Origin: Lachnospiraceae bacterium
Lineage (GTDB): Bacteria > Bacillota > Clostridia > Lachnospirales > Lachnospiraceae
Reading direction: 5' to 3'
Length of the DNA stretch: 46,731 bases
NCBI GenBank assembly: GCA_017462755.1
Contig: JAFTQM010000046.1
Coordinates: 1 to 46,731 of the forward strand
The position numbers were made by a program, and so were the translations under genes. Positions 1 to 46,731 of this stretch are shown here, one piece after another. Numbering within the stretch: the first letter of the stretch is position 1; each line of letters begins with the position of its first letter. Under the pieces are notes generated by a model. The model was given only the letters and a program-made list of their open reading frames with translations, ran no database searches and was not told the DNA's origin.

Positions 1-47
1 GAGGACTGAAAATCCTCGTGTCACTGGTTCGATTCCGGTTCTGGGCA
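1..47 (+). tRNA. tRNA-Phe (GAA), 3' part only
   Basis: The window opens inside this tRNA. The anticodon stem-loop has the loop CTGAAAA (anticodon GAA), followed by the variable loop, a TTCGATT T-loop and the acceptor 3' strand ending CTGGGCA. The 5' half lies outside the window. It sits 37 bp upstream of tRNA-Lys in the same direction, so it is the end of a tRNA cluster. Confidence 0.9.
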
Positions 48-84
48 TTTGTTTTTTGTAATAAAACATTACAAGAGACATAAT

Positions 85-157
85 GGGACACTAGCTCAGT
101 CGGTAGAGCACTTGACTTTTAATCAAGTTGTCGCGGGTTCGATTCCCGCGTGTCTCA
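85..157 (+). tRNA. tRNA-Lys (TTT)
   Basis: Complete cloverleaf. The acceptor GGGACAC pairs with GTGTCTC (one G-U pair), the D arm contains AGCTCAGTCGGTAGAGC, the anticodon stem CTTGA/TCAAG encloses CTTTTAA (anticodon TTT), and the T arm is GCGGGTTCGATTCCCGC. The discriminator base is A and CCA is not encoded. A second lysine tRNA with anticodon CTT lies at 34.6 kb. Confidence 0.95.
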
Positions 158-162
158 TTGTA

Positions 163-204
163 GAAGCTGTTTCGAATGATATAAGTTCGAATACAGCTTT
201 TTTT
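163..204 (+). terminator. Rho-independent terminator of the tRNA cluster
   Basis: The arms around AAGCTGTTTCGAA and TTCGAATACAGCTT pair with a short loop and are followed by a run of seven T. It lies directly after tRNA-Lys. Confidence 0.8.
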
Positions 205-247
205 GTGTAAAAAGAAAGTAGATACAAAATAAATAGAAAAACTATTA

Positions 248-275
248 TTGCAACTTTGAAAATATCTGATATAAT
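248..275 (+). promoter_or_regulatory. SigA-type promoter of the GlsB-like gene
   Basis: TTGCAA at 248-253, a 16-bp spacer, then TATAAT at 270-275 preceded by TGA (extended -10). A 9-bp inverted repeat, AAAATATCT (259-267) and AGATATTTT (283-291), brackets the -10 box and could be an operator. Confidence 0.6.
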
Positions 276-309
276 AAAAGTAAGATATTTTCTAAAGGAG
301 GAAATAAAA

Positions 310-561
310 ATGGATACAATTATTGGAATCATTATTGACCTTATTGTAGGTGCAGCAGCTGGTTGGCTTGCAGGCAAAATTATGCACAGCGAAGGCAGTT
401 TACTTCGTAATGTCATCCTTGGTATCGTAGGTGGTGTTATTGGTAGTATCCTTTTAGGTATTATCGGAATCGGAGCAAGTGGTATCATTGGTGGTATTGT
501 GGTGTCTGTAATTGGTGCATGTGCATTAGTTGCATTGGTTCGTGCAATTACGAAGAAATAA
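310..561 (+). CDS. GlsB/YeaQ/YmgE family stress-response membrane protein
   Basis: 83-residue, very hydrophobic, glycine-rich protein with about three membrane segments. It has the family pattern of a GAAAGWLAGKI motif near residues 14-24 and glycine zippers (GIVGGVIGS, GASGIIGGIV). Members are small inner-membrane proteins linked to general stress; their biochemical role is unclear. The start at 310 was chosen over an upstream in-frame ATG at 256 because AAAGGAGG lies at the right distance and family members begin here. It is a single-gene unit, with its own promoter at 248-275 and a terminator at 581-643. Confidence 0.85.
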   Translation: MDTIIGIIIDLIVGAAAGWLAGKIMHSEGSLLRNVILGIVGGVIGSILLGIIGIGASGIIGGIVVSVIGACALVALVRAITKK

Positions 562-580
562 CAGATACGACGAAAAGAAT

Positions 581-643
581 AAAAAAGACTTCTCGAATTG
601 AGAGACGCATTGTCGTCCGCTCGTATTCCGGAAGTCTTTTTTG
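581..643. terminator. Bidirectional terminator
   Basis: AAAAAAGACTTC and GAAGTCTTTTTT form a stem around a loop of about 40 nt. It has a T-run on both strands, so it can end the GlsB-like gene (plus) and the convergent desulfidase gene (minus). Confidence 0.7.
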
Positions 644-675
644 TTTGGTTTTGTTGTATTGAAATTTGAGATTCT

Positions 676-1950
676 TTATATTTTCTGAATCATCATATGA
701 ATGATTTCCTGATCTGTTTCACGCATTCCTTCCCGTGCTAATGTTCCGACATTGCGGATGGTATTTTCAACACCCTTGGTTACGATACCTTCGCCATCAT
801 AAAACTGGGTTCCGTGCAGATACATCTGCATACCGAGAAGTCCGGCTTCTACTGAGGAAGCAATCTTTGCAGCGCAGCTTGCTTTGGCGCCGTCACAGAT
901 AACACCGGAATTGATGGCAATGGCATTTACGATAGTGTGCGCAATTTCACGGTAACGGCCGCCATAAAGATAAGTAATGCCTGCACCGGCACCGCAACCT
1001 GCACTGGTAGCACCGCAGTAAGCAGAGAGTCTGCCGATACCGGTTTTTAAATGAATGGTTACCAGATTGGCGATAATCAGTGCGCGATATAACATTTCCT
1101 CGGATACCTGAAGCTCCTTGGCGTAAACGATAACAGGGAGAGAAGCGGTAATGCCTTGGTTTCCGCTGCCGGAATTAATAACAACCGGAAGCTCACAACC
1201 GTTCATGCGGGCATCGGAGCCGGCGGCGGCCATGGCTTTTGCACGATTGTGGACAGTATTTCCATAGGAACGTAAAAGAATACGTCCGATTTGGGCGCCA
1301 TATGCATGCTCCAAGCCTTCTTCAGCAATGGCGGTATTATAATCAATTTGTCGTTTAAGAATATCACGAACATCATCCAGATTGGCTGCTTCCGCGAAAG
1401 CAACGATTTGCTCAACCGTAAGAAGATTGCGGTCGGTAGCATGGTTTTCGGTAGTACTTTCGTCCTCTTTATCGACAAGAACCTTACCATCCTTTTCGAT
1501 GCGGATGACGTTGGTATGATAGCCGGAAATCCGGGTATATGAGGTATGTTCTCCGGCAATAATACGAATACCAATATCAAAGATACATCCGGACTGAGAT
1601 TCAGAAATAGTAAATTCCGTGTGATTCAAGTAATCGGAAATCTGAGTAATCTGCTCCGGTGTTACGTCGGCAATAACCTCCAATTCTTTTTTGGCATTTC
1701 CGGCAACGATGCCGGCGGCGGCAGAAGCAGCAATACCCTTTAGACCGCCGGTGTTTGGTACGACAACGCTTTTTACATTTTTAACAATATTTCCACTTAC
1801 GGTCAGTTCTACGCGCTCCGGCAGAGCACCGAGCGTATCTCTGGCAATCGCAGCAGCATAGGCTACAGCAATCGGTTCGGTACAGCCCATTGCGGGTACC
1901 AGCTCTTCTTTTAGTATATTAACATATGATTGATATAATGTATGTTCCAT
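676..1950 (-). CDS. L-cysteine desulfidase / L-serine dehydratase-like protein (CyuA/YhaM, UPF0597 family)
   Basis: 424-residue cytoplasmic protein of the UPF0597 family, whose characterised members (CyuA/YhaM, CdsB) are Fe-S enzymes that break down L-cysteine to pyruvate, ammonia and sulfide. Family features are visible. MGCTEPIAVAYAAA near residues 21-34 carries the first cluster Cys. SGSGNQGITASLP is in the middle, and CGATSAGCGAGAG and CDGAKASCAAK supply further conserved Cys near the C terminus. Length is normal and both ends look intact. It is monocistronic on the minus strand, with a promoter-like pair upstream (2002-2029). The substrate (cysteine or serine) cannot be fixed from sequence. 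Confidence 0.85.
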   Translation of the reverse strand: MEHTLYQSYVNILKEELVPAMGCTEPIAVAYAAAIARDTLGALPERVELTVSGNIVKNVKSVVVPNTGGLKGIAASAAAGIVAGNAKKELEVIADVTPEQITQISDYLNHTEFTISESQSGCIFDIGIRIIAGEHTSYTRISGYHTNVIRIEKDGKVLVDKEDESTTENHATDRNLLTVEQIVAFAEAANLDDVRDILKRQIDYNTAIAEEGLEHAYGAQIGRILLRSYGNTVHNRAKAMAAAGSDARMNGCELPVVINSGSGNQGITASLPVIVYAKELQVSEEMLYRALIIANLVTIHLKTGIGRLSAYCGATSAGCGAGAGITYLYGGRYREIAHTIVNAIAINSGVICDGAKASCAAKIASSVEAGLLGMQMYLHGTQFYDGEGIVTKGVENTIRNVGTLAREGMRETDQEIIHMMIQKI

Positions 1951-2001
1951 GTGTTTCCTCTTTCTAAAGATGTCGGTGTATGAACAGCTTTCTCTTTTTT
2001 G

Positions 2002-2029
2002 ATTCTAACATAATAGGAAAGAAATGCAA
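2002..2029 (-). promoter_or_regulatory. Candidate promoter of the desulfidase gene
   Basis: Read on the minus strand: TTGCAT, a 16-bp spacer, then TAGAAT preceded by TGT (extended -10). It lies about 50 bp upstream of the start codon. Confidence 0.45.
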
Positions 2030-2122
2030 GAGGAATTCAGCATTTTAGGGAGATTGACTTTGTTTGAAATCAATGCTAGGATAAGACAAGAAAGCAGAAT
2101 GATAGAAAGGTGGCAAGGCACG

Positions 2123-2866
2123 ATGGAGAAAATAGAGAAGTTAACAGAAATGCTGAGGGAGAGTAACAATATTGTATTTTTTGGTGGAGCCGGGGTGAGC
2201 ACAGCAAGCAATATACCGGATTTTCGTAGTTCAACGGGCTTGTTTAGCCAAAGGCTGAACCGGCAGTTTACACCGGAGCAGGCAGTGTCACACACCTTTT
2301 ATGTGCGTTATCCGGAAGAATTTTTTGATTTTTATAAGAAAAATCTGATATATCCGGAGGCACAGCCGAATGATTGTCATTTGGCACTCGCAAAGCTGGA
2401 GGAGATGGGAAAGCTGAAGGCAGTGGTAACGCAGAATATTGATGGACTGCATCAGGCAGCGGGCAGTAAGAAGGTATATGAACTGCATGGTTCCGTACAT
2501 CGCAATTATTGTGAGCGTTGTCACGCATTTTATGATGCAGCCTATGTGTTAGAGGCAGAGGATGTACCACATTGTACAGAGTGCGGCGGCAGAGTAAAAC
2601 CGGATGTGGTATTATATGAAGAAGGCTTGGATCAGGCGACGATAGAGGGCGCGGTAAATGCGATTGCGCAGGCGGATATGCTGATTATCGGAGGTACTTC
2701 CCTGGTGGTGTATCCGGCAGCCGGATTGATTCAGTATTTTCGTGGGAAGCATTTGGTGTTGATTAATAAGAGTGAAACGTCGGCAGACCGTAAGGCAGAG
2801 TTAGTAATTAATGATGATATTGCGAAGGTAATGAGAGAAGCAGTAGAACTGCTTGTAAAAAAATAA
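2123..2866 (+). CDS. NAD-dependent protein deacylase, Sir2 family
   Basis: 247-residue sirtuin that removes acetyl or other acyl groups from lysines using NAD. The Rossmann NAD motif GAGVSTASNIPDFR is at 22-35, QNIDGLH at 104-110, and the catalytic His of LHGSVH is at 122. Four zinc Cys (130, 133, 151, 154) form two CxxC pairs. The GGTSLVVYPAAGL segment contacts NAD. The frame is open further upstream (ATG at 2024 and 2099), but family members begin at MEKIEKL-type sequence and an AGGTGG site precedes the chosen ATG. It is followed 89 bp later by the DUF89 gene. Confidence 0.88.
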   Translation: MEKIEKLTEMLRESNNIVFFGGAGVSTASNIPDFRSSTGLFSQRLNRQFTPEQAVSHTFYVRYPEEFFDFYKKNLIYPEAQPNDCHLALAKLEEMGKLKAVVTQNIDGLHQAAGSKKVYELHGSVHRNYCERCHAFYDAAYVLEAEDVPHCTECGGRVKPDVVLYEEGLDQATIEGAVNAIAQADMLIIGGTSLVVYPAAGLIQYFRGKHLVLINKSETSADRKAELVINDDIAKVMREAVELLVKK

Positions 2867-2955
2867 TCAGACAGGCACCGGGAAAGCTTATTGTAAAAGA
2901 GTGTGGGATACCCGGAGCAATTTAGTATAGCAAGAAGCGAAACGGAGAATTAGAA

Positions 2956-3756
2956 ATGGAACAGAACACACAGGTAAAGCGGCTGCGTTCGGAATGTCTT
3001 AGCTGCTTATTGAATAAATATATGGAGCGCTGTCCTGAGGGCTTGGACGATGAATCTCGTCTGACCTATATGCAGATAGTATTCCGGGAATTGGCAGATG
3101 CAGAATGGGAGGTTGGCGGACCGGTGCTGATACACCGGATTTATCGAAAGCTGTTTGAGCGATTCGGGTTTGAAGAGGACTATTCTTCTATTAAAACACA
3201 TTTTAATACGCTGATGATGAAACAGGAGCCGTTGGTTGAGGCAGAGCTGTCCAAAGCACAGGAGCCGCTTCGGTTGGCAATTCAGTATTCCCTGATTGGA
3301 AATTATATTGATTTTGGGGCGTTAGATAGTGTTGAAGAGGAGAAGCTGGCACAAATGCTTCTCGATGCAGATAACATCGCAGTGGATGCAGAGGAATATG
3401 AGGCGCTGAAAGAAGATTTAAGAAAGGCAAAGCGACTGGTATATCTGACGGATAATTGTGGTGAAATCGTAATGGACAAGCTATTAATAAGACAGATACA
3501 AAAGCTGTATCCGGAGTGTGAGGTTACCGTTATTGTGCGAGGCAGTGAGGTACTGAATGATGCTACCAGAGAGGATGCAGAACAAATTGGGCTAACGGAT
3601 ATGGTGCGTGTCATCGGCAATGGAAACGGTATTGCAGGTACTTGGCTGCCGGAGGTTTCAAAAGAAGCAAGAGAAGAAATCGAGGCAGCAGATGTAATTT
3701 TGGCAAAGGGACAGGCGAATTTTGAAACATTGCGCAGATGCGGAAAGAATATTTAG
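2956..3756 (+). CDS. DUF89 / ARMT1-like damage-control phosphatase, cut short by an in-frame TAG
   Basis: 266-residue product resembling the DUF89 family of metal-dependent phosphatases proposed to clear damaged phosphometabolites. An N-terminal Cys pair (ECLSCLLNKY) and the core TDNCGEIVMDKLLI at about 171-184 fit the family; the Asp-Asn pair is the usual metal and phosphate site. It ends abruptly at GQANFETLRRCGKNI. Directly after the TAG at 3754-3756 the same frame stays open for 29 codons, reading YLFLCKCAVFAKSFGVPKFT and on to TAA at 3844-3846. That looks like the normal family C terminus with TAG in place of a Tyr codon. The gene is therefore either a recent nonsense mutant, a sequencing error, or read through; the intact gene would span 2956-3846 (296 residues). 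Confidence 0.75.
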   Translation: MEQNTQVKRLRSECLSCLLNKYMERCPEGLDDESRLTYMQIVFRELADAEWEVGGPVLIHRIYRKLFERFGFEEDYSSIKTHFNTLMMKQEPLVEAELSKAQEPLRLAIQYSLIGNYIDFGALDSVEEEKLAQMLLDADNIAVDAEEYEALKEDLRKAKRLVYLTDNCGEIVMDKLLIRQIQKLYPECEVTVIVRGSEVLNDATREDAEQIGLTDMVRVIGNGNGIAGTWLPEVSKEAREEIEAADVILAKGQANFETLRRCGKNI

Positions 3757-3915
3757 TATCTGTTTTTGTGTAAGTGTGCTGTGTTTGCAAAGAGCTTTGG
3801 AGTGCCGAAATTTACCGGAATGCTGATAAATGATAGAAAATGCTAAGAATTTTTTTGAAATAGCATAATCTGCACGAAAAACAGCTATATTCCACTTGCG
3901 AAATTGAGCAATTTG

Positions 3916-3963
3916 TAGTATATTTAGAATAGATAAAAATATTTTACGGTTGTGTAAAATATT
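3916..3963 (+). promoter_or_regulatory. Promoter/operator region upstream of fsa
   Basis: A weak -10-like TAGAAT lies at 3925-3930. A perfect 10-bp inverted repeat (AATATTTTAC at 3938-3947, GTAAAATATT at 3954-3963, 6-nt loop) follows just downstream. The position, 36 bp before the start codon, suits an operator or a 5' leader hairpin. No regulator can be named. Confidence 0.35.
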
Positions 3964-3998
3964 CAATAGTAAACTAAACCATTTAAGGAGGATTTACC

Positions 3999-4652
3999 AT
4001 GAAATTTTTTATCGACACAGCGAATGTAGAGGACATTAAGAAGGCAAATGATATGGGTGTTATTTGCGGTGTTACCACAAACCCATCTTTGATTGCAAAA
4101 GAGGGTAGAGATTTCAACGAGGTTATCAAGGAGATTACTTCTGTCGTAGACGGTCCAATCAGCGGTGAAGTAAAGGCTACGACAGTAGATGCAGAGGGCA
4201 TGATTAAGGAAGGCCGCGAAATCGCTGCAATCCATCCAAATATGGTAGTAAAGATTCCTATGACCGTAGAAGGCTTAAAGGCTGTAAAGGTGCTTGCTGC
4301 TGAGGGTATCAAGACCAACGTGACTCTGATTTTCTCCGCAAATCAGGCATTATTAGCTGCAAGAGCAGGTGCTACTTATGTATCTCCATTCCTTGGTCGT
4401 TTGGACGATATTTCCACACCGGGTATTGATTTAATCCGTACTATTTCTGAGATTTTTGCAATCTATGATTTGGACACTGAGATTATTGCAGCAAGTGTTC
4501 GTAATCCAATCCACATTACAGACTGTGCTTTAGCAGGAGCTCATATTGCTACCGTACCTTATGGTGTAATCGAGCAGTGCACCAAGCATCCGTTAACCGA
4601 TCAGGGTATCGAGAAGTTCCGCAAGGATTACGAGGCAGTATTCGGTAAGTAA
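3999..4652 (+). CDS. fsa: Fructose-6-phosphate aldolase / transaldolase-like protein
   Basis: 217-residue member of the short transaldolase (TalC/Fsa) group, about the usual 214-220 residues. These are TIM-barrel class I aldolases acting as transaldolase or fructose-6-phosphate aldolase. The Schiff-base Lys is K85 in [17 protein letters not shown] at the N terminus and [13 protein letters not shown] at 24-36 are classic. [18 protein letters not shown] and PFLGRLDDI mark the phosphate-binding side. The start has AAGGAGG at good distance. It lies 83 bp upstream of transketolase, so the two non-oxidative pentose phosphate enzymes are probably co-expressed. Which activity dominates is not decided by sequence. 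Confidence 0.9.
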
Positions 4653-4735
4653 TTGATAAGTTATAATGATATCGTGAGGGTTTGCAAGCGTCCCTTCGTT
4701 AGAATGAAAAAATTCCACAAAACAGGAGGACAATT

Positions 4736-6718
4736 ATGAGCAATATTGATACCATGTCTGTAAATGCCATCCGTGTACTGGCAGCAGACGCCGTACAGAA
4801 GGCAAAATCCGGACATCCGGGACTTCCGCTGGGTAGTGCAGCGGCAGCATATGAGTTATGGGCAAAGCACATGAAGCACAATCCGGCAAATCCGGACTGG
4901 GCTGACAGAGACCGCTTCATCCTTTCCGGTGGACACGGTTCTACTCTGTTATATTCCCTGCTTCATTTATTCGGATATGGTCTGACCAAGGAAGATTTGA
5001 TGCAGTTCCGTCAGTTGGATTCTCTGACACCGGGTCATCCGGAGTATCGTCATACCAAGGGTGTAGAGGCTACGACCGGACCTCTTGGTGCAGGTATGGG
5101 TATGGCAGTAGGTATGGCTATGGCAGAGGCACATCTGGCAGCAAAGTTCAACAAGGAAGGTTATCCGGTAGTTGACCACTATACCTATGTACTTGGCGGC
5201 GACGGCTGTATGATGGAGGGTATCTCCTCTGAAGCATTCTCTTTGGCAGGTACGTTGGGACTTAGCAAGTTAATCGTTCTGTACGATTCCAACCAGATTT
5301 CCATCGAGGGAAGCACAGATATCGCCTTCACTGAGGATGTACAGAAGAGATTTGAGGCATTTGGTTTCCAGACTCTTGTAGTAGAGGATGGTAATAATCT
5401 TGAGGAAATCGGTAAGGCAATCGAGGCTGCAAAGGCAGACAAGACCAGACCTTCCATGATTACCATTAAGACTCAGATTGGTTACGGCTGTCCGGCAAAG
5501 CAGGGCAAGGCCAGTGCACATGGTGGGCCTCTGGGTGATGAGAACGTAGCAGCATTGAAGGAAAACTTAGGCTGGCCATCCCAAGAAGCGTTCTTTGTAC
5601 CGGATGAGGTATATGCAAATTACAACGCAATTTCCGCAGATTTGGCAAAGGCTGAGGATGCTTGGAATAAGATGTTCGCAGAGTACTGCGAGAAGTTCCC
5701 TGAGATGAAGAAGGCTTGGGATGAGGAGTTTGACCTTGATATCGCAAAGGCCCTCATTGATGATGAAGCTTTCTGGGCATATGAGGACAAGCCGGAAGCT
5801 ACCCGTAATCTTTCCGGTGTGGTTATTAACCGCTTAAAGGATAAAGTGCCGGGCATGATTGGTGGTGCAGCTGACCTTTCTCCCTCGACCAAGACCTATA
5901 TGAAAGATATGGGAGATTTCTCGAAGGACGATTACACCGGCAGAAACCTGCATTTTGGTGTACGTGAGCTTGCAATGGCAGCAATCGGAAACGGTATGAC
6001 GCTGCATGGTTTGCGTGCGTTCGTTTCTACCTTCTTTGTATTTAGTGATTATGTAAAGCCGATGGCAAGACTTTCTTCCATCATGAGAATTCCTACTACC
6101 TATGTACTGACACATGACAGTATCGGTGTAGGTGAGGACGGACCGACCCATGAGCCAATCGAGCAGCTGGCTATGCTTCGTTCCATGCCGAATTTCCATA
6201 TATTCCGTCCGGCAGATGCTACTGAGACGATTGCAGCATGGTATTCCGCAATTACCTCTAAGGAAACTCCTACGGCACTCGTTCTGACTCGTCAGAATCT
6301 GCCGCAGTTAGCAGGTTCCTCCAAGGAAGCATTAAAGGGTGCTTACATTCTGGAAGATTCCACAAAGGAAACTCCGGATGCAATCATCATTGCTACCGGT
6401 TCTGAGGTATCTCTGGCAGTAGAAGCAAAGGCTGAGCTGGCAAAGGAAGGCGTAGATGTTCGCGTTGTTTCCATGCCATGTATGGATTTGTTCGAGGAGC
6501 AGTCCGCAGAGTACAAGGAGTCCGTACTTCCAAAGGCAGTGCGTGCAAGAGTAGCGGTAGAGGCTCTCATTGATTACGGCTGGGGCAAGTATGTAGGTTT
6601 GGATGGAAAGACCTTGACGATGACCGGTTTCGGTGCTTCTGCACCTGCAGCAACTCTGTTCAAGAAGTTCGGCTTCACCACAGAGAACGTAGTGGCAGCA
6701 GTAAAGGATGTACTGTAA
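4736..6718 (+). CDS. tkt: Transketolase
   Basis: 660 residues, full length. It is thiamine-diphosphate-dependent and transfers two-carbon units between sugar phosphates in the pentose phosphate pathway. The N-terminal domain shows [26 protein letters not shown] and the ThDP/metal motif [14 protein letters not shown] followed by [11 protein letters not shown]. The pyrimidine domain carries [14 protein letters not shown] with the catalytic Glu. [20 protein letters not shown] and the C-terminal domain GFGASAPA are also present. An AGGAGG site precedes ATG. It lies downstream of fsa in the same direction with no terminator in between. Confidence 0.97.
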
Positions 6719-6752
6719 TATCAAAATGAAACGGAAAAACAGATAAAAATAA

Positions 6753-6793
6753 GGAGCGCTCCACATCCGTGAATACCAGATGTGGAGTGTTCC
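6753..6793 (+). promoter_or_regulatory. 15-bp inverted repeat in the leader before the Na/Pi transporter
   Basis: GGAGCGCTCCACATC and GATGTGGAGTGTTCC pair fully at the RNA level with two G-U pairs and an 11-nt loop. No T-run follows, so it is not a standard terminator. It may act as an mRNA stability or regulatory hairpin between tkt and the transporter gene. Confidence 0.4.
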
Positions 6794-6875
6794 ACTATAC
6801 GAAACATTGCTTGCGACAGATGAAGAGGGGACCGGAGTCGGAGCAGGAAAGCATGAATGTACAGGAGAATACCAA

Positions 6876-8684
6876 ATGGATATTTTTGATGTTTTAACCT
6901 TAATTTGTGGACTTGCCCTTTTCCTTTACGGAATGGATGTAATGGGCGCAGCACTCAAGAAGAGTGCCGGGCGAAAATTGAAAGTGATACTTGGCAATCT
7001 GACCTCTAATAAATTCAAAGGATTTTTGTTAGGTCTGGGTGTAACGGCTGTTATTCAATCATCATCTGCAACGACAGTAATGGTGGTAGGTTTTGTTAAT
7101 TCAGGTACGATGACGCTTGCGCAGGCAATTGGCGTTATCATGGGTGCCAATGTCGGTACGGCAGTAACGGCTTGGATTACCGGTTTAAATGGTATCGGTG
7201 GTGGTGCGGCAGAAGCAGCGGAGTGGCTGAAGTGGTTAAAGCCGGATTCCTGGATGCCTATTTTGGCACTGATTGGTATCTGCTTTTTAATGTTCTCAAA
7301 GAAGGACAAGAAAAAGGATATTGGTACGATTCTTTTGGGCTTTGCGGTACTGATGGTAGGTATGGAGACCATGTCTGGTGCGGTAAGCGGTTTGAAGGAA
7401 AGCCCGGAGTTTCATGAGATTTTGCTTTTGTTTAACAACCCATTCTTAGGTGTACTGGCAGGTACGGTATTGACTGCGATTGTACAGTCTTCTTCTGCTT
7501 CGGTAGGTATTTTGCAGGCACTTTCCAGTACCGGTGTGATTACCTATAGTGCAGCAATGCCAATTATCATGGGTCAGAATATCGGTACCTGTGTAACGGC
7601 AATGTTGTCGTCGATTAGTGCGAATAAAAATGGCAAGAGAGCAGCATTAATACATCTGTATTTTAATATTATAGGTGTAATCCTATGGATGAGCTTGTAT
7701 TATCTGATAGGAGCGATTTTAAGTTCGACAAATACATTTGAGCTATTTAAGTTTGCAGAAGGAACTGTCATTGATATGTGGGGTATTGCTGCAATTCATA
7801 CGATATTTAAGATATTCTCCGTATGCTTGTTGATGCCGATTTCTTCCCTGCTTGAAAAGCTTGCGATGTTGACCATAAAGGGTTCGGATAAGGTAGGCGA
7901 TACCTTTACCGATATGTTAGATGAGCGTCTTTTGGATGCGCCTAGCGTAGCAATCGAGCGAAGCTATGAGGTAGCTGACCAGATGGCTACCCTTTCCTCT
8001 AAAGCAATTCAGCAGTCCATTACATTGCTTGATACCTATGATGATAAGATTGCACAGGAAATTCGTGAAATTGAGGATAAGGTCGATGTTTACGAAGATG
8101 TGCTTGGCTCTTATCTCGTAAAGCTTTCGTCAAGAAGTATGACGGAGGCAGACAGTCAGGAGGTTACCAAGCTCCTGTATATGATTGGAGATTTTGAGCG
8201 TATTTCCGACCATGCGGTAAATTTAGTGGAGTCTGCAGAAGAGCTGAAGGATAAGGGAATTGCGTTTTCTTCGGATGCGGTATCAGAGCTTTCCTCGATG
8301 TATGGTGCAGTGGATGAGATTGTACAGATGACAGAGGATTCCTTTATCAATCGCAATATGAAGAAGGCTCATATGGTAGAGCCTTTGGAGGATGTAGTGG
8401 ATTATCTGAAGGAGCAGCTTCGTCTTAGACATATCATCCGTATGCAGAAGGAAGAATGTACGATTGAGCATGGATTTATTCTTTCGGATATTCTGACTAA
8501 CTTAGAGCGTGTATCGGATCATTGCTCCAACGTGGCAAGCTGTCTGATTGAGATGTCCGAGCATGCGTCGTTGGATTTGCATGAATATATTCATACGGTA
8601 AGAGAGAAGGAAGTTGATTTTGATACCTTATACCGTGGTTATATGGCAAAATATGCGATTGCACCGATAAGCAAAGAAAAATAA
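6876..8684 (+). CDS. Na/Pi cotransporter family protein with C-terminal PhoU-like domain
   Basis: 602-residue membrane protein of the NptA/SLC34-like family, importing phosphate with sodium. Two inverted-repeat signatures, AVIQSSSATT and AIVQSSSASV, mark the two transport half-domains, each next to a GANVGT or GQNIGT turn. About eight to ten membrane segments fill residues 1-340. The last roughly 240 residues are charged and helical and fit a PhoU-like regulatory domain (ISDHAVNLVE and VSDHCSNVA repeats). The start at 6876 was preferred over 6780 because CAGGAG precedes it and the family N terminus (ALFLYGMDVMG) follows closely. Confidence 0.9.
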   Translation: MDIFDVLTLICGLALFLYGMDVMGAALKKSAGRKLKVILGNLTSNKFKGFLLGLGVTAVIQSSSATTVMVVGFVNSGTMTLAQAIGVIMGANVGTAVTAWITGLNGIGGGAAEAAEWLKWLKPDSWMPILALIGICFLMFSKKDKKKDIGTILLGFAVLMVGMETMSGAVSGLKESPEFHEILLLFNNPFLGVLAGTVLTAIVQSSSASVGILQALSSTGVITYSAAMPIIMGQNIGTCVTAMLSSISANKNGKRAALIHLYFNIIGVILWMSLYYLIGAILSSTNTFELFKFAEGTVIDMWGIAAIHTIFKIFSVCLLMPISSLLEKLAMLTIKGSDKVGDTFTDMLDERLLDAPSVAIERSYEVADQMATLSSKAIQQSITLLDTYDDKIAQEIREIEDKVDVYEDVLGSYLVKLSSRSMTEADSQEVTKLLYMIGDFERISDHAVNLVESAEELKDKGIAFSSDAVSELSSMYGAVDEIVQMTEDSFINRNMKKAHMVEPLEDVVDYLKEQLRLRHIIRMQKEECTIEHGFILSDILTNLERVSDHCSNVASCLIEMSEHASLDLHEYIHTVREKEVDFDTLYRGYMAKYAIAPISKEK

Positions 8685-8697
8685 TGAACAGTAATAG

Positions 8698-8726
8698 GAG
8701 AGAGATTCGAAAGAGTCTCTCTCTTT
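8698..8726 (+). terminator. Weak hairpin terminator after the Na/Pi transporter gene
   Basis: GAGAGAGA and TCTCTCTC form a stem around a 10-nt loop, followed by only three T. It separates the transporter from the ABC operon promoter. Confidence 0.5.
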
Positions 8727-8771
8727 GAAATTTCATTCTGCAAAATTTGAAAACTTTACAGTAAGAAATTA

Positions 8772-8800
8772 TTGACGTTATGCGCAAATTACTTTATAAT
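8772..8800 (+). promoter_or_regulatory. Strong SigA-type promoter of the ABC importer operon
   Basis: TTGACG at 8772-8777, a 17-bp spacer and a perfect TATAAT at 8795-8800. The leader to the start codon is about 125 nt and shows no T-box or known riboswitch pattern. Confidence 0.8.
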
Positions 8801-8931
8801 ATGTAAATAGCAAAATGAATTTATCGCTTTAAAGCGTTTGCTTATTGCATTGACTCAGTAAAAGGAATGTAGATATGACACTGGCTTTGAAAGGAAGCAA
8901 AAAAGGAAAAGCGAAAAGAATGGAGGATAAT

Positions 8932-9897
8932 ATGAAAAAGAATATGAAGAAAGTACTTGCATTAGGTTTAACAATGACGGCAGCTTGTGGTATGCTGACC
9001 GGTTGTGGAGACAAGAAGGATGATACCTATGAAATCGGTATTTGTCAGTTGGTACAGCATCCGGCATTGGATTCTGCAACGGAGGGCTTTAAGGCTGCGT
9101 TGACAGAGAAGTTAGGTGACAAGGTAAAGTTTGATGAGCAGAATGCGCAGGGTGATCCTGTAACCTGTGCTACGATTGCAAACTCCTTTGTATCGAACAG
9201 TGTAGATTTGATTATGGCAAATGCGACTGCAGCTTTGCAGTCTGCAGCTGCAGCAACCGCAGATATTCCGATTTTGGGTACTTCGGTTACTGATTATGCA
9301 ACCGCGCTGGACATTGACAATTGGACCGGTACGGTAGGAAACAATATTTCCGGTACCTCTGACTTAGCACCATTGGATCAGCAGGCAGCAATGTTGAAAG
9401 AATTATTCCCGGATGCAAAGAACGTGGGTCTGTTGTATTGCTCCGCAGAACCAAACTCCCAGTATCAGGTAGATATCATCAAGGGTCACTTAGAGGGTAT
9501 GGGATATACCTGTGAGTATTTCTCCTTTGTAGACTCGAATGATATTGCAGCGGTAGTAAATGGTGCAGTGGCAGCAGCGGACGTAATCTATGTTCCGACT
9601 GACAATACCGTAGCTAACAATACTGAGGTAATCAATAATATTTGTCAGCCTGCAGGTGTACCGATTGTAGCAGGTGAAGCAGGTATCTGCTCCGGTTGTG
9701 GTGTGGCAACTCTTTCGATTGACTACTATGACCTTGGATATACTACCGGTCAGATGGCATATGAGATTTTAGTAAATGATGCAGATGTGAAGACGATGGC
9801 AGTTAAGTTTGCTCCGGAAGCGACCAAGATGTACAATCCTACACTTTGTGATGCACTTGGCGTAAAGATTCCAGAGGGATATAGCGCGATTGAGTAA
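8932..9897 (+). CDS. ABC transporter substrate-binding lipoprotein (ABC_sub_bind / TrpX-like)
   Basis: 321-residue extracytoplasmic solute-binding protein. A lipoprotein signal with the lipobox LTGC puts the lipidated Cys at residue 25. The mature part has the two-lobe fold of the PF04392-type family (YEIGICQLVQHPALD start; NVGLLYCSAEPNSQ hinge region). Some relatives carry tryptophan or other aromatic amino acids, but the ligand here is unknown. ATG at 8932 has a tight GGAGG site; earlier in-frame ATGs at 8875 and 8920 would add a charged leader before the signal peptide. It is the first gene of a three-gene importer. Confidence 0.88.
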   Translation: MKKNMKKVLALGLTMTAACGMLTGCGDKKDDTYEIGICQLVQHPALDSATEGFKAALTEKLGDKVKFDEQNAQGDPVTCATIANSFVSNSVDLIMANATAALQSAAAATADIPILGTSVTDYATALDIDNWTGTVGNNISGTSDLAPLDQQAAMLKELFPDAKNVGLLYCSAEPNSQYQVDIIKGHLEGMGYTCEYFSFVDSNDIAAVVNGAVAAADVIYVPTDNTVANNTEVINNICQPAGVPIVAGEAGICSGCGVATLSIDYYDLGYTTGQMAYEILVNDADVKTMAVKFAPEATKMYNPTLCDALGVKIPEGYSAIE

Positions 9898-9914
9898 ATC
9901 GGGAGGAGATATTC

Positions 9915-10841
9915 GTGGAAACGCTATTTAATGCATTACCCGGTGCAGTAGCACAGGGACTTATTTGGGGAATCATGGCGATAGGTGTGTATATTACCTA
10001 CAAGGTATTGGATATCGCCGATTTGACCGTAGACGGTACGATGTGTACCGGCGGTGCCGTGTGTATCGTCATGCTGATGAAGGGACACGACATTTGGTTT
10101 TGTATGTTATGTGCAGTGGCAGCAGGTATGCTGGCAGGCTTTGTAACCGGTATCCTATATACATGGATGGGAATTCCGCCGATTTTGGCAGGTATTTTGA
10201 CCCAGCTGTCATTATGGTCAGTTAATTTGAAGATATTGGGCAAATCCAATCAGGCGGTAAGTGTAGATAAATATGATTTACTGGTTTCGTTAAGAAATGT
10301 AAAGAATGTACCGCTTCATAAGAATACGATTTTGATTGTAGCAATTTTTTGCGTTGTGATTATTGCATTGTTGTATTGGTTCTTTGGTACAGAGCTTGGT
10401 TGTTCATTACGTGCGACCGGCTGTAATCCAAGCATGAGCCGCGCACAAGGTATCAATACGAAGCGCAATATCGTACTGGGTCTGATGATTTCGAATGGTC
10501 TGGTGTGCTTGTCCAGTGCATTGTTGGTACAGTATCAGGGCTTCGTTGATATCAACATGGGACGTGGTGCGATTGTAATCGGTCTGGCAGCAGTAATTAT
10601 CGGAAATGTTATTTTTGAGAAGATTTTCCGCAACTTTGCATTGAAGCTGCTCAGTGTAGCAATCGGTAGTGTGATTTATTACATTGTGCTTCAGGCAGTT
10701 ATTGCAATGGGTATTGATACAGACCTGTTAAAGATTCTGTCGGCAGCAGTAGTAGCAATTTTCCTTGCAGTACCTTATTGGAAGCAAAAATATTTTATGA
10801 AGCCGGTGAAGCGTGCTGGAAAGGAAGGTCAGAATGCTTGA
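9915..10841 (+). CDS. ABC transporter permease (branched-chain/TrpY-like)
   Basis: 308-residue integral membrane protein with about nine hydrophobic segments, of the permease type paired with ABC_sub_bind proteins. It contains DLTVDGTMCTGGAV early, LAGILTQLSLWSVN, and the cytoplasmic coupling region ELGCSLRATGCNPSMSRAQG near residue 160. It starts with GTG behind GGAGGAG. It lies 17 bp after the binding-protein gene and overlaps the ATPase gene by 8 bp, so it is translationally coupled. Confidence 0.9.
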   Translation: METLFNALPGAVAQGLIWGIMAIGVYITYKVLDIADLTVDGTMCTGGAVCIVMLMKGHDIWFCMLCAVAAGMLAGFVTGILYTWMGIPPILAGILTQLSLWSVNLKILGKSNQAVSVDKYDLLVSLRNVKNVPLHKNTILIVAIFCVVIIALLYWFFGTELGCSLRATGCNPSMSRAQGINTKRNIVLGLMISNGLVCLSSALLVQYQGFVDINMGRGAIVIGLAAVIIGNVIFEKIFRNFALKLLSVAIGSVIYYIVLQAVIAMGIDTDLLKILSAAVVAIFLAVPYWKQKYFMKPVKRAGKEGQNA

Positions 10842-11628
10842 AGTAAAAGAGATATATAAAACCTTTAATCCGGGTACGGTCAATGAAAAGACGGCACTGG
10901 ATGGTCTTTCCTTAAAGCTGGAAGAGGGCGATTTTGTAACCGTCATTGGCGGTAATGGTGCCGGTAAATCGACGCTTTTGAATGCACTGGCAGGAACTTG
11001 GTTTGTCGATGAAGGACAGATTATCATTGATGGTACGGATGTTACGAAAATGCCGGAGCACAAGAGAGCAAAATTCCTTGGTCGTGTATTTCAGGACCCG
11101 ATGATGGGAACCGCAGCAACGATGGGAATTGATGAAAATCTTGCGTTAGCAGCGCGCAGAGGCAAAAGCAGAGGCTTGCGCGGCGGCATTTCCCGCAAGG
11201 AACGTGACGAATATCGCGAGCTGTTGGCAACCTTAGGGCTTGGCTTGGAGGATCGTCTGACTTCAAAGGTGGGTCTGCTTTCCGGTGGTCAGCGTCAGGC
11301 AGTTACGTTGCTCATGGCAACACTGCAGAAGCCGAGATTGCTTTTGTTGGATGAGCATACTGCGGCACTGGACCCAAAGACCGCAGCTAAGGTATTGGAA
11401 ACAACGAACCAGATTGTCAATGCAAGTCGTCTGACGACACTGATGATTACGCACAATATGAAGGATGCGATTGCAAACGGAAATCGTCTGATTATGATGA
11501 ACAAGGGAAAGGTCATCTTAGACATCAAGGGCGAAGAAAAGAAGAATCTGCATGTTTCTGACCTGTTGCAGAAGTTTGAGCAGGTAAGCGGTTCGGAATT
11601 AGTCAATGACCGTATGATGCTGTCATAA
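10834..11628 (+). CDS. ABC transporter ATP-binding protein
   Basis: 264-residue nucleotide-binding subunit that powers the importer. Walker A is GGNGAGKST at 39-47, the Q-loop is RVFQDPMMGTA, the signature is LSGGQRQAVTL, Walker B is LLLLDEHTAAL, and the switch His lies in MITHNMKDA. It starts at ATG 10834, inside the end of the permease gene, behind AAGGAAGG; an upstream in-frame ATG at 10813 would put seven extra residues before the family start. It completes the binding protein-permease-ATPase operon. Confidence 0.93.
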   Translation: MLEVKEIYKTFNPGTVNEKTALDGLSLKLEEGDFVTVIGGNGAGKSTLLNALAGTWFVDEGQIIIDGTDVTKMPEHKRAKFLGRVFQDPMMGTAATMGIDENLALAARRGKSRGLRGGISRKERDEYRELLATLGLGLEDRLTSKVGLLSGGQRQAVTLLMATLQKPRLLLLDEHTAALDPKTAAKVLETTNQIVNASRLTTLMITHNMKDAIANGNRLIMMNKGKVILDIKGEEKKNLHVSDLLQKFEQVSGSELVNDRMMLS

Positions 11629-11661
11629 AGTTGATCGGGATGGATAGAAAGGAAGACGAGA

Positions 11662-12258
11662 ATGAAATTTTGTGCAAAATGTGGTAATTCGATGGAGGAT
11701 AACGTAAAGTTCTGTCCGGCATGCGGAGAAGCTCAGGAAATGGGTGATCCGGTAGCGGCAGTAGCAGAGGGCTTAAAGAAGAACAAGAAGAAGATTATTA
11801 CGATTGCGCTTATTGCAGTAGCAGCAATTTTGGTTATTGTTCTTTTGGCAAAGCTTTTTACTCCGGGTTACAAGAAGGCTGCAAAGAAGTTCATGAATGC
11901 AGTAGAGGATTTGGACTTACAGGAAATGTATGATTTGATGCCTGATTTCATGGTCGATATGGATAAGGATGAAATCCGTGATAAGCAGAACGATATGGAA
12001 GATGAGATGGGCGATTATAAAATTTCCTACACGATTACTCAGACAGAGAAGATGGATGAGGAAAGAATCGAAAGTCTGGAAGAAGACTTCGATTGGATGT
12101 ATGACGAGTCAGTAAACATCAAGAAGGGCTATGAGGTTTATGTAAAGATGACAGTAAAGGAAGACGGTAAAAAGGATACAGATACCGTAGTTCTTTATTC
12201 CCTCAAGATTGGTTCGAAGTGGTACGTTTATCCATTAGGTCTCGGTTTTATGTACTAA
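11662..12258 (+). CDS. Zinc-ribbon membrane protein of unknown function
   Basis: 198 residues. An N-terminal zinc ribbon (Cys 4, 7, 18, 21 in CAKCGNS and CPACGEA) is followed by a lysine-rich stretch and one membrane segment (about 46-67). The outer or periplasm-side C-terminal domain is acidic, with the short helical pattern AAKKFMNAVEDLDLQEMYDLM seen in many Firmicutes zinc-ribbon proteins. It probably lies in the membrane with the ribbon inside. It is 33 bp after the ABC ATPase gene and may be co-transcribed. Function is not known. Confidence 0.75.
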   Translation: MKFCAKCGNSMEDNVKFCPACGEAQEMGDPVAAVAEGLKKNKKKIITIALIAVAAILVIVLLAKLFTPGYKKAAKKFMNAVEDLDLQEMYDLMPDFMVDMDKDEIRDKQNDMEDEMGDYKISYTITQTEKMDEERIESLEEDFDWMYDESVNIKKGYEVYVKMTVKEDGKKDTDTVVLYSLKIGSKWYVYPLGLGFMY

Positions 12259-12279
12259 ACACATCAAGAAATGGTATTC

Positions 12280-12323
12280 AAAAATATCCATACTACTAGA
12301 AATAGTGGTATGGATATTTTTTT
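12280..12323 (+). terminator. Rho-independent terminator
   Basis: AAAAATATCCATACTACT pairs with AGTGGTATGGATATTTTT around AGAAAT, and the T-run continues. It ends the ABC/zinc-ribbon unit. Confidence 0.8.
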
Positions 12324-12402
12324 CGGCCAAAAATCAACAAAAAAGATGGAAATAAATAGAAAAAATATTGAATAACATATGGCAATTATTTACACTTTAT
12401 GG

Positions 12403-12408
12403 TATACT
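12403..12408 (+). promoter_or_regulatory. Extended -10 promoter element
   Basis: TATACT preceded by TGG (extended -10), with no clear -35. It is 58 bp upstream of the small gene at 12466. Confidence 0.4.
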
Positions 12409-12465
12409 ATAGAAGTTGTAATACTCCGGAATGGAGACTAAAATGGGAAGGAATAGGAACCGGCA

Positions 12466-12711
12466 ATGAAAACAGAGTGGAATTACAGTACAAAAGCAGA
12501 GCAGTTGGAAAGTAATGGTATGCATTATCTCGCGTATGGTATCTTTGCTGTAATGCAGGAGAAGGAAGAGCTGATTTATCATGACGTAACTCTGAATCAG
12601 GAGGCTGCAAGCAAATTATGCGGATTGCTGAATCGTGAAAAGCTGGAGCCGGAGCAGGCGAAATATGTAGTGGAGGATTATATTATGGAGCAATATCTGG
12701 TCTGTCCGTAA
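12466..12711 (+). CDS. Small acidic protein of unknown function (possibly DUF6514-like)
   Basis: 81 residues, soluble, with no signal peptide. The middle segment ELIYHDVTLNQEAASKLCGL followed by a helical part (NREKLEPEQAKYVVEDYIMEQYL) recalls small clostridial DUF6514-type proteins, in which a strand pair is followed by a helix that counts bound residues. That match is from memory and weak. It has its own extended -10 promoter and is followed by a terminator, so it is monocistronic. Confidence 0.6.
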   Translation: MKTEWNYSTKAEQLESNGMHYLAYGIFAVMQEKEELIYHDVTLNQEAASKLCGLLNREKLEPEQAKYVVEDYIMEQYLVCP

Positions 12712-12758
12712 AAGGATAGTACCGACAAAAAAGCAATAGAGAATAAGTAAAAGTCAAA

Positions 12759-12806
12759 AAAGCCCCCTTTGGAATGCAGGTACATCCCAAAGGGGGCAGC
12801 TTTATT
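12759..12806 (-). terminator. Terminator of the purF-like/metY operon
   Basis: GCCCCCTTTGG and CCAAAGGGGGC form a GC-rich stem. On the minus strand it is followed by six T, and on the plus strand by a weaker T-rich stretch, so it may serve both converging units. Confidence 0.8.
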
Positions 12807-12816
12807 TGAAAAATGC

Positions 12817-14103
12817 TTACTGAATTGCAGCCAATGCCTGTGCTAAGTCTGCAATCAAATCTTCTTTGTCCTCGAGACCGCAGGAGATACGCACCAGACC
12901 GGAAGGTACACCGGCAGCAATCAACTGCTCCTCGGTCATCTGGCGATGAGTGGAGGTAGCCGGATTCAGACAGCAGGTTCTTGCGTCTGCTACATGTGTT
13001 TCGATGGCAGCCAGCTTCAAATGCTTCATAAAGGTCTCTGCTGCTGCACGACCGCCCTTCAACTCGAAGGATACGACACCACAGCCGCCGTTTGGCATAT
13101 ACTTCTTGGAAAGCTCATAGTACTTGTTGCCAGGAAGACCAGGATAATTTACATAAGCCACCTGTGGCTGTGCCTGCAGGAATTCTGCTACAGCCTGACC
13201 GTTTTCTACATGGCGAGGCATTCTGACATGCAGGGATTCCAAGCCAAGGTTTAAGATAAATGCGTGCTGCGGAGACTGAATGCATCCAAAGTCACGCATC
13301 AGCTGTGCAGTACACTTGGTAATGAAAGCACCCTCCTTACCAAAGCGCTCTGCATAGGTAATACCGTGATAAGAATCATCAGGAGTACAAAGTCCCGGGA
13401 ACTTGTCTGCATGTGCCATCCAGTCAAATTTACCGGAATCTACGATAACACCACCGACAGCAGCACCATGTCCGTCCATATACTTTGTGGTAGAATGGGT
13501 TACGATATCTGCACCCCATTCGATTGGGCGGCAGTTGACCGGAGTCGGGAAGGTATTGTCAATAATCAACGGCACACCATGTGCATGAGCTGCCTTAGCG
13601 AACTTTTCGATATCCAGTACGGTCAAAGCAGGGTTTGCAATGGTTTCGCCGAATACGACACGGGTATTCTCCTGAAATGCTGCGTTCAGCTCTTCCTCTG
13701 TGCAGTCCGGAGATACGAAGGTAACATCAATACCCATCTTTGCCATGGTAACGGAAATCAGATTGAAGGTACCGCCGTAAATCGTAGAAGAAGCTACGAT
13801 ATGGCTGCCGCATTCACAAATATTGAAGAGAGCCATAAAGTTTGCAGCCTGTCCGGAGGAGGTCAGCATTGCGGCTGTACCGCCCTCTAACTCTGCAATC
13901 TTTGCAGCTACATAGTCGTTGGTAGGATTCTGCAGACGGGTGTAAAAATAGCCGTTTGCCTCCAAATCGAACAGCTTGCCCATATCCTCACTGGTCGCAT
14001 ACTTGAAAGTAGTAGACTGAATAATCGGAATCTGGCGTGGTTCGCCGTTGCCCGGTGTATAACCGGCCTGTACACATTTTGTATTTATTTTGTAATCGCT
14101 CAT
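12817..14103 (-). CDS. metY: O-acetylhomoserine aminocarboxypropyltransferase (sulfhydrylase)
   Basis: 428-residue PLP enzyme of the Cys/Met metabolism family that makes homocysteine from O-acetylhomoserine and sulfide. The N terminus TKCVQAGYTPGNGEPRQIP is characteristic of MetY. SSGQAANFMAL, DNTFPTPVNCRPIEWGAD and the PLP Lys 207 in HSTTKYMDGHG are present. The family length is met. The start at 14103 has GGAGG just upstream; the longer frame to 14166 runs into the preceding gene. It is second in a minus-strand operon, 23 bp after a purF-like gene. Confidence 0.92.
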   Translation of the reverse strand: MSDYKINTKCVQAGYTPGNGEPRQIPIIQSTTFKYATSEDMGKLFDLEANGYFYTRLQNPTNDYVAAKIAELEGGTAAMLTSSGQAANFMALFNICECGSHIVASSTIYGGTFNLISVTMAKMGIDVTFVSPDCTEEELNAAFQENTRVVFGETIANPALTVLDIEKFAKAAHAHGVPLIIDNTFPTPVNCRPIEWGADIVTHSTTKYMDGHGAAVGGVIVDSGKFDWMAHADKFPGLCTPDDSYHGITYAERFGKEGAFITKCTAQLMRDFGCIQSPQHAFILNLGLESLHVRMPRHVENGQAVAEFLQAQPQVAYVNYPGLPGNKYYELSKKYMPNGGCGVVSFELKGGRAAAETFMKHLKLAAIETHVADARTCCLNPATSTHRQMTEEQLIAAGVPSGLVRISCGLEDKEDLIADLAQALAAIQ

Positions 14104-14126
14104 GATAACCTCCGTTATATAATGTT

Positions 14127-15533
14127 TTATTCTTTGCCGTTCCAGCAGTAGGTACACAGCTTGCAATGGTCTAATCCGGTAGCATCCAGCATATCATCCA
14201 GACGGATAAACTGCAGGGACGAGAAATTCATTTCCTTGCGGATTTCCTCTACCATCTGTGCATACTTTTCGGTCTCCGGATTTGCATATTCTTCTAAGAT
14301 TTCATCTGTAACGTTACCGTTTTCCAAACGTGCAATGACACGGCGGGTAATCAAATCCATCTCCGAAGAGGAACGGGAGAAATTCAGGTATTTGCAGCCG
14401 TACAACAGTGGCGGACAGGCCGGACGGATATGAACCTCCTTGGCGCCGCGTTGATAAAGAAACTCGGTGGTTTCGCGAAGCTGGGTTCCGCGTACGATGG
14501 AATCATCAATCAGAAGCAGACTCTTGTCTTTAATTAATTCGTCTACCGCCAGCATCTTCATTTTAGCAATCAGGTTTCGCTTGCTTTGCATTGTCGGCAT
14601 GAAGGAACGAGACCAGGTAGGTGTATATTTGATAAATGGTCTGGAGAATGGGATACCGGACTCATTTGCATAACCAACAGCATGTGCAATACCGGAATCC
14701 GGTACACCGGCAACGATATCCGGCTTTACCGTATCTCTCTGAGCCATTTTGGCACCACAGTTGTAGCGCATCTGCTCTACACTGATTCCTTCGTAAGAGC
14801 TGGCAGGATAACCATAGTATATCCAAAGGAAAGTACAAATTTTCATATTGTTGTTTGGATTGGATAAGGTAATGCAGTTCTTGTCGGTCATTACGACGAT
14901 TTCACCGGGACCGAGCTCTTTGTAATCGGTATAACCGAGATTTTTGTATGCAAAGTTTTCAAACGATGCGCAAAAAGCATCTTCTTTTTTTCCGATGGCA
15001 ACCGGAGTTCTGCCGAAACGGTCGCGTGCAACATAGATACCTGCTTTGTTCATCAAAAGCAGAGACATGGAGCCGTCAATTACGTCCAAAGCATAACGAA
15101 TACCCTCGATTAGATTTTCTTTTTGATTTACCAGAGCAGCTACCAGCTCGGTTGCATTAATCTCGCCGCCGCTCATTTCCAGGAAATGTGCATGTCCGGT
15201 ATCAAACAGCCCCTGAATCAGCTCAGCGGTATTGTTAATCTTACCAACGGTAGTAATTGCGTAAGTACCATGATGGGAACGGATAATCAGCGGCTGTGGC
15301 TCATAGTCCGAAATACAGCCGATGCCCAGATGTCCCTGCATCTCATTTACATCTTTATCAAACTTGGTTCGGAACGGGGAATTTTCAATGTTGTGGATAG
15401 AGCGGTTGAAGCCATCTTTTCCGTAAACTGCCATTCCGCCGCGTCTGGTACCAAGGTGGGAGTGATAATCAATTCCAAAAAATAAGTCAAATACACAGTC
15501 CTGCTGTGCTGCTACGCCAAAAAATCCGCCCAT
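14127..15533 (-). CDS. PurF-like protein (amidophosphoribosyltransferase paralog) lacking the catalytic Cys
   Basis: 468 residues with the PurF layout: an N-terminal Ntn-type glutaminase domain (1-230) and a C-terminal phosphoribosyltransferase domain. The PRPP loop is intact (LLIDDSIVRGTQ, about 340-351), as are VAGVPDSGIAHA and a late Cys cluster (DHCKLCTYC) like that binding Fe-S in clostridial PurF. The N terminus reads MGGFFG, where true PurF has MCGIFG, so the nucleophilic Cys is Gly. The HRGQ loop is replaced by LGTRRGG. Glutamine hydrolysis is therefore unlikely; it could use ammonia or have another role. It is first in the operon with metY, and a TTGTGT-17-TATAAT promoter precedes it. 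Confidence 0.85.
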   Translation of the reverse strand: MGGFFGVAAQQDCVFDLFFGIDYHSHLGTRRGGMAVYGKDGFNRSIHNIENSPFRTKFDKDVNEMQGHLGIGCISDYEPQPLIIRSHHGTYAITTVGKINNTAELIQGLFDTGHAHFLEMSGGEINATELVAALVNQKENLIEGIRYALDVIDGSMSLLLMNKAGIYVARDRFGRTPVAIGKKEDAFCASFENFAYKNLGYTDYKELGPGEIVVMTDKNCITLSNPNNNMKICTFLWIYYGYPASSYEGISVEQMRYNCGAKMAQRDTVKPDIVAGVPDSGIAHAVGYANESGIPFSRPFIKYTPTWSRSFMPTMQSKRNLIAKMKMLAVDELIKDKSLLLIDDSIVRGTQLRETTEFLYQRGAKEVHIRPACPPLLYGCKYLNFSRSSSEMDLITRRVIARLENGNVTDEILEEYANPETEKYAQMVEEIRKEMNFSSLQFIRLDDMLDATGLDHCKLCTYCWNGKE

Positions 15534-15585
15534 GTTAATGTCCTCATTTCTTTGTAGTGTGCTTTATACTTTTTTCTATGCGGTT

Positions 15586-15614
15586 ATTATACTACTCGTG
15601 TTTTAGAAACACAA
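15586..15614 (-). promoter_or_regulatory. Promoter of the purF-like/metY operon
   Basis: On the minus strand: TTGTGT, a 17-bp spacer, then TATAAT, ending 53 bp before the start codon. No SAM or purine riboswitch pattern lies between promoter and gene. Confidence 0.6.
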
Positions 15615-15643
15615 GTCAGGTTTTGTGTAAGAAGGTTGATTTG

Positions 15644-16498
15644 TTAACTTTTCAGGAAATCCTGTACCTGCGTCAGGTATTTTTCAGCAGTTTTTCTTCC
15701 CAATTGGTATACTCGTTCCAATTCTGCCGGGTCATGCTCAATCGAGCCGATGTTCAATGCCTGCGGAGGGCGAATTACAAAAACCTCTCCGGCGGCTTCC
15801 CGCTCGGCAATATATTTTGTAGTTTCATTGTAACGGGTATGTCTGGTTGCGATTGCGTTGATTGCGTTCGGATATTTTCGTAAAGCAATGCGTACCAGTG
15901 GCAGCAGCTTGTTCTTGCCCTTAATATATTCCTTTGGCTGCGTCAGGATGACTACGTTTTTGTTGTAGCCAAGGGATTCGAAATATTTGAGTGGGATGGA
16001 ATCGGAAAGACCACCATCCAACAGCTCCAAGTCACCGATTTTTACAATGCGTGCAAACAAGGGCAGGGAACCGGAGGCGCGAAACCACTCGATTTCCTTG
16101 CCTGCTGCGGATTCGGATTTGTGATATACCGGTTTGCCGGTGCGTACATCCGTACAGGTAATATAGAATTCCATCGGGGAGGTTTGATACGTGTCGTTGT
16201 CAAACGGGTCCAGATGTTCCGGTACCTCATGATAACAAAACTTTTCATTATAAAAGTTGCCGGTTTTCAGCAAGGAACGAAAGCTTCCGTAGCGCTTGTC
16301 GTTACAGTATTTTTTGTTGTAGCGGATTGCACGGCCGGGCTGGTGTGACTTGTAATTGCAGCCGAAAAGAGCTCCGGCGGAGACACCGATAGCACCGTCA
16401 AAACGGATACCGTGCTCCATAAATACATCCGTAACACCGGCGGTAAACATACCTCGCATGGAACCGCCCTCTAAAATCAGTCCTGTTTTTGTTTCCAT
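15644..16498 (-). CDS. Patatin-like phospholipase family protein
   Basis: 284-residue cytoplasmic hydrolase of the bacterial patatin group. It shows the oxyanion loop GGSMRG (11-16), the nucleophile Ser 40 in GVSAG, and the catalytic Asp in LLDGGLSDSIPL. These serve as a Ser-Asp dyad for acyl-ester hydrolysis, probably of lipids. The YNKKYCNDKRYGSFRSLLKTGN region is typical of the Firmicutes subgroup. No signal peptide. It is monocistronic on the minus strand, upstream of the purF-like promoter. The substrate is unknown. Confidence 0.88.
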   Translation of the reverse strand: METKTGLILEGGSMRGMFTAGVTDVFMEHGIRFDGAIGVSAGALFGCNYKSHQPGRAIRYNKKYCNDKRYGSFRSLLKTGNFYNEKFCYHEVPEHLDPFDNDTYQTSPMEFYITCTDVRTGKPVYHKSESAAGKEIEWFRASGSLPLFARIVKIGDLELLDGGLSDSIPLKYFESLGYNKNVVILTQPKEYIKGKNKLLPLVRIALRKYPNAINAIATRHTRYNETTKYIAEREAAGEVFVIRPPQALNIGSIEHDPAELERVYQLGRKTAEKYLTQVQDFLKS

Positions 16499-16622
16499 TT
16501 GTTCTTATAATTTCCTTCTTTAAATTTTATACTCGATTTCCTTGTTTATTGTAGCAGAAAATGAAGATGCATACAAGAGATATACAAAAGAGTTTGTAGA
16601 GCAATCGTTATGGTTCAGAACA

Positions 16623-16653
16623 CAAAAAATCAGCCTGCGTTTCCGGCAGGCTG
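16623..16653 (-). terminator. Terminator of the XRE gene
   Basis: CAGCCTGC and GCAGGCTG form a stem. On the minus strand it is followed by ATTTTTTG, 48 bp beyond the stop of the XRE gene. Confidence 0.75.
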
Positions 16654-16700
16654 AAAGGGGAATTGATAAGAAAATGTTTACGAAATATTAAAAAAGCGAT

Positions 16701-16907
16701 TTATTGCTTTTTTTGTGTTCGTCCCAGCAAGTAATCCACAGAAACACCATAATAATCCGCAAGCTTAATCAGAATCTCAATCGGTATGTTGATTCTGCCC
16801 AGCTCGTACTTAGAATAGGTGGTCTGTTTTACATGCAGAAAGTCTGCTACTTCCTGTTGTTTTTTATCATTGTCTTCCCGAAGGTTTTTAATATTCTCAA
16901 ATGTCAT
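16701..16907 (-). CDS. Small XRE-family DNA-binding regulator
   Basis: 68 residues, essentially one Cro/CI-type helix-turn-helix. The HTH core is QQEVADFLHVKQTTYSKYELGRIN, given here as QQEVADFL (residues 17-24) through the recognition helix QTTYSKYE and then the IPIEILIKLADYYGVSVDYL tail. It lacks a ligand or protease domain. A GAGGTAG site precedes ATG. It is transcribed away from the palindrome-rich region at 17.0-17.23 kb and from the HExxH gene, so its operator could lie in that intergenic region. Confidence 0.85.
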   Translation of the reverse strand: MTFENIKNLREDNDKKQQEVADFLHVKQTTYSKYELGRINIPIEILIKLADYYGVSVDYLLGRTQKKQ

Positions 16908-17004
16908 AAACTACCTCATGTCGAGTGATATGTATCAGTCTGTAAGGAATATATTACAGGAAACAAGTTATATTATATGTGTATTAGGAAAAACTATTGA
17001 AAAA

Positions 17005-17229
17005 TAGTCGTACCACGACTATAATTTTATGTAAAAGGAAAGTAGTTGCTTTGCGACTATTCCTTTTACATAAAATTATCTGGGGATGCAAAGCGAACAA
17101 AGTTCGCTTGCACAGTTTGCGTACAGCGCAAACTGATTAAACGAATAAAATTCGTTTTTTACGCGCAAAGCAACGGTTGATGTCGCAAATGCGACGCTTT
17201 GGCGGCGCACGAGTTTGCGTCGCAAACTC
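17005..17229. repeat. Cluster of seven short palindromes in the intergenic region
   Basis: The gene-free stretch 16908-17273 is packed with inverted repeats. These are TAGTCG/CGACTA (17005-17021); a perfect 20-bp stem (17021-17040 with 17060-17079); AAGCGAAC/GTTCGCTT (17091-17109); CAGTTTGCG/CGCAAACTG (17113-17135); AACGAAT/ATTCGTT (about 17140-17156); GTCGCA/TGCGAC (17182-17195); and GAGTTTGCG/CGCAAACTC (17211-17229). None ends in a clean T-run except the fifth (TTTTTT). The part at 17171-17206 recurs, inverted, at 43162-43197. Confidence 0.75.
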
Positions 17230-17273
17230 TTATTTATGTAGAGGAACAGGAGTTATTTAAATGGAGGTTTATT

Positions 17274-18131
17274 GTGGAAATTATCGAGTTAACGAACAAG
17301 GAGCTAAATGAAATAGAAAGTACTTTTTTAGAATATGTCAAGATGAAAAGTCAGGAATTAGAGCATCGGTGTCGTGGAGCTGCGCGAAAGGGAGTACAGC
17401 TGGAATTTGTAGATACGCCAAGCTTTCAGTTGCATTCACGTTTTCTTACGGATGATGATTATCGGGCAGTGATTCTGTTTCCGCGCTTACAGCTGATGGC
17501 AATGTATCAGCTGTTTTTTCAGTTGAAAGGCAGAGATGCACTTGCGCTTGGAGAAGATGTGCGGCTGGTGCGATGGAGTATGTTTTATGTAGCCATCTGT
17601 TGTGTGCTGCAGCATGAGCTCGCACATATCTATCGCGGGCATTTGTACCTGCGACAATTCTGGAAGGAGAATTGGGAGCAGCACATTCTGGATTGGAAAA
17701 CGCTTGAATGGGATGCGGACCGCTTTGTTGCGGAGGTGCTTGCGGAATATTGGGGGGTTTGGAAGGAAAACAAGGGAAAAGAGGAGACCGGATTGGGAAT
17801 TCAAATGCTCTGCGGTACATTGCATGGCATGATGTTCTGGCAGCGCAGGCAGGAAAATTTATGTGCGGATGTAGAGCGGGAGCAGCAGATTTTGGTTCGC
17901 GAGTGCGCGATATTGCAACGTATGCCGGTGCTTTATGAGAGGCAGCAGGAGGTTTTGGAATATATACAAGCATACGAAGAAGAGTTTCGCCGGGTATTCA
18001 AAAACAATGGAGCGCTGGAGCTGCCGCATAATATATTTGAGGTATCATCGGCACTACAGGAGTTACAGAGTCATTGGGAAAAAATTAAAAAAGAACTGCA
18101 ACCGTATGCAATGATGCTTTTGGAAGAATAA
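17274..18131 (+). CDS. Putative HExxH zinc-peptidase-like protein
   Basis: 285 residues, soluble. The zinc-peptidase signature HELAHIYRGH lies near residues 120-129. The downstream segment LEWDADRFVAEVLAEY supplies the acidic third ligand in the way ImmA/IrrE-like and related peptidases do (ExxADxF pattern). The C-terminal third is rich in Glu/Gln and helical. GTG at 17274 was chosen because GGAGG lies 7 bp upstream; the frame is open to an ATG at 17199, but that stretch is the palindrome cluster. It is divergent from the XRE gene. Substrate and role are unknown. Confidence 0.7.
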   Translation: MEIIELTNKELNEIESTFLEYVKMKSQELEHRCRGAARKGVQLEFVDTPSFQLHSRFLTDDDYRAVILFPRLQLMAMYQLFFQLKGRDALALGEDVRLVRWSMFYVAICCVLQHELAHIYRGHLYLRQFWKENWEQHILDWKTLEWDADRFVAEVLAEYWGVWKENKGKEETGLGIQMLCGTLHGMMFWQRRQENLCADVEREQQILVRECAILQRMPVLYERQQEVLEYIQAYEEEFRRVFKNNGALELPHNIFEVSSALQELQSHWEKIKKELQPYAMMLLEE

Positions 18132-18185
18132 AGTGTCCTATAAAGTAGTGAAAATATTGCGGTGTGTTTTTAAAGAATTTTATGG

Positions 18186-18191
18186 TATAAT
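18186..18191 (+). promoter_or_regulatory. Extended -10 element of the GH31 gene
   Basis: TATAAT preceded by TGG, 75 bp upstream of the start codon. No good -35 is visible. Confidence 0.45.
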
Positions 18192-18265
18192 AGTTATGTT
18201 GTTACATAAGAAAATGGAAGAACACCTTTTAGAACTTTATTCTGAAGGGCTGGAAAGGAGACGTT

Positions 18266-20257
18266 ATGGAGTTTAGAAACGACAATGGGGTTTTGATTGC
18301 ACGCCGTAGTGGAGAAACACTGCGTATTGAGCCATGGGGACCGGATTCCTTCCGTGTTCGCGCAACGATGTTTTCGAAGTTTACGGAGAATCTTTGGGCG
18401 CTTACGGAGACGCCAAAGGCATCGAATGCAGTAGTTGAGATTGCGGAAAATCATCAGGAGGCAGTGATTACCAATGGCCGCATTAAGGCAACGGTGAATT
18501 TTGCGGGCGTAATTACCTTCTATCGGGATGGAAAGCAGATTTTACAGGAGTACTACAGAAGCTACGGCGGTACGATTTCGAAGGAAAGCCGCTGCTTAAA
18601 GGTAGTGAATCGTGAATGGAAGGGTATCATCGGCGGAAGCGATTATTCCCTGAACTTAAAGTTTGAAAGCAATGATGGTGAGAAGATTTTCGGTAAGGGT
18701 CAGTATCAGCAGGCTTATATGGATTTGAAGGGCTGTACACTGGAGCTGGCACAGAGAAATTCTCAGATTTCCGTACCATTTGCAGTATCGAATCTGGGCT
18801 ATGGTATGTTATGGAACAATCCGGCAGTCGGAAATGTAACCTTTGGCCGCAATTATACCGAGTGGATTGCGCGTGCAACGAAGGAAATGGATTACTGGAT
18901 TACCGTAGCAGATGCACCAAAGCAGATTCTTGCAAATTATACCGATGTTACCGGACATGCACCGATGTTCCCGGAGGATCGCATGGGACTTTGGCAGTGT
19001 AAGCTGCGTTACCGTACCCAGGACGAGGTACTTACCGTAGCACGTCAGTATCAGAAGGAAGGCATTAAGATTGATTTAATCGTAATCGACTTCTTCCACT
19101 GGACCTTACAGGGTGATTGGAAGTTTGATAAGACCTATTGGCCGGACCCGAAGGCGATGGTAGATGAATTGCACTCAATGGGTATCAAGGTTATCGTATC
19201 CGTATGGCCTTCCGTAGACCGCAAGAGCGAGAACTTCTATCCGATGATGGAGCGCGGTCTGCTGATTAAGACCGAGCGTGGTGCTGCACAGACCTACGAT
19301 TATCAGGGCGACTGTGTAGAAATCGACCCATTCAATCCGGAAACCAGACAGTATGTATGGGAAGTATGTAAGAAGAATTACTACGATTATGGTATCGACG
19401 CATTTTGGCTGGACAACTCGGAGCCGGATTATGGTGTTTATGATTTTGAGAATTATCGTTATATGGATGCACCTGCACTGGAGTGCAGCAATATGTACCC
19501 GCAGATGTACAGCCGCATCTTCTATGACAATATGAAGGATTTGAGAGATGGCAATGTAGTGAACCTGCTTCGTTGTGCATGGGCAGGCAGTCAGAAGTAC
19601 GGCAATGTGGTATGGTCCGGTGACGTGCCAAGTACCTTTGAGGCATTCTACGATCAGCTGCAGTGCGGTCTGAACATGGGTCTGGCAGGTATTCCTTGGT
19701 GGACGACCGATATCGGCGGCTTCATGACCGATGATGTAAATGATCCGGATTTCCAGCAGCTGCTGATTCGTTGGTATCAGTTTGCGGTTTATTCCGCAGT
19801 GTTCCGTATGCATGGCGACCGTGGTCCTTACGATATTCCACCGTTGGATGATCGTGACTGGGGTGGCGGATATCTGCATACCGGTCAGCCAAACGAGCTG
19901 TGGAGCTATGGCGAAGAGAACTACAAGATTATGAAGAAGTATTACAACATCCGTATGGAGATGTTAGACTACATCAAGAGCCTGTACAAGGAGGCTTCGG
20001 AGAACGGTTCTCCGCTCATTCGGACGATGTTCTATGAATTCCCTGAGGATGCGACCTGTTGGGAGCTTCAGGATCAGTACATGTTCGGTAGCGAGTATCT
20101 GGTAGCACCAATCTTTAAGCTGAATCAGTTTGAGAGAGAGGTATATCTGCCGGCAGGTACATGGAAGCTGACCAGTGATGGTACTGTTTACGAGGGTGGA
20201 CAGACGGTATGTGTAGCAGCTCCGCTGGAGTATACACCGGTATTTCAGAAGCAGTAA
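18266..20257 (+). CDS. Glycoside hydrolase family 31 (alpha-xylosidase/alpha-glucosidase type)
   Basis: 663-residue cytoplasmic retaining alpha-glycosidase. An N-terminal beta-sandwich domain (1-230) is followed by the catalytic barrel. The nucleophile Asp 383 is in FWLDNSEPD, and the acid/base Asp 453 in VVWSGDVPSTF. WQCKLRYRTQDEVL and IVIDFFHW line the sugar site. The FWLDNSEPD form and short N domain resemble bacterial alpha-xylosidases of the YicI type, but activity on xylosides or glucosides is not decided. No signal peptide, so it acts on imported oligosaccharides. No sugar transporter is adjacent. ATG follows GGAAAGGAG. Confidence 0.9.
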   Translation: MEFRNDNGVLIARRSGETLRIEPWGPDSFRVRATMFSKFTENLWALTETPKASNAVVEIAENHQEAVITNGRIKATVNFAGVITFYRDGKQILQEYYRSYGGTISKESRCLKVVNREWKGIIGGSDYSLNLKFESNDGEKIFGKGQYQQAYMDLKGCTLELAQRNSQISVPFAVSNLGYGMLWNNPAVGNVTFGRNYTEWIARATKEMDYWITVADAPKQILANYTDVTGHAPMFPEDRMGLWQCKLRYRTQDEVLTVARQYQKEGIKIDLIVIDFFHWTLQGDWKFDKTYWPDPKAMVDELHSMGIKVIVSVWPSVDRKSENFYPMMERGLLIKTERGAAQTYDYQGDCVEIDPFNPETRQYVWEVCKKNYYDYGIDAFWLDNSEPDYGVYDFENYRYMDAPALECSNMYPQMYSRIFYDNMKDLRDGNVVNLLRCAWAGSQKYGNVVWSGDVPSTFEAFYDQLQCGLNMGLAGIPWWTTDIGGFMTDDVNDPDFQQLLIRWYQFAVYSAVFRMHGDRGPYDIPPLDDRDWGGGYLHTGQPNELWSYGEENYKIMKKYYNIRMEMLDYIKSLYKEASENGSPLIRTMFYEFPEDATCWELQDQYMFGSEYLVAPIFKLNQFEREVYLPAGTWKLTSDGTVYEGGQTVCVAAPLEYTPVFQKQ

Positions 20258-20277
20258 ATAAATAATGATTGAATGCG

Positions 20278-20308
20278 AGGACAGAGAGGAATCTCTGTCC
20301 TTGTTTTG
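20278..20308 (+). terminator. Terminator of the GH31 gene
   Basis: AGGACAGAGA and TCTCTGTCCT form a stem with a 4-nt loop, followed by TGTTTTG. Confidence 0.7.
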
Positions 20309-20373
20309 TATGTAAAAATGTAGTCGTTACTTTGCAGTCTTATTTCATTATTGGCAGTTTGTCGATTTGGTTG

Positions 20374-20450
20374 TTAGATAATCATCTAATAAAATGCTTG
20401 ACAAAAGTAATATTAGATGATAATCTAATATTGTTAGATGTGCATCGAAC
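20374..20450 (+). promoter_or_regulatory. Triple operator and promoter of the MFS/ArsR operon
   Basis: Three copies of TTAGAT-N4-ATCTAA are present. One is at 20374-20389, one at 20413-20428 (extended to 8-bp arms), and one at 20434-20449 with a single mismatch in the right arm (ATCGAA). The starts are 39 and 21 bp apart, so the last two sit two helical turns apart. TTGACA at 20398-20403 with a 17-bp spacer puts the -10 (TAATCT, 20421-20426) inside the second copy, so binding would block RNA polymerase. The ArsR-type protein encoded two genes on is the likely ligand-responsive repressor. Confidence 0.75.
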
Positions 20451-20477
20451 ATAAAACAAGGAAACGAGGAAAGGAAA

Positions 20478-21743
20478 ATGAATCAATCATCCGTTGTATC
20501 AGAAGAAAAAATAACCTATAAGGGAGCATTAAAACAAACACAGTATATGAAGCTGTTAGTAGCGAATATTATCAGTCGTTTTGGTGATTCGATAGATGCC
20601 ATCGCTTTTACCTGGCTGGTCTATGCGATTACCGGAGAGGCTTCGTGGTCAGCGATTATTTTCGCAATGAATCAGATTCCGTCGGTGCTTTTACAGCCGT
20701 TTGCAGGTGCTTTTGTAGAGGGTTGGAACAAGAAAAGAGTTATGGTAGTTACAGATATCATTCGTGGCTTTGTGGTAGTAGGGCTGGCAGTGTTATATGT
20801 ACTTGAGCTGTTAAATCCGGCAATCCTTGTGGTGTTTACCATTACGATTTCTACGGTAGAGGCATTTCGTATTCCGGCGTCTACTGCGGTAATTCCGAAA
20901 ATAATTGATATGAGATATTATACACATTGTACTTCGTTAAATTCGGCAATCAGTACAGTGATGCAGCTGATTGGGATTGGGGCAGCAGGAATGATTATCG
21001 GGGCATTTGGTGTGGAAACAGCGATTATCATCGACGGTATTACATTCTTTTTGTCAGCGTTTATGATTCTTTTTGTGAAGGTAAAGGAAGAAAAGCTGGT
21101 CAAGGAGTCTTTGACTGTAAAAAAATATTTTGGAATTCTCGGGGATGGCTGTAAGTATCTGAAAAAGGAGCGGATTATCATCAACTTTGTTGTTCTGGCA
21201 GTATTTGCGAATGCATTTGTGGTGCCGTTTAATGCGCTTCAGACACCGTTGGTAACGGAGGTATTGGGTCAGGGAAGCGAAATGCTTAGTGTTTTGTCAA
21301 TTGCAATGATGGCAGCGATGCTTTTGGGAACAATAATATATCCGGTGATTGCGGAAAAGGTTTCGGTTCGGATTCAGGTTGCTTGCGGTGGTATTGCTAT
21401 GGGCGCAGGCTTCGGGCTTTATGTACTGGCAGGTCAGTTTCAGGATAAAATCGTAATTTTGTATGCGCTTGTTATTTTGGCATCTGTGGTAATCGGGCTT
21501 GGAGTGACCATTGTGAATTCCTGTCTGAATGTACAGTTTATGAAATGTGTAGATGAGGAATATCTGGCTCGTGCCGGTTCTATTTTTAGCGCGGCAGCTT
21601 GTGCAGCTTCTCCTGTGGTATCATTTTTGATTGGCGGATTGACATCTGTCATTTCTGTAGCTACAATGTTTATAATCAGTGGTGCATTGTGCATCGCATT
21701 GTTTGTATTGGTAGCTGTTTTAAAGATTCGCTTAGAGAAATAG
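20478..21743 (+). CDS. MFS transporter (efflux type)
   Basis: 421 residues with about twelve membrane segments and a central loop near 195-220 (KVKEEKLVKESLTVKKY). It resembles the MFS_3-type exporters: RFGDSIDAIAFTWLVYAI in TM1 and the A-motif-like GAFVEGWNKKRVMVVTD after TM2. Such proteins export drugs or peptides. It starts 28 bp after the third operator copy behind AAAGG. It lies 8 bp before the ArsR-type regulator gene, forming an autoregulated transporter-regulator pair. The substrate is unknown. Confidence 0.87.
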   Translation: MNQSSVVSEEKITYKGALKQTQYMKLLVANIISRFGDSIDAIAFTWLVYAITGEASWSAIIFAMNQIPSVLLQPFAGAFVEGWNKKRVMVVTDIIRGFVVVGLAVLYVLELLNPAILVVFTITISTVEAFRIPASTAVIPKIIDMRYYTHCTSLNSAISTVMQLIGIGAAGMIIGAFGVETAIIIDGITFFLSAFMILFVKVKEEKLVKESLTVKKYFGILGDGCKYLKKERIIINFVVLAVFANAFVVPFNALQTPLVTEVLGQGSEMLSVLSIAMMAAMLLGTIIYPVIAEKVSVRIQVACGGIAMGAGFGLYVLAGQFQDKIVILYALVILASVVIGLGVTIVNSCLNVQFMKCVDEEYLARAGSIFSAAACAASPVVSFLIGGLTSVISVATMFIISGALCIALFVLVAVLKIRLEK

Positions 21744-21751
21744 AGGGAATT

Positions 21752-22885
21752 ATGATACGGGAAATTAGTAGCAAAATTGATTATGTATACGAAGGGATTG
21801 GTCTGCTGGCGCAGTTAGGCGGGGATGAGGATTATCATACCTTTATGGAAAAGCTGCAAAAAAGATACGGAAATGCGTTCGAGGATAAGGAGCTAGAGAT
21901 TTCGTTTTTATATGAGGCAGAAGCAAAGGCGCAGAAGGAGTTTGCGCAGGACATGGAGACGGTAGAATTTTATTTTTCGAGCAAGGACAAAAGAGAGTGT
22001 CCGGCAAATCTTCTACTCCTGTGGGATCATTTTGCATGCAACAGATTTGAGACGGTAAAGGAATTGGAAGATTACCTGTTTGGATTGTCTGAGGAAGAAT
22101 ATGCGGGAAAGTTCAGCCGTTTTATTATGAGCTATGGCAGTGATATCCGGGAAGAGGATGAGAGCGAGATGACCTGCAGTGCAATAGATGTAATCCGTTT
22201 AATTATGGGGTTAGAGGTTCCTATGGAGGAACGTTTTCATCTGCAGGAGTTGTATGTGGAGCGTGAAAAGCACATCCGGAAAATCCTTTTACTGGTAGAA
22301 AAAGCAACCAGCTTTTTGAAAAACTACGAGGAGCGTATCCGGGAAATCATAAACCGTTTTATTGCTTATTGGACGAAGGAATTGGGAGAGATGCCGTTCA
22401 ATCGATATATGATTGAAAAATATAATATGGGAATGAAGCCAAATGAGCAGGGAGTAATTCTGTCACCTTCCATTTTTGTGCCGGTAATGCTTGGTATGAA
22501 TGCGGATATGGACGACGATGGGAACTATAGACGAGCAGATTACGCGACAGCAGGCATTTTATTTGGCGAACATTTTGATATTACCTGTGTGGTCTCAGTG
22601 AAGGGTGCAGGCTACATTGAGCAAGCAGGTCAGATAATGAAACTGCTGAGTGACCGGAGTAAGTTTGAAATATTGTGTTATATAAAGGATCGCAGTGCCT
22701 ATGGCAGCGAGCTTGCGAAATATCTGAACCTTACGACAGCAACCATTTCTCATCACATGAGTACACTGATGCAGAAAGGCTTGGTAAGGATTGATAAAGT
22801 CAATAATCGGGTGTATTATCAGGCGGATAAGAAGGTAATCCGTGAGTTTTTGGAGTATTGTCAGCAGGCTTTGTTGGGAGAATAG
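21752..22885 (+). CDS. ArsR-type winged-helix regulator with a large N-terminal domain
   Basis: 377 residues. The C-terminal part (about 294-377) is an ArsR-like winged helix: LLSDRSKFEILCYI, the recognition helix region LTTATISHHMSTLMQKG, then the wing RIDKVNNRVYY. The first 290 residues are helical and charged with no known fold that I recognise, presumably for ligand sensing or dimerisation. It is much longer than typical ArsR proteins (about 100 residues). The true start at 21752 follows GAGGGAATT; the frame is open upstream only because it overlaps the MFS gene in another frame. It probably binds the TTAGAT-N4-ATCTAA sites upstream. Confidence 0.82.
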   Translation: MIREISSKIDYVYEGIGLLAQLGGDEDYHTFMEKLQKRYGNAFEDKELEISFLYEAEAKAQKEFAQDMETVEFYFSSKDKRECPANLLLLWDHFACNRFETVKELEDYLFGLSEEEYAGKFSRFIMSYGSDIREEDESEMTCSAIDVIRLIMGLEVPMEERFHLQELYVEREKHIRKILLLVEKATSFLKNYEERIREIINRFIAYWTKELGEMPFNRYMIEKYNMGMKPNEQGVILSPSIFVPVMLGMNADMDDDGNYRRADYATAGILFGEHFDITCVVSVKGAGYIEQAGQIMKLLSDRSKFEILCYIKDRSAYGSELAKYLNLTTATISHHMSTLMQKGLVRIDKVNNRVYYQADKKVIREFLEYCQQALLGE

Positions 22886-22916
22886 AAAATATTGTTGATT
22901 GTAAATGAGGGTGAAT

Positions 22917-24905
22917 ATGAAAAAGCATATTTGTTTATATTTTGGAATTATTGTTTTTACAGTGTTGTTAGGCGCTTGCGGTAAAAAAACGGATGTAGTA
23001 ACACCAACCAATATGCCGACCCCGAAGCCAACGGTGGCGAGTACGCCAAGTCCGAGTCCGATGCCGGAGCCGACAGTAACGAGTACACCAAGTCCGAGTC
23101 CGATGCCGGAACCAATAGTAACGAGTACGCCAAGTCCGAGTCCGATGCCGGAACCAACAGTAACGAGTACGCCAAGTCCGAGTCTGACGCCGGAACCGAC
23201 AGTAACGAGTACGCCAAGTCCGAGTCCGATGCCGGAACCAACAGTAACGAGTACGCCAAGTCCGAGTCCGATGCCGGAGCCGACAGTAACGAGTACACCA
23301 AGTCCGAGTCCGACCCCGAAGCCAACGAATACCCCGACCCCAACTCCGGTTTCGGAAGAGGGATTTGAGTGGACTGGTTCGGAGCTTATTATTTGGGGAA
23401 AAGGTGAGCTGACCGCAGAAACGGTTGGAAGAATATATAAATCAAAGGAAGCTATCGAAGCAAGCAGAGTTAATCATACTGTAGTGATTAAAGAAGGGAT
23501 TACATCTATTGAGGAGTATGCTTTTTATATCAGAAGTACAATAGTTTGTGTTAAGTTTCCCAAAAGTCTAAAGAATATAGGCTTTTCAGCATTTTGGATG
23601 TGTTCGGGATTGAAGAGTGTTGAGTTTGCAGAAGGTCTTGAGAGAATTGAGAGTAGTGCATTTAGTAGCTGTAATCAATTGGAAGGTGTAGTTTTTCCTG
23701 AAAGTCTGACAAGTATAGGAAGTGATGCTTTTAACGATTGCCAAAAACTAAAGAGAGTAGAATTAGCTGCAGGTTTGCTTGAAATAGAAGGCGGTGTCTT
23801 TTCTCATTGTACAAACCTGGAAGAAGTAATAATTCCGACAGGACTGAGTTGTATCAATGGAAGTGCATTCAGAGATACAAAATGGTTAGAAGAAAAAAGA
23901 AAAGAAAACCCGATGGTTATTGTCAATGGCGTTTTATTAGACGGTACAGCGCTTACGGGAAATGTGGTAATTCCGGATGGAATAACCGGTATTGGTTCAT
24001 GGGTATTTGCTGATGCTTCAGAAATTACAGGAATCACGATTCCATCAAGTGTAACATCTATTGGGAGTTATGCTTTTTCTGAGTGTATAGGATTAAAAGA
24101 AATTATCCTTCCATCAGGATTGGTATCTATTGGAAATGGAGCATTTGAAGGCTGTGAAGGAATAACCAGCTTAGTGTTTCCGGATAAGGTAGAAAAGCTT
24201 GGAGAAGCTATATGCATGAATTGTACGTCGTTGAAGAGCGTTACACTTCCGAATAAGATTTCGAGCGTAGGAGGAGCGTCTTTTAAAGGCTGTTACAGCT
24301 TAACCGATATTACTATACCGGATGGGGTTACAGAGATTGGTCACTGGGCATTTTTGAACTGTAACAACTTGGAGAATATTGACATACCAAGTAGTGTAAC
24401 GGATATAGGTTATGAAGCGTTTTGCGGTACAGCATGGCTTGCGGCTAAGCAACAAGCGAGTCCATATGTGATAGTAAACGAGATATTAGTGGATGCAACC
24501 TTATGTGAGGGAGATATTGTAATACCGGAAGGTATCGCATGTATTGGTGAAACGGCATTCGGAACCATGCAGGTAGGGAATGGCTTTATGAGTTCCGGAC
24601 AGGGAAAGGATTATAGTGAGATTACAAGCGTAGTAATTCCGGGAAGTGTAAAGTGTATTGCGCCAAATGCATTTGCCAATTGCGAGAATTTGACAAGTGT
24701 GATTATGGAAGAAGGAGTAAGTGAAATTCGGCAGAGTGCATTTAGGAAGTGTTCCAATCTGAAAGAGATAACTATTCCTAATAGCATAACATTGATTGAT
24801 AAGTATGCGTTTGAGGATTGTGGCTTTATTACGATAGTTACTTCAAAAGGAACCTACGCGGAAGCATGGGCAAAAGAAGAGGGCTATAAAATTAGCTACA
24901 GATAG
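22917..24905 (+). CDS. BspA-like leucine-rich-repeat surface lipoprotein
   Basis: 662 residues. A lipoprotein signal with LLGAC puts the lipidated Cys at residue 21. A Pro/Thr/Ser stalk follows, made of seven 14-residue repeats of TSTPSPSPMPEPTV type. From about residue 150, many BspA-type LRR_5 units run to the end (pattern AFxxCxxLxxVxIPxxVxxIG, for example FVSC-like AFSSCNQLEGVVFPESLTSI). Such proteins are attached to the outer leaflet and used for adhesion to host or microbial surfaces. ATG at 22917 follows GAGGGTG; ATG at 22905 is also possible. It is followed by a terminator. Confidence 0.88.
   Translation: MKKHICLYFGIIVFTVLLGACGKKTDVVTPTNMPTPKPTVASTPSPSPMPEPTVTSTPSPSPMPEPIVTSTPSPSPMPEPTVTSTPSPSLTPEPTVTSTPSPSPMPEPTVTSTPSPSPMPEPTVTSTPSPSPTPKPTNTPTPTPVSEEGFEWTGSELIIWGKGELTAETVGRIYKSKEAIEASRVNHTVVIKEGITSIEEYAFYIRSTIVCVKFPKSLKNIGFSAFWMCSGLKSVEFAEGLERIESSAFSSCNQLEGVVFPESLTSIGSDAFNDCQKLKRVELAAGLLEIEGGVFSHCTNLEEVIIPTGLSCINGSAFRDTKWLEEKRKENPMVIVNGVLLDGTALTGNVVIPDGITGIGSWVFADASEITGITIPSSVTSIGSYAFSECIGLKEIILPSGLVSIGNGAFEGCEGITSLVFPDKVEKLGEAICMNCTSLKSVTLPNKISSVGGASFKGCYSLTDITIPDGVTEIGHWAFLNCNNLENIDIPSSVTDIGYEAFCGTAWLAAKQQASPYVIVNEILVDATLCEGDIVIPEGIACIGETAFGTMQVGNGFMSSGQGKDYSEITSVVIPGSVKCIAPNAFANCENLTSVIMEEGVSEIRQSAFRKCSNLKEITIPNSITLIDKYAFEDCGFITIVTSKGTYAEAWAKEEGYKISYR
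23028..23321 (+). repeat. 42-bp tandem repeat, seven copies, coding
   Basis: Seven in-frame 42-bp units encode the Pro/Ser/Thr stalk of the surface lipoprotein. Copies 2, 5 and 6 encode identical 14-residue units; the others differ at one to three residues. Because units are nearly identical and a multiple of 3 bp, copy number can change without a frameshift. Confidence 0.9.
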
Positions 24906-24973
24906 TTATTGCGTTTATCTTTTTTATGTAGTAAGTTGGTAGTTTCTTCTCATGAAATAAGGAGTTGTACATT

Positions 24974-25016
24974 AAAGTGTCCCTAAAAGTTTAACTTTTA
25001 GGGACACTTTATTTTT
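24974..25016 (+). terminator. Strong terminator after the surface lipoprotein gene
   Basis: A perfect 18-bp inverted repeat (24974-24991 with 24993-25010) starts AAAGTGTCCC, is separated by one base and is followed by ATTTTT. The gene-free stretch 24906-25212 holds only this hairpin and the attL repeat. Confidence 0.8.
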
Positions 25017-25051
25017 GGGAAATCTGATTTTTTCAAAAACTGCTCGTGAAA

Positions 25052-25147
25052 CAAAAAAAAGCACCAACCCCGGACTCGTACGTTCCAAAATTGATACCTT
25101 TCAGTGCGCGACCAGGGGCTCGAACCCTGGACACCCTGATTAAGAGT
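25052..25147. repeat. attL: left 96-bp attachment repeat with tRNA-Lys 3' fragment
   Basis: Identical to 34525-34620 except for G/A at 25078. Positions 25105-25147 are the 3' portion of a minus-strand tRNA-Lys; beyond 25147 the match to the tRNA stops, so this copy is a fragment and not a functional tRNA. Confidence 0.9.
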
Positions 25148-25212
25148 TAGGATATTTGATTTTTGCTAGTAGTCTTGAAAAAATTCTTCTGTGGTTAAAT
25201 TGGAGGCGAGAA

Positions 25213-25410
25213 ATGAAAAGATATATACCTTGTGGATGTTGTAAATGTGATTTTTCAGAAGGTCAAAGTGTGAAGTGTTGTACGGAAAATTTATGTAACA
25301 GTTATGAAGAGGCTTTTATAGTCAGTGAAACGGATAATGATAGAATTGGTTACGCTTCTTTAGAAGAATTTAATCAAGTATTTGGAACTAATTACAAAGA
25401 TAGAATTTGA
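25213..25410 (+). CDS. Small cysteine-rich protein of unknown function
   Basis: 65 residues, the first gene inside attL. The N-terminal half has seven Cys (CGCCKC, then CC and a further C), which suggests metal binding. The C-terminal half (YASLEEFNQVFGTNY) is a short acidic helix. The start at 25213 follows GGAGG; the frame upstream overlaps attL. I do not recognise the family. Confidence 0.5.
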   Translation: MKRYIPCGCCKCDFSEGQSVKCCTENLCNSYEEAFIVSETDNDRIGYASLEEFNQVFGTNYKDRI

Positions 25411-25418
25411 TATTATAA

Positions 25419-25447
25419 TTGCATAATTTGGAATAGGTTGTTATAAT
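25419..25447 (+). promoter_or_regulatory. Promoter of hicAB
   Basis: TTGCAT, a 17-bp spacer, TATAAT. The dyad ATTAT-N6-ATAAT overlaps the -35 (starting at 25412). A second TATAAT lies at about 25470. HicB-type antitoxins usually repress their own operon, so the dyad may be the operator. Confidence 0.5.
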
Positions 25448-25494
25448 AACGGTAGAGAAACGATTGATAATATAATAGATAAGGGAGTAGTAAA

Positions 25495-25743
25495 ATGCCG
25501 GCAGTAGACAAAATATTTTTTGAGGTCATGAGTGGCTCAAAGGATAACAATATCCGTTTTTCAGAATTGCAGAAGCTTCTGGAAACACTAGGCTTTAGTT
25601 GTAGAATAAAAGGCGATCATTTTATATATTATAAAAATGGTGTAGATGAAATCATAAATATTCAGCCTAGTGGCAACAAAGCTAAGCCTTATCAGGTAAA
25701 GCAAGTTAGAAATATAATCCTAAAATATCAAATGGAGGTGTAA
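25495..25743 (+). CDS. hicA: HicA-family toxin (mRNA interferase)
   Basis: 82 residues. HicA toxins are small double-stranded-RNA-binding-fold ribonucleases that cut mRNA. The segment LLETLGFSCRIKGDHFIYYK carries the Gly and His 40 of the active-site strand, and NIQPSGNKAKPYQVKQVRNII is the typical C-terminal half. It is slightly longer than the classic 60-residue form because of an N-terminal helix. It precedes hicB by 2 bp, so the pair is co-translated. It lies inside the prophage, next to attL. Confidence 0.88.
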   Translation: MPAVDKIFFEVMSGSKDNNIRFSELQKLLETLGFSCRIKGDHFIYYKNGVDEIINIQPSGNKAKPYQVKQVRNIILKYQMEV

Positions 25744-25745
25744 AA

Positions 25746-25955
25746 ATGCATAAGTATGAAAGAATTATATACTGGTCGGAAGCTGATCAGAAATTTATTG
25801 TTGAAGTTCCAGAGTTAGCAGGTTGTATGGCAGATGGTAGGACCGCTACAGAAGCATTGGAAAATGCAGAAGTTGTTATAAGTGAGTGGTTGGATATTGC
25901 CGAGGAATTAGGGCGGGAGATACCGCAGCCAAAGGGTAAACTGATGTATGCGTGA
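25746..25955 (+). CDS. hicB: HicB-family antitoxin
   Basis: 69 residues with the HicB partial RNase H-like fold: YERIIYWSEADQKFIVEVPELAGCMADGRT, here described by the key part VEVPELAGCMADG, then TEALENAEVVISEWLDIA. There is no C-terminal DNA-binding domain, which makes it a short HicB. It neutralises HicA by direct binding. The ATG follows GGAGG at the end of hicA, and a terminator follows at 25984. Confidence 0.88.
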   Translation: MHKYERIIYWSEADQKFIVEVPELAGCMADGRTATEALENAEVVISEWLDIAEELGREIPQPKGKLMYA

Positions 25956-25983
25956 TAAGCTGAAAAATTGAAAAGTAAAACAT

Positions 25984-26017
25984 AGCCGCCATTGTAGCCA
26001 GCAATGACGGCTTTTTT
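25984..26017 (+). terminator. Terminator of hicAB
   Basis: AGCCGCCATTG and CAATGACGGCT form a stem with one mismatch, followed by six T. It separates hicAB from the convergent XRE gene. Confidence 0.8.
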
Positions 26018-26023
26018 GTAGTG

Positions 26024-26365
26024 TTAGGCGAATGGTTTCAATTCTTCATCCTTCTGTGCCTGCTCCTTCCGGCTTCTTCTAGCTTCCAGTTCCGCAACAC
26101 TAATGATGGTTATTTTACCGTCAGCATCAGATGCGCGGTAGTTATCTATTAGCTCAGTTTCTGATGGTTCCATTGCATTTTCACGTTCAAGTAGCCAATC
26201 GACAGATACATGCAATTCATTGGCTATTAGTTTAAGGGTTTCGCCTTTCGGTATTTGTTTTTTCCAGTTTGTATAATTAGCATTTGGCATATCAAGTTTT
26301 TTGCATAAAGCATTTCCTGAAATGTTGTTCCGTTTCAATGCTTCATTGAGTCGATCTATAAACAA
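26024..26365 (-). CDS. XRE-family prophage repressor candidate
   Basis: 113 residues with an N-terminal Cro/CI-type HTH: FIDRLNEALKRNNISGNALCKKL, with the recognition part MPNANYTNWKKQIPKGETL and helix IANELHVSVDWLL (about 46-58). The charged C-terminal half (RASDADGKI to EELKPFA) has no protease domain, so control by RecA cleavage is unlikely. It is divergent from the phage structural operon across a 194-bp region with paired operators, the layout of a lysogeny switch. Strong site AAAGGAGG precedes ATG. Confidence 0.85.
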   Translation of the reverse strand: MFIDRLNEALKRNNISGNALCKKLDMPNANYTNWKKQIPKGETLKLIANELHVSVDWLLERENAMEPSETELIDNYRASDADGKITIISVAELEARRSRKEQAQKDEELKPFA

Positions 26366-26380
26366 AATGCCCTCCTTTTG

Positions 26381-26458
26381 CTAAGTTAAATTAGTATCTA
26401 ATAGTTGACATACTAAATAAAATGTGATAAATTTAGAAAGGGTACTAAGTTAAATTAG
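26381..26458 (+). promoter_or_regulatory. Lysogeny-switch region: paired operators and rightward promoter
   Basis: The imperfect palindrome CTAAGTTAAATTAG occurs at 26381-26394 and again at 26445-26458, 64 bp apart. TTAGTAT and ATACTAA (26391-26397 and 26410-26416) form another dyad. Between them lies a rightward promoter, TTGACA (26405-26410), a 17-bp spacer, TAAATT (26428-26433). A repressor bound to both sites would bracket it. The rest of 26366-26559 shows no gene. Confidence 0.65.
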
Positions 26459-26559
26459 CATACTATTGAATTTAAGTTTTACCTATCATTTTACCAAAAA
26501 AACCGATTTAAGACAAGTCCCGGGGCTCGGTGGAGCAGGGCAGAAAGTGAGGTTAGTGG

Positions 26560-27078
26560 ATGAAAGTCGATGAAAAATTTCCCCGGATAGAATATGGAAG
26601 TGATGGCATGATGAAACTGGCAATGAAGTATCATCAGGAGTTTTGTTTCCAGAAGGGGACTCGTGTTCAGTGTTGCTGCCATACTGTAAATGGCGTTATG
26701 ACAAGTGAGACCTTGATTTTACGGAATCAGCGGAAGGAGTATGTTTTTTCGGTTTCTCATAGAGGGTATAGGTTGACAATAGATGGTTATGTTAACGGAA
26801 TGCCATTTTCGCATAAAGTACACTGGTTTCATAAAACAGGCTGTCCGGTAGTATTACCAGAAGATTGTCCTTATGAGGAATTAGATCAGGATATAGAAAT
26901 TAATAAAGATTACATGGAGGATTTGAAGTTTATCGTTGATTTATGGGCGAAAGCTGGTCGTCCTTTGGATGTTGAAATGCTAGTAAACGATGGTGTTGAT
27001 ATGTTCATCAGCTCTTTCTACAAGAATAACAAAGGCTATAAGCGGATTTCAAAACCGGGCTGCCATAAGGAGGTGTGA
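26560..27078 (+). CDS. Prophage protein of unknown function
   Basis: 172 residues, soluble, mixed charge. A CCCH cluster lies near residue 40 (GTRVQCCCHTVNG), then strand-rich segments (LILRNQRKEYVFSVSHRGYR) and an acidic C-terminal part with YEELDQDIEINKDY. I do not recognise a family. It is first in the rightward operon, right after the switch region. The start codon is preceded by a GAGG-like site. It could be an early regulator or replication helper; this is only positional inference. Confidence 0.6.
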   Translation: MKVDEKFPRIEYGSDGMMKLAMKYHQEFCFQKGTRVQCCCHTVNGVMTSETLILRNQRKEYVFSVSHRGYRLTIDGYVNGMPFSHKVHWFHKTGCPVVLPEDCPYEELDQDIEINKDYMEDLKFIVDLWAKAGRPLDVEMLVNDGVDMFISSFYKNNKGYKRISKPGCHKEV

Positions 27079-27080
27079 GG

Positions 27081-27230
27081 ATGGAAACATTAAGAATTGT
27101 ATGTTGTAGCATTACCAGCTTCCTGATTGTTGCGGATGTTCTTTTGTATATGTGTGACCGCAAAAGGAAAAAACAGCAGCGTGAAGAACAGCAGAAGGAG
27201 GATGCCAGTAATGGATGGATTACCAAATAA
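27081..27230 (+). CDS. Small single-span membrane protein
   Basis: 49 residues, below the usual size cutoff but with a strong site (AAGGAGG) and tight packing: 2 bp after the previous stop and overlapping the next gene by 20 bp. One membrane helix (about 5-24, IVCCSITSFLIVADVLLYM) is followed by a very basic, Gln/Glu-rich tail (CDRKRKKQQREEQQKE). Function unknown. Confidence 0.6.
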   Translation: METLRIVCCSITSFLIVADVLLYMCDRKRKKQQREEQQKEDASNGWITK

Positions 27231-27450
27231 CTCCGGGAAAGTATATTCCGTCCGGGATTTGTCCGGAAGAATCATATGCTGCTGCATGGATTCAGAGATT
27301 GCTTGTGCAGATGCAATGATTATTGCAGGAGCATTGAAAGAACGATATCGAGAAAAAGCTTTTTTTGTGTATGTGGATAATGAAATTTACCGTGTGTTTC
27401 CGGCATATGAAGGGGAAGAAAGGTTTCCCAGCGATTTTATCAATTGTTAA
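27211..27450 (+). CDS. Small prophage protein of unknown function
   Basis: 79 residues. ATG at 27211 was chosen because GGAGG lies 9 bp upstream; an ATG at 27202 has the site too close. It has a beta-rich start (GKVYSVRDLSGRIICCCM), a helix (ACADAMIIAGALKERY) and a second strand region (FFVYVDNEIYRVFP). Its start overlaps the preceding gene, indicating coupling. No family recognised. Confidence 0.55.
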   Translation: MDGLPNNSGKVYSVRDLSGRIICCCMDSEIACADAMIIAGALKERYREKAFFVYVDNEIYRVFPAYEGEERFPSDFINC

Positions 27451-27531
27451 AGCGTTCCCGAGCTGCGGGTTGCTATATGAAATGAAAATGCTGTGCTATC
27501 GGCTGGTACGGGCAGAAAGTGAGGAAAAAAT

Positions 27532-27825
27532 ATGGATGCAAAGGTAACAATCTTACACGCCAAGCCATGGAGTATGGTGGATGAGGTAACAAAGCAGGAG
27601 AGAAGTGGAGTATCGGTTCAGTATATATTATCGGATTCGCTTGCTCCAAATGTGGATGCAGATACCGGAGAGCTTGGGTATGCAGTAACAAAGGAAAGCA
27701 TATCTGTAGAAGCTGCCAAAGCTCTGGTAGAGGTTCCGGGCTTGTATGATGCGGAAATGGTGCTTCGCGGTAAATCCGGAAAGAACGTGCTGGTTCTTGG
27801 TACGCTTAAATTTGCAGGCAAGTAA
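27532..27825 (+). CDS. Candidate phage ssDNA-binding protein
   Basis: 97 residues, beta-rich (VTILHAKPWSM, VSVQYILSDS, GKNVLVLGTLKFAGK), with no signal or membrane segment. In filamentous phages a small all-beta ssDNA-binding protein (pV type) is encoded just upstream of the coat genes, and this gene has that place, size and strand content. No sequence motif proves it. A GTGAGG site precedes ATG. Confidence 0.5.
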   Translation: MDAKVTILHAKPWSMVDEVTKQERSGVSVQYILSDSLAPNVDADTGELGYAVTKESISVEAAKALVEVPGLYDAEMVLRGKSGKNVLVLGTLKFAGK

Positions 27826-27941
27826 TTTTTTTGATTTTTCATACTTTTAGGCTCCTGCAGAGCTGCGGGGGCTGACCATAACCAGCGGAAACGCTGTTTA
27901 AAATATGGTACGTCGTAGGATTACGGCAGACACAATGCAAT

Positions 27942-27991
27942 GCAGCATCCCGGGATATGCTGCTATCAAAACATATGCTGCAGGACGCAGC
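27942..27991 (+). promoter_or_regulatory. Two hairpins in the leader of the major coat gene
   Basis: GCAGCAT/ATGCTGC (27942-27963) and GCTGC/GCAGC (27977-27991) lie within 65 bp upstream of the coat start. They lack a T-run and may be mRNA processing or stability signals, consistent with the need for high coat expression. Confidence 0.4.
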
Positions 27992-28005
27992 AGAGAGGAG
28001 AAATT

Positions 28006-28377
28006 ATGTTTTTCAAGAAGAAGGAAGTAGCAGCTCCGGAAGGAAATATCCCGGAGAACTGCACCGAAACTGAAAGCTGCAATGAAAGCTGCAGCACCAA
28101 GAAACCGCGCAAAGGTATGTTTGCAAAGCTGAAGGTAATGATGGCAGCGTTCGCACTCATGCTGGTAGCTTCCGGAGTAACACCGGTATTAGCGAGTGAT
28201 ACTACAGGTACAACAGCAACAAACATTGATATGAACCTTGCAAATCAGCTGATTGAGTTGATTAAGGCAGTGAATACTCTGTTTCTTGTGTTCCCAATCA
28301 ACATCTTTCTGATTGGCTCCCTGATAATGCTTGCATTCAGAGTATTCCGTGGTGCTAAGAAAACCGCAACCAAATAA
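28006..28377 (+). CDS. Candidate major coat protein (pVIII-like) with N-terminal extension
   Basis: 123 residues. The part from about 38 on is a classic coat precursor: basic start (FAKLK), hydrophobic signal core MMAAFALMLVASGV, and a likely cleavage after VLA (residue 63). That leaves a mature peptide of about 60 residues with an acidic/polar start, one membrane helix (about 92-112) and a basic end (FRVFRGAKKTATK). This is the plan of inovirus pVIII. Unusual is the 37-residue charged, Cys-containing leader (ENCTETESCNESC) before the signal; an ATG at residue 38 exists but lacks a proper ribosome site, whereas GAGAGGAG precedes 28006. A strong terminator follows. Confidence 0.72.
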   Translation: MFFKKKEVAAPEGNIPENCTETESCNESCSTKKPRKGMFAKLKVMMAAFALMLVASGVTPVLASDTTGTTATNIDMNLANQLIELIKAVNTLFLVFPINIFLIGSLIMLAFRVFRGAKKTATK

Positions 28378-28396
28378 ATCCGGATCTGTTCCGGAA

Positions 28397-28422
28397 GGGC
28401 AGACAAACGTCTGCTCTTTTTT
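28397..28422 (+). terminator. Strong terminator directly after the coat gene
   Basis: GCAGAC-AAAC-GTCTGC followed by TCTTTTTTT. It sits 20 bp after the coat stop, the same place as the central terminator after gene VIII in M13-type phages, and would favour coat over downstream genes. Confidence 0.85.
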
Positions 28423-28450
28423 TAACCCAAAAAAGAAAGGTGTGAAAAAG

Positions 28451-29416
28451 ATGAAAAGATTATGTTGTATATTGCTGGTTGCCGCGATGCTGGTGGGGCT
28501 GCTCCCGGTGCTGGAAGCAAAGGCAGCCATTCCCTCCTATTCGGTAGATGTTGGTGGGACAGAGTTGTATATATCAACACCGTATGATACAACAACCTAC
28601 ACATTCAAGAAATTTCCGGCAGATGATAGCGTACTGTTTGTATCGGTGTATGCATATCGTTCGACATTTATAAGGTTAGAAGTGTTCGAATGTGAGCGAA
28701 CTTACTGGGAGAATAATGTAGACAAAACCTTTTATTATTATACATCCGGTGATTTGGAGGGGCAAATTGCAGGCTTAGGTATGTCGTTTCCCTATTACAT
28801 TACTTATTCTTATTTCGATAGTTATGCTGCTTCTGAAAATACTTCTTCTGGATGGACTCATTATTCTGGTAATATGGGGCATGGCGTGACTGCTCAATTT
28901 AGTGACGAAAAAGAATATGGCTATTCCTACATCGCCTACTGCTCCGAGGATATCTATGACGGCGATACTCTTATTTACGATTCCCCGGCGAATAATGAAG
29001 TAGAACCTACCTACGTCTATGATTCGGAGAATCTGGAGGATATTGAAGATTTGACAATTAAGTTAGTCGGCGTGGATGAGCTGATTGATGCTATAACATA
29101 TAACAATTATTATGCTAGGGATAGTGATAATCCTGTTGATTTAAATTCAAATGTTTGGGGACTGGGTAATTTTATTACATGGGAATATCGTGGAATAACT
29201 GGTGAAGCTACAGGACTTGAAGGATTGCTTGTTTCTTCGAAAAATCATAGGTGTGTGAAATTGGATGTTGAAGCAAAATTGAAGATTGATAGTAATACAA
29301 CAAAAACTTTGAAGTATACGATTTCAGATTATGATGATTTCATGGGTGTGGGACTTGGAAATAGAAAAGTTTCATTTCATGATTTAGGTGTTTTTTTTGA
29401 AAGAAGCTTATCCTGA
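28451..29416 (+). CDS. Candidate phage adsorption protein, N-terminal part (frameshifted)
   Basis: 321 residues as read. A signal peptide (KRLCCILLVAAMLVGLLPVL, cut near EAKA) is followed by a secreted domain rich in Tyr, Ser and Asp, with many beta-strand patterns. It lies between the coat gene and the small membrane proteins, the place of pIII in filamentous phages. The frame ends at TGA shortly after a T8 run (29391-29398). One T fewer would fuse it to the frame at 29388-29870 (GVFLKEAYPEYVT junction), giving a 472-residue protein with a C-terminal anchor. This could be mutation, phase variation or sequencing error. The start follows AAAGGTG. Confidence 0.65.
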   Translation: MKRLCCILLVAAMLVGLLPVLEAKAAIPSYSVDVGGTELYISTPYDTTTYTFKKFPADDSVLFVSVYAYRSTFIRLEVFECERTYWENNVDKTFYYYTSGDLEGQIAGLGMSFPYYITYSYFDSYAASENTSSGWTHYSGNMGHGVTAQFSDEKEYGYSYIAYCSEDIYDGDTLIYDSPANNEVEPTYVYDSENLEDIEDLTIKLVGVDELIDAITYNNYYARDSDNPVDLNSNVWGLGNFITWEYRGITGEATGLEGLLVSSKNHRCVKLDVEAKLKIDSNTTKTLKYTISDYDDFMGVGLGNRKVSFHDLGVFFERSLS

Positions 29417-29870
29417 GTATGTGACCGACTTTCCAACGCAGTTGAAGCAACTGACCTATTACCTGACTCCATTCTATTACGACGCGGATGCAGCGGAATA
29501 CCATTACGGTAATACCAGCCGGATTACCCAGAACGTATCCTCTGCCCTTGCCGATTACTCCGGCGATGAATGGGATGATAATGATGATGGCTATCTTGTA
29601 GAAGATGATGACCCTTTATCTACCGGTAATGTTTTAAACTTTTTTAATAATATCGGTGAATCAATTAAAACCGTAATCAACTGGTTCAAAGATGTGATTA
29701 ACGATGCGTTTCGCCTTATATCCTATGTCGGTCAGGTACCGGCTTTGTTATCTAGTTTTATGCCTTTTATACCTGAAGAATTATGGTCTTTGATTGGGAT
29801 AGGTCTTTTCTTATATTTCGCTCCGGCACTTCTCGCAGGAATTCGAAATCTGCTTAAGTTAGGAGGTTAA
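29388..29870 (+). CDS. Candidate phage adsorption protein, C-terminal part (frameshifted)
   Basis: The frame is open from 29388 but the real upstream partner is the gene at 28451. It starts within the T8 run and has no ribosome site, so it is probably not translated alone. It carries a soluble stretch (YPEYVTDFPTQLKQLTYYLT), an acidic linker (GDEWDDNDDGYLVEDDD), an amphipathic region, and a C-terminal membrane anchor (ELWSLIGIGLFLYFAPALL) with a basic tail. That matches the anchor end of pIII-like proteins. Confidence 0.55.
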   Translation: MFFLKEAYPEYVTDFPTQLKQLTYYLTPFYYDADAAEYHYGNTSRITQNVSSALADYSGDEWDDNDDGYLVEDDDPLSTGNVLNFFNNIGESIKTVINWFKDVINDAFRLISYVGQVPALLSSFMPFIPEELWSLIGIGLFLYFAPALLAGIRNLLKLGG

Positions 29871-29871
29871 C

Positions 29872-30039
29872 ATGGAAGTATTCGGCACTCTTTTTGAAAT
29901 CTGCATGGGAATCCTTCATATCGAAATCCCGATAGCCGGTTATCAGATAACCTTATTCAACCTTCTGGTATACACCGTAATTGCCTATCTGCTGCTCCGG
30001 CTACTATTCGCACTATTTAATCGACAGGGGGACGACTAA
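29872..30039 (+). CDS. Small phage membrane protein
   Basis: 55 residues with a long hydrophobic stretch (about 20-47, YQITLFNLLVYTVIAYLLL). A strong AGGAGG site precedes ATG directly after the adsorption-gene stop, and its stop is 3 bp before the next start. Size and place fit a minor coat (pVII/pIX type) or assembly protein. No sequence match is claimed. Confidence 0.6.
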   Translation: MEVFGTLFEICMGILHIEIPIAGYQITLFNLLVYTVIAYLLLRLLFALFNRQGDD

Positions 30040-30042
30040 AAA

Positions 30043-30438
30043 ATGAAAAAACTATTCTTTCTCACACTGCTCCTGCTGCTCTGTTCTCTTGTGACTCCGG
30101 TATCAGCATCAGCTGCAGAACTGATTCCGACTCCGGAGCCGGAAATAACCGAAGCTGCAGAACCGGATGCAACGTCGGTACCAACCGAAGCTCCGGAGGA
30201 TGCAGATGCAACGCCGGTACCGGAAGAACCAAAACCAACTGCAACTCCGGTACCGCAACCGGATTGGATTGCATATACGGATGCTATGCTGGAAGCTCAG
30301 GCATTTTATACAGAACACCTGGAAGAAGCAAAAGAGCTGCAGGAACTCCTGCAGGACGCGTGGAATCAAATTCGGTTTTGGGCAACTGCAATCGCAGCCT
30401 TTTGGTTTTCGAAAAAATCATGGCGGGGGGTGGACTAA
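30043..30438 (+). CDS. Secreted Pro/Glu-rich phage membrane protein
   Basis: 131 residues. A signal peptide (KKLFFLTLLLLLCSLVTPVSA) is followed by a low-complexity Pro/Thr/Glu region (about 26-75), a helical part (ALEAQAFYTEHLEEAKELQEL type) and a hydrophobic segment near the end (IRFWATAIAAFWF). It could be a minor virion protein. Its low-complexity stretch resembles the insert in the Zot-like protein nearby. It is tightly packed between two small genes. Confidence 0.65.
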   Translation: MKKLFFLTLLLLLCSLVTPVSASAAELIPTPEPEITEAAEPDATSVPTEAPEDADATPVPEEPKPTATPVPQPDWIAYTDAMLEAQAFYTEHLEEAKELQELLQDAWNQIRFWATAIAAFWFSKKSWRGVD

Positions 30439-30591
30439 TTGGACAGCTTAAACTACATCATCAATCTTATAACCCAAGGCTCTGTAGAGTTGACGCTGGA
30501 GGTACAGCTGAGATTCTTCTTTGTCGTGTTTATCTTGGGTGGACTATTCAATATTGTAAAGCAAATTATTAACATGTGCCGGAGGATATAG
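30439..30591 (+). CDS. Small phage membrane protein (TTG start)
   Basis: 50 residues if TTG at 30439 is used, immediately after the previous TAA. A purine-rich GCGGGGGG lies about 8 bp upstream. It has one membrane helix (about 26-40, FFFVVFILGGLFNIV) with a basic tail (KQIINMCRR). The frame ends 3 bp before the Zot-like gene. Like the gene at 29872, it may be a minor coat or assembly factor. It is short, with a non-ATG start, so the call is moderate. Confidence 0.45.
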   Translation: MDSLNYIINLITQGSVELTLEVQLRFFFVVFILGGLFNIVKQIINMCRRI

Positions 30592-30594
30592 CCT

Positions 30595-31617
30595 ATGCAA
30601 ATATTATTCACAATTACAATGCTTGCCCTTGCATATTTCGACTCCAGCAAGAGCCTCATCTATCTGGCAGCACTCGTTGCGGCATGGTGTATCAAAATCG
30701 TAAACTGCATTGTTGCCAACCTGCACCGGGTAGCCTTCTACTCCGTGAAGGATATCATCATGTACTTTGTGCTGCAGAAATGGAAGGAATTCGATTTGTA
30801 CGGCATTGATATGTTTGTTGCAATGTTTGGCAAAGGCAAAACTCTTAGCATGACGCATCGTGCCCGGCAAATCTACGCTCAGTACGGCGATAGTGTGAAA
30901 TTCCTCTCTAACTATCATTTGAACGGAATCCCCTACACGCCGTTAACGAATTTTAATCAGCTGGTCGACCTTGGCGCGGATCAGGACGAAGAGGAAGAAG
31001 CTGCAGCGGAAAATCCTCCGGATAATGTAACACCGGAAACTGCTCCTACAGAAGAACCGGATAACCCGGTTGAATCCGTTTCCGATCCGGAAGCGATTCA
31101 GGAACCCGCAGAGGAAGCTGCAGAACAGCCAAAGAAGAAAAAGAAAATTGTAGGCTATGTCGTGCTGCTGGATGAAATCTCGTCGGTGCTCTCCCATCGA
31201 AATTTCTCCAGCTTCCCTCTCGAGATGCTCTCGATGCTCTGCCAGCAACGCAAACGTCGGATTTACATTATGTGCAGCGCCCAGCGTTTTTTCATGGTAG
31301 ATAAGATATTCCGGGGAATTACAACCCGCGTAATCATCTGCGATAAGGTGTGGCGCTTTGTACATAACTCCTACTTCGATGCCTGGGATTATGAGAATGC
31401 TACAACAACCAGCATCCTGCAGCGGCTCGGGCATAGCTGGTGGTTCTGCCGGGATAAGGATTATGCAGCTTATGATACCAGTGAAATGATTACCCGGTCT
31501 GCAGCTGCAGATTTCATATCCAACGAAGAAGCTATTGTCCGTAAAGGCTTGGATGCCGGACTGGTATGCAATGAAGCTGCCATAAAGCATAAAAAACGTA
31601 CAAAGAAATCGAAATAA
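30595..31617 (+). CDS. Zot/pI-like filamentous phage assembly ATPase
   Basis: 340 residues. Walker A is GKGKT at 79-83 within MFVAMFGKGKTLSMT, and Walker B is VVLLDE at 189-194. The motif SAQRFFMVDKIFRGITTR follows, as in Zot/pI proteins, which extrude filamentous virions through the membrane. Two membrane-like segments lie at the N terminus (about 5-16 and 21-42), before the ATPase, whereas M13 pI has its membrane span after the ATPase. An acidic, Pro-rich insert (about 128-185, ending in a lysine run) separates Walker A and B. This gene is the hallmark that marks the element as inovirus-like. Confidence 0.85.
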   Translation: MQILFTITMLALAYFDSSKSLIYLAALVAAWCIKIVNCIVANLHRVAFYSVKDIIMYFVLQKWKEFDLYGIDMFVAMFGKGKTLSMTHRARQIYAQYGDSVKFLSNYHLNGIPYTPLTNFNQLVDLGADQDEEEEAAAENPPDNVTPETAPTEEPDNPVESVSDPEAIQEPAEEAAEQPKKKKKIVGYVVLLDEISSVLSHRNFSSFPLEMLSMLCQQRKRRIYIMCSAQRFFMVDKIFRGITTRVIICDKVWRFVHNSYFDAWDYENATTTSILQRLGHSWWFCRDKDYAAYDTSEMITRSAAADFISNEEAIVRKGLDAGLVCNEAAIKHKKRTKKSK

Positions 31618-31638
31618 TAAAAGAAACGAGGTGATACT

Positions 31639-33243
31639 GTGATAGATCCGGAATGGTTCAGTAAAAAAGAGAAAAAGTTTTTACATAATATCGATACCTT
31701 CTATTTCAGTATCAAGCTTGAAGAAGATTTTACTCGTAATTCAACCGATCCGGTTGTGGCACGCTTCCGCCGGATGATAGAACGCTACAAAAATACAGAT
31801 GCAGATTTTATTCCATTTATGGAAGTGCCATACTCTACAGAAGTGGAATACGTCTATGGCTGCTTTGATAGCTATTACAACTTTATCCTTCATGTAAAAG
31901 AGCAGTTTGATATCTGCATTGCTCCGGTAGTTCCTCCGGCATCCAGCGGAATTGCTTCGGTTACTTCCGAAATCATTGTAAAGATTCATGCCCGGATGCT
32001 CTGGGAGCTGGGAGCAACCCTTGCCTTCAAGCAAACGTATGAATATGTAAAATCGCTTTGCGAGCATTATCATCTTACAATTAAAGAGGTAAAAGAGAAT
32101 CGTTGTGATTTCTGCTGGCATACGAATGCGTTGCAGGACCCGGAAACCTATTTCCGCATTGATAACTTTTCAGAAATGCAGGTTTCCCGGTTCAAGGGCG
32201 TAAATTATCATTATAAGCTTTTGAATAAAAGAAAGCTGAAGGGTGGAAAGCGGTATCAGAAATCAGCAGAGCTGGAAAGAGAACCGGAACGGCACCGGGC
32301 GAAGCCGGAATGCTTCGAGGAACCGGAAAAACCATATGAGTGGGATTATTTAGCACTTGGCCGTAGAGGAGATAAGTGCTTTGTTCGCGTGTACTTAAAA
32401 ACAAAAGAAGTAATAGAGATGCATTATAAAGAATGGTTTCTCTACACATGGTACTATCAGGGCTTAATCTCGAAATATGATCTCTACGTTCTGGAGAAAG
32501 CCTACAAAGAAAAGCGCTGGAGCTATTGTGATATTGCCAGGCTGCAGTTCGCCCTGGAGTATGATGATTCGTTATCTGCAGCAGCACGCTCGCTCATCTG
32601 CTCGCACATCGAAGCAAAAACGCCGGATTATGCATCCATTGCTGCGCTCGCTAACAAATATACGCCGAAGCTTACCAAGATAATCAATGTGGAATTTCAG
32701 GTAATGCGCCGCATGAGCAAAAGCTTTAAATTACTCCCGCCGAAGGAGAATCAGGGAGAAGCAAAGCGTATCTTTGATTTTCTGGACGATCGTCGCCGGA
32801 TTACGGAATATCTCACACATGATACCCTGCGGCTGGTTCGTCCGGGTAATGATTGCAATACCTCCCGGTCAGAATATACGGATTTCTGGCGCAGGTTGCG
32901 TGGAACAAAAATAGTGGATGTCGTTCTAAACAAGCATCAGCTGAAGCTTGTCCGGGATTATTCATCAAAGTTAAATATGGAGATCCGGAAAACAACGGCA
33001 GTACGAGCCGTTTCAAACTTCGCCTTGCAGTTGAAACGAAATCCGGATGCTACGATTTATGAGGATGCAGCGGAACTGCTGGCCATCCTGAATGATAACG
33101 ATTTTGAGAAATTATACAAATATAAAAATAAGCGCTATAGGCAGCTGCGCCCGCCGGAAGAGGATCCTCTGGTATCGCTTACGCTGCAGCGTAATGTTAA
33201 AATCCTACCGGATGAAAGTGGGGAATTTTATGAGAATACATGA
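31639..33243 (+). CDS. Rolling-circle-type replication initiation protein (Rep_trans-like)
   Basis: 534 residues. The pattern fits the PF02486 type of phage and plasmid initiators. There is an RxD element (R155, D157 in ENRCDFCWHTN), then YLALGRRGDKCFVRVYLKTKEVIE with R250, K254 and E257, the usual R-x-Y-x-K-x-x-E core. Helical segments follow to the end. Such proteins nick a double-strand origin and start rolling-circle replication. It starts with GTG behind GAGGTGAT and overlaps the integrase gene by 14 bp. Longer than most relatives, and the catalytic Tyr is not assigned. Confidence 0.7.
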   Translation: MIDPEWFSKKEKKFLHNIDTFYFSIKLEEDFTRNSTDPVVARFRRMIERYKNTDADFIPFMEVPYSTEVEYVYGCFDSYYNFILHVKEQFDICIAPVVPPASSGIASVTSEIIVKIHARMLWELGATLAFKQTYEYVKSLCEHYHLTIKEVKENRCDFCWHTNALQDPETYFRIDNFSEMQVSRFKGVNYHYKLLNKRKLKGGKRYQKSAELEREPERHRAKPECFEEPEKPYEWDYLALGRRGDKCFVRVYLKTKEVIEMHYKEWFLYTWYYQGLISKYDLYVLEKAYKEKRWSYCDIARLQFALEYDDSLSAAARSLICSHIEAKTPDYASIAALANKYTPKLTKIINVEFQVMRRMSKSFKLLPPKENQGEAKRIFDFLDDRRRITEYLTHDTLRLVRPGNDCNTSRSEYTDFWRRLRGTKIVDVVLNKHQLKLVRDYSSKLNMEIRKTTAVRAVSNFALQLKRNPDATIYEDAAELLAILNDNDFEKLYKYKNKRYRQLRPPEEDPLVSLTLQRNVKILPDESGEFYENT

Positions 33244-34108
33244 TTCGATTGAGCTTTATCTTGCTGATAAGGCTGTTTATTGTGCGCCGGATTCCGTGCG
33301 CTATTACAGAGAAGCGTTAAGTCTGTTCCTGTTCTGGTGTTCAAAGGAAGGTTACCTTCAGGTGGAGCAGCTGCAGGTGGATGTGTTGAAATCCTATGCT
33401 GCGTATCTCCGGAACACCCGGCAAATCAAAGCAACGTCCATTCACACGAATTTCCGGGCAGTGAACAATTACATACAATTCCTGATTGAGCAGGGCTTTC
33501 TGCAGAAATTCAATTATAAAATCAAACTGCCAAAGCCGGATCCTGCGCTGGTAATGCCATTAAGCAGCAGTGAGGTGCAGCAGATAATCCGCTGCATCGC
33601 ATCCAGAAACGTGAACAATATCCGGGATATGCTGCTGTTCCGGCTGATGTTGGATTGCGGGCTGCGCTCCTCCGAAGCCAGAAAGCTCACGCTCCCGGAT
33701 TTGGATATGGAAAAGAAGCTCATTAAGATAGTAGATTCGAAATTCAGCAAGTCCCGGCTCCTGCCAATGCCGGAAGTCATACATATCTTAGCGCGGCTCT
33801 ATCTCTCCGATGCTGGAAGCTGCCGAAAATATGTATTTCAGGATGCAGCCGGCTCGCCAATGAATGCAAACGCTTTGAAGCAGTTCTTTGCAAAGCTGAA
33901 GAAACGTTCCGGGGTTCCCCGGGTTCACGCCCATCTGCTCCGGCATACATTTGCAACATCCTACATGATTTCACACAGTAACATCGAATATCTGCGCCTG
34001 TACCTCGGGCATGAGGATTATGATGTAACCAAAGGATATATCCATCTGGCAAGCCAGTGCCTCCTGACGCATTATGACTGTTACCGGATTGATGGCTGCT
34101 TTGTATAA
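33230..34108 (+). CDS. Tyrosine recombinase (prophage integrase)
   Basis: 292 residues with an N-terminal SAM-like arm/core-binding domain (1-105) and a catalytic domain. The tetrad is complete: R146 in CGLRSSEA, H235-x-x-R238 in HLLRHT, H261 in LGH, and Y270 in TKGYIHL. It most likely integrates the element at the tRNA-Lys 3' end, since attR lies 417 bp downstream. It resembles small XerC-like integrases. The start at 33230 overlaps rep by 14 bp behind GTGGGG; the open frame further upstream is within rep. Confidence 0.9.
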   Translation: MRIHDSIELYLADKAVYCAPDSVRYYREALSLFLFWCSKEGYLQVEQLQVDVLKSYAAYLRNTRQIKATSIHTNFRAVNNYIQFLIEQGFLQKFNYKIKLPKPDPALVMPLSSSEVQQIIRCIASRNVNNIRDMLLFRLMLDCGLRSSEARKLTLPDLDMEKKLIKIVDSKFSKSRLLPMPEVIHILARLYLSDAGSCRKYVFQDAAGSPMNANALKQFFAKLKKRSGVPRVHAHLLRHTFATSYMISHSNIEYLRLYLGHEDYDVTKGYIHLASQCLLTHYDCYRIDGCFV

Positions 34109-34126
34109 GCTGCAGGCGGCTTTTTT
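34107..34126 (+). terminator. Terminator of the integrase gene
   Basis: AAGCTG-CAGG-CGGCTT (one G-U pair) followed by four more T, overlapping the integrase stop. Confidence 0.65.
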
Positions 34127-34159
34127 CTTAATTACCGTTTTTGCAGGTACAGCGAACAG

Positions 34160-34492
34160 AAGGACGGGCGGGAACCCATGGGCGGTTTTTTGCGGGCCCG
34201 TCCTTCCGCGTCCCTAGTGGAAAAATGAGACTAAGTTAGACACCCTGATTTTTGCAAGGTGCTTTTTTCGTCCTTGCAGTAGGGTAGAAAGTCCGGGTGT
34301 GGGTGCGGCAGTTTACTGCCGCAGCTGCACCCGGACGGAGAACAAAAAGGGCGCGAAGCGCCGGGAAATCAGCTGACCACGTCCGAGTAATACGTGGTCT
34401 ACATGTACAAGGTAAAACTTGCGCGGAGCCTTGAAAACAAAGGGTTTGACGCAAATTTCCTTTTGTTCTGAAAGCGACCTCTCAGAACAAAA
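34160..34492. other. Hairpin-rich non-coding segment of the prophage (candidate origin/packaging region)
   Basis: No convincing gene lies in 34109-34577. It holds a row of inverted repeats: AAGGACGGGC/GCCCGTCCTT (34160-34205); TGCAAGG/CCTTGCA (34253-34278); a two-part hairpin with outer arms GTCCGGGTG/CACCCGGAC and inner arms GCGGCAG/CTGCCGC (34291-34336); GGCGC/GCGCC (34350-34362); GACCACG/CGTGGTC (34375-34399); and TTTTGTTCTGA/TCAGAACAAAA (34461-34492). Filamentous phages keep their replication origins and packaging hairpin in one intergenic region, so this is the likely place for them. Confidence 0.6.
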
Positions 34493-34524
34493 TTTCGCAA
34501 ATTACAGTATTAAAGTCAGGCGCG

Positions 34525-34620
34525 CAAAAAAAAGCACCAACCCCGGACTCATACGTTCCAAAATTGATACCTTTCAGTGCGCGACCAGGGGCTCGAACCC
34601 TGGACACCCTGATTAAGAGT
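34525..34620. repeat. attR: right 96-bp attachment repeat
   Basis: Matches 25052-25147 with one mismatch. It ends inside the anticodon loop of the intact tRNA-Lys, so the crossover lies in the 3' part of the tRNA or just downstream. The tRNA stays whole on this side. Confidence 0.9.
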
Positions 34621-34650
34621 CAGGTGCTCTACCAACTGAGCTAGTCGCGC
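34578..34650 (-). tRNA. tRNA-Lys (CTT), prophage integration site
   Basis: 73 nt. The acceptor GCGCGAC pairs with GTCGCGC, the anticodon loop is CTCTTAA (anticodon CTT), and the T arm is CAGGGTTCGAGCCCCTG. Discriminator A, CCA not encoded. The promoter lies upstream at 34694-34722. The 3' half is duplicated at the left prophage end. Confidence 0.95.
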
Positions 34651-34693
34651 TTATTTTGTTTTGCGTTTTTGTTACTCCCTCAACGCAAGATTA

Positions 34694-34722
34694 ATTATAT
34701 ACCATGAAAAAGAAAAATGCAA
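34694..34722 (-). promoter_or_regulatory. Promoter of tRNA-Lys (CTT)
   Basis: On the minus strand: TTGCAT, a 17-bp spacer, TATAAT. It ends 43 bp before the tRNA. The remainder of 34651-35021 is A/T-rich with A-tracts and holds no gene. Confidence 0.75.
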
Positions 34723-34911
34723 GCATTTTTTTAAAAAATTTCAAAAATTTTTTTGAGAAAAGATAAAAAACGCTGGAAAGCCTTGATTTTAGCGGGTTTG
34801 CGCAAAATAAAAAGTTTTTAAAAAGCAGGTGAAATGGACAAAAAATATAAAAAAAACAAAAAAATTAAACAACAGCGGTACAAAAAAAGGAAATTCAAGA
34901 GAAGAACTCTA

Positions 34912-34940
34912 TTGAATTCATCGTATTAAAGTATTATAAT
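34912..34940 (+). promoter_or_regulatory. Promoter of the AI-2E family permease gene
   Basis: TTGAAT, a 17-bp spacer, TATAAT, about 80 bp before the start codon. Confidence 0.65.
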
Positions 34941-35021
34941 AAATAAGAAGAGATATTGATCGTGTGTGGAAGTTTTTCCAGTAGGACAGATTGAAAGAAA
35001 CTGCAAGGATGGGGAAGTAGT

Positions 35022-36386
35022 GTGAAAAAGGGAAAATCAAAATTTCATGTAAAAGAAAAAGTGATATTGGCGAAGAATAAGCTGCCGGTAAAAAAGAAGC
35101 AGCCGTTGGAGTATGGACCGATTGAAATCCGGATGCTTTCAGAGGAGGATGCGACGTTAGAGGACGCAACCTCGGAGCATGAGCTGATTGATGAGTTGAA
35201 TGGTTCGGAAAAGGAAAATGATTATAGGTTTGAATCGAATCGGAATTATTTTACGATTTCGGTTTATGCGCTGGCTACTATTGCGGCAGCAGCGGTGATT
35301 ATTTGTCTTTTGATGAAATTCGGCGAGATAAAGCTTTGGCTTAAGGGCTTTTTGAGGGTCTTGTCACCATTTATCGGAGGTTTTTTTATCGCATTTATTT
35401 TGAATCCGTTGGTAGATTGGGTAGAAGATCGCTTGTTTCATCAGGCATTTAAAATACAAGCGCCGAAGGTAAGAGTCGGTTTGGCGATTCTTACGTCGTA
35501 TCTGTTGGTAATGGGCTTGCTGATAGTGGGTTTGGTGTTTGTGATTCCGCAGATTACGGATAGTATTGTGAGCATTGGAGGAGATGTTACGAATGCATTG
35601 ACCCGCATTTATGAGAATTGGGATTCTTATGAAGCGATGATTCGTGAGCATTTTCCGGATTTGGATTTGGCTTATTTTGAGAAGAAGCTGGAGGAAATGT
35701 GGCCGACATTGTTGGCAGGTCTGACCAATCTGACTAAGGGAGTGGTACCGAAGCTGTTGGGTATGACGGTATCCTTGGCAAAAACGGCGATTAATTCGCT
35801 GTTGGCAATCGCGATTTCCATCTATATGCTGGCGGATAAGCGCAAGCTGAAGCGCATGGGAACGCAGGGAATTTATGCAATTATGCCGACGGCAAAGGCA
35901 AAGGTGTTTTGTAATACAACGAAGGAATGCAGTGCTATTTTTTCGAATTTTGTAAGCGGTAAGGCGTTGGATTCGCTGATTATTGGTATTATTTGCTTTG
36001 TTGCGTTGAAGATTTTGAAGCTGGATTATCCGTTGCTGATTAGCGTGATTGTAGGAATTACCAATATGATACCGTATTTTGGACCATTTATTGGAGCAAT
36101 TCCGGGAATTTTGCTTTACCTGTGTATCCGCCCGTTGGATGCATTGGTTTTCGGTATTATGATTCTGATTTTGCAGCAGTTTGACGGATGGATTCTGGGA
36201 CCGAAGATTTTGGGTGATTCGACAGGCTTATCCCCATTGTGGGTTATTTTTGGTATTACGGTAGGCGGCGCTTACGGCGGAGTGATTGGTATGTTCCTTG
36301 GTGTGCCGTTGGTAGCGGTAGTAGCGTATTTGCTGAATAAGCTGGTAAGCAGCATTCTACATAAGAAGAGAATCGAAATATTATAA
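35022..36386 (+). CDS. AI-2E family transporter (PerM/YdiK-like permease)
   Basis: 454-residue membrane protein. A charged cytoplasmic N terminus (1-75) is followed by about eight membrane segments. Family features include FIGGFFIAFILNPLVDWVED near residue 120, the long amphipathic middle part, and GITNMIPYFGPFIGAIPG with QQFDGWILGPKILGDSTGLS near the end. The family contains a proposed AI-2 exporter and Na/H antiporters, so the substrate is open. It starts with GTG; GGATGGGG precedes it at a slightly long distance. Confidence 0.88.
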   Translation: MKKGKSKFHVKEKVILAKNKLPVKKKQPLEYGPIEIRMLSEEDATLEDATSEHELIDELNGSEKENDYRFESNRNYFTISVYALATIAAAAVIICLLMKFGEIKLWLKGFLRVLSPFIGGFFIAFILNPLVDWVEDRLFHQAFKIQAPKVRVGLAILTSYLLVMGLLIVGLVFVIPQITDSIVSIGGDVTNALTRIYENWDSYEAMIREHFPDLDLAYFEKKLEEMWPTLLAGLTNLTKGVVPKLLGMTVSLAKTAINSLLAIAISIYMLADKRKLKRMGTQGIYAIMPTAKAKVFCNTTKECSAIFSNFVSGKALDSLIIGIICFVALKILKLDYPLLISVIVGITNMIPYFGPFIGAIPGILLYLCIRPLDALVFGIMILILQQFDGWILGPKILGDSTGLSPLWVIFGITVGGAYGGVIGMFLGVPLVAVVAYLLNKLVSSILHKKRIEIL

Positions 36387-36542
36387 CTATTTTTTCTTCT
36401 TACCATGGCATTGACCACAGGCAAGGCGGTCGACCATACGGCAGATTTCGTCGAAGGAATGCTTCCAAAGGATGGCTTTTCGATTTAGAGAGCGCTTGGA
36501 ATTAAGAATCTGTATCAGGGTTCGTTTGAAGGAGCGATGCAT
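36387..36542 (-). CDS. Small basic protein of unknown function
   Basis: 51 residues, very basic (HRSFKRTLIQIL, KRSLNRKAILWK), ending in a CGQCHGKKKK tail. A GGAG site lies 6 bp before ATG, and a TATAAT lies upstream on the same strand. It is downstream of the trmB terminator and convergent with the permease gene. The CxxCH could look like a haem site, but in a basic cytoplasmic peptide without a signal that is not supported. No family recognised. Confidence 0.4.
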   Translation of the reverse strand: MHRSFKRTLIQILNSKRSLNRKAILWKHSFDEICRMVDRLACGQCHGKKKK

Positions 36543-36586
36543 GGAGGTCTCCGGCTATTATTGATTTTGATATCATTATATGTAAA

Positions 36587-36630
36587 AAAGATGACAGGGT
36601 GCAGATAAGTTCAGCAGCCCTGTCATCTTT
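36587..36630 (-). terminator. Terminator of trmB
   Basis: AAAGATGACAGGG and CCCTGTCATCTTT form a 13-bp stem. On the minus strand it is followed by six T, just after the trmB stop. Confidence 0.8.
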
Positions 36631-36645
36631 GATTAATGACAATAA

Positions 36646-37293
36646 TTATTTTGCAGGATATTCGGCAACCATGCGATGAATCGGATTGCCGAGCGCAGAG
36701 AATTTTTCTTCGTATTCGGTCATAACGTTGCCTACGGCATATTCGCTGTGATGCAGGTCGTAGGTAACTGCGCTCAATTGCCAGCCGGCTTCCTTTGCCT
36801 GCTCTAAGGAAAAGTCGAACAACGGACGGTTGTCGGTTTTGAACTCAATGCGCCCCTCCGGCTTTAGGTAGCAGCGATAGCGTGCCAAAAATTCCATGGA
36901 AGTCAGACGACGCTTTGCATGACGGTCCTTTGGCCAAGGGTCGGAAAAATTCAGATAAATCCGGTCGATTTCGGATGGGGCAAACACCTCTGCCAAATCC
37001 TCCGCATCATATCGCAGAAAGGTCAAATTTGGGCAATCCTCAATAGCTTCCCGCTTGGCTACGGCACGAATCATCACACTGTCATATTTTTCGATGCCGA
37101 TGTAATTGATGTCCGGGTGCAGAGTGGCTAATGCAGTGATGAATTTTCCTTTGCCCATACCGATTTCGATGTGAATCGGATTGGTGTTGCTGAAAAATTC
37201 ATGCCAGCGTCACTTGTATTCTTCCGGATTATGTACAACATATGGACTTTGCGCAATGGCATCCTTTGCGCCTTTAATATTTCGTAATCTCAT
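36646..37293 (-). pseudogene. trmB: tRNA (guanine-N7-)-methyltransferase interrupted by an in-frame TGA
   Basis: The frame from ATG at 37293 begins MRLRNIKGAKDAIAQSPYVV and reaches the normal TrmB end at 36646, 215 residues in all, the family's usual length. Codon 28 is TGA (37210-37212), within NPEEYK-stop-RWHEFF, where relatives usually have a Gly (EYKGKW). A single G-to-T change from GGA would explain it. The rest is intact: EIGMGKGKF (SAM site), IGIEKYDSV, and LNFSDPWPKDRHAKRRL with the catalytic motif. Internal restart at MGKGKF (37158) lacks a ribosome site and would cut the SAM site, so the gene is probably inactive unless read through or misread. TrmB makes m7G46 in tRNA and is usually dispensable. 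A GAGG site precedes the ATG. Confidence 0.8.
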
Positions 37294-37382
37294 ATAAGCC
37301 TCGTTTCTGAGCGACTTGTTATGGAGGGGCAAATCAAAGGATAACCTTGATTCGCAAATATTTGCCTTGCGTTTGCCGGAAA

Positions 37383-37414
37383 AGCTACTTGCGTTCGCTC
37401 AAAAGCAAATAGCT
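37383..37414. repeat. Hairpin in the trmB / kinase intergenic region
   Basis: AGCTACTTGC and GCAAATAGCT pair with one mismatch around a 12-nt loop. The gene-free stretch 37294-37624 otherwise holds only the promoter at 37548 and A/T-rich sequence. Confidence 0.45.
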
Positions 37415-37547
37415 ATGTGATAGAATACCATAAAGAGCTGCTTTTTTCAATGAGAGATTTTTAGTGTTTTCGCATTTTTGAAGCAGACAAACGATTAAAA
37501 AACGCCTTTTTTAATGTCAGCTAAGCTTAGATGGATGCGAGAAAGGA

Positions 37548-37577
37548 TAGACAAATCGGCGCTTTGATTGTTATAAT
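37548..37577 (+). promoter_or_regulatory. Promoter of the guanylate-kinase-like gene
   Basis: TAGACA, an 18-bp spacer, TATAAT with a TGT extension, 48 bp before the start codon. Confidence 0.6.
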
Positions 37578-37624
37578 GAAGAAAAAAAGATTGTGATGTT
37601 GGAAAGAAAAAAGGAGTTAGTTCC

Positions 37625-38218
37625 ATGGCGAAGATATATGTACTGATGGGAAAGAGTGCGAGCGGTAAGGATACGTTGTACAATCAGTTGCTGCAGACGG
37701 AGGCATTGCATCTGAAGCGCATTATATTATATACGACCAGACCGATTCGAACCGGCGAGGAAAACGGAAGAGAATACTATTTTGTATCGCAGGAGCGCTT
37801 TTACGAAATGGAGAATGCAGGGCAGGTGGTAGAGTGCCGGACATATCAGACGGTGCATGGACCGTGGCATTATTTTACGGCAGCAGATGAACAGATAAAT
37901 CTGGCGGGAACGCAGAATTATCTGATGATTAATACGCTGGAGGGGTATTGCAGGCTGGTGCAATATTTCGGACAGGACTATGTGGTGCCGCTGTATATTG
38001 AGGTGGAGGACGGACTGCGGCTGGAACGGGCGTTGAGCAGGGAACGACAGCAGGCGCAGCCGAAATACGAAGAAATGTGCAGGCGTTTTTTGGCGGATGC
38101 AAGAGATTTTTCACCGGAGAAATTGGCAGAGGCAGGTATCGTAGAAACCTATCCGAATCTTGATGCAGGCGAGTGCTTTACAGCGTTGAAGCAAAAGCTG
38201 CAGTCTTGTATTTCGTAA
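37625..38218 (+). CDS. Guanylate kinase-like protein
   Basis: 197 residues. The P-loop is GKSASGKDTL (9-18), and the GMP-binding segment YTTRPIRTGEENGREYYFVS has the TTRxxRxGExxGxxYxF signature of guanylate kinases. The lid region around LYIEVEDGLRLERALSRER supplies the usual Arg residues. It makes GDP from GMP and ATP if it is a true kinase. It is somewhat divergent (GKSASGK rather than GPSGSGK), so it may be a second copy. It stands where tmk occurs in Bacillus, upstream of yaaR. Site AAGGAG precedes ATG. Confidence 0.75.
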   Translation: MAKIYVLMGKSASGKDTLYNQLLQTEALHLKRIILYTTRPIRTGEENGREYYFVSQERFYEMENAGQVVECRTYQTVHGPWHYFTAADEQINLAGTQNYLMINTLEGYCRLVQYFGQDYVVPLYIEVEDGLRLERALSRERQQAQPKYEEMCRRFLADARDFSPEKLAEAGIVETYPNLDAGECFTALKQKLQSCIS

Positions 38219-38309
38219 GGATTTATGATAAAATGAAATGTAACATTTGTGATGCTTTGCAGAAATTGAGTGTTACGAATATGACTGGCGTATACCCGGA
38301 GGTAAAGGA

Positions 38310-38750
38310 ATGGAAATCAGAGTAGGACAGACTGCACCAATCAATCAGGTAGAGCAGAAGGCACCGGTGAAGGAAGCCGATGGCTCTTTTAAGTTTACTC
38401 TGATTAGCAATATTCAGGAGCAGGAGCTTGCGCAGCGCCTGAACCTGATGATGGAAGAAATCACGATGCAGGGAAAAAAGCTGAAAAAGCATATGGATAT
38501 TCGTGATATGAAGCGTTATCGTGAGCTAATCAAGGAATTTATGAATGAGATTGTCAATCGCTCGCATAAGTTTTCCAGAGAAAATTTCCTCGATCGACGC
38601 GGAAGACACCGGGTTTACGGTATGATTAAGCTGGTAGATCAGAATCTGGACGCATTGGCAGCAGCGTTGCTGGCAGATGAGAAGGATGGCATTGATATTT
38701 TGAGCAGGATTGACGAGATTCAAGGATTGTTACTGGATATTCTGGCGTAA
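38310..38750 (+). CDS. YaaR family protein (DUF327)
   Basis: 146 residues, helical and charged. The match to YaaR/DUF327 rests on length, helical content ([22 protein letters not shown], here cited in part; [23 protein letters not shown]) and the gene order with holB. YaaR is of unknown function. ATG follows GGAGGTAAAGGA. It precedes holB by 40 bp. Confidence 0.8.
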
Positions 38751-38790
38751 GCAGCAAAGAGCATAAGTCATGAAAAGGGGGTGCCGGATA

Positions 38791-39777
38791 TTGAATACAT
38801 TTAAGGACGTAATTGGACGGGAGCAGGTAGTAGAGCATCTGAAAAACACGATTCGGTTGCGTAAGGTATCTCATGCGTATATTTTTCATGGCGAGGACGG
38901 CATCGGTAAGAATTTTGTTGCGGATATTTTTGCGGCGGCATTGCAGTGTGAGGAGTTTGAGTCAGAGCCTTGCGGAGTCTGCAAATCCTGTTTGCAGGCA
39001 GCAGGAGGCAATCATCCGGACATTATCCATGTGCTTCACGAGAAAGCGACAATTGGTGTGGATGATATTCGTACCCAGCTGAACAATGATATTCAGGTCA
39101 AGCCGTACAGCAGTCGCTACAAAATATATATTATCGACGAGGCGGAGAAGATGACGGAGGCAGCGCAGAATGCACTGCTCAAGACCATTGAGGAGCCGCC
39201 GGAATATGCAATCATTATGCTGTTATCAAATAATTTAGACGCATTTTTGTCGACGATTCTTTCGCGCTGTGTTACTCTGAATATGAAAACGGTGCCGAGG
39301 GAAAAGATTCAGCAGTACCTGATGGAGTATTGCGGTATTCCGGATTATCAGGCAGAGCTGAGTGCGGCGTTTTCCGGAGGAAATCTCGGCAAAGCGATAA
39401 AGTATGCATCCTCGGAGGAGTTTGTGCGCCGTCGGGATGAGGTATTGCATCTGGTAAAGCATATCGAAGAAATGCCAATGAATGAAATCATGGAGTACTT
39501 AAAGCACTTGGCAGAAGAGAAAACCATGATTGGAGAATATTTGGATTTGTTGCTGCTCTGGTACCGGGATGTGCTGTTGTTTAAGGCAACCAAGGACACC
39601 GGCCAGATTATTTATAAAGAGGAATTATTAACAATACAAAAGCAGGCGGCAGGAAAAAGCTTCGAAACACTGAATGATATTATCGAAGCGTTTAGTACGG
39701 TGCGTTCCAGACTGAAGAACAATGTAAATTTTGAAGCATCGGTGGAGCTTTTGCTGTTAGCAATGCAGAGAGAATAG
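38791..39777 (+). CDS. holB: DNA polymerase III delta' subunit
   Basis: 328 residues, a clamp-loader subunit of the replisome. Its degenerate P-loop is HGEDGIGKNF, where Asn follows the Lys instead of Ser/Thr, as in delta' subunits that do not hydrolyse ATP. The zinc module is CEEFESEPCGVCKSC. The sensor region YIIDEAEKMTEAAQNALLKT and SRC motif (LSRCVTL) are present. TTG at 38791 was chosen because GGGGGTG lies 7 bp upstream; ATG at 38770 has no good site. It is in the conserved yaaR-holB-ricT run. Confidence 0.92.
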   Translation: MNTFKDVIGREQVVEHLKNTIRLRKVSHAYIFHGEDGIGKNFVADIFAAALQCEEFESEPCGVCKSCLQAAGGNHPDIIHVLHEKATIGVDDIRTQLNNDIQVKPYSSRYKIYIIDEAEKMTEAAQNALLKTIEEPPEYAIIMLLSNNLDAFLSTILSRCVTLNMKTVPREKIQQYLMEYCGIPDYQAELSAAFSGGNLGKAIKYASSEEFVRRRDEVLHLVKHIEEMPMNEIMEYLKHLAEEKTMIGEYLDLLLLWYRDVLLFKATKDTGQIIYKEELLTIQKQAAGKSFETLNDIIEAFSTVRSRLKNNVNFEASVELLLLAMQRE

Positions 39778-39793
39778 AAAGGTTAGGACAGAT

Positions 39794-40693
39794 ATGACAA
39801 CGATTATAGGAGTAAGGTTCCGTAAGGCGGGAAAGGTGTATTACTTTGACCCGGCAGGACTTGAAATAAAGCAGGGAGATCATGTAATTGTAGAGACTGC
39901 AAGGGGAGTCGAGTACGGCTTTGTAGTGCTGGGCTGCCGTGAGGTAGAGGACGAAAAGGTAATGCAGCCGCTCAAGCCGGTGATGCGTCTGGCAACGCCG
40001 GAGGACGATGATATAGAGTTAAAGAATAAGGTTAAGGAAAAGGATGCCTTTAAGATTTGTCTGGAAAAGATTGCGAAGCATGGTCTGGAGATGAAGCTGA
40101 TTGACTGCGAGTACACCTTTGACAACAATAAGGTGCTGTTTTATTTTACTGCGGACGGCAGAATTGATTTCCGTGAGCTGGTAAAGGACTTGGCATCGGT
40201 ATTTAAGACCCGTATCGAGCTGCGTCAGATTGGCGTGCGCGATGAGACGAAGATTATCGGAGGCATCGGAATCTGTGGTCGTCCGATGTGCTGCCATACT
40301 TATTTGTCTGATTTTGCACCGGTTTCGATTAAGATGGCAAAGGAGCAGAATCTGTCACTCAATCCGACGAAGATTTCCGGTGTCTGCGGCCGTCTGATGT
40401 GCTGTTTGAAGAACGAGGAGGAGGCTTACGAATATCTGAACAGTAAGCTGCCGAATGTAGGTGATCATGTAACAACGGTGGACAATCTGCATGGAGACGT
40501 AACCAGTGTGAATGTGTTAAAGCAGCTGGTAAAGGTAGTAGTGACCATCGGTGAGGATGAGAAGGAAATTCGTGAGTACAAGGTGGATGACCTGCGTTTT
40601 AAGCCGCGCAGAAGAAAAGAACGTGTGGCAATGGACGATGAGCTGAAGGCGTTGGAGGCTCTGGAGAAAAAGGAAGGAAACCACTTAGAATAA
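39794..40693 (+). CDS. ricT: PSP1 domain protein RicT (YaaT)
   Basis: 299 residues. RicT belongs to the Ric complex that in Bacillus affects RNA processing (RNase Y) and sporulation. The PSP1 core is YYFDPAGLEIKQGDHVIVE to the Cys-rich part. CGRPMCCHTYL and CGRLMCCLKNEEEAYEY carry the Cys residues that bind Fe-S clusters. The C terminus is charged. ATG follows AAAGG. It is 16 bp after holB. Confidence 0.93.
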   Translation: MTTIIGVRFRKAGKVYYFDPAGLEIKQGDHVIVETARGVEYGFVVLGCREVEDEKVMQPLKPVMRLATPEDDDIELKNKVKEKDAFKICLEKIAKHGLEMKLIDCEYTFDNNKVLFYFTADGRIDFRELVKDLASVFKTRIELRQIGVRDETKIIGGIGICGRPMCCHTYLSDFAPVSIKMAKEQNLSLNPTKISGVCGRLMCCLKNEEEAYEYLNSKLPNVGDHVTTVDNLHGDVTSVNVLKQLVKVVVTIGEDEKEIREYKVDDLRFKPRRRKERVAMDDELKALEALEKKEGNHLE

Positions 40694-40734
40694 AGCGGGA
40701 AGCATATTTTGTGAGGAATGGAGAACAACCGGAT

Positions 40735-41475
40735 ATGAGAGAGGATTGTTTGAAAGAAGGAGAACGGCTGGACGAGCTGCATCGAAACAATTATAAAATC
40801 ATACAGAATCCGGAGAAGTTCTGCTTTGGCATGGATGCGGTGCTGTTGTCCGGCTTTGCCTGGGTAAAGGAAGGAGAAAAGGCACTGGATCTTGGTACCG
40901 GCACCGGTATCATTCCGATTTTGCTGAGTGCGAAGACTCCGGGAGAGCATTTTACCGGACTGGAGATTCAGGAGGAAAGTGCAGATATGGCGCGCCGCAG
41001 CGTGGCATATAACGGTCTGGAACAAAAGATTACAATTACAACAGGAGATATCAAGGAAGCGTCCGCACTGTTTGGTGCGGCTTCTTTTGATGTGGTGACG
41101 ACCAATCCGCCGTATATGACCGGGCAGCATGGCTTGGTCAATCCGCAGCTGCCAAAGGCGATTGCGAGGCATGAGCTTTTGTGTACGTTGGAGGATGTTA
41201 TCCGGGAGGCAGCAAGAGTACTGCGGCCGGGAGGCAGATTTTATATGGTTCATCGGCCATTTCGGCTGGCGGAAATTATTCGGGTGTTATCTGCGTATAA
41301 GCTGGAGCCGAAACGCATGAAGCTGGTGCATCCGTATGTGGACAAGGAACCGAATATGGTGCTGTTGGAGTGTGCGAAAGGCGGAAAGCCGCGGATAACT
41401 GTAGAAGCACCGTTGATTGTATACAAAGAGCCGGGAGTATATACGCCGGAGATTTATGATATTTACGGATATTGA
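40735..41475 (+). CDS. tRNA1(Val) (adenine(37)-N6)-methyltransferase-like protein
   Basis: 246 residues, class I SAM methyltransferase. LDLGTGTGIIPILLS is the SAM motif, GLEIQEESADMARRSV the acidic loop, and TTNPPYM the N6-adenine motif. FCFGMDAVLLSGFAWV near the N terminus is typical of TrmN6/YabB. It methylates A37 of one tRNA. A GGAG site 10 bp before ATG 40735 decided the start over GTG 40711. It is in the ricT-yabB-rsmI order of Firmicutes. Confidence 0.88.
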   Translation: MREDCLKEGERLDELHRNNYKIIQNPEKFCFGMDAVLLSGFAWVKEGEKALDLGTGTGIIPILLSAKTPGEHFTGLEIQEESADMARRSVAYNGLEQKITITTGDIKEASALFGAASFDVVTTNPPYMTGQHGLVNPQLPKAIARHELLCTLEDVIREAARVLRPGGRFYMVHRPFRLAEIIRVLSAYKLEPKRMKLVHPYVDKEPNMVLLECAKGGKPRITVEAPLIVYKEPGVYTPEIYDIYGY

Positions 41476-41549
41476 TGCAGCTTACAGGGACAGGAGATAT
41501 TCTGTCTTCCGGTGAGGCATCGTGGAAAAGAAACGGGAGGTGAGTGCGA

Positions 41550-42398
41550 ATGGCTGGCAGATTATATTTGTGTGCGACTCCGATTGGAAATCTGGAGGAT
41601 ATGACATTTCGGGTATTGCGTACCCTAAAGGAAGTGGATTTGATTGCGGCAGAGGATACCAGAAACAGTATTAAGCTGCTTAATCATTTTGAGATTCGCA
41701 CGCCGATGACGAGCTATCACGAATACAATAAAATCGAAAAAGCGAAATATTTGATTGCGCAGTTACAGGAGGGCAAGAATATTGCGGTGATTACCGATGC
41801 CGGTACACCGGGTATTTCGGATCCGGGCGAGGAGCTGGTGCGTATGGCATATGAGGCAGGCATTGAGGTAAGCAGTTTGCCGGGTGCCTGTGCGGCGATT
41901 ACGGCGCTTACGATGTCCGGCAAGCCGACGAGACGGTTTTGCTTTGAAGCGTTTTTGCCGACGGATAAGAAGGAGCGCAGTCAGGTGCTGGAGGAATTGA
42001 AAACCGAAACCCGTACCACGATTATTTATGAAGCACCGCATCGTTTGGTCAAGACGTTAAAGGAGCTTTTGGAGGAGTTAGGAGAACGAAAGCTTACGGT
42101 GTTGCGGGAACTGACAAAGAAGCACGAGACTGCCTTGCTGACGACATTAACAGAGGCAATCGACTATTATACCCAGACGGAGCCGAAGGGTGAGTGTGTG
42201 CTGGTGTTGGAGGGTGTGGATGCCCACGAGCTGGCAGAGCAGGAGCAACAGAGCTGGCTGGCAATTTCGTTGTCCGAGCATATGGAGCGCTATCTGTCAC
42301 AGGGAATGGACAAGAAAGAAGCAATGAAAGCGGTGGCAGCCGACCGAGGTGTTTCGAAGCGCGAGATTTATCAGCAGCTGCTGGAGGAGCAGGAATAG
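41550..42398 (+). CDS. rsmI: 16S rRNA (cytidine(1402)-2'-O)-methyltransferase
   Basis: 282 residues. The tetrapyrrole-methylase-like fold has YLCATPIGNLEDMTFR, AAEDTRNS, DAGTPGISDPGEEL and YEAPHRLVKTL, all typical of RsmI, which adds a 2'-O-methyl to C1402 of 16S rRNA. The C-terminal small HTH-like domain (MDKKEAMKAVAADRGVSKRE) is present. ATG at 41550 was chosen over GTG 41544 for its spacing from GGAGG. It is followed 9 bp later by a gene of unknown function. Confidence 0.94.
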   Translation: MAGRLYLCATPIGNLEDMTFRVLRTLKEVDLIAAEDTRNSIKLLNHFEIRTPMTSYHEYNKIEKAKYLIAQLQEGKNIAVITDAGTPGISDPGEELVRMAYEAGIEVSSLPGACAAITALTMSGKPTRRFCFEAFLPTDKKERSQVLEELKTETRTTIIYEAPHRLVKTLKELLEELGERKLTVLRELTKKHETALLTTLTEAIDYYTQTEPKGECVLVLEGVDAHELAEQEQQSWLAISLSEHMERYLSQGMDKKEAMKAVAADRGVSKREIYQQLLEEQE

Positions 42399-42407
42399 GA
42401 GGTATTT

Positions 42408-43154
42408 GTGGAGCTTAAGTATGTTTGGATGAGTCTTTTAATGATATTTGTTTGTATGCAAGGAGTTTCTTATAAGGTAAATTATGCAAATGAGAATGTC
42501 GTATTGGAATCTTCCGTAGAAGAAGCGCTCAAGGAGCAAAGATTCGATATCAAAGAGATAACTACGACGACAGACATCAGACCGACAGTTTTAAAGGACA
42601 CCCCAATTACAAGTGCATCCGGCAAAACAGCCGTGCTTACTCCGGTGGAGGGTACTCATTTCGAGTCGATAGATGTAACTTTGGAGGACGGCTCGGTGCA
42701 AACGTGCGAGCTGACGAATGTTTTGTTTGGTTCCCTGCTGGATTTTCGCTGGCTCGGGGAAGAAAAAATCATTCTGGAGGGACATCGAAATCCGTCGTTG
42801 AATGTGTATGTTGTGTATGACTTGGGAAGCAATACGTTCCAAGAGTATTATGGACTTTTCTTTACTTGGGATAGCGAATATGAAACCCTCTATTATGCAG
42901 AAAAAGCTCCGCATTGGGGAGAAAATGCAGATGTAGCAGAGAGAATCTTAGACCATACCGGAAAGGAATATTACAAGACCGCGGGTGGTGAGCGGCTGGT
43001 GGGTTCTATTGTGCTTGACGGTACGGACAATTATTTGGGCTTTTTTACGGAAGCAGAGGAAAGGGACTTTAGGGTCTTGAATTGTGATACCAAAGAGATT
43101 ATGTATGAAGAAGAGGATGTAGCTTACGACACAGTGGAAATTCGATATGAATAA
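42408..43154 (+). CDS. Secreted or membrane-anchored protein of unknown function
   Basis: 248 residues. It starts with GTG behind AGGAGG. A short hydrophobic segment (about 6-22, VWMSLLMIFVCMQGVSY) may be an uncleaved signal or membrane anchor. The remainder is a beta-rich, acidic domain with repeated strand patterns (FRWLGEEKIILEGHRNPSLN, YETLYYAEKAPHW, LGFFTEAEERDFRVLN), which could form a beta-propeller-like fold. I do not recognise a family. It follows rsmI by 9 bp, so it is probably co-transcribed, and is followed by a repeat hairpin and terminator. Confidence 0.65.
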   Translation: MELKYVWMSLLMIFVCMQGVSYKVNYANENVVLESSVEEALKEQRFDIKEITTTTDIRPTVLKDTPITSASGKTAVLTPVEGTHFESIDVTLEDGSVQTCELTNVLFGSLLDFRWLGEEKIILEGHRNPSLNVYVVYDLGSNTFQEYYGLFFTWDSEYETLYYAEKAPHWGENADVAERILDHTGKEYYKTAGGERLVGSIVLDGTDNYLGFFTEAEERDFRVLNCDTKEIMYEEEDVAYDTVEIRYE

Positions 43155-43161
43155 GAACAGT

Positions 43162-43204
43162 GCCGCCGAAGCGTCGCATTTGCGATAGCAACCGCAACTT
43201 CGGC
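43162..43204. repeat. Palindromic dispersed repeat, inverted copy of 17171-17206
   Basis: GCCGCC-AAGCGTCGCATTTGCGA-type sequence: 43162-43197 aligns with the reverse complement of 17171-17206 with few mismatches (23 of the first 24 bases agree). The arms GCCGAAG (43165-43171) and CTTCGGC (43198-43204) close a hairpin here. Confidence 0.65.
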
Positions 43205-43221
43205 GTGCCATCAAAAGAAAA

Positions 43222-43260
43222 GACGCACCCGAAGCATTATGCTTTCGGATGCGTTTTGTT
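43222..43260. terminator. Bidirectional terminator
   Basis: GACGCACCCGAAGC and GCTTTCGGATGCGTTTT pair around ATTAT with T-rich flanks on both strands. It lies between the rsmI-linked gene and the convergent AbrB-like gene. Confidence 0.7.
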
Positions 43261-43310
43261 TAAGAGTAATAGGAAGCGCCGTTTGACGGCATTCCTTCGG
43301 TCGGAAAAGA

Positions 43311-43574
43311 TTACTCGGTAACCTTCAGACCAGCCTTCTTAGCCATCTCGATGATGGATTCCTTGGAAATCTTTCTGCCACAGTAATCGATGAGATTGTC
43401 TCTGGAGCCGGTGAAGATATCTGCTGGCTCATACTTTTCTAAGATAATGCGGTTCTCATCCACATAAATCTCTAATGCATCTCTGTCGCTTACTCCTAAG
43501 GTTCTTCTCAACTCAATCGGAAGAGTGATACGTCCAAGTTCATCAAGCTTTCTTACAATACCGGTACTTTTCAT
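43311..43574 (-). CDS. AbrB/SpoVT-family transition-state regulator
   Basis: 87 residues. The N-terminal swapped-hairpin AbrB domain (MKSTGIVRKLDELGRITLPIE) shows the classic GIVRxLDELGRIxxPxELR pattern, followed by the DNA-binding loop RRTLGV. The C-terminal tail (about 50-87) has NLIDYCGRKIS with a single Cys and forms a multimerisation domain in relatives. It controls growth-phase and sporulation genes in Bacillus. It is convergent with the ricT-rsmI cluster, as abrB is in B. subtilis. Confidence 0.9.
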   Translation of the reverse strand: MKSTGIVRKLDELGRITLPIELRRTLGVSDRDALEIYVDENRIILEKYEPADIFTGSRDNLIDYCGRKISKESIIEMAKKAGLKVTE

Positions 43575-43778
43575 AAATATACACCATGCCTTTCTGTATT
43601 TTTTTGCAATTAAATGCTGTCATATGTTGTAAAAAATACTAAAATAATCCTAAGGATAGGATAGCACACTTTCATGATTTAGTCAATCAAAAAATGGACA
43701 TATTTCTACATTTTGTCAGGATACAGTCGCATTTTGACTAAAAATGTAGATTTTGTATTGGGAAAGCCGGAATAAAAT

Positions 43779-43807
43779 GTATAGTTTGTTGTGGGGGCGC
43801 ATAAATA
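43779..43807 (+). promoter_or_regulatory. SigE-like promoter of spmA
   Basis: GTATAGT, a 14-bp spacer, CATAAATA. The match to the mother-cell sigma-E pattern is by eye. spmA of B. subtilis is sigma-E controlled, which supports the call. Confidence 0.35.
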
Positions 43808-43839
43808 GTATAACAGAAAAAAGATAGGTGAGCGCAGGG

Positions 43840-44463
43840 ATGTTAAATTATATTTGGGCAGGAATGCTTCTAATCGGAATTGTGTACGCTGCAATCAATG
43901 GAACGATGCCGGAAGTAAGCGAGGCAGCACTGGAATCGGCGCAGGAAGCGGTTAGTTTGTGTATTACCATGCTTGGGATTATGAGCCTGTGGTTGGGAAT
44001 GATGCAGGTGGCACGGGCAGCAGGGATATTGGAGCGGCTGACGCGGAAATTAGAGCCGGTACTGCATTTTTTGTTTCCGGGAATACCACGCGGACACGCC
44101 GCATTGGAGGCAATCGGATTAAACATGATTTCCAATGTGCTGGGACTTGGCTGGGCAGCGACACCGGCCGGGCTGAAGGCAATGCAGGAGCTGGCACGGT
44201 TGGAAAAGGAGCGGGGAAATACCGAATATCTGGAAGAAAAACGGGAAAAACACAGGGAACGCCGGGCAAGCGATGAGATGTGTACCTTTTTGATTTTAAA
44301 CATTTCTTCGTTGCAGCTGATTCCGGTCAATATCATTGCCTATCGCAGTCAGTATGGGAGTGTGAATCCGGCAGGAATCATTGTACCGGCGCTGTTGGCG
44401 ACGCTGTTTAGTACTTTGGTAGCCGTGGTATATTGCAAGCTGCGATGCCGGAGGCAGAGGTAG
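43840..44463 (+). CDS. spmA: Spore maturation protein A
   Basis: 207 residues, membrane protein with four to five hydrophobic segments. MLNYIWAGMLLIGIVYA, LWLGMMQVARAAG and GHAALEAIGLNMISNVLGLGWAATPAGLKAMQEL are typical of SpmA. In Bacillus, SpmA and SpmB are needed for spore core dehydration. ATG at 43840 was chosen with AGGTGA 8 bp upstream; GTG 43828 overlaps that site. The usual partner spmB is absent here; the next gene is convergent. Confidence 0.9.
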   Translation: MLNYIWAGMLLIGIVYAAINGTMPEVSEAALESAQEAVSLCITMLGIMSLWLGMMQVARAAGILERLTRKLEPVLHFLFPGIPRGHAALEAIGLNMISNVLGLGWAATPAGLKAMQELARLEKERGNTEYLEEKREKHRERRASDEMCTFLILNISSLQLIPVNIIAYRSQYGSVNPAGIIVPALLATLFSTLVAVVYCKLRCRRQR

Positions 44464-44484
44464 ATGAAGTGATTTAAAGCCGTA

Positions 44485-44545
44485 AAAAGCGCACATGGAA
44501 GCAGGCATGATATTGCAAATGCAATGCTTCTGTGTGCGCTTTTGG
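44485..44545. terminator. Bidirectional terminator between spmA and the permease gene
   Basis: AAAAGCGCACATGGAAGCA and TGCTTCTGTGTGCGCTTTT pair around a 21-nt loop, with T-runs on both strands. Confidence 0.8.
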
Positions 44546-44583
44546 TATAAATTAATTTTGAAAAGTTGTTTTTTGGCGATTGC

Positions 44584-46011
44584 TTAGTGTGTTACGAAGA
44601 ACATAATCGCAAACAGGATGCCGATGACCCAGGTACCTGCCTTGATTTCCTTTACCTTTCCGGTGAAGAGCTTTAAGAAAATGTAGGAAATCAGACCAAA
44701 TGCAATACCGTAGCTGATGTTGTAGGTAAATGGCATGAAGGAAATGGTCAGGAATGCCGGAAGAGCGATTTCTGCATTTTCCCAATTAAGCTTTAATACC
44801 GCAGCCATCATCAATACACCTACGAAAATCAGTACCGCAGCGGTTGCACAGCCCGGAATCAGGGAGGCAATCGGACTCAAAAACATTGCAATAAAGAACA
44901 TGATGGCACTGACTACAGCGGAAAGACCGGTACGACCACCCTCTGCTACACCGGCGGAAGCCTCTACGAAGGTAGTAACGGTAGAAGTACCACATACGGA
45001 ACCGCATACGGTAGCTACTGCATCAGAGAGCATTGCTTTGTTCATGTTGGGAATATCACCTTCTTCGGTAAGCATATTTCCGCGGGAACATGCGCCGAAC
45101 AGGGTGCCAAGCGTATCAAACATATCTACCAGACAGAATGCAAGTGCAGTCGTAGCAATCAGAATAATCAAGGAAGTTGTCGTATTGCCCTCTACTGCGA
45201 GGTATGCGGAAAAATCAAAGCCTTCGGTAAATACTTTACCGAGAGATAATTCGCCAAAATCCGCGAAAGCACCGAATGGATTCATGTCAAATTTGTCACC
45301 GAAGCCATCGTAAAACTTTGGGACAGTCAGACCGAGCAGATAGTATCCGGCAGTACCACCGAGCATACCCCAAAAAACAGCACCTTTTATCTTTTTGACG
45401 GAAAGAGCAGCAATGGCAATCAGGGTAAAGATGGTGACCAGCATCGGCATGATGCCTGCCCAGGTTGCATTTCCGTTCAGAATATTAAAGGATACTAAGT
45501 TTACCTTTGTAGATGTGTCGAGTACGACAATGCCGGCGTTCTGCAGACCAAGGAATGCAATGAATAGGCCGATACCGGCAGGAATTGCCATGCGGACAGA
45601 ATCCGGAATTGCTTTGAAAATCTTTGCGCGGACGCCGGTTACGGTCAGGATAACGAAAATCAGACCATCGAGCAGTACGAGCAGAAGCGCGTTGGCGTAG
45701 GAAAGTCCGAAGCCAAAGCATACGGTATAAACGAAGAATGCATTCAGACCCATACCGGATGCCTGTGCCAAAGGAAGATTTGCCAGCAGACCGATGAGAA
45801 GTGTACCAATGACTGCAGAAATTGCAGTAGCAATATAAATTGCGTTGTACATCTTTTCCGGTGTGGTGTCTACCACAGAGCCGGCGAGGTCAGCGAACAT
45901 ATTTGGGTTAACCATCAGGATATATGCCATAGCCATAAATGTGGTTAATCCCGCAAGGATTTCGGTTTTTACTGTGGAACCCTTTTCTTTGACTTGAAAA
46001 AACTTTTCCAT
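44584..46011 (-). CDS. NCS2/AzgA-type purine permease
   Basis: 475 residues with about 12-14 membrane segments. FMAMAYILMVNPNMFADLAG at the N terminus and the motifs LGLQNAGIVV, CLVDMFDTLGTLFGACSRG and EASAGVAEGGRTGLSAV are those of the AzgA/PbuG/PbuO adenine-guanine-hypoxanthine permeases. The start at 46011 follows GGAGG. A TTGAAT-17-TAGATT promoter precedes it. No purine riboswitch is present. Base specificity is not decided. Confidence 0.92.
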   Translation of the reverse strand: MEKFFQVKEKGSTVKTEILAGLTTFMAMAYILMVNPNMFADLAGSVVDTTPEKMYNAIYIATAISAVIGTLLIGLLANLPLAQASGMGLNAFFVYTVCFGFGLSYANALLLVLLDGLIFVILTVTGVRAKIFKAIPDSVRMAIPAGIGLFIAFLGLQNAGIVVLDTSTKVNLVSFNILNGNATWAGIMPMLVTIFTLIAIAALSVKKIKGAVFWGMLGGTAGYYLLGLTVPKFYDGFGDKFDMNPFGAFADFGELSLGKVFTEGFDFSAYLAVEGNTTTSLIILIATTALAFCLVDMFDTLGTLFGACSRGNMLTEEGDIPNMNKAMLSDAVATVCGSVCGTSTVTTFVEASAGVAEGGRTGLSAVVSAIMFFIAMFLSPIASLIPGCATAAVLIFVGVLMMAAVLKLNWENAEIALPAFLTISFMPFTYNISYGIAFGLISYIFLKLFTGKVKEIKAGTWVIGILFAIMFFVTH

Positions 46012-46055
46012 AAAATACATACCTCCATTTGTAATTTGGTTTATCTGACAGAATA

Positions 46056-46084
46056 AATCTATCATAGAAAGGCGGAAAATTCAA
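46056..46084 (-). promoter_or_regulatory. Promoter of the purine permease gene
   Basis: On the minus strand: TTGAAT, a 17-bp spacer, TAGATT, 44 bp before the start codon. Confidence 0.55.
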
Positions 46085-46107
46085 GGCTTTCGGGGATGCT
46101 TTTCTGC

Positions 46108-46136
46108 TGGACAGAATGTGGGAAATAACTTATAAT
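46108..46136 (+). promoter_or_regulatory. Promoter of the right-edge membrane protein gene
   Basis: TGGACA, a 17-bp spacer, TATAAT. Divergent from the permease promoter with only 23 bp between the -35 boxes. Confidence 0.65.
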
Positions 46137-46192
46137 TAAAGATGGAAAGAGTTGGTTTTGACGATTCCCGGAAGAGAGGAGCATATGCACGA

Positions 46193-46731
46193 ATGAAAAA
46201 GTGGATGCAGACACTGAGCTTTCGAGCGCAGTTTACATCAGAAGAGCAGATGCATAAGGTAGAGCGGATGGCGGCGAAGGATACGGTTGTTTCGATGAAT
46301 CGTACCGTGTCGATATTGATTTATTTGGAAGTGGCGATTATTTTGGTCTGGCTTGCTTATTGGAAGCTGTTGAATAATCCGCTGAATGTAGAAGAGGTGG
46401 CAGCATATGCATTGCTTTTGATACTGAGTATTGCGGCTCGTTATGCGATAAAGTATGTACGAAGAGACATTGATGAAAGGTATCGCAGCTTTGAGCGAAT
46501 TGCGGTATGCTTTTCTTTTTTGTTGATTTTGTGGGCGGCTTATATTACCTATCTGAATACAACCAAAGAAGGAATTTTTTCGATAATGATTTATTTCACC
46601 ATTGTAGTGGTGATACCGATGTCTGTGTTTTTAAAGCCGGTTGCTTATTATCCGATTCAGCTGTGTGGTGCATTGATTGTGTATCCGATTATCATATGCT
46701 GTACCAAAGAGCATCAGGCGGACAATCTGAC
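46193..46731 (+). CDS. Membrane protein, C-terminally cut by the window edge
   Basis: At least 179 residues. After a charged cytoplasmic start (about 1-38), four hydrophobic segments follow (SILIYLEVAIILVWLAYW, VAAYALLLILSIAARYAI, VCFSFLLILWAAYITYL, IFSIMIYFTIVVVIPMSVF), then more hydrophobic sequence to the edge. Such an N terminus is common in sensor kinases and GGDEF proteins, but the output domain is out of view, so no function is given. ATG at 46193 follows GAGAGGAG at 11 bp; an ATG at 46185 in another frame stops at once. Confidence 0.65.
   Translation, partial: MKKWMQTLSFRAQFTSEEQMHKVERMAAKDTVVSMNRTVSILIYLEVAIILVWLAYWKLLNNPLNVEEVAAYALLLILSIAARYAIKYVRRDIDERYRSFERIAVCFSFLLILWAAYITYLNTTKEGIFSIMIYFTIVVVIPMSVFLKPVAYYPIQLCGALIVYPIIICCTKEHQADNL

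Follow-up and report, generated by a model that had tools for sequence, protein, structure and literature searches.

Among Gram-positive gut bacteria, filamentous phages have been recorded but received little study. Inovirus-like sequences, including those with an "atypical" pI, have been mapped by Roux et al. in 2019 (PMC6813254). In the parts of that paper considered here, inoviruses are recognized by a pI/Zot-like ATPase, a short structural protein with one transmembrane segment when mature, a small genome made mostly of uncharacterized short genes, att repeats 10 bp or longer located in a tRNA, and a filamentous virion with circular ssDNA. The hydrophobic segment of pI is N- rather than C-terminal in 30% of the species, and six families are proposed, those of monoderm hosts being the Vespertilino-, Paulino-, Densino- and Photinoviridae. 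Secretion of inoviruses by Gram-positive gut hosts, with filaments and DNase-resistant DNA, has been reported by Burckhardt et al. in 2023 (PMC10061712). As far as the portions of the latter paper used here go, Gram-positive gut phages of this type are no longer known only from genome mining, which the initial annotation had named as the main source for Firmicutes. Initiators of the pT181/Tn916 type (Rep_trans, PF02486) are described in the sections consulted as nicking at CT'AA in a hairpin loop (PMC9371924).

The window analyzed here is a stretch of 46,731 nt from a Lachnospiraceae bacterium (GCA_017462755.1, contig JAFTQM010000046.1), and very probably hosts, integrated in its DNA, a prophage of the inovirus-like (filamentous ssDNA) type, of a kind already known from the mapping (PMC6813254) and secretion (PMC10061712) data in the portions cited. 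The unit measures 9,473 bp, the spacing between two direct repeats of 100 nt at 25052–25151 (attL) and 34525–34624 (attR). The repeats had been called exact; they are present, and 98% identical. As the second one spans 34525–34624, the right edge falls at 34624, and not at 34620 as initially drawn. attR lies within an intact tRNA-Lys(CTT) gene (34577–34650, minus strand; Rfam RF00005, 69.2 bits) and its downstream flank; attL is an incomplete duplicate of the tRNA-Lys 3' end, with downstream flank. Because the unit itself supplies the tRNA end, tRNA-Lys stays whole. A XerC/D-like tyrosine integrase is encoded at 33227–34108 on the plus strand (Pfam Phage_integrase, 2.8e-32; NCBIfam XerC and XerD, 4e-37 and 7e-34, both under the cut-offs), in keeping with the earlier description of an integrase between att repeats in a tRNA-Lys gene. 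A 9.5 kb genome of short genes and 100-nt repeats in tRNA-Lys correspond to the inovirus features listed by Roux et al. Next to attL, an 84-aa ORF of unknown function (25156–25410, plus strand), called mechanically, has a weak PHROG match (0.0018). The whole unit has no near match by megablast in 50,697 phage records. Three same-genus regions were fetched beside the right-flank gene and compared. In one of them (L097) a tRNA-Lys is present beside that gene and both att copies of the window map to this single place, which points to a probable empty integration site; the left flank outside att has no match there, and no tRNA was found in the remaining two regions.

The Zot/pI-type morphogenesis ATPase (30595–31617, plus strand) features one N-terminal hydrophobic segment, and an acidic insert specific to the window. 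Searches with the single sequence yielded no Pfam model at 0.1 and no confirmed relative in IMG/VR; the Pfam Zot model found nothing in the window's own genome. Ten of the 50,697 phage records match the sequence; nine carry a Zot annotation (E 3e-6 to 5e-4), and the top-scoring one (E 1e-18) carries none. The protein was aligned with 18 of the 20 relatives in loci L017–L070 that have a BLASTP match to it, those in L058 and L069 being omitted as repeats of L018 and L052; counts given below cover members chosen in this way only. Walker-A residues G79, G81 and K82, as well as D193 and E194, are invariant in all 19 members. Pfam Zot matches 15/19 (best 1.8e-19), PHROG Zot-like 15/19, and PHROG M13 protein I 3/19. 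The best PDB match of the profile is 2r2a (E 1.2e-11), which we take to be a neisserial Zot domain. By these matches the ATPase of the prophage is of the Zot/pI family, and the Pfam, PHROG, PDB and phage-record results speak against a conjugation-type ATPase.

A plasmid-like integrative element, rather than a phage, using the ATPase for conjugation or mobilization, could also be envisaged, given that the generic Pfam AAA model matches 11/19 of the aligned ATPases and that, in the sections of PMC9371924 used here, MOBT relaxases of ICEs count among the relatives of Rep_trans-type proteins. This reading is very improbable: Zot, pI and coat families are matched, no conjugation protein was identified among the 10 window proteins scanned against Pfam and the 10 scanned against PHROGs (overlapping sets), and the 42 listed loci have small ORFs with hydrophobic segments upstream of Rep. 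The initial annotation held that a non-Zot ATPase, for example of conjugation, with no coat-like gene in relatives, would point to such an element; the ATPases proved to be Zot in the proportion given above, and relatives of the prophage carry a coat-like gene. Because the ATPase family is Zot, the inovirus reading is supported, and the conjugation element is not. ATPase family, coats of the relatives and recurrent integration at tRNA-Lys (see below) all sustain the notion of an inovirus-like prophage in a Gram-positive host.

Genes for putative structural proteins precede the ATPase gene, and all are on the plus strand. The major coat-like protein (28003–28377) has two hydrophobic segments, read as a signal peptide and one transmembrane segment, which agrees with the short structural protein of Roux et al. 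Its one BLASTP relative among the compared loci is a 59-aa coat-like protein in L039, to which the mature part is 31% identical over 51 aa (E 2e-7). Ten coats were selected by eye, and PHROG "major coat protein" matches 7 of them (E≤0.1), but not those of the window, L039 and L018; the window coat alone matches no coat family. The 55-aa membrane protein at 29872–30039, a minor-coat candidate with a hydrophobic segment, is 30% identical (E 2e-4) to a 52-aa protein encoded upstream of the L014 ATPase. It is followed by a 131-aa protein with a signal-like segment (30043–30438) and a 50-aa membrane protein with a hydrophobic segment (30439–30591), so the string of small membrane proteins reported at first is found. 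The 97-aa protein at 27532–27825 is a candidate ssDNA-binding protein by position only. It has BLASTP relatives in 24 loci, and the alignment of this family found no PDB relative, leaving the role without support from solved structures. The 172-aa product of an ORF at 26560–27078 (plus strand) is of unknown function; it has no Pfam, PHROGs, NCBIfam or PADLOC match, and no BLASTP relative among the compared loci.

The adsorption-protein-like gene is broken between two frames at a run of 8 T near 29391–29398. The N-terminal part (28451–29416, plus strand), with a signal-like segment, ends early; the C-terminal part (29388–29870, plus strand), with a C-terminal hydrophobic segment, lies in another frame. 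Neither has a BLASTP relative outside the window's own genome among the compared loci. Main genes are otherwise open, but because of this split the completeness suggested by the initial annotation is uncertain. The break may be a real mutation in a decaying prophage, which would have lost infection and might still replicate and secrete non-infectious threads. The two frames overlap at the 8-T run, and the gene at the same order position in L011 is a single ORF of 447 aa, which has no detectable sequence similarity to the adsorption-like gene. On the other side, the other main genes are open, the att repeats have kept their 98% identity, and a homopolymer error is possible in a draft genome (99 contigs, 81.7% complete). 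Decay is a serious possibility, if somewhat less probable than its opposite. Since the gene is split, particles of this copy, if made, may be non-infective, unless the split is an assembly error.

The left part of the unit encodes a HicA-like toxin (25495–25743, plus strand; Pfam HicA_toxin, 4.3e-7) and a HicB-like antitoxin (25746–25955, plus strand; Pfam HicB_lk_antitox, 1.1e-7), both over the cut-off, followed on the minus strand by an RstR/CI-like HTH phage repressor (26024–26365; NCBIfam phage_RstR, 1.1e-7, under its cut-off; Pfam HTH_3, 1e-4, slightly under cut-off). The imperfect palindrome CTAAGTTAAATTAG, an operator-like repeat, occurs at two exact places in the window, 26381–26397 and 26445–26461. 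Allowing up to 2 mismatches, 4 matches (two places, both strands) are found vs 0.57 expected, a number reached in 0/100 shuffles. The two repeats flank a promoter-like TTGACA-17-TAAATT (26405–26433, plus strand) with TG ahead of the second hexamer, which is a consensus match only (28 such elements in the region vs 20.1 expected). The window prophage shares with the inoviruses described in the cited parts of PMC6813254 the small transmembrane proteins, att in a tRNA, toxin-antitoxin pair and monoderm host, and with those having an atypical pI the N-terminal hydrophobic segment of the ATPase. With the Enterocloster and Hungatella inoviruses, mostly 6.5–8.5 kb prophages, it shares Gram-positive gut hosts, direct repeats and pI; filaments and DNase-resistant DNA are reported for these in the portions of PMC10061712 used here. 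As a difference, the main text of PMC10061712 contains neither the word tRNA nor the word integrase.

The replication initiator (Rep; 31639–33243, plus strand) is Rep_trans-like by motif. The window protein itself matches neither Pfam nor NCBIfam families, but among 40 aligned members 7 are matched by PHROG "replication initiation protein" (best 1.5e-6). The alignment includes 40 of 55 Rep loci (the window and L017–L070), the other 15 being near-duplicates, truncated or not chosen. Residues D19, R155, D157, G241, Y252, K254 and E257 are invariant in the 40 rows, and Rep_trans motifs N' (D), I (RxD) and III (YxKxxE), as defined in PMC5714925, occur in order. This order is found with relaxed spacing in 40/40 members vs 2/309 control ORFs, and with strict spacing in 34/40 vs 1/309. 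Ordered D, RxD, G and YxKxxE residues, their spacing and a nick-site-like hairpin are shared with pT181/Tn916-type Rep_trans proteins, as presented in the sections of PMC4797284, PMC5714925 and PMC9371924 consulted. In contrast to those, the window Rep matches no Pfam family, motif II (T/SxY/ExG) is degenerate, only G being kept, and the placement of motif IV (W/LxRxE) is ambiguous in the alignment, although R301 and E352 are invariant. Profile comparisons are weak. The gathering cut-off of Pfam Rep_trans (PF02486) is not reached by the window Rep, which has no match, and 5/40 relatives match weakly (best 0.0014); the one match located, in L021 (E 0.019), falls outside the motif region. Whole-profile hhalign against ten Rep_trans proteins gave an insignificant probability of 3%. 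A profile cut around the motifs aligns in register (E 0.0017), but is only suggestive because 1/60 shuffled profiles scores as high. The ordered Rep_trans-like residues of this Rep, weak by profile, are new here. The initiator named at the outset is backed by PHROG matches, and we infer its rolling-circle nature.

Relatives with the same Rep have been identified in 40 genome records and 14 IMG/VR records. They share the same plan: tyrosine integrase, Rep, Zot/pI ATPase, coat-like protein and small membrane proteins. tRNA-Lys lies within 24/40 genome loci (21 CTT, 3 TTT), and a direct repeat overlaps it in 17/40. IMG/VR records measure 4.5–12.4 kb, and two (L061 and L068) have terminal direct repeats. 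Two Hungatella MAGs (L023 and L028), as well as Lacrimispora and Roseburia faecis records, are among those with a Rep relative. Rep proved a better bait than the ATPase for finding relatives. Loci L013 and L016, also retrieved, enter none of the statements made here.

The non-coding region between integrase and att (34109–34524) is highly structured. Folded as ssDNA, it reaches -89 kcal/mol (z -7.3; 0/100 shuffles as good); a second script gave z -5.9, vs -3.0 to +1.4 for seven coding stretches of the element. It includes an origin-like hairpin with a conserved 3' flank (34375–34409, plus strand; arms 34375–34382 and 34392–34399, loop CCGAGTAAT), having 5 mismatches to a 24-nt family core. With up to 6 mismatches allowed the core is found in 46/56 Rep loci, and with up to 3 in 38/56, vs 1/56 in mononucleotide and 0/56 in dinucleotide shuffles. 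Forty of the 46 hairpins were aligned (L029, L051, L053, L058, L063 and L065 were omitted as near-repeats). Leaving out L020, whose row is out of register, 36/39 rows form at least 5 of 6 pairs vs at most 26 in 500 shuffles, and the column pair 17/23 reads G..C in 31/40 and C..G in 9/40. The loop is GTAA in 29/40, as in the window, and CTAA in 6/40; the Rep_trans nick site is CTAA in the literature portions cited above. This conserved, covarying hairpin, new here, resembles a pT181/Tn916-type nick site; the pairing of Rep and hairpin goes unmentioned in the parts of PMC6813254 considered.

In 38/46 matches the hairpin precedes the rep start by 24–208 nt, on the same strand, a position that would also suit an RNA element controlling rep rather than a DNA origin. 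In four loci (the window, L021, L022 and L039), however, it sits between integrase and att, about 3 kb past the start of rep, and in L059 it is 3.7 kb upstream of rep; as a rep leader RNA is not expected to act at such distances, RNA control is improbable. An origin read as DNA fits the following scheme. The RstR-like repressor, bound at the two operator-like repeats around the promoter, would keep the prophage quiet; the integrase would release an excised circle; Rep would nick the hairpin at 34375–34399, and rolling-circle replication would yield single strands for the 97-aa protein to coat; and the membrane ATPase would feed the strand through the single membrane, swapping the 97-aa protein for coat, without a secretin.

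The phage group seemingly shares one replication protein and one hairpin at which copying starts. Chances are about even that this marks a lineage of Gram-positive filamentous phages with a divergent pT181/Tn916-type initiator, a portable hairpin moved between two places (upstream of rep or att-side), integration mostly at tRNA-Lys, and episomal Clostridioides difficile members passing as plasmids, the replication unit being common to the phage, plasmid and conjugative-element worlds. Now that Rep has a name and both a candidate nick-site hairpin and a recurrent site of integration are at hand, replication becomes directly testable in culturable relatives, for example those of the Lacrimispora and Roseburia faecis records. 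Rep plus hairpin may serve as a simple marker for more such phages, among them circular records classed as plasmids.

A related Rep is encoded by two small C. difficile "plasmids", one of which was examined. This one, pCd1_4 (NZ_CP037847.1), recorded as a circular plasmid of 6,830 bp, has ten annotated genes, all "hypothetical protein". Its Rep is 26% identical to the window Rep (E 1e-38) and exhibits the relaxed but not the strict motif pattern; Zot/M13-pI and major-coat PHROGs are matched, and the hairpin core is absent at up to 6 mismatches. By gene content pCd1_4 looks like an episomal filamentous phage. A link to the pCD6 family was considered because of its size, and dropped: BlaR1/BlaI genes, carried by most pCD6-family plasmids in the portions of Hornung 2019 used here, are not named among its annotated genes, a weak ground given their uniform naming. 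The same source describes pCD-ECE1 as a Zot-bearing C. difficile plasmid family. With E values from 4e-6 to 1e-4, a C. difficile relative of the Rep matches four plasmid proteins that carry the annotation "replication initiation protein".

The kind of element found in the window is already known, the nearest published cases, in the text consulted, being those of Roux 2019 (PMC6813254) and Burckhardt 2023 (PMC10061712). Added here are a lineage of Rep proteins accompanied by an origin-like hairpin, and a related circle in Clostridioides difficile. The unit spans positions 25052–34624 and ends in direct repeats of 100 nt, 9,473 bp apart. The repeats lie in tRNA-Lys, as the initial annotation had it, but are 98% identical rather than exact. 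The tRNA-Lys(CTT) gene (34577–34650, minus strand) has its 3' part and ~50 nt of downstream sequence within the right repeat; with tRNA-targeting integrases, an att layout of this sort keeps the tRNA intact once the element is inserted. In one (L097) of three same-genus regions fetched, tRNA-Lys adjoins the same right-hand gene as in the window, and both att copies map to one place there; the left flank proper has no match in L097, and no tRNA was found in the other two regions. Directly outside the left att, 24973–25011 forms a perfect inverted repeat (19-nt arms, 1-nt loop) that may serve the flanking gene as terminator.

From left to right, the unit carries an 84-aa ORF, HicA and HicB (Pfam, above cut-off), and a divergent repressor whose best match is NCBIfam RstR (1.1e-7, under cut-off). 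A 14-nt imperfect palindrome follows, present on either side of a promoter-like site (26405–26433); it gives 4 matches at ≤2 mismatches (both strands of the two places) versus 0.57 expected. Next come an orphan 172-aa protein, a 97-aa protein, the coat-like protein (28003–28377), a split adsorption-like gene and three small signal/TM proteins, with the ATPase (30595–31617), Rep (31639–33243) and integrase (33227–34108) at the right end. For the 97-aa protein, BLASTP gives relatives in 24 loci and the PDB search none; by position alone it is a candidate ssDNA-binding protein. The Pfam and PHROGs scans of window proteins named no secretin, as expected because the host has a single membrane.

Scanned by itself against Pfam, the window ATPase has no match at E≤0.1, and a search of the window's own genome with the Zot model was likewise empty. 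By tblastn, the ATPase matched 10 of 50,697 phage records, 9 of them annotated Zot, and it matches PHROG_20922 at 2.1e-10. When the window ATPase was aligned with 18 relatives, selected by BLASTP match to it, Pfam Zot was matched by 15 of the 19 members (best 1.8e-19), PHROG_20922 by 18, Zot-like PHROGs by 15 and M13 protein I by 3. The best PDB match of the profile is 2r2a (1.2e-11; runner-up 0.00096), a meningococcal Zot domain. Judged by these profiles the ATPase family is Zot/pI, in agreement with the initial annotation. In a simple hydropathy scan, 12/19 members show a hydrophobic segment N-terminal to the ATPase domain, none shows one C-terminal to it and 7/19 lack any, consistent with the 'atypical' pI with N-terminal TM reported in 30% of species (Roux et al., PMC6813254). 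From its Walker A to its Walker B region, the window ATPase is interrupted by an acidic, proline-rich insert of ~50 residues with lysines at the end (30990–31149), which the 18 relatives essentially lack.

Of 10 coats chosen by eye, 7 match PHROG 'major coat protein' at E≤0.1, and those of the window and of the Rep loci L039 and L018 do not. The window coat has a single BLASTP relative, in L039 (31% over 51 aa, E 2e-7). A scan of 42 loci with sufficient upstream sequence, made with no chance control and before the coats were chosen, gave one or more small ORFs bearing a hydrophobic segment in every locus. The adsorption-like gene is spread over two reading frames, the first open to 29416 and the second covering 29388–29870, which meet at a run of 8 T; the break may be an error, a mutation or recoding. 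Searched separately by BLASTP, the two pieces have no relative outside the window's own genome. In the comparison locus L011, one 447-aa ORF occupies the corresponding place in the gene order.

A Rep alignment of three sequences was used to seek relatives among genomes taken one per species (40 loci) and in IMG/VR (14 loci), several of these being one element counted twice. Lachnospiraceae appears in the titles of 14/40 genome loci; among the other names given are Clostridium symbiosum, Roseburia faecis, Lacrimispora and Hungatella, some titles give other or broader groups, and one locus is from Lysinibacillus odysseyi. Among 299 genomes from the window's family, the Rep alignment detected the lineage in 4, one of them the window's own; the lineage is therefore real but sparse. 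tRNA-Lys is present in 24/40 genome loci (21 CTT, 3 TTT); 3 have other tRNAs but no tRNA-Lys, and 13, which include several short contigs, have none. A direct repeat overlaps tRNA-Lys in 17/40, and tRNA-Pro in one more (L050). Rep resides on two contigs of one genome in Lacrimispora xylanisolvens DSM 3808 (L024, L029) and in Lacrimispora amygdalina src4 (L030, L056), which suggests tandem or multiple prophages.

No Pfam or NCBIfam family is assigned to the window Rep. PHROG 'replication initiation protein' is matched by 7/40 Rep members (best 1.5e-6) and Pfam Rep_trans by 5/40 (best 0.0014); the sole Rep_trans match inspected in place (L021, E 0.019) covers residues 365–401, outside the Rep_trans motif region. 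Rep_trans motifs are given as D, RxD, T/SxY/ExG, YxKxxE and W/LxRxE (PMC5714925, text consulted). The Rep shares with Rep_trans proteins the ordered D, RxD, G and YxKxxE at similar spacing: D19, R155, D157, G241, Y252, K254 and E257 are invariant in the 40-row alignment, and the RxD-to-G distance is 51 residues for L021, 52 for a Pfam Rep_trans protein, with a G-to-Y distance of 11 in both. A strict pattern, permitting E or Q at the last position, is found in 34/40 Reps and 10/10 Rep_trans proteins versus 1/309 other ORFs; a relaxed one, including the N-terminal D, in 40/40 and 10/10 versus 2/309. Whole-profile hhalign of Rep against Rep_trans found nothing, and a motif-region cut gave E 0.0017, with 1/60 shuffles equally good; since these scores fall so, we infer from the motifs a Rep_trans-like mechanism, not family membership. 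The rolling-circle nature given to the Rep in the initial annotation is presumed. A ~33-residue insert in the window Rep is missing in L011 and in a second comparison locus, L015.

Folded as single-stranded DNA, the integrase–att region scores z -7.3 (0/100 shuffles as good), and z -5.9 by a second script, which gives -3.0 to +1.4 for seven coding stretches of the element. The region contains a perfect 8-bp hairpin (34375–34399); relatives share its right arm and the flank 3' of it. Its 24-nt core was searched in 56 Rep loci (window, 54 relatives, one plasmid), and is present in 46 at ≤6 mismatches and 38 at ≤3, versus 1/56 in mononucleotide and 0/56 in dinucleotide shuffles. The window's own core has 5 mismatches, the second-best place in the whole window 8. 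At ≤6 mismatches the core is missing in L017, L019, L030, L049, L052, L056, L068, L069, L070 and the plasmid L085; L030 and L056 contain no upstream sequence. Forty of the 46 matches were aligned, and pairing was counted in 39, one row being dropped for register: at least 5 of 6 stem pairs form in 36/39 rows, a number that averages 18 and never exceeds 26 over 500 shuffles. Columns 17/23 read G..C in 31/40 and C..G in 9/40, with no other combination, and L050 and L067 keep pairing with different stem letters, swaps and changes which, the rows being related, are not independent events. In 38/46 matches the hairpin lies 24–208 nt upstream of the rep start. It lies barely inside the called rep ORF in L023 and L034, where the start is probably called too early, further upstream in L059 (3.7 kb) and L048 (0.9 kb), and beyond the integrase in the window, L021, L022 and L039. 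An RNA leader of rep is disfavoured because such displaced copies exist, and the best reading of the conserved hairpin is a double-strand origin. Loops are GTAA in 29, CTAA in 6 and variants in 5. The nick site described for Rep_trans and MOBT proteins is CT'AA, placed in the loop of a hairpin rich in GC (PMC9371924, text consulted).

Identity to the window is rather flat for Rep (27–45% across aligned relatives) and wide for the ATPase (19–59%), which fits the module exchange described for inoviruses by Roux et al. (PMC6813254). L014, a same-family element (5,000–11,800), has an ATPase 33–37% identical to that of the window over two stretches and no BLASTP match to the window Rep; its integrase differs, and so does its Rep, in which an HxH-like stretch was noted by eye. 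Judging by L014, the morphogenesis module seems to move in the company of more than one kind of replication module. Gene content, att sites in tRNA-Lys and the conserved hairpin are directly visible in the sequence; the prophage would be repressed, excised and nicked for rolling-circle replication, its ssDNA coated and extruded by the ATPase across one membrane. Secretion of inoviruses by Gram-positive gut hosts has been reported by qPCR and microscopy (PMC10061712).

All genes annotated on the C. difficile plasmid pCd1_4 (L085, NZ_CP037847.1; 6,830 bp) are listed as hypothetical proteins. Among their products are a related Rep, an adsorption-like protein, a major coat protein with signal peptide (PHROG 3.7e-7) and a piece of a Zot/M13-pI-like ATPase (PHROG 3.7e-11 and 5.7e-9). 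By its genes, pCd1_4 is probably an episomal filamentous phage. A Zot ORF was noted on the similar-sized family pCD-ECE1, not termed phage in the text consulted (Hornung 2019, PMC6807378). Neither pCd1_4 as a phage nor the Rep/hairpin pair was found described in the open-access main text surveyed. The C. difficile Rep fits the relaxed motif pattern only, and matches four Bacillus/Paenibacillus plasmid 'replication initiation proteins' (E 4e-6 to 1e-4). A second C. difficile plasmid, NZ_ON887052.1 (6,499 bp), known here from its Rep match alone, has a Rep 91% identical to that of L085.
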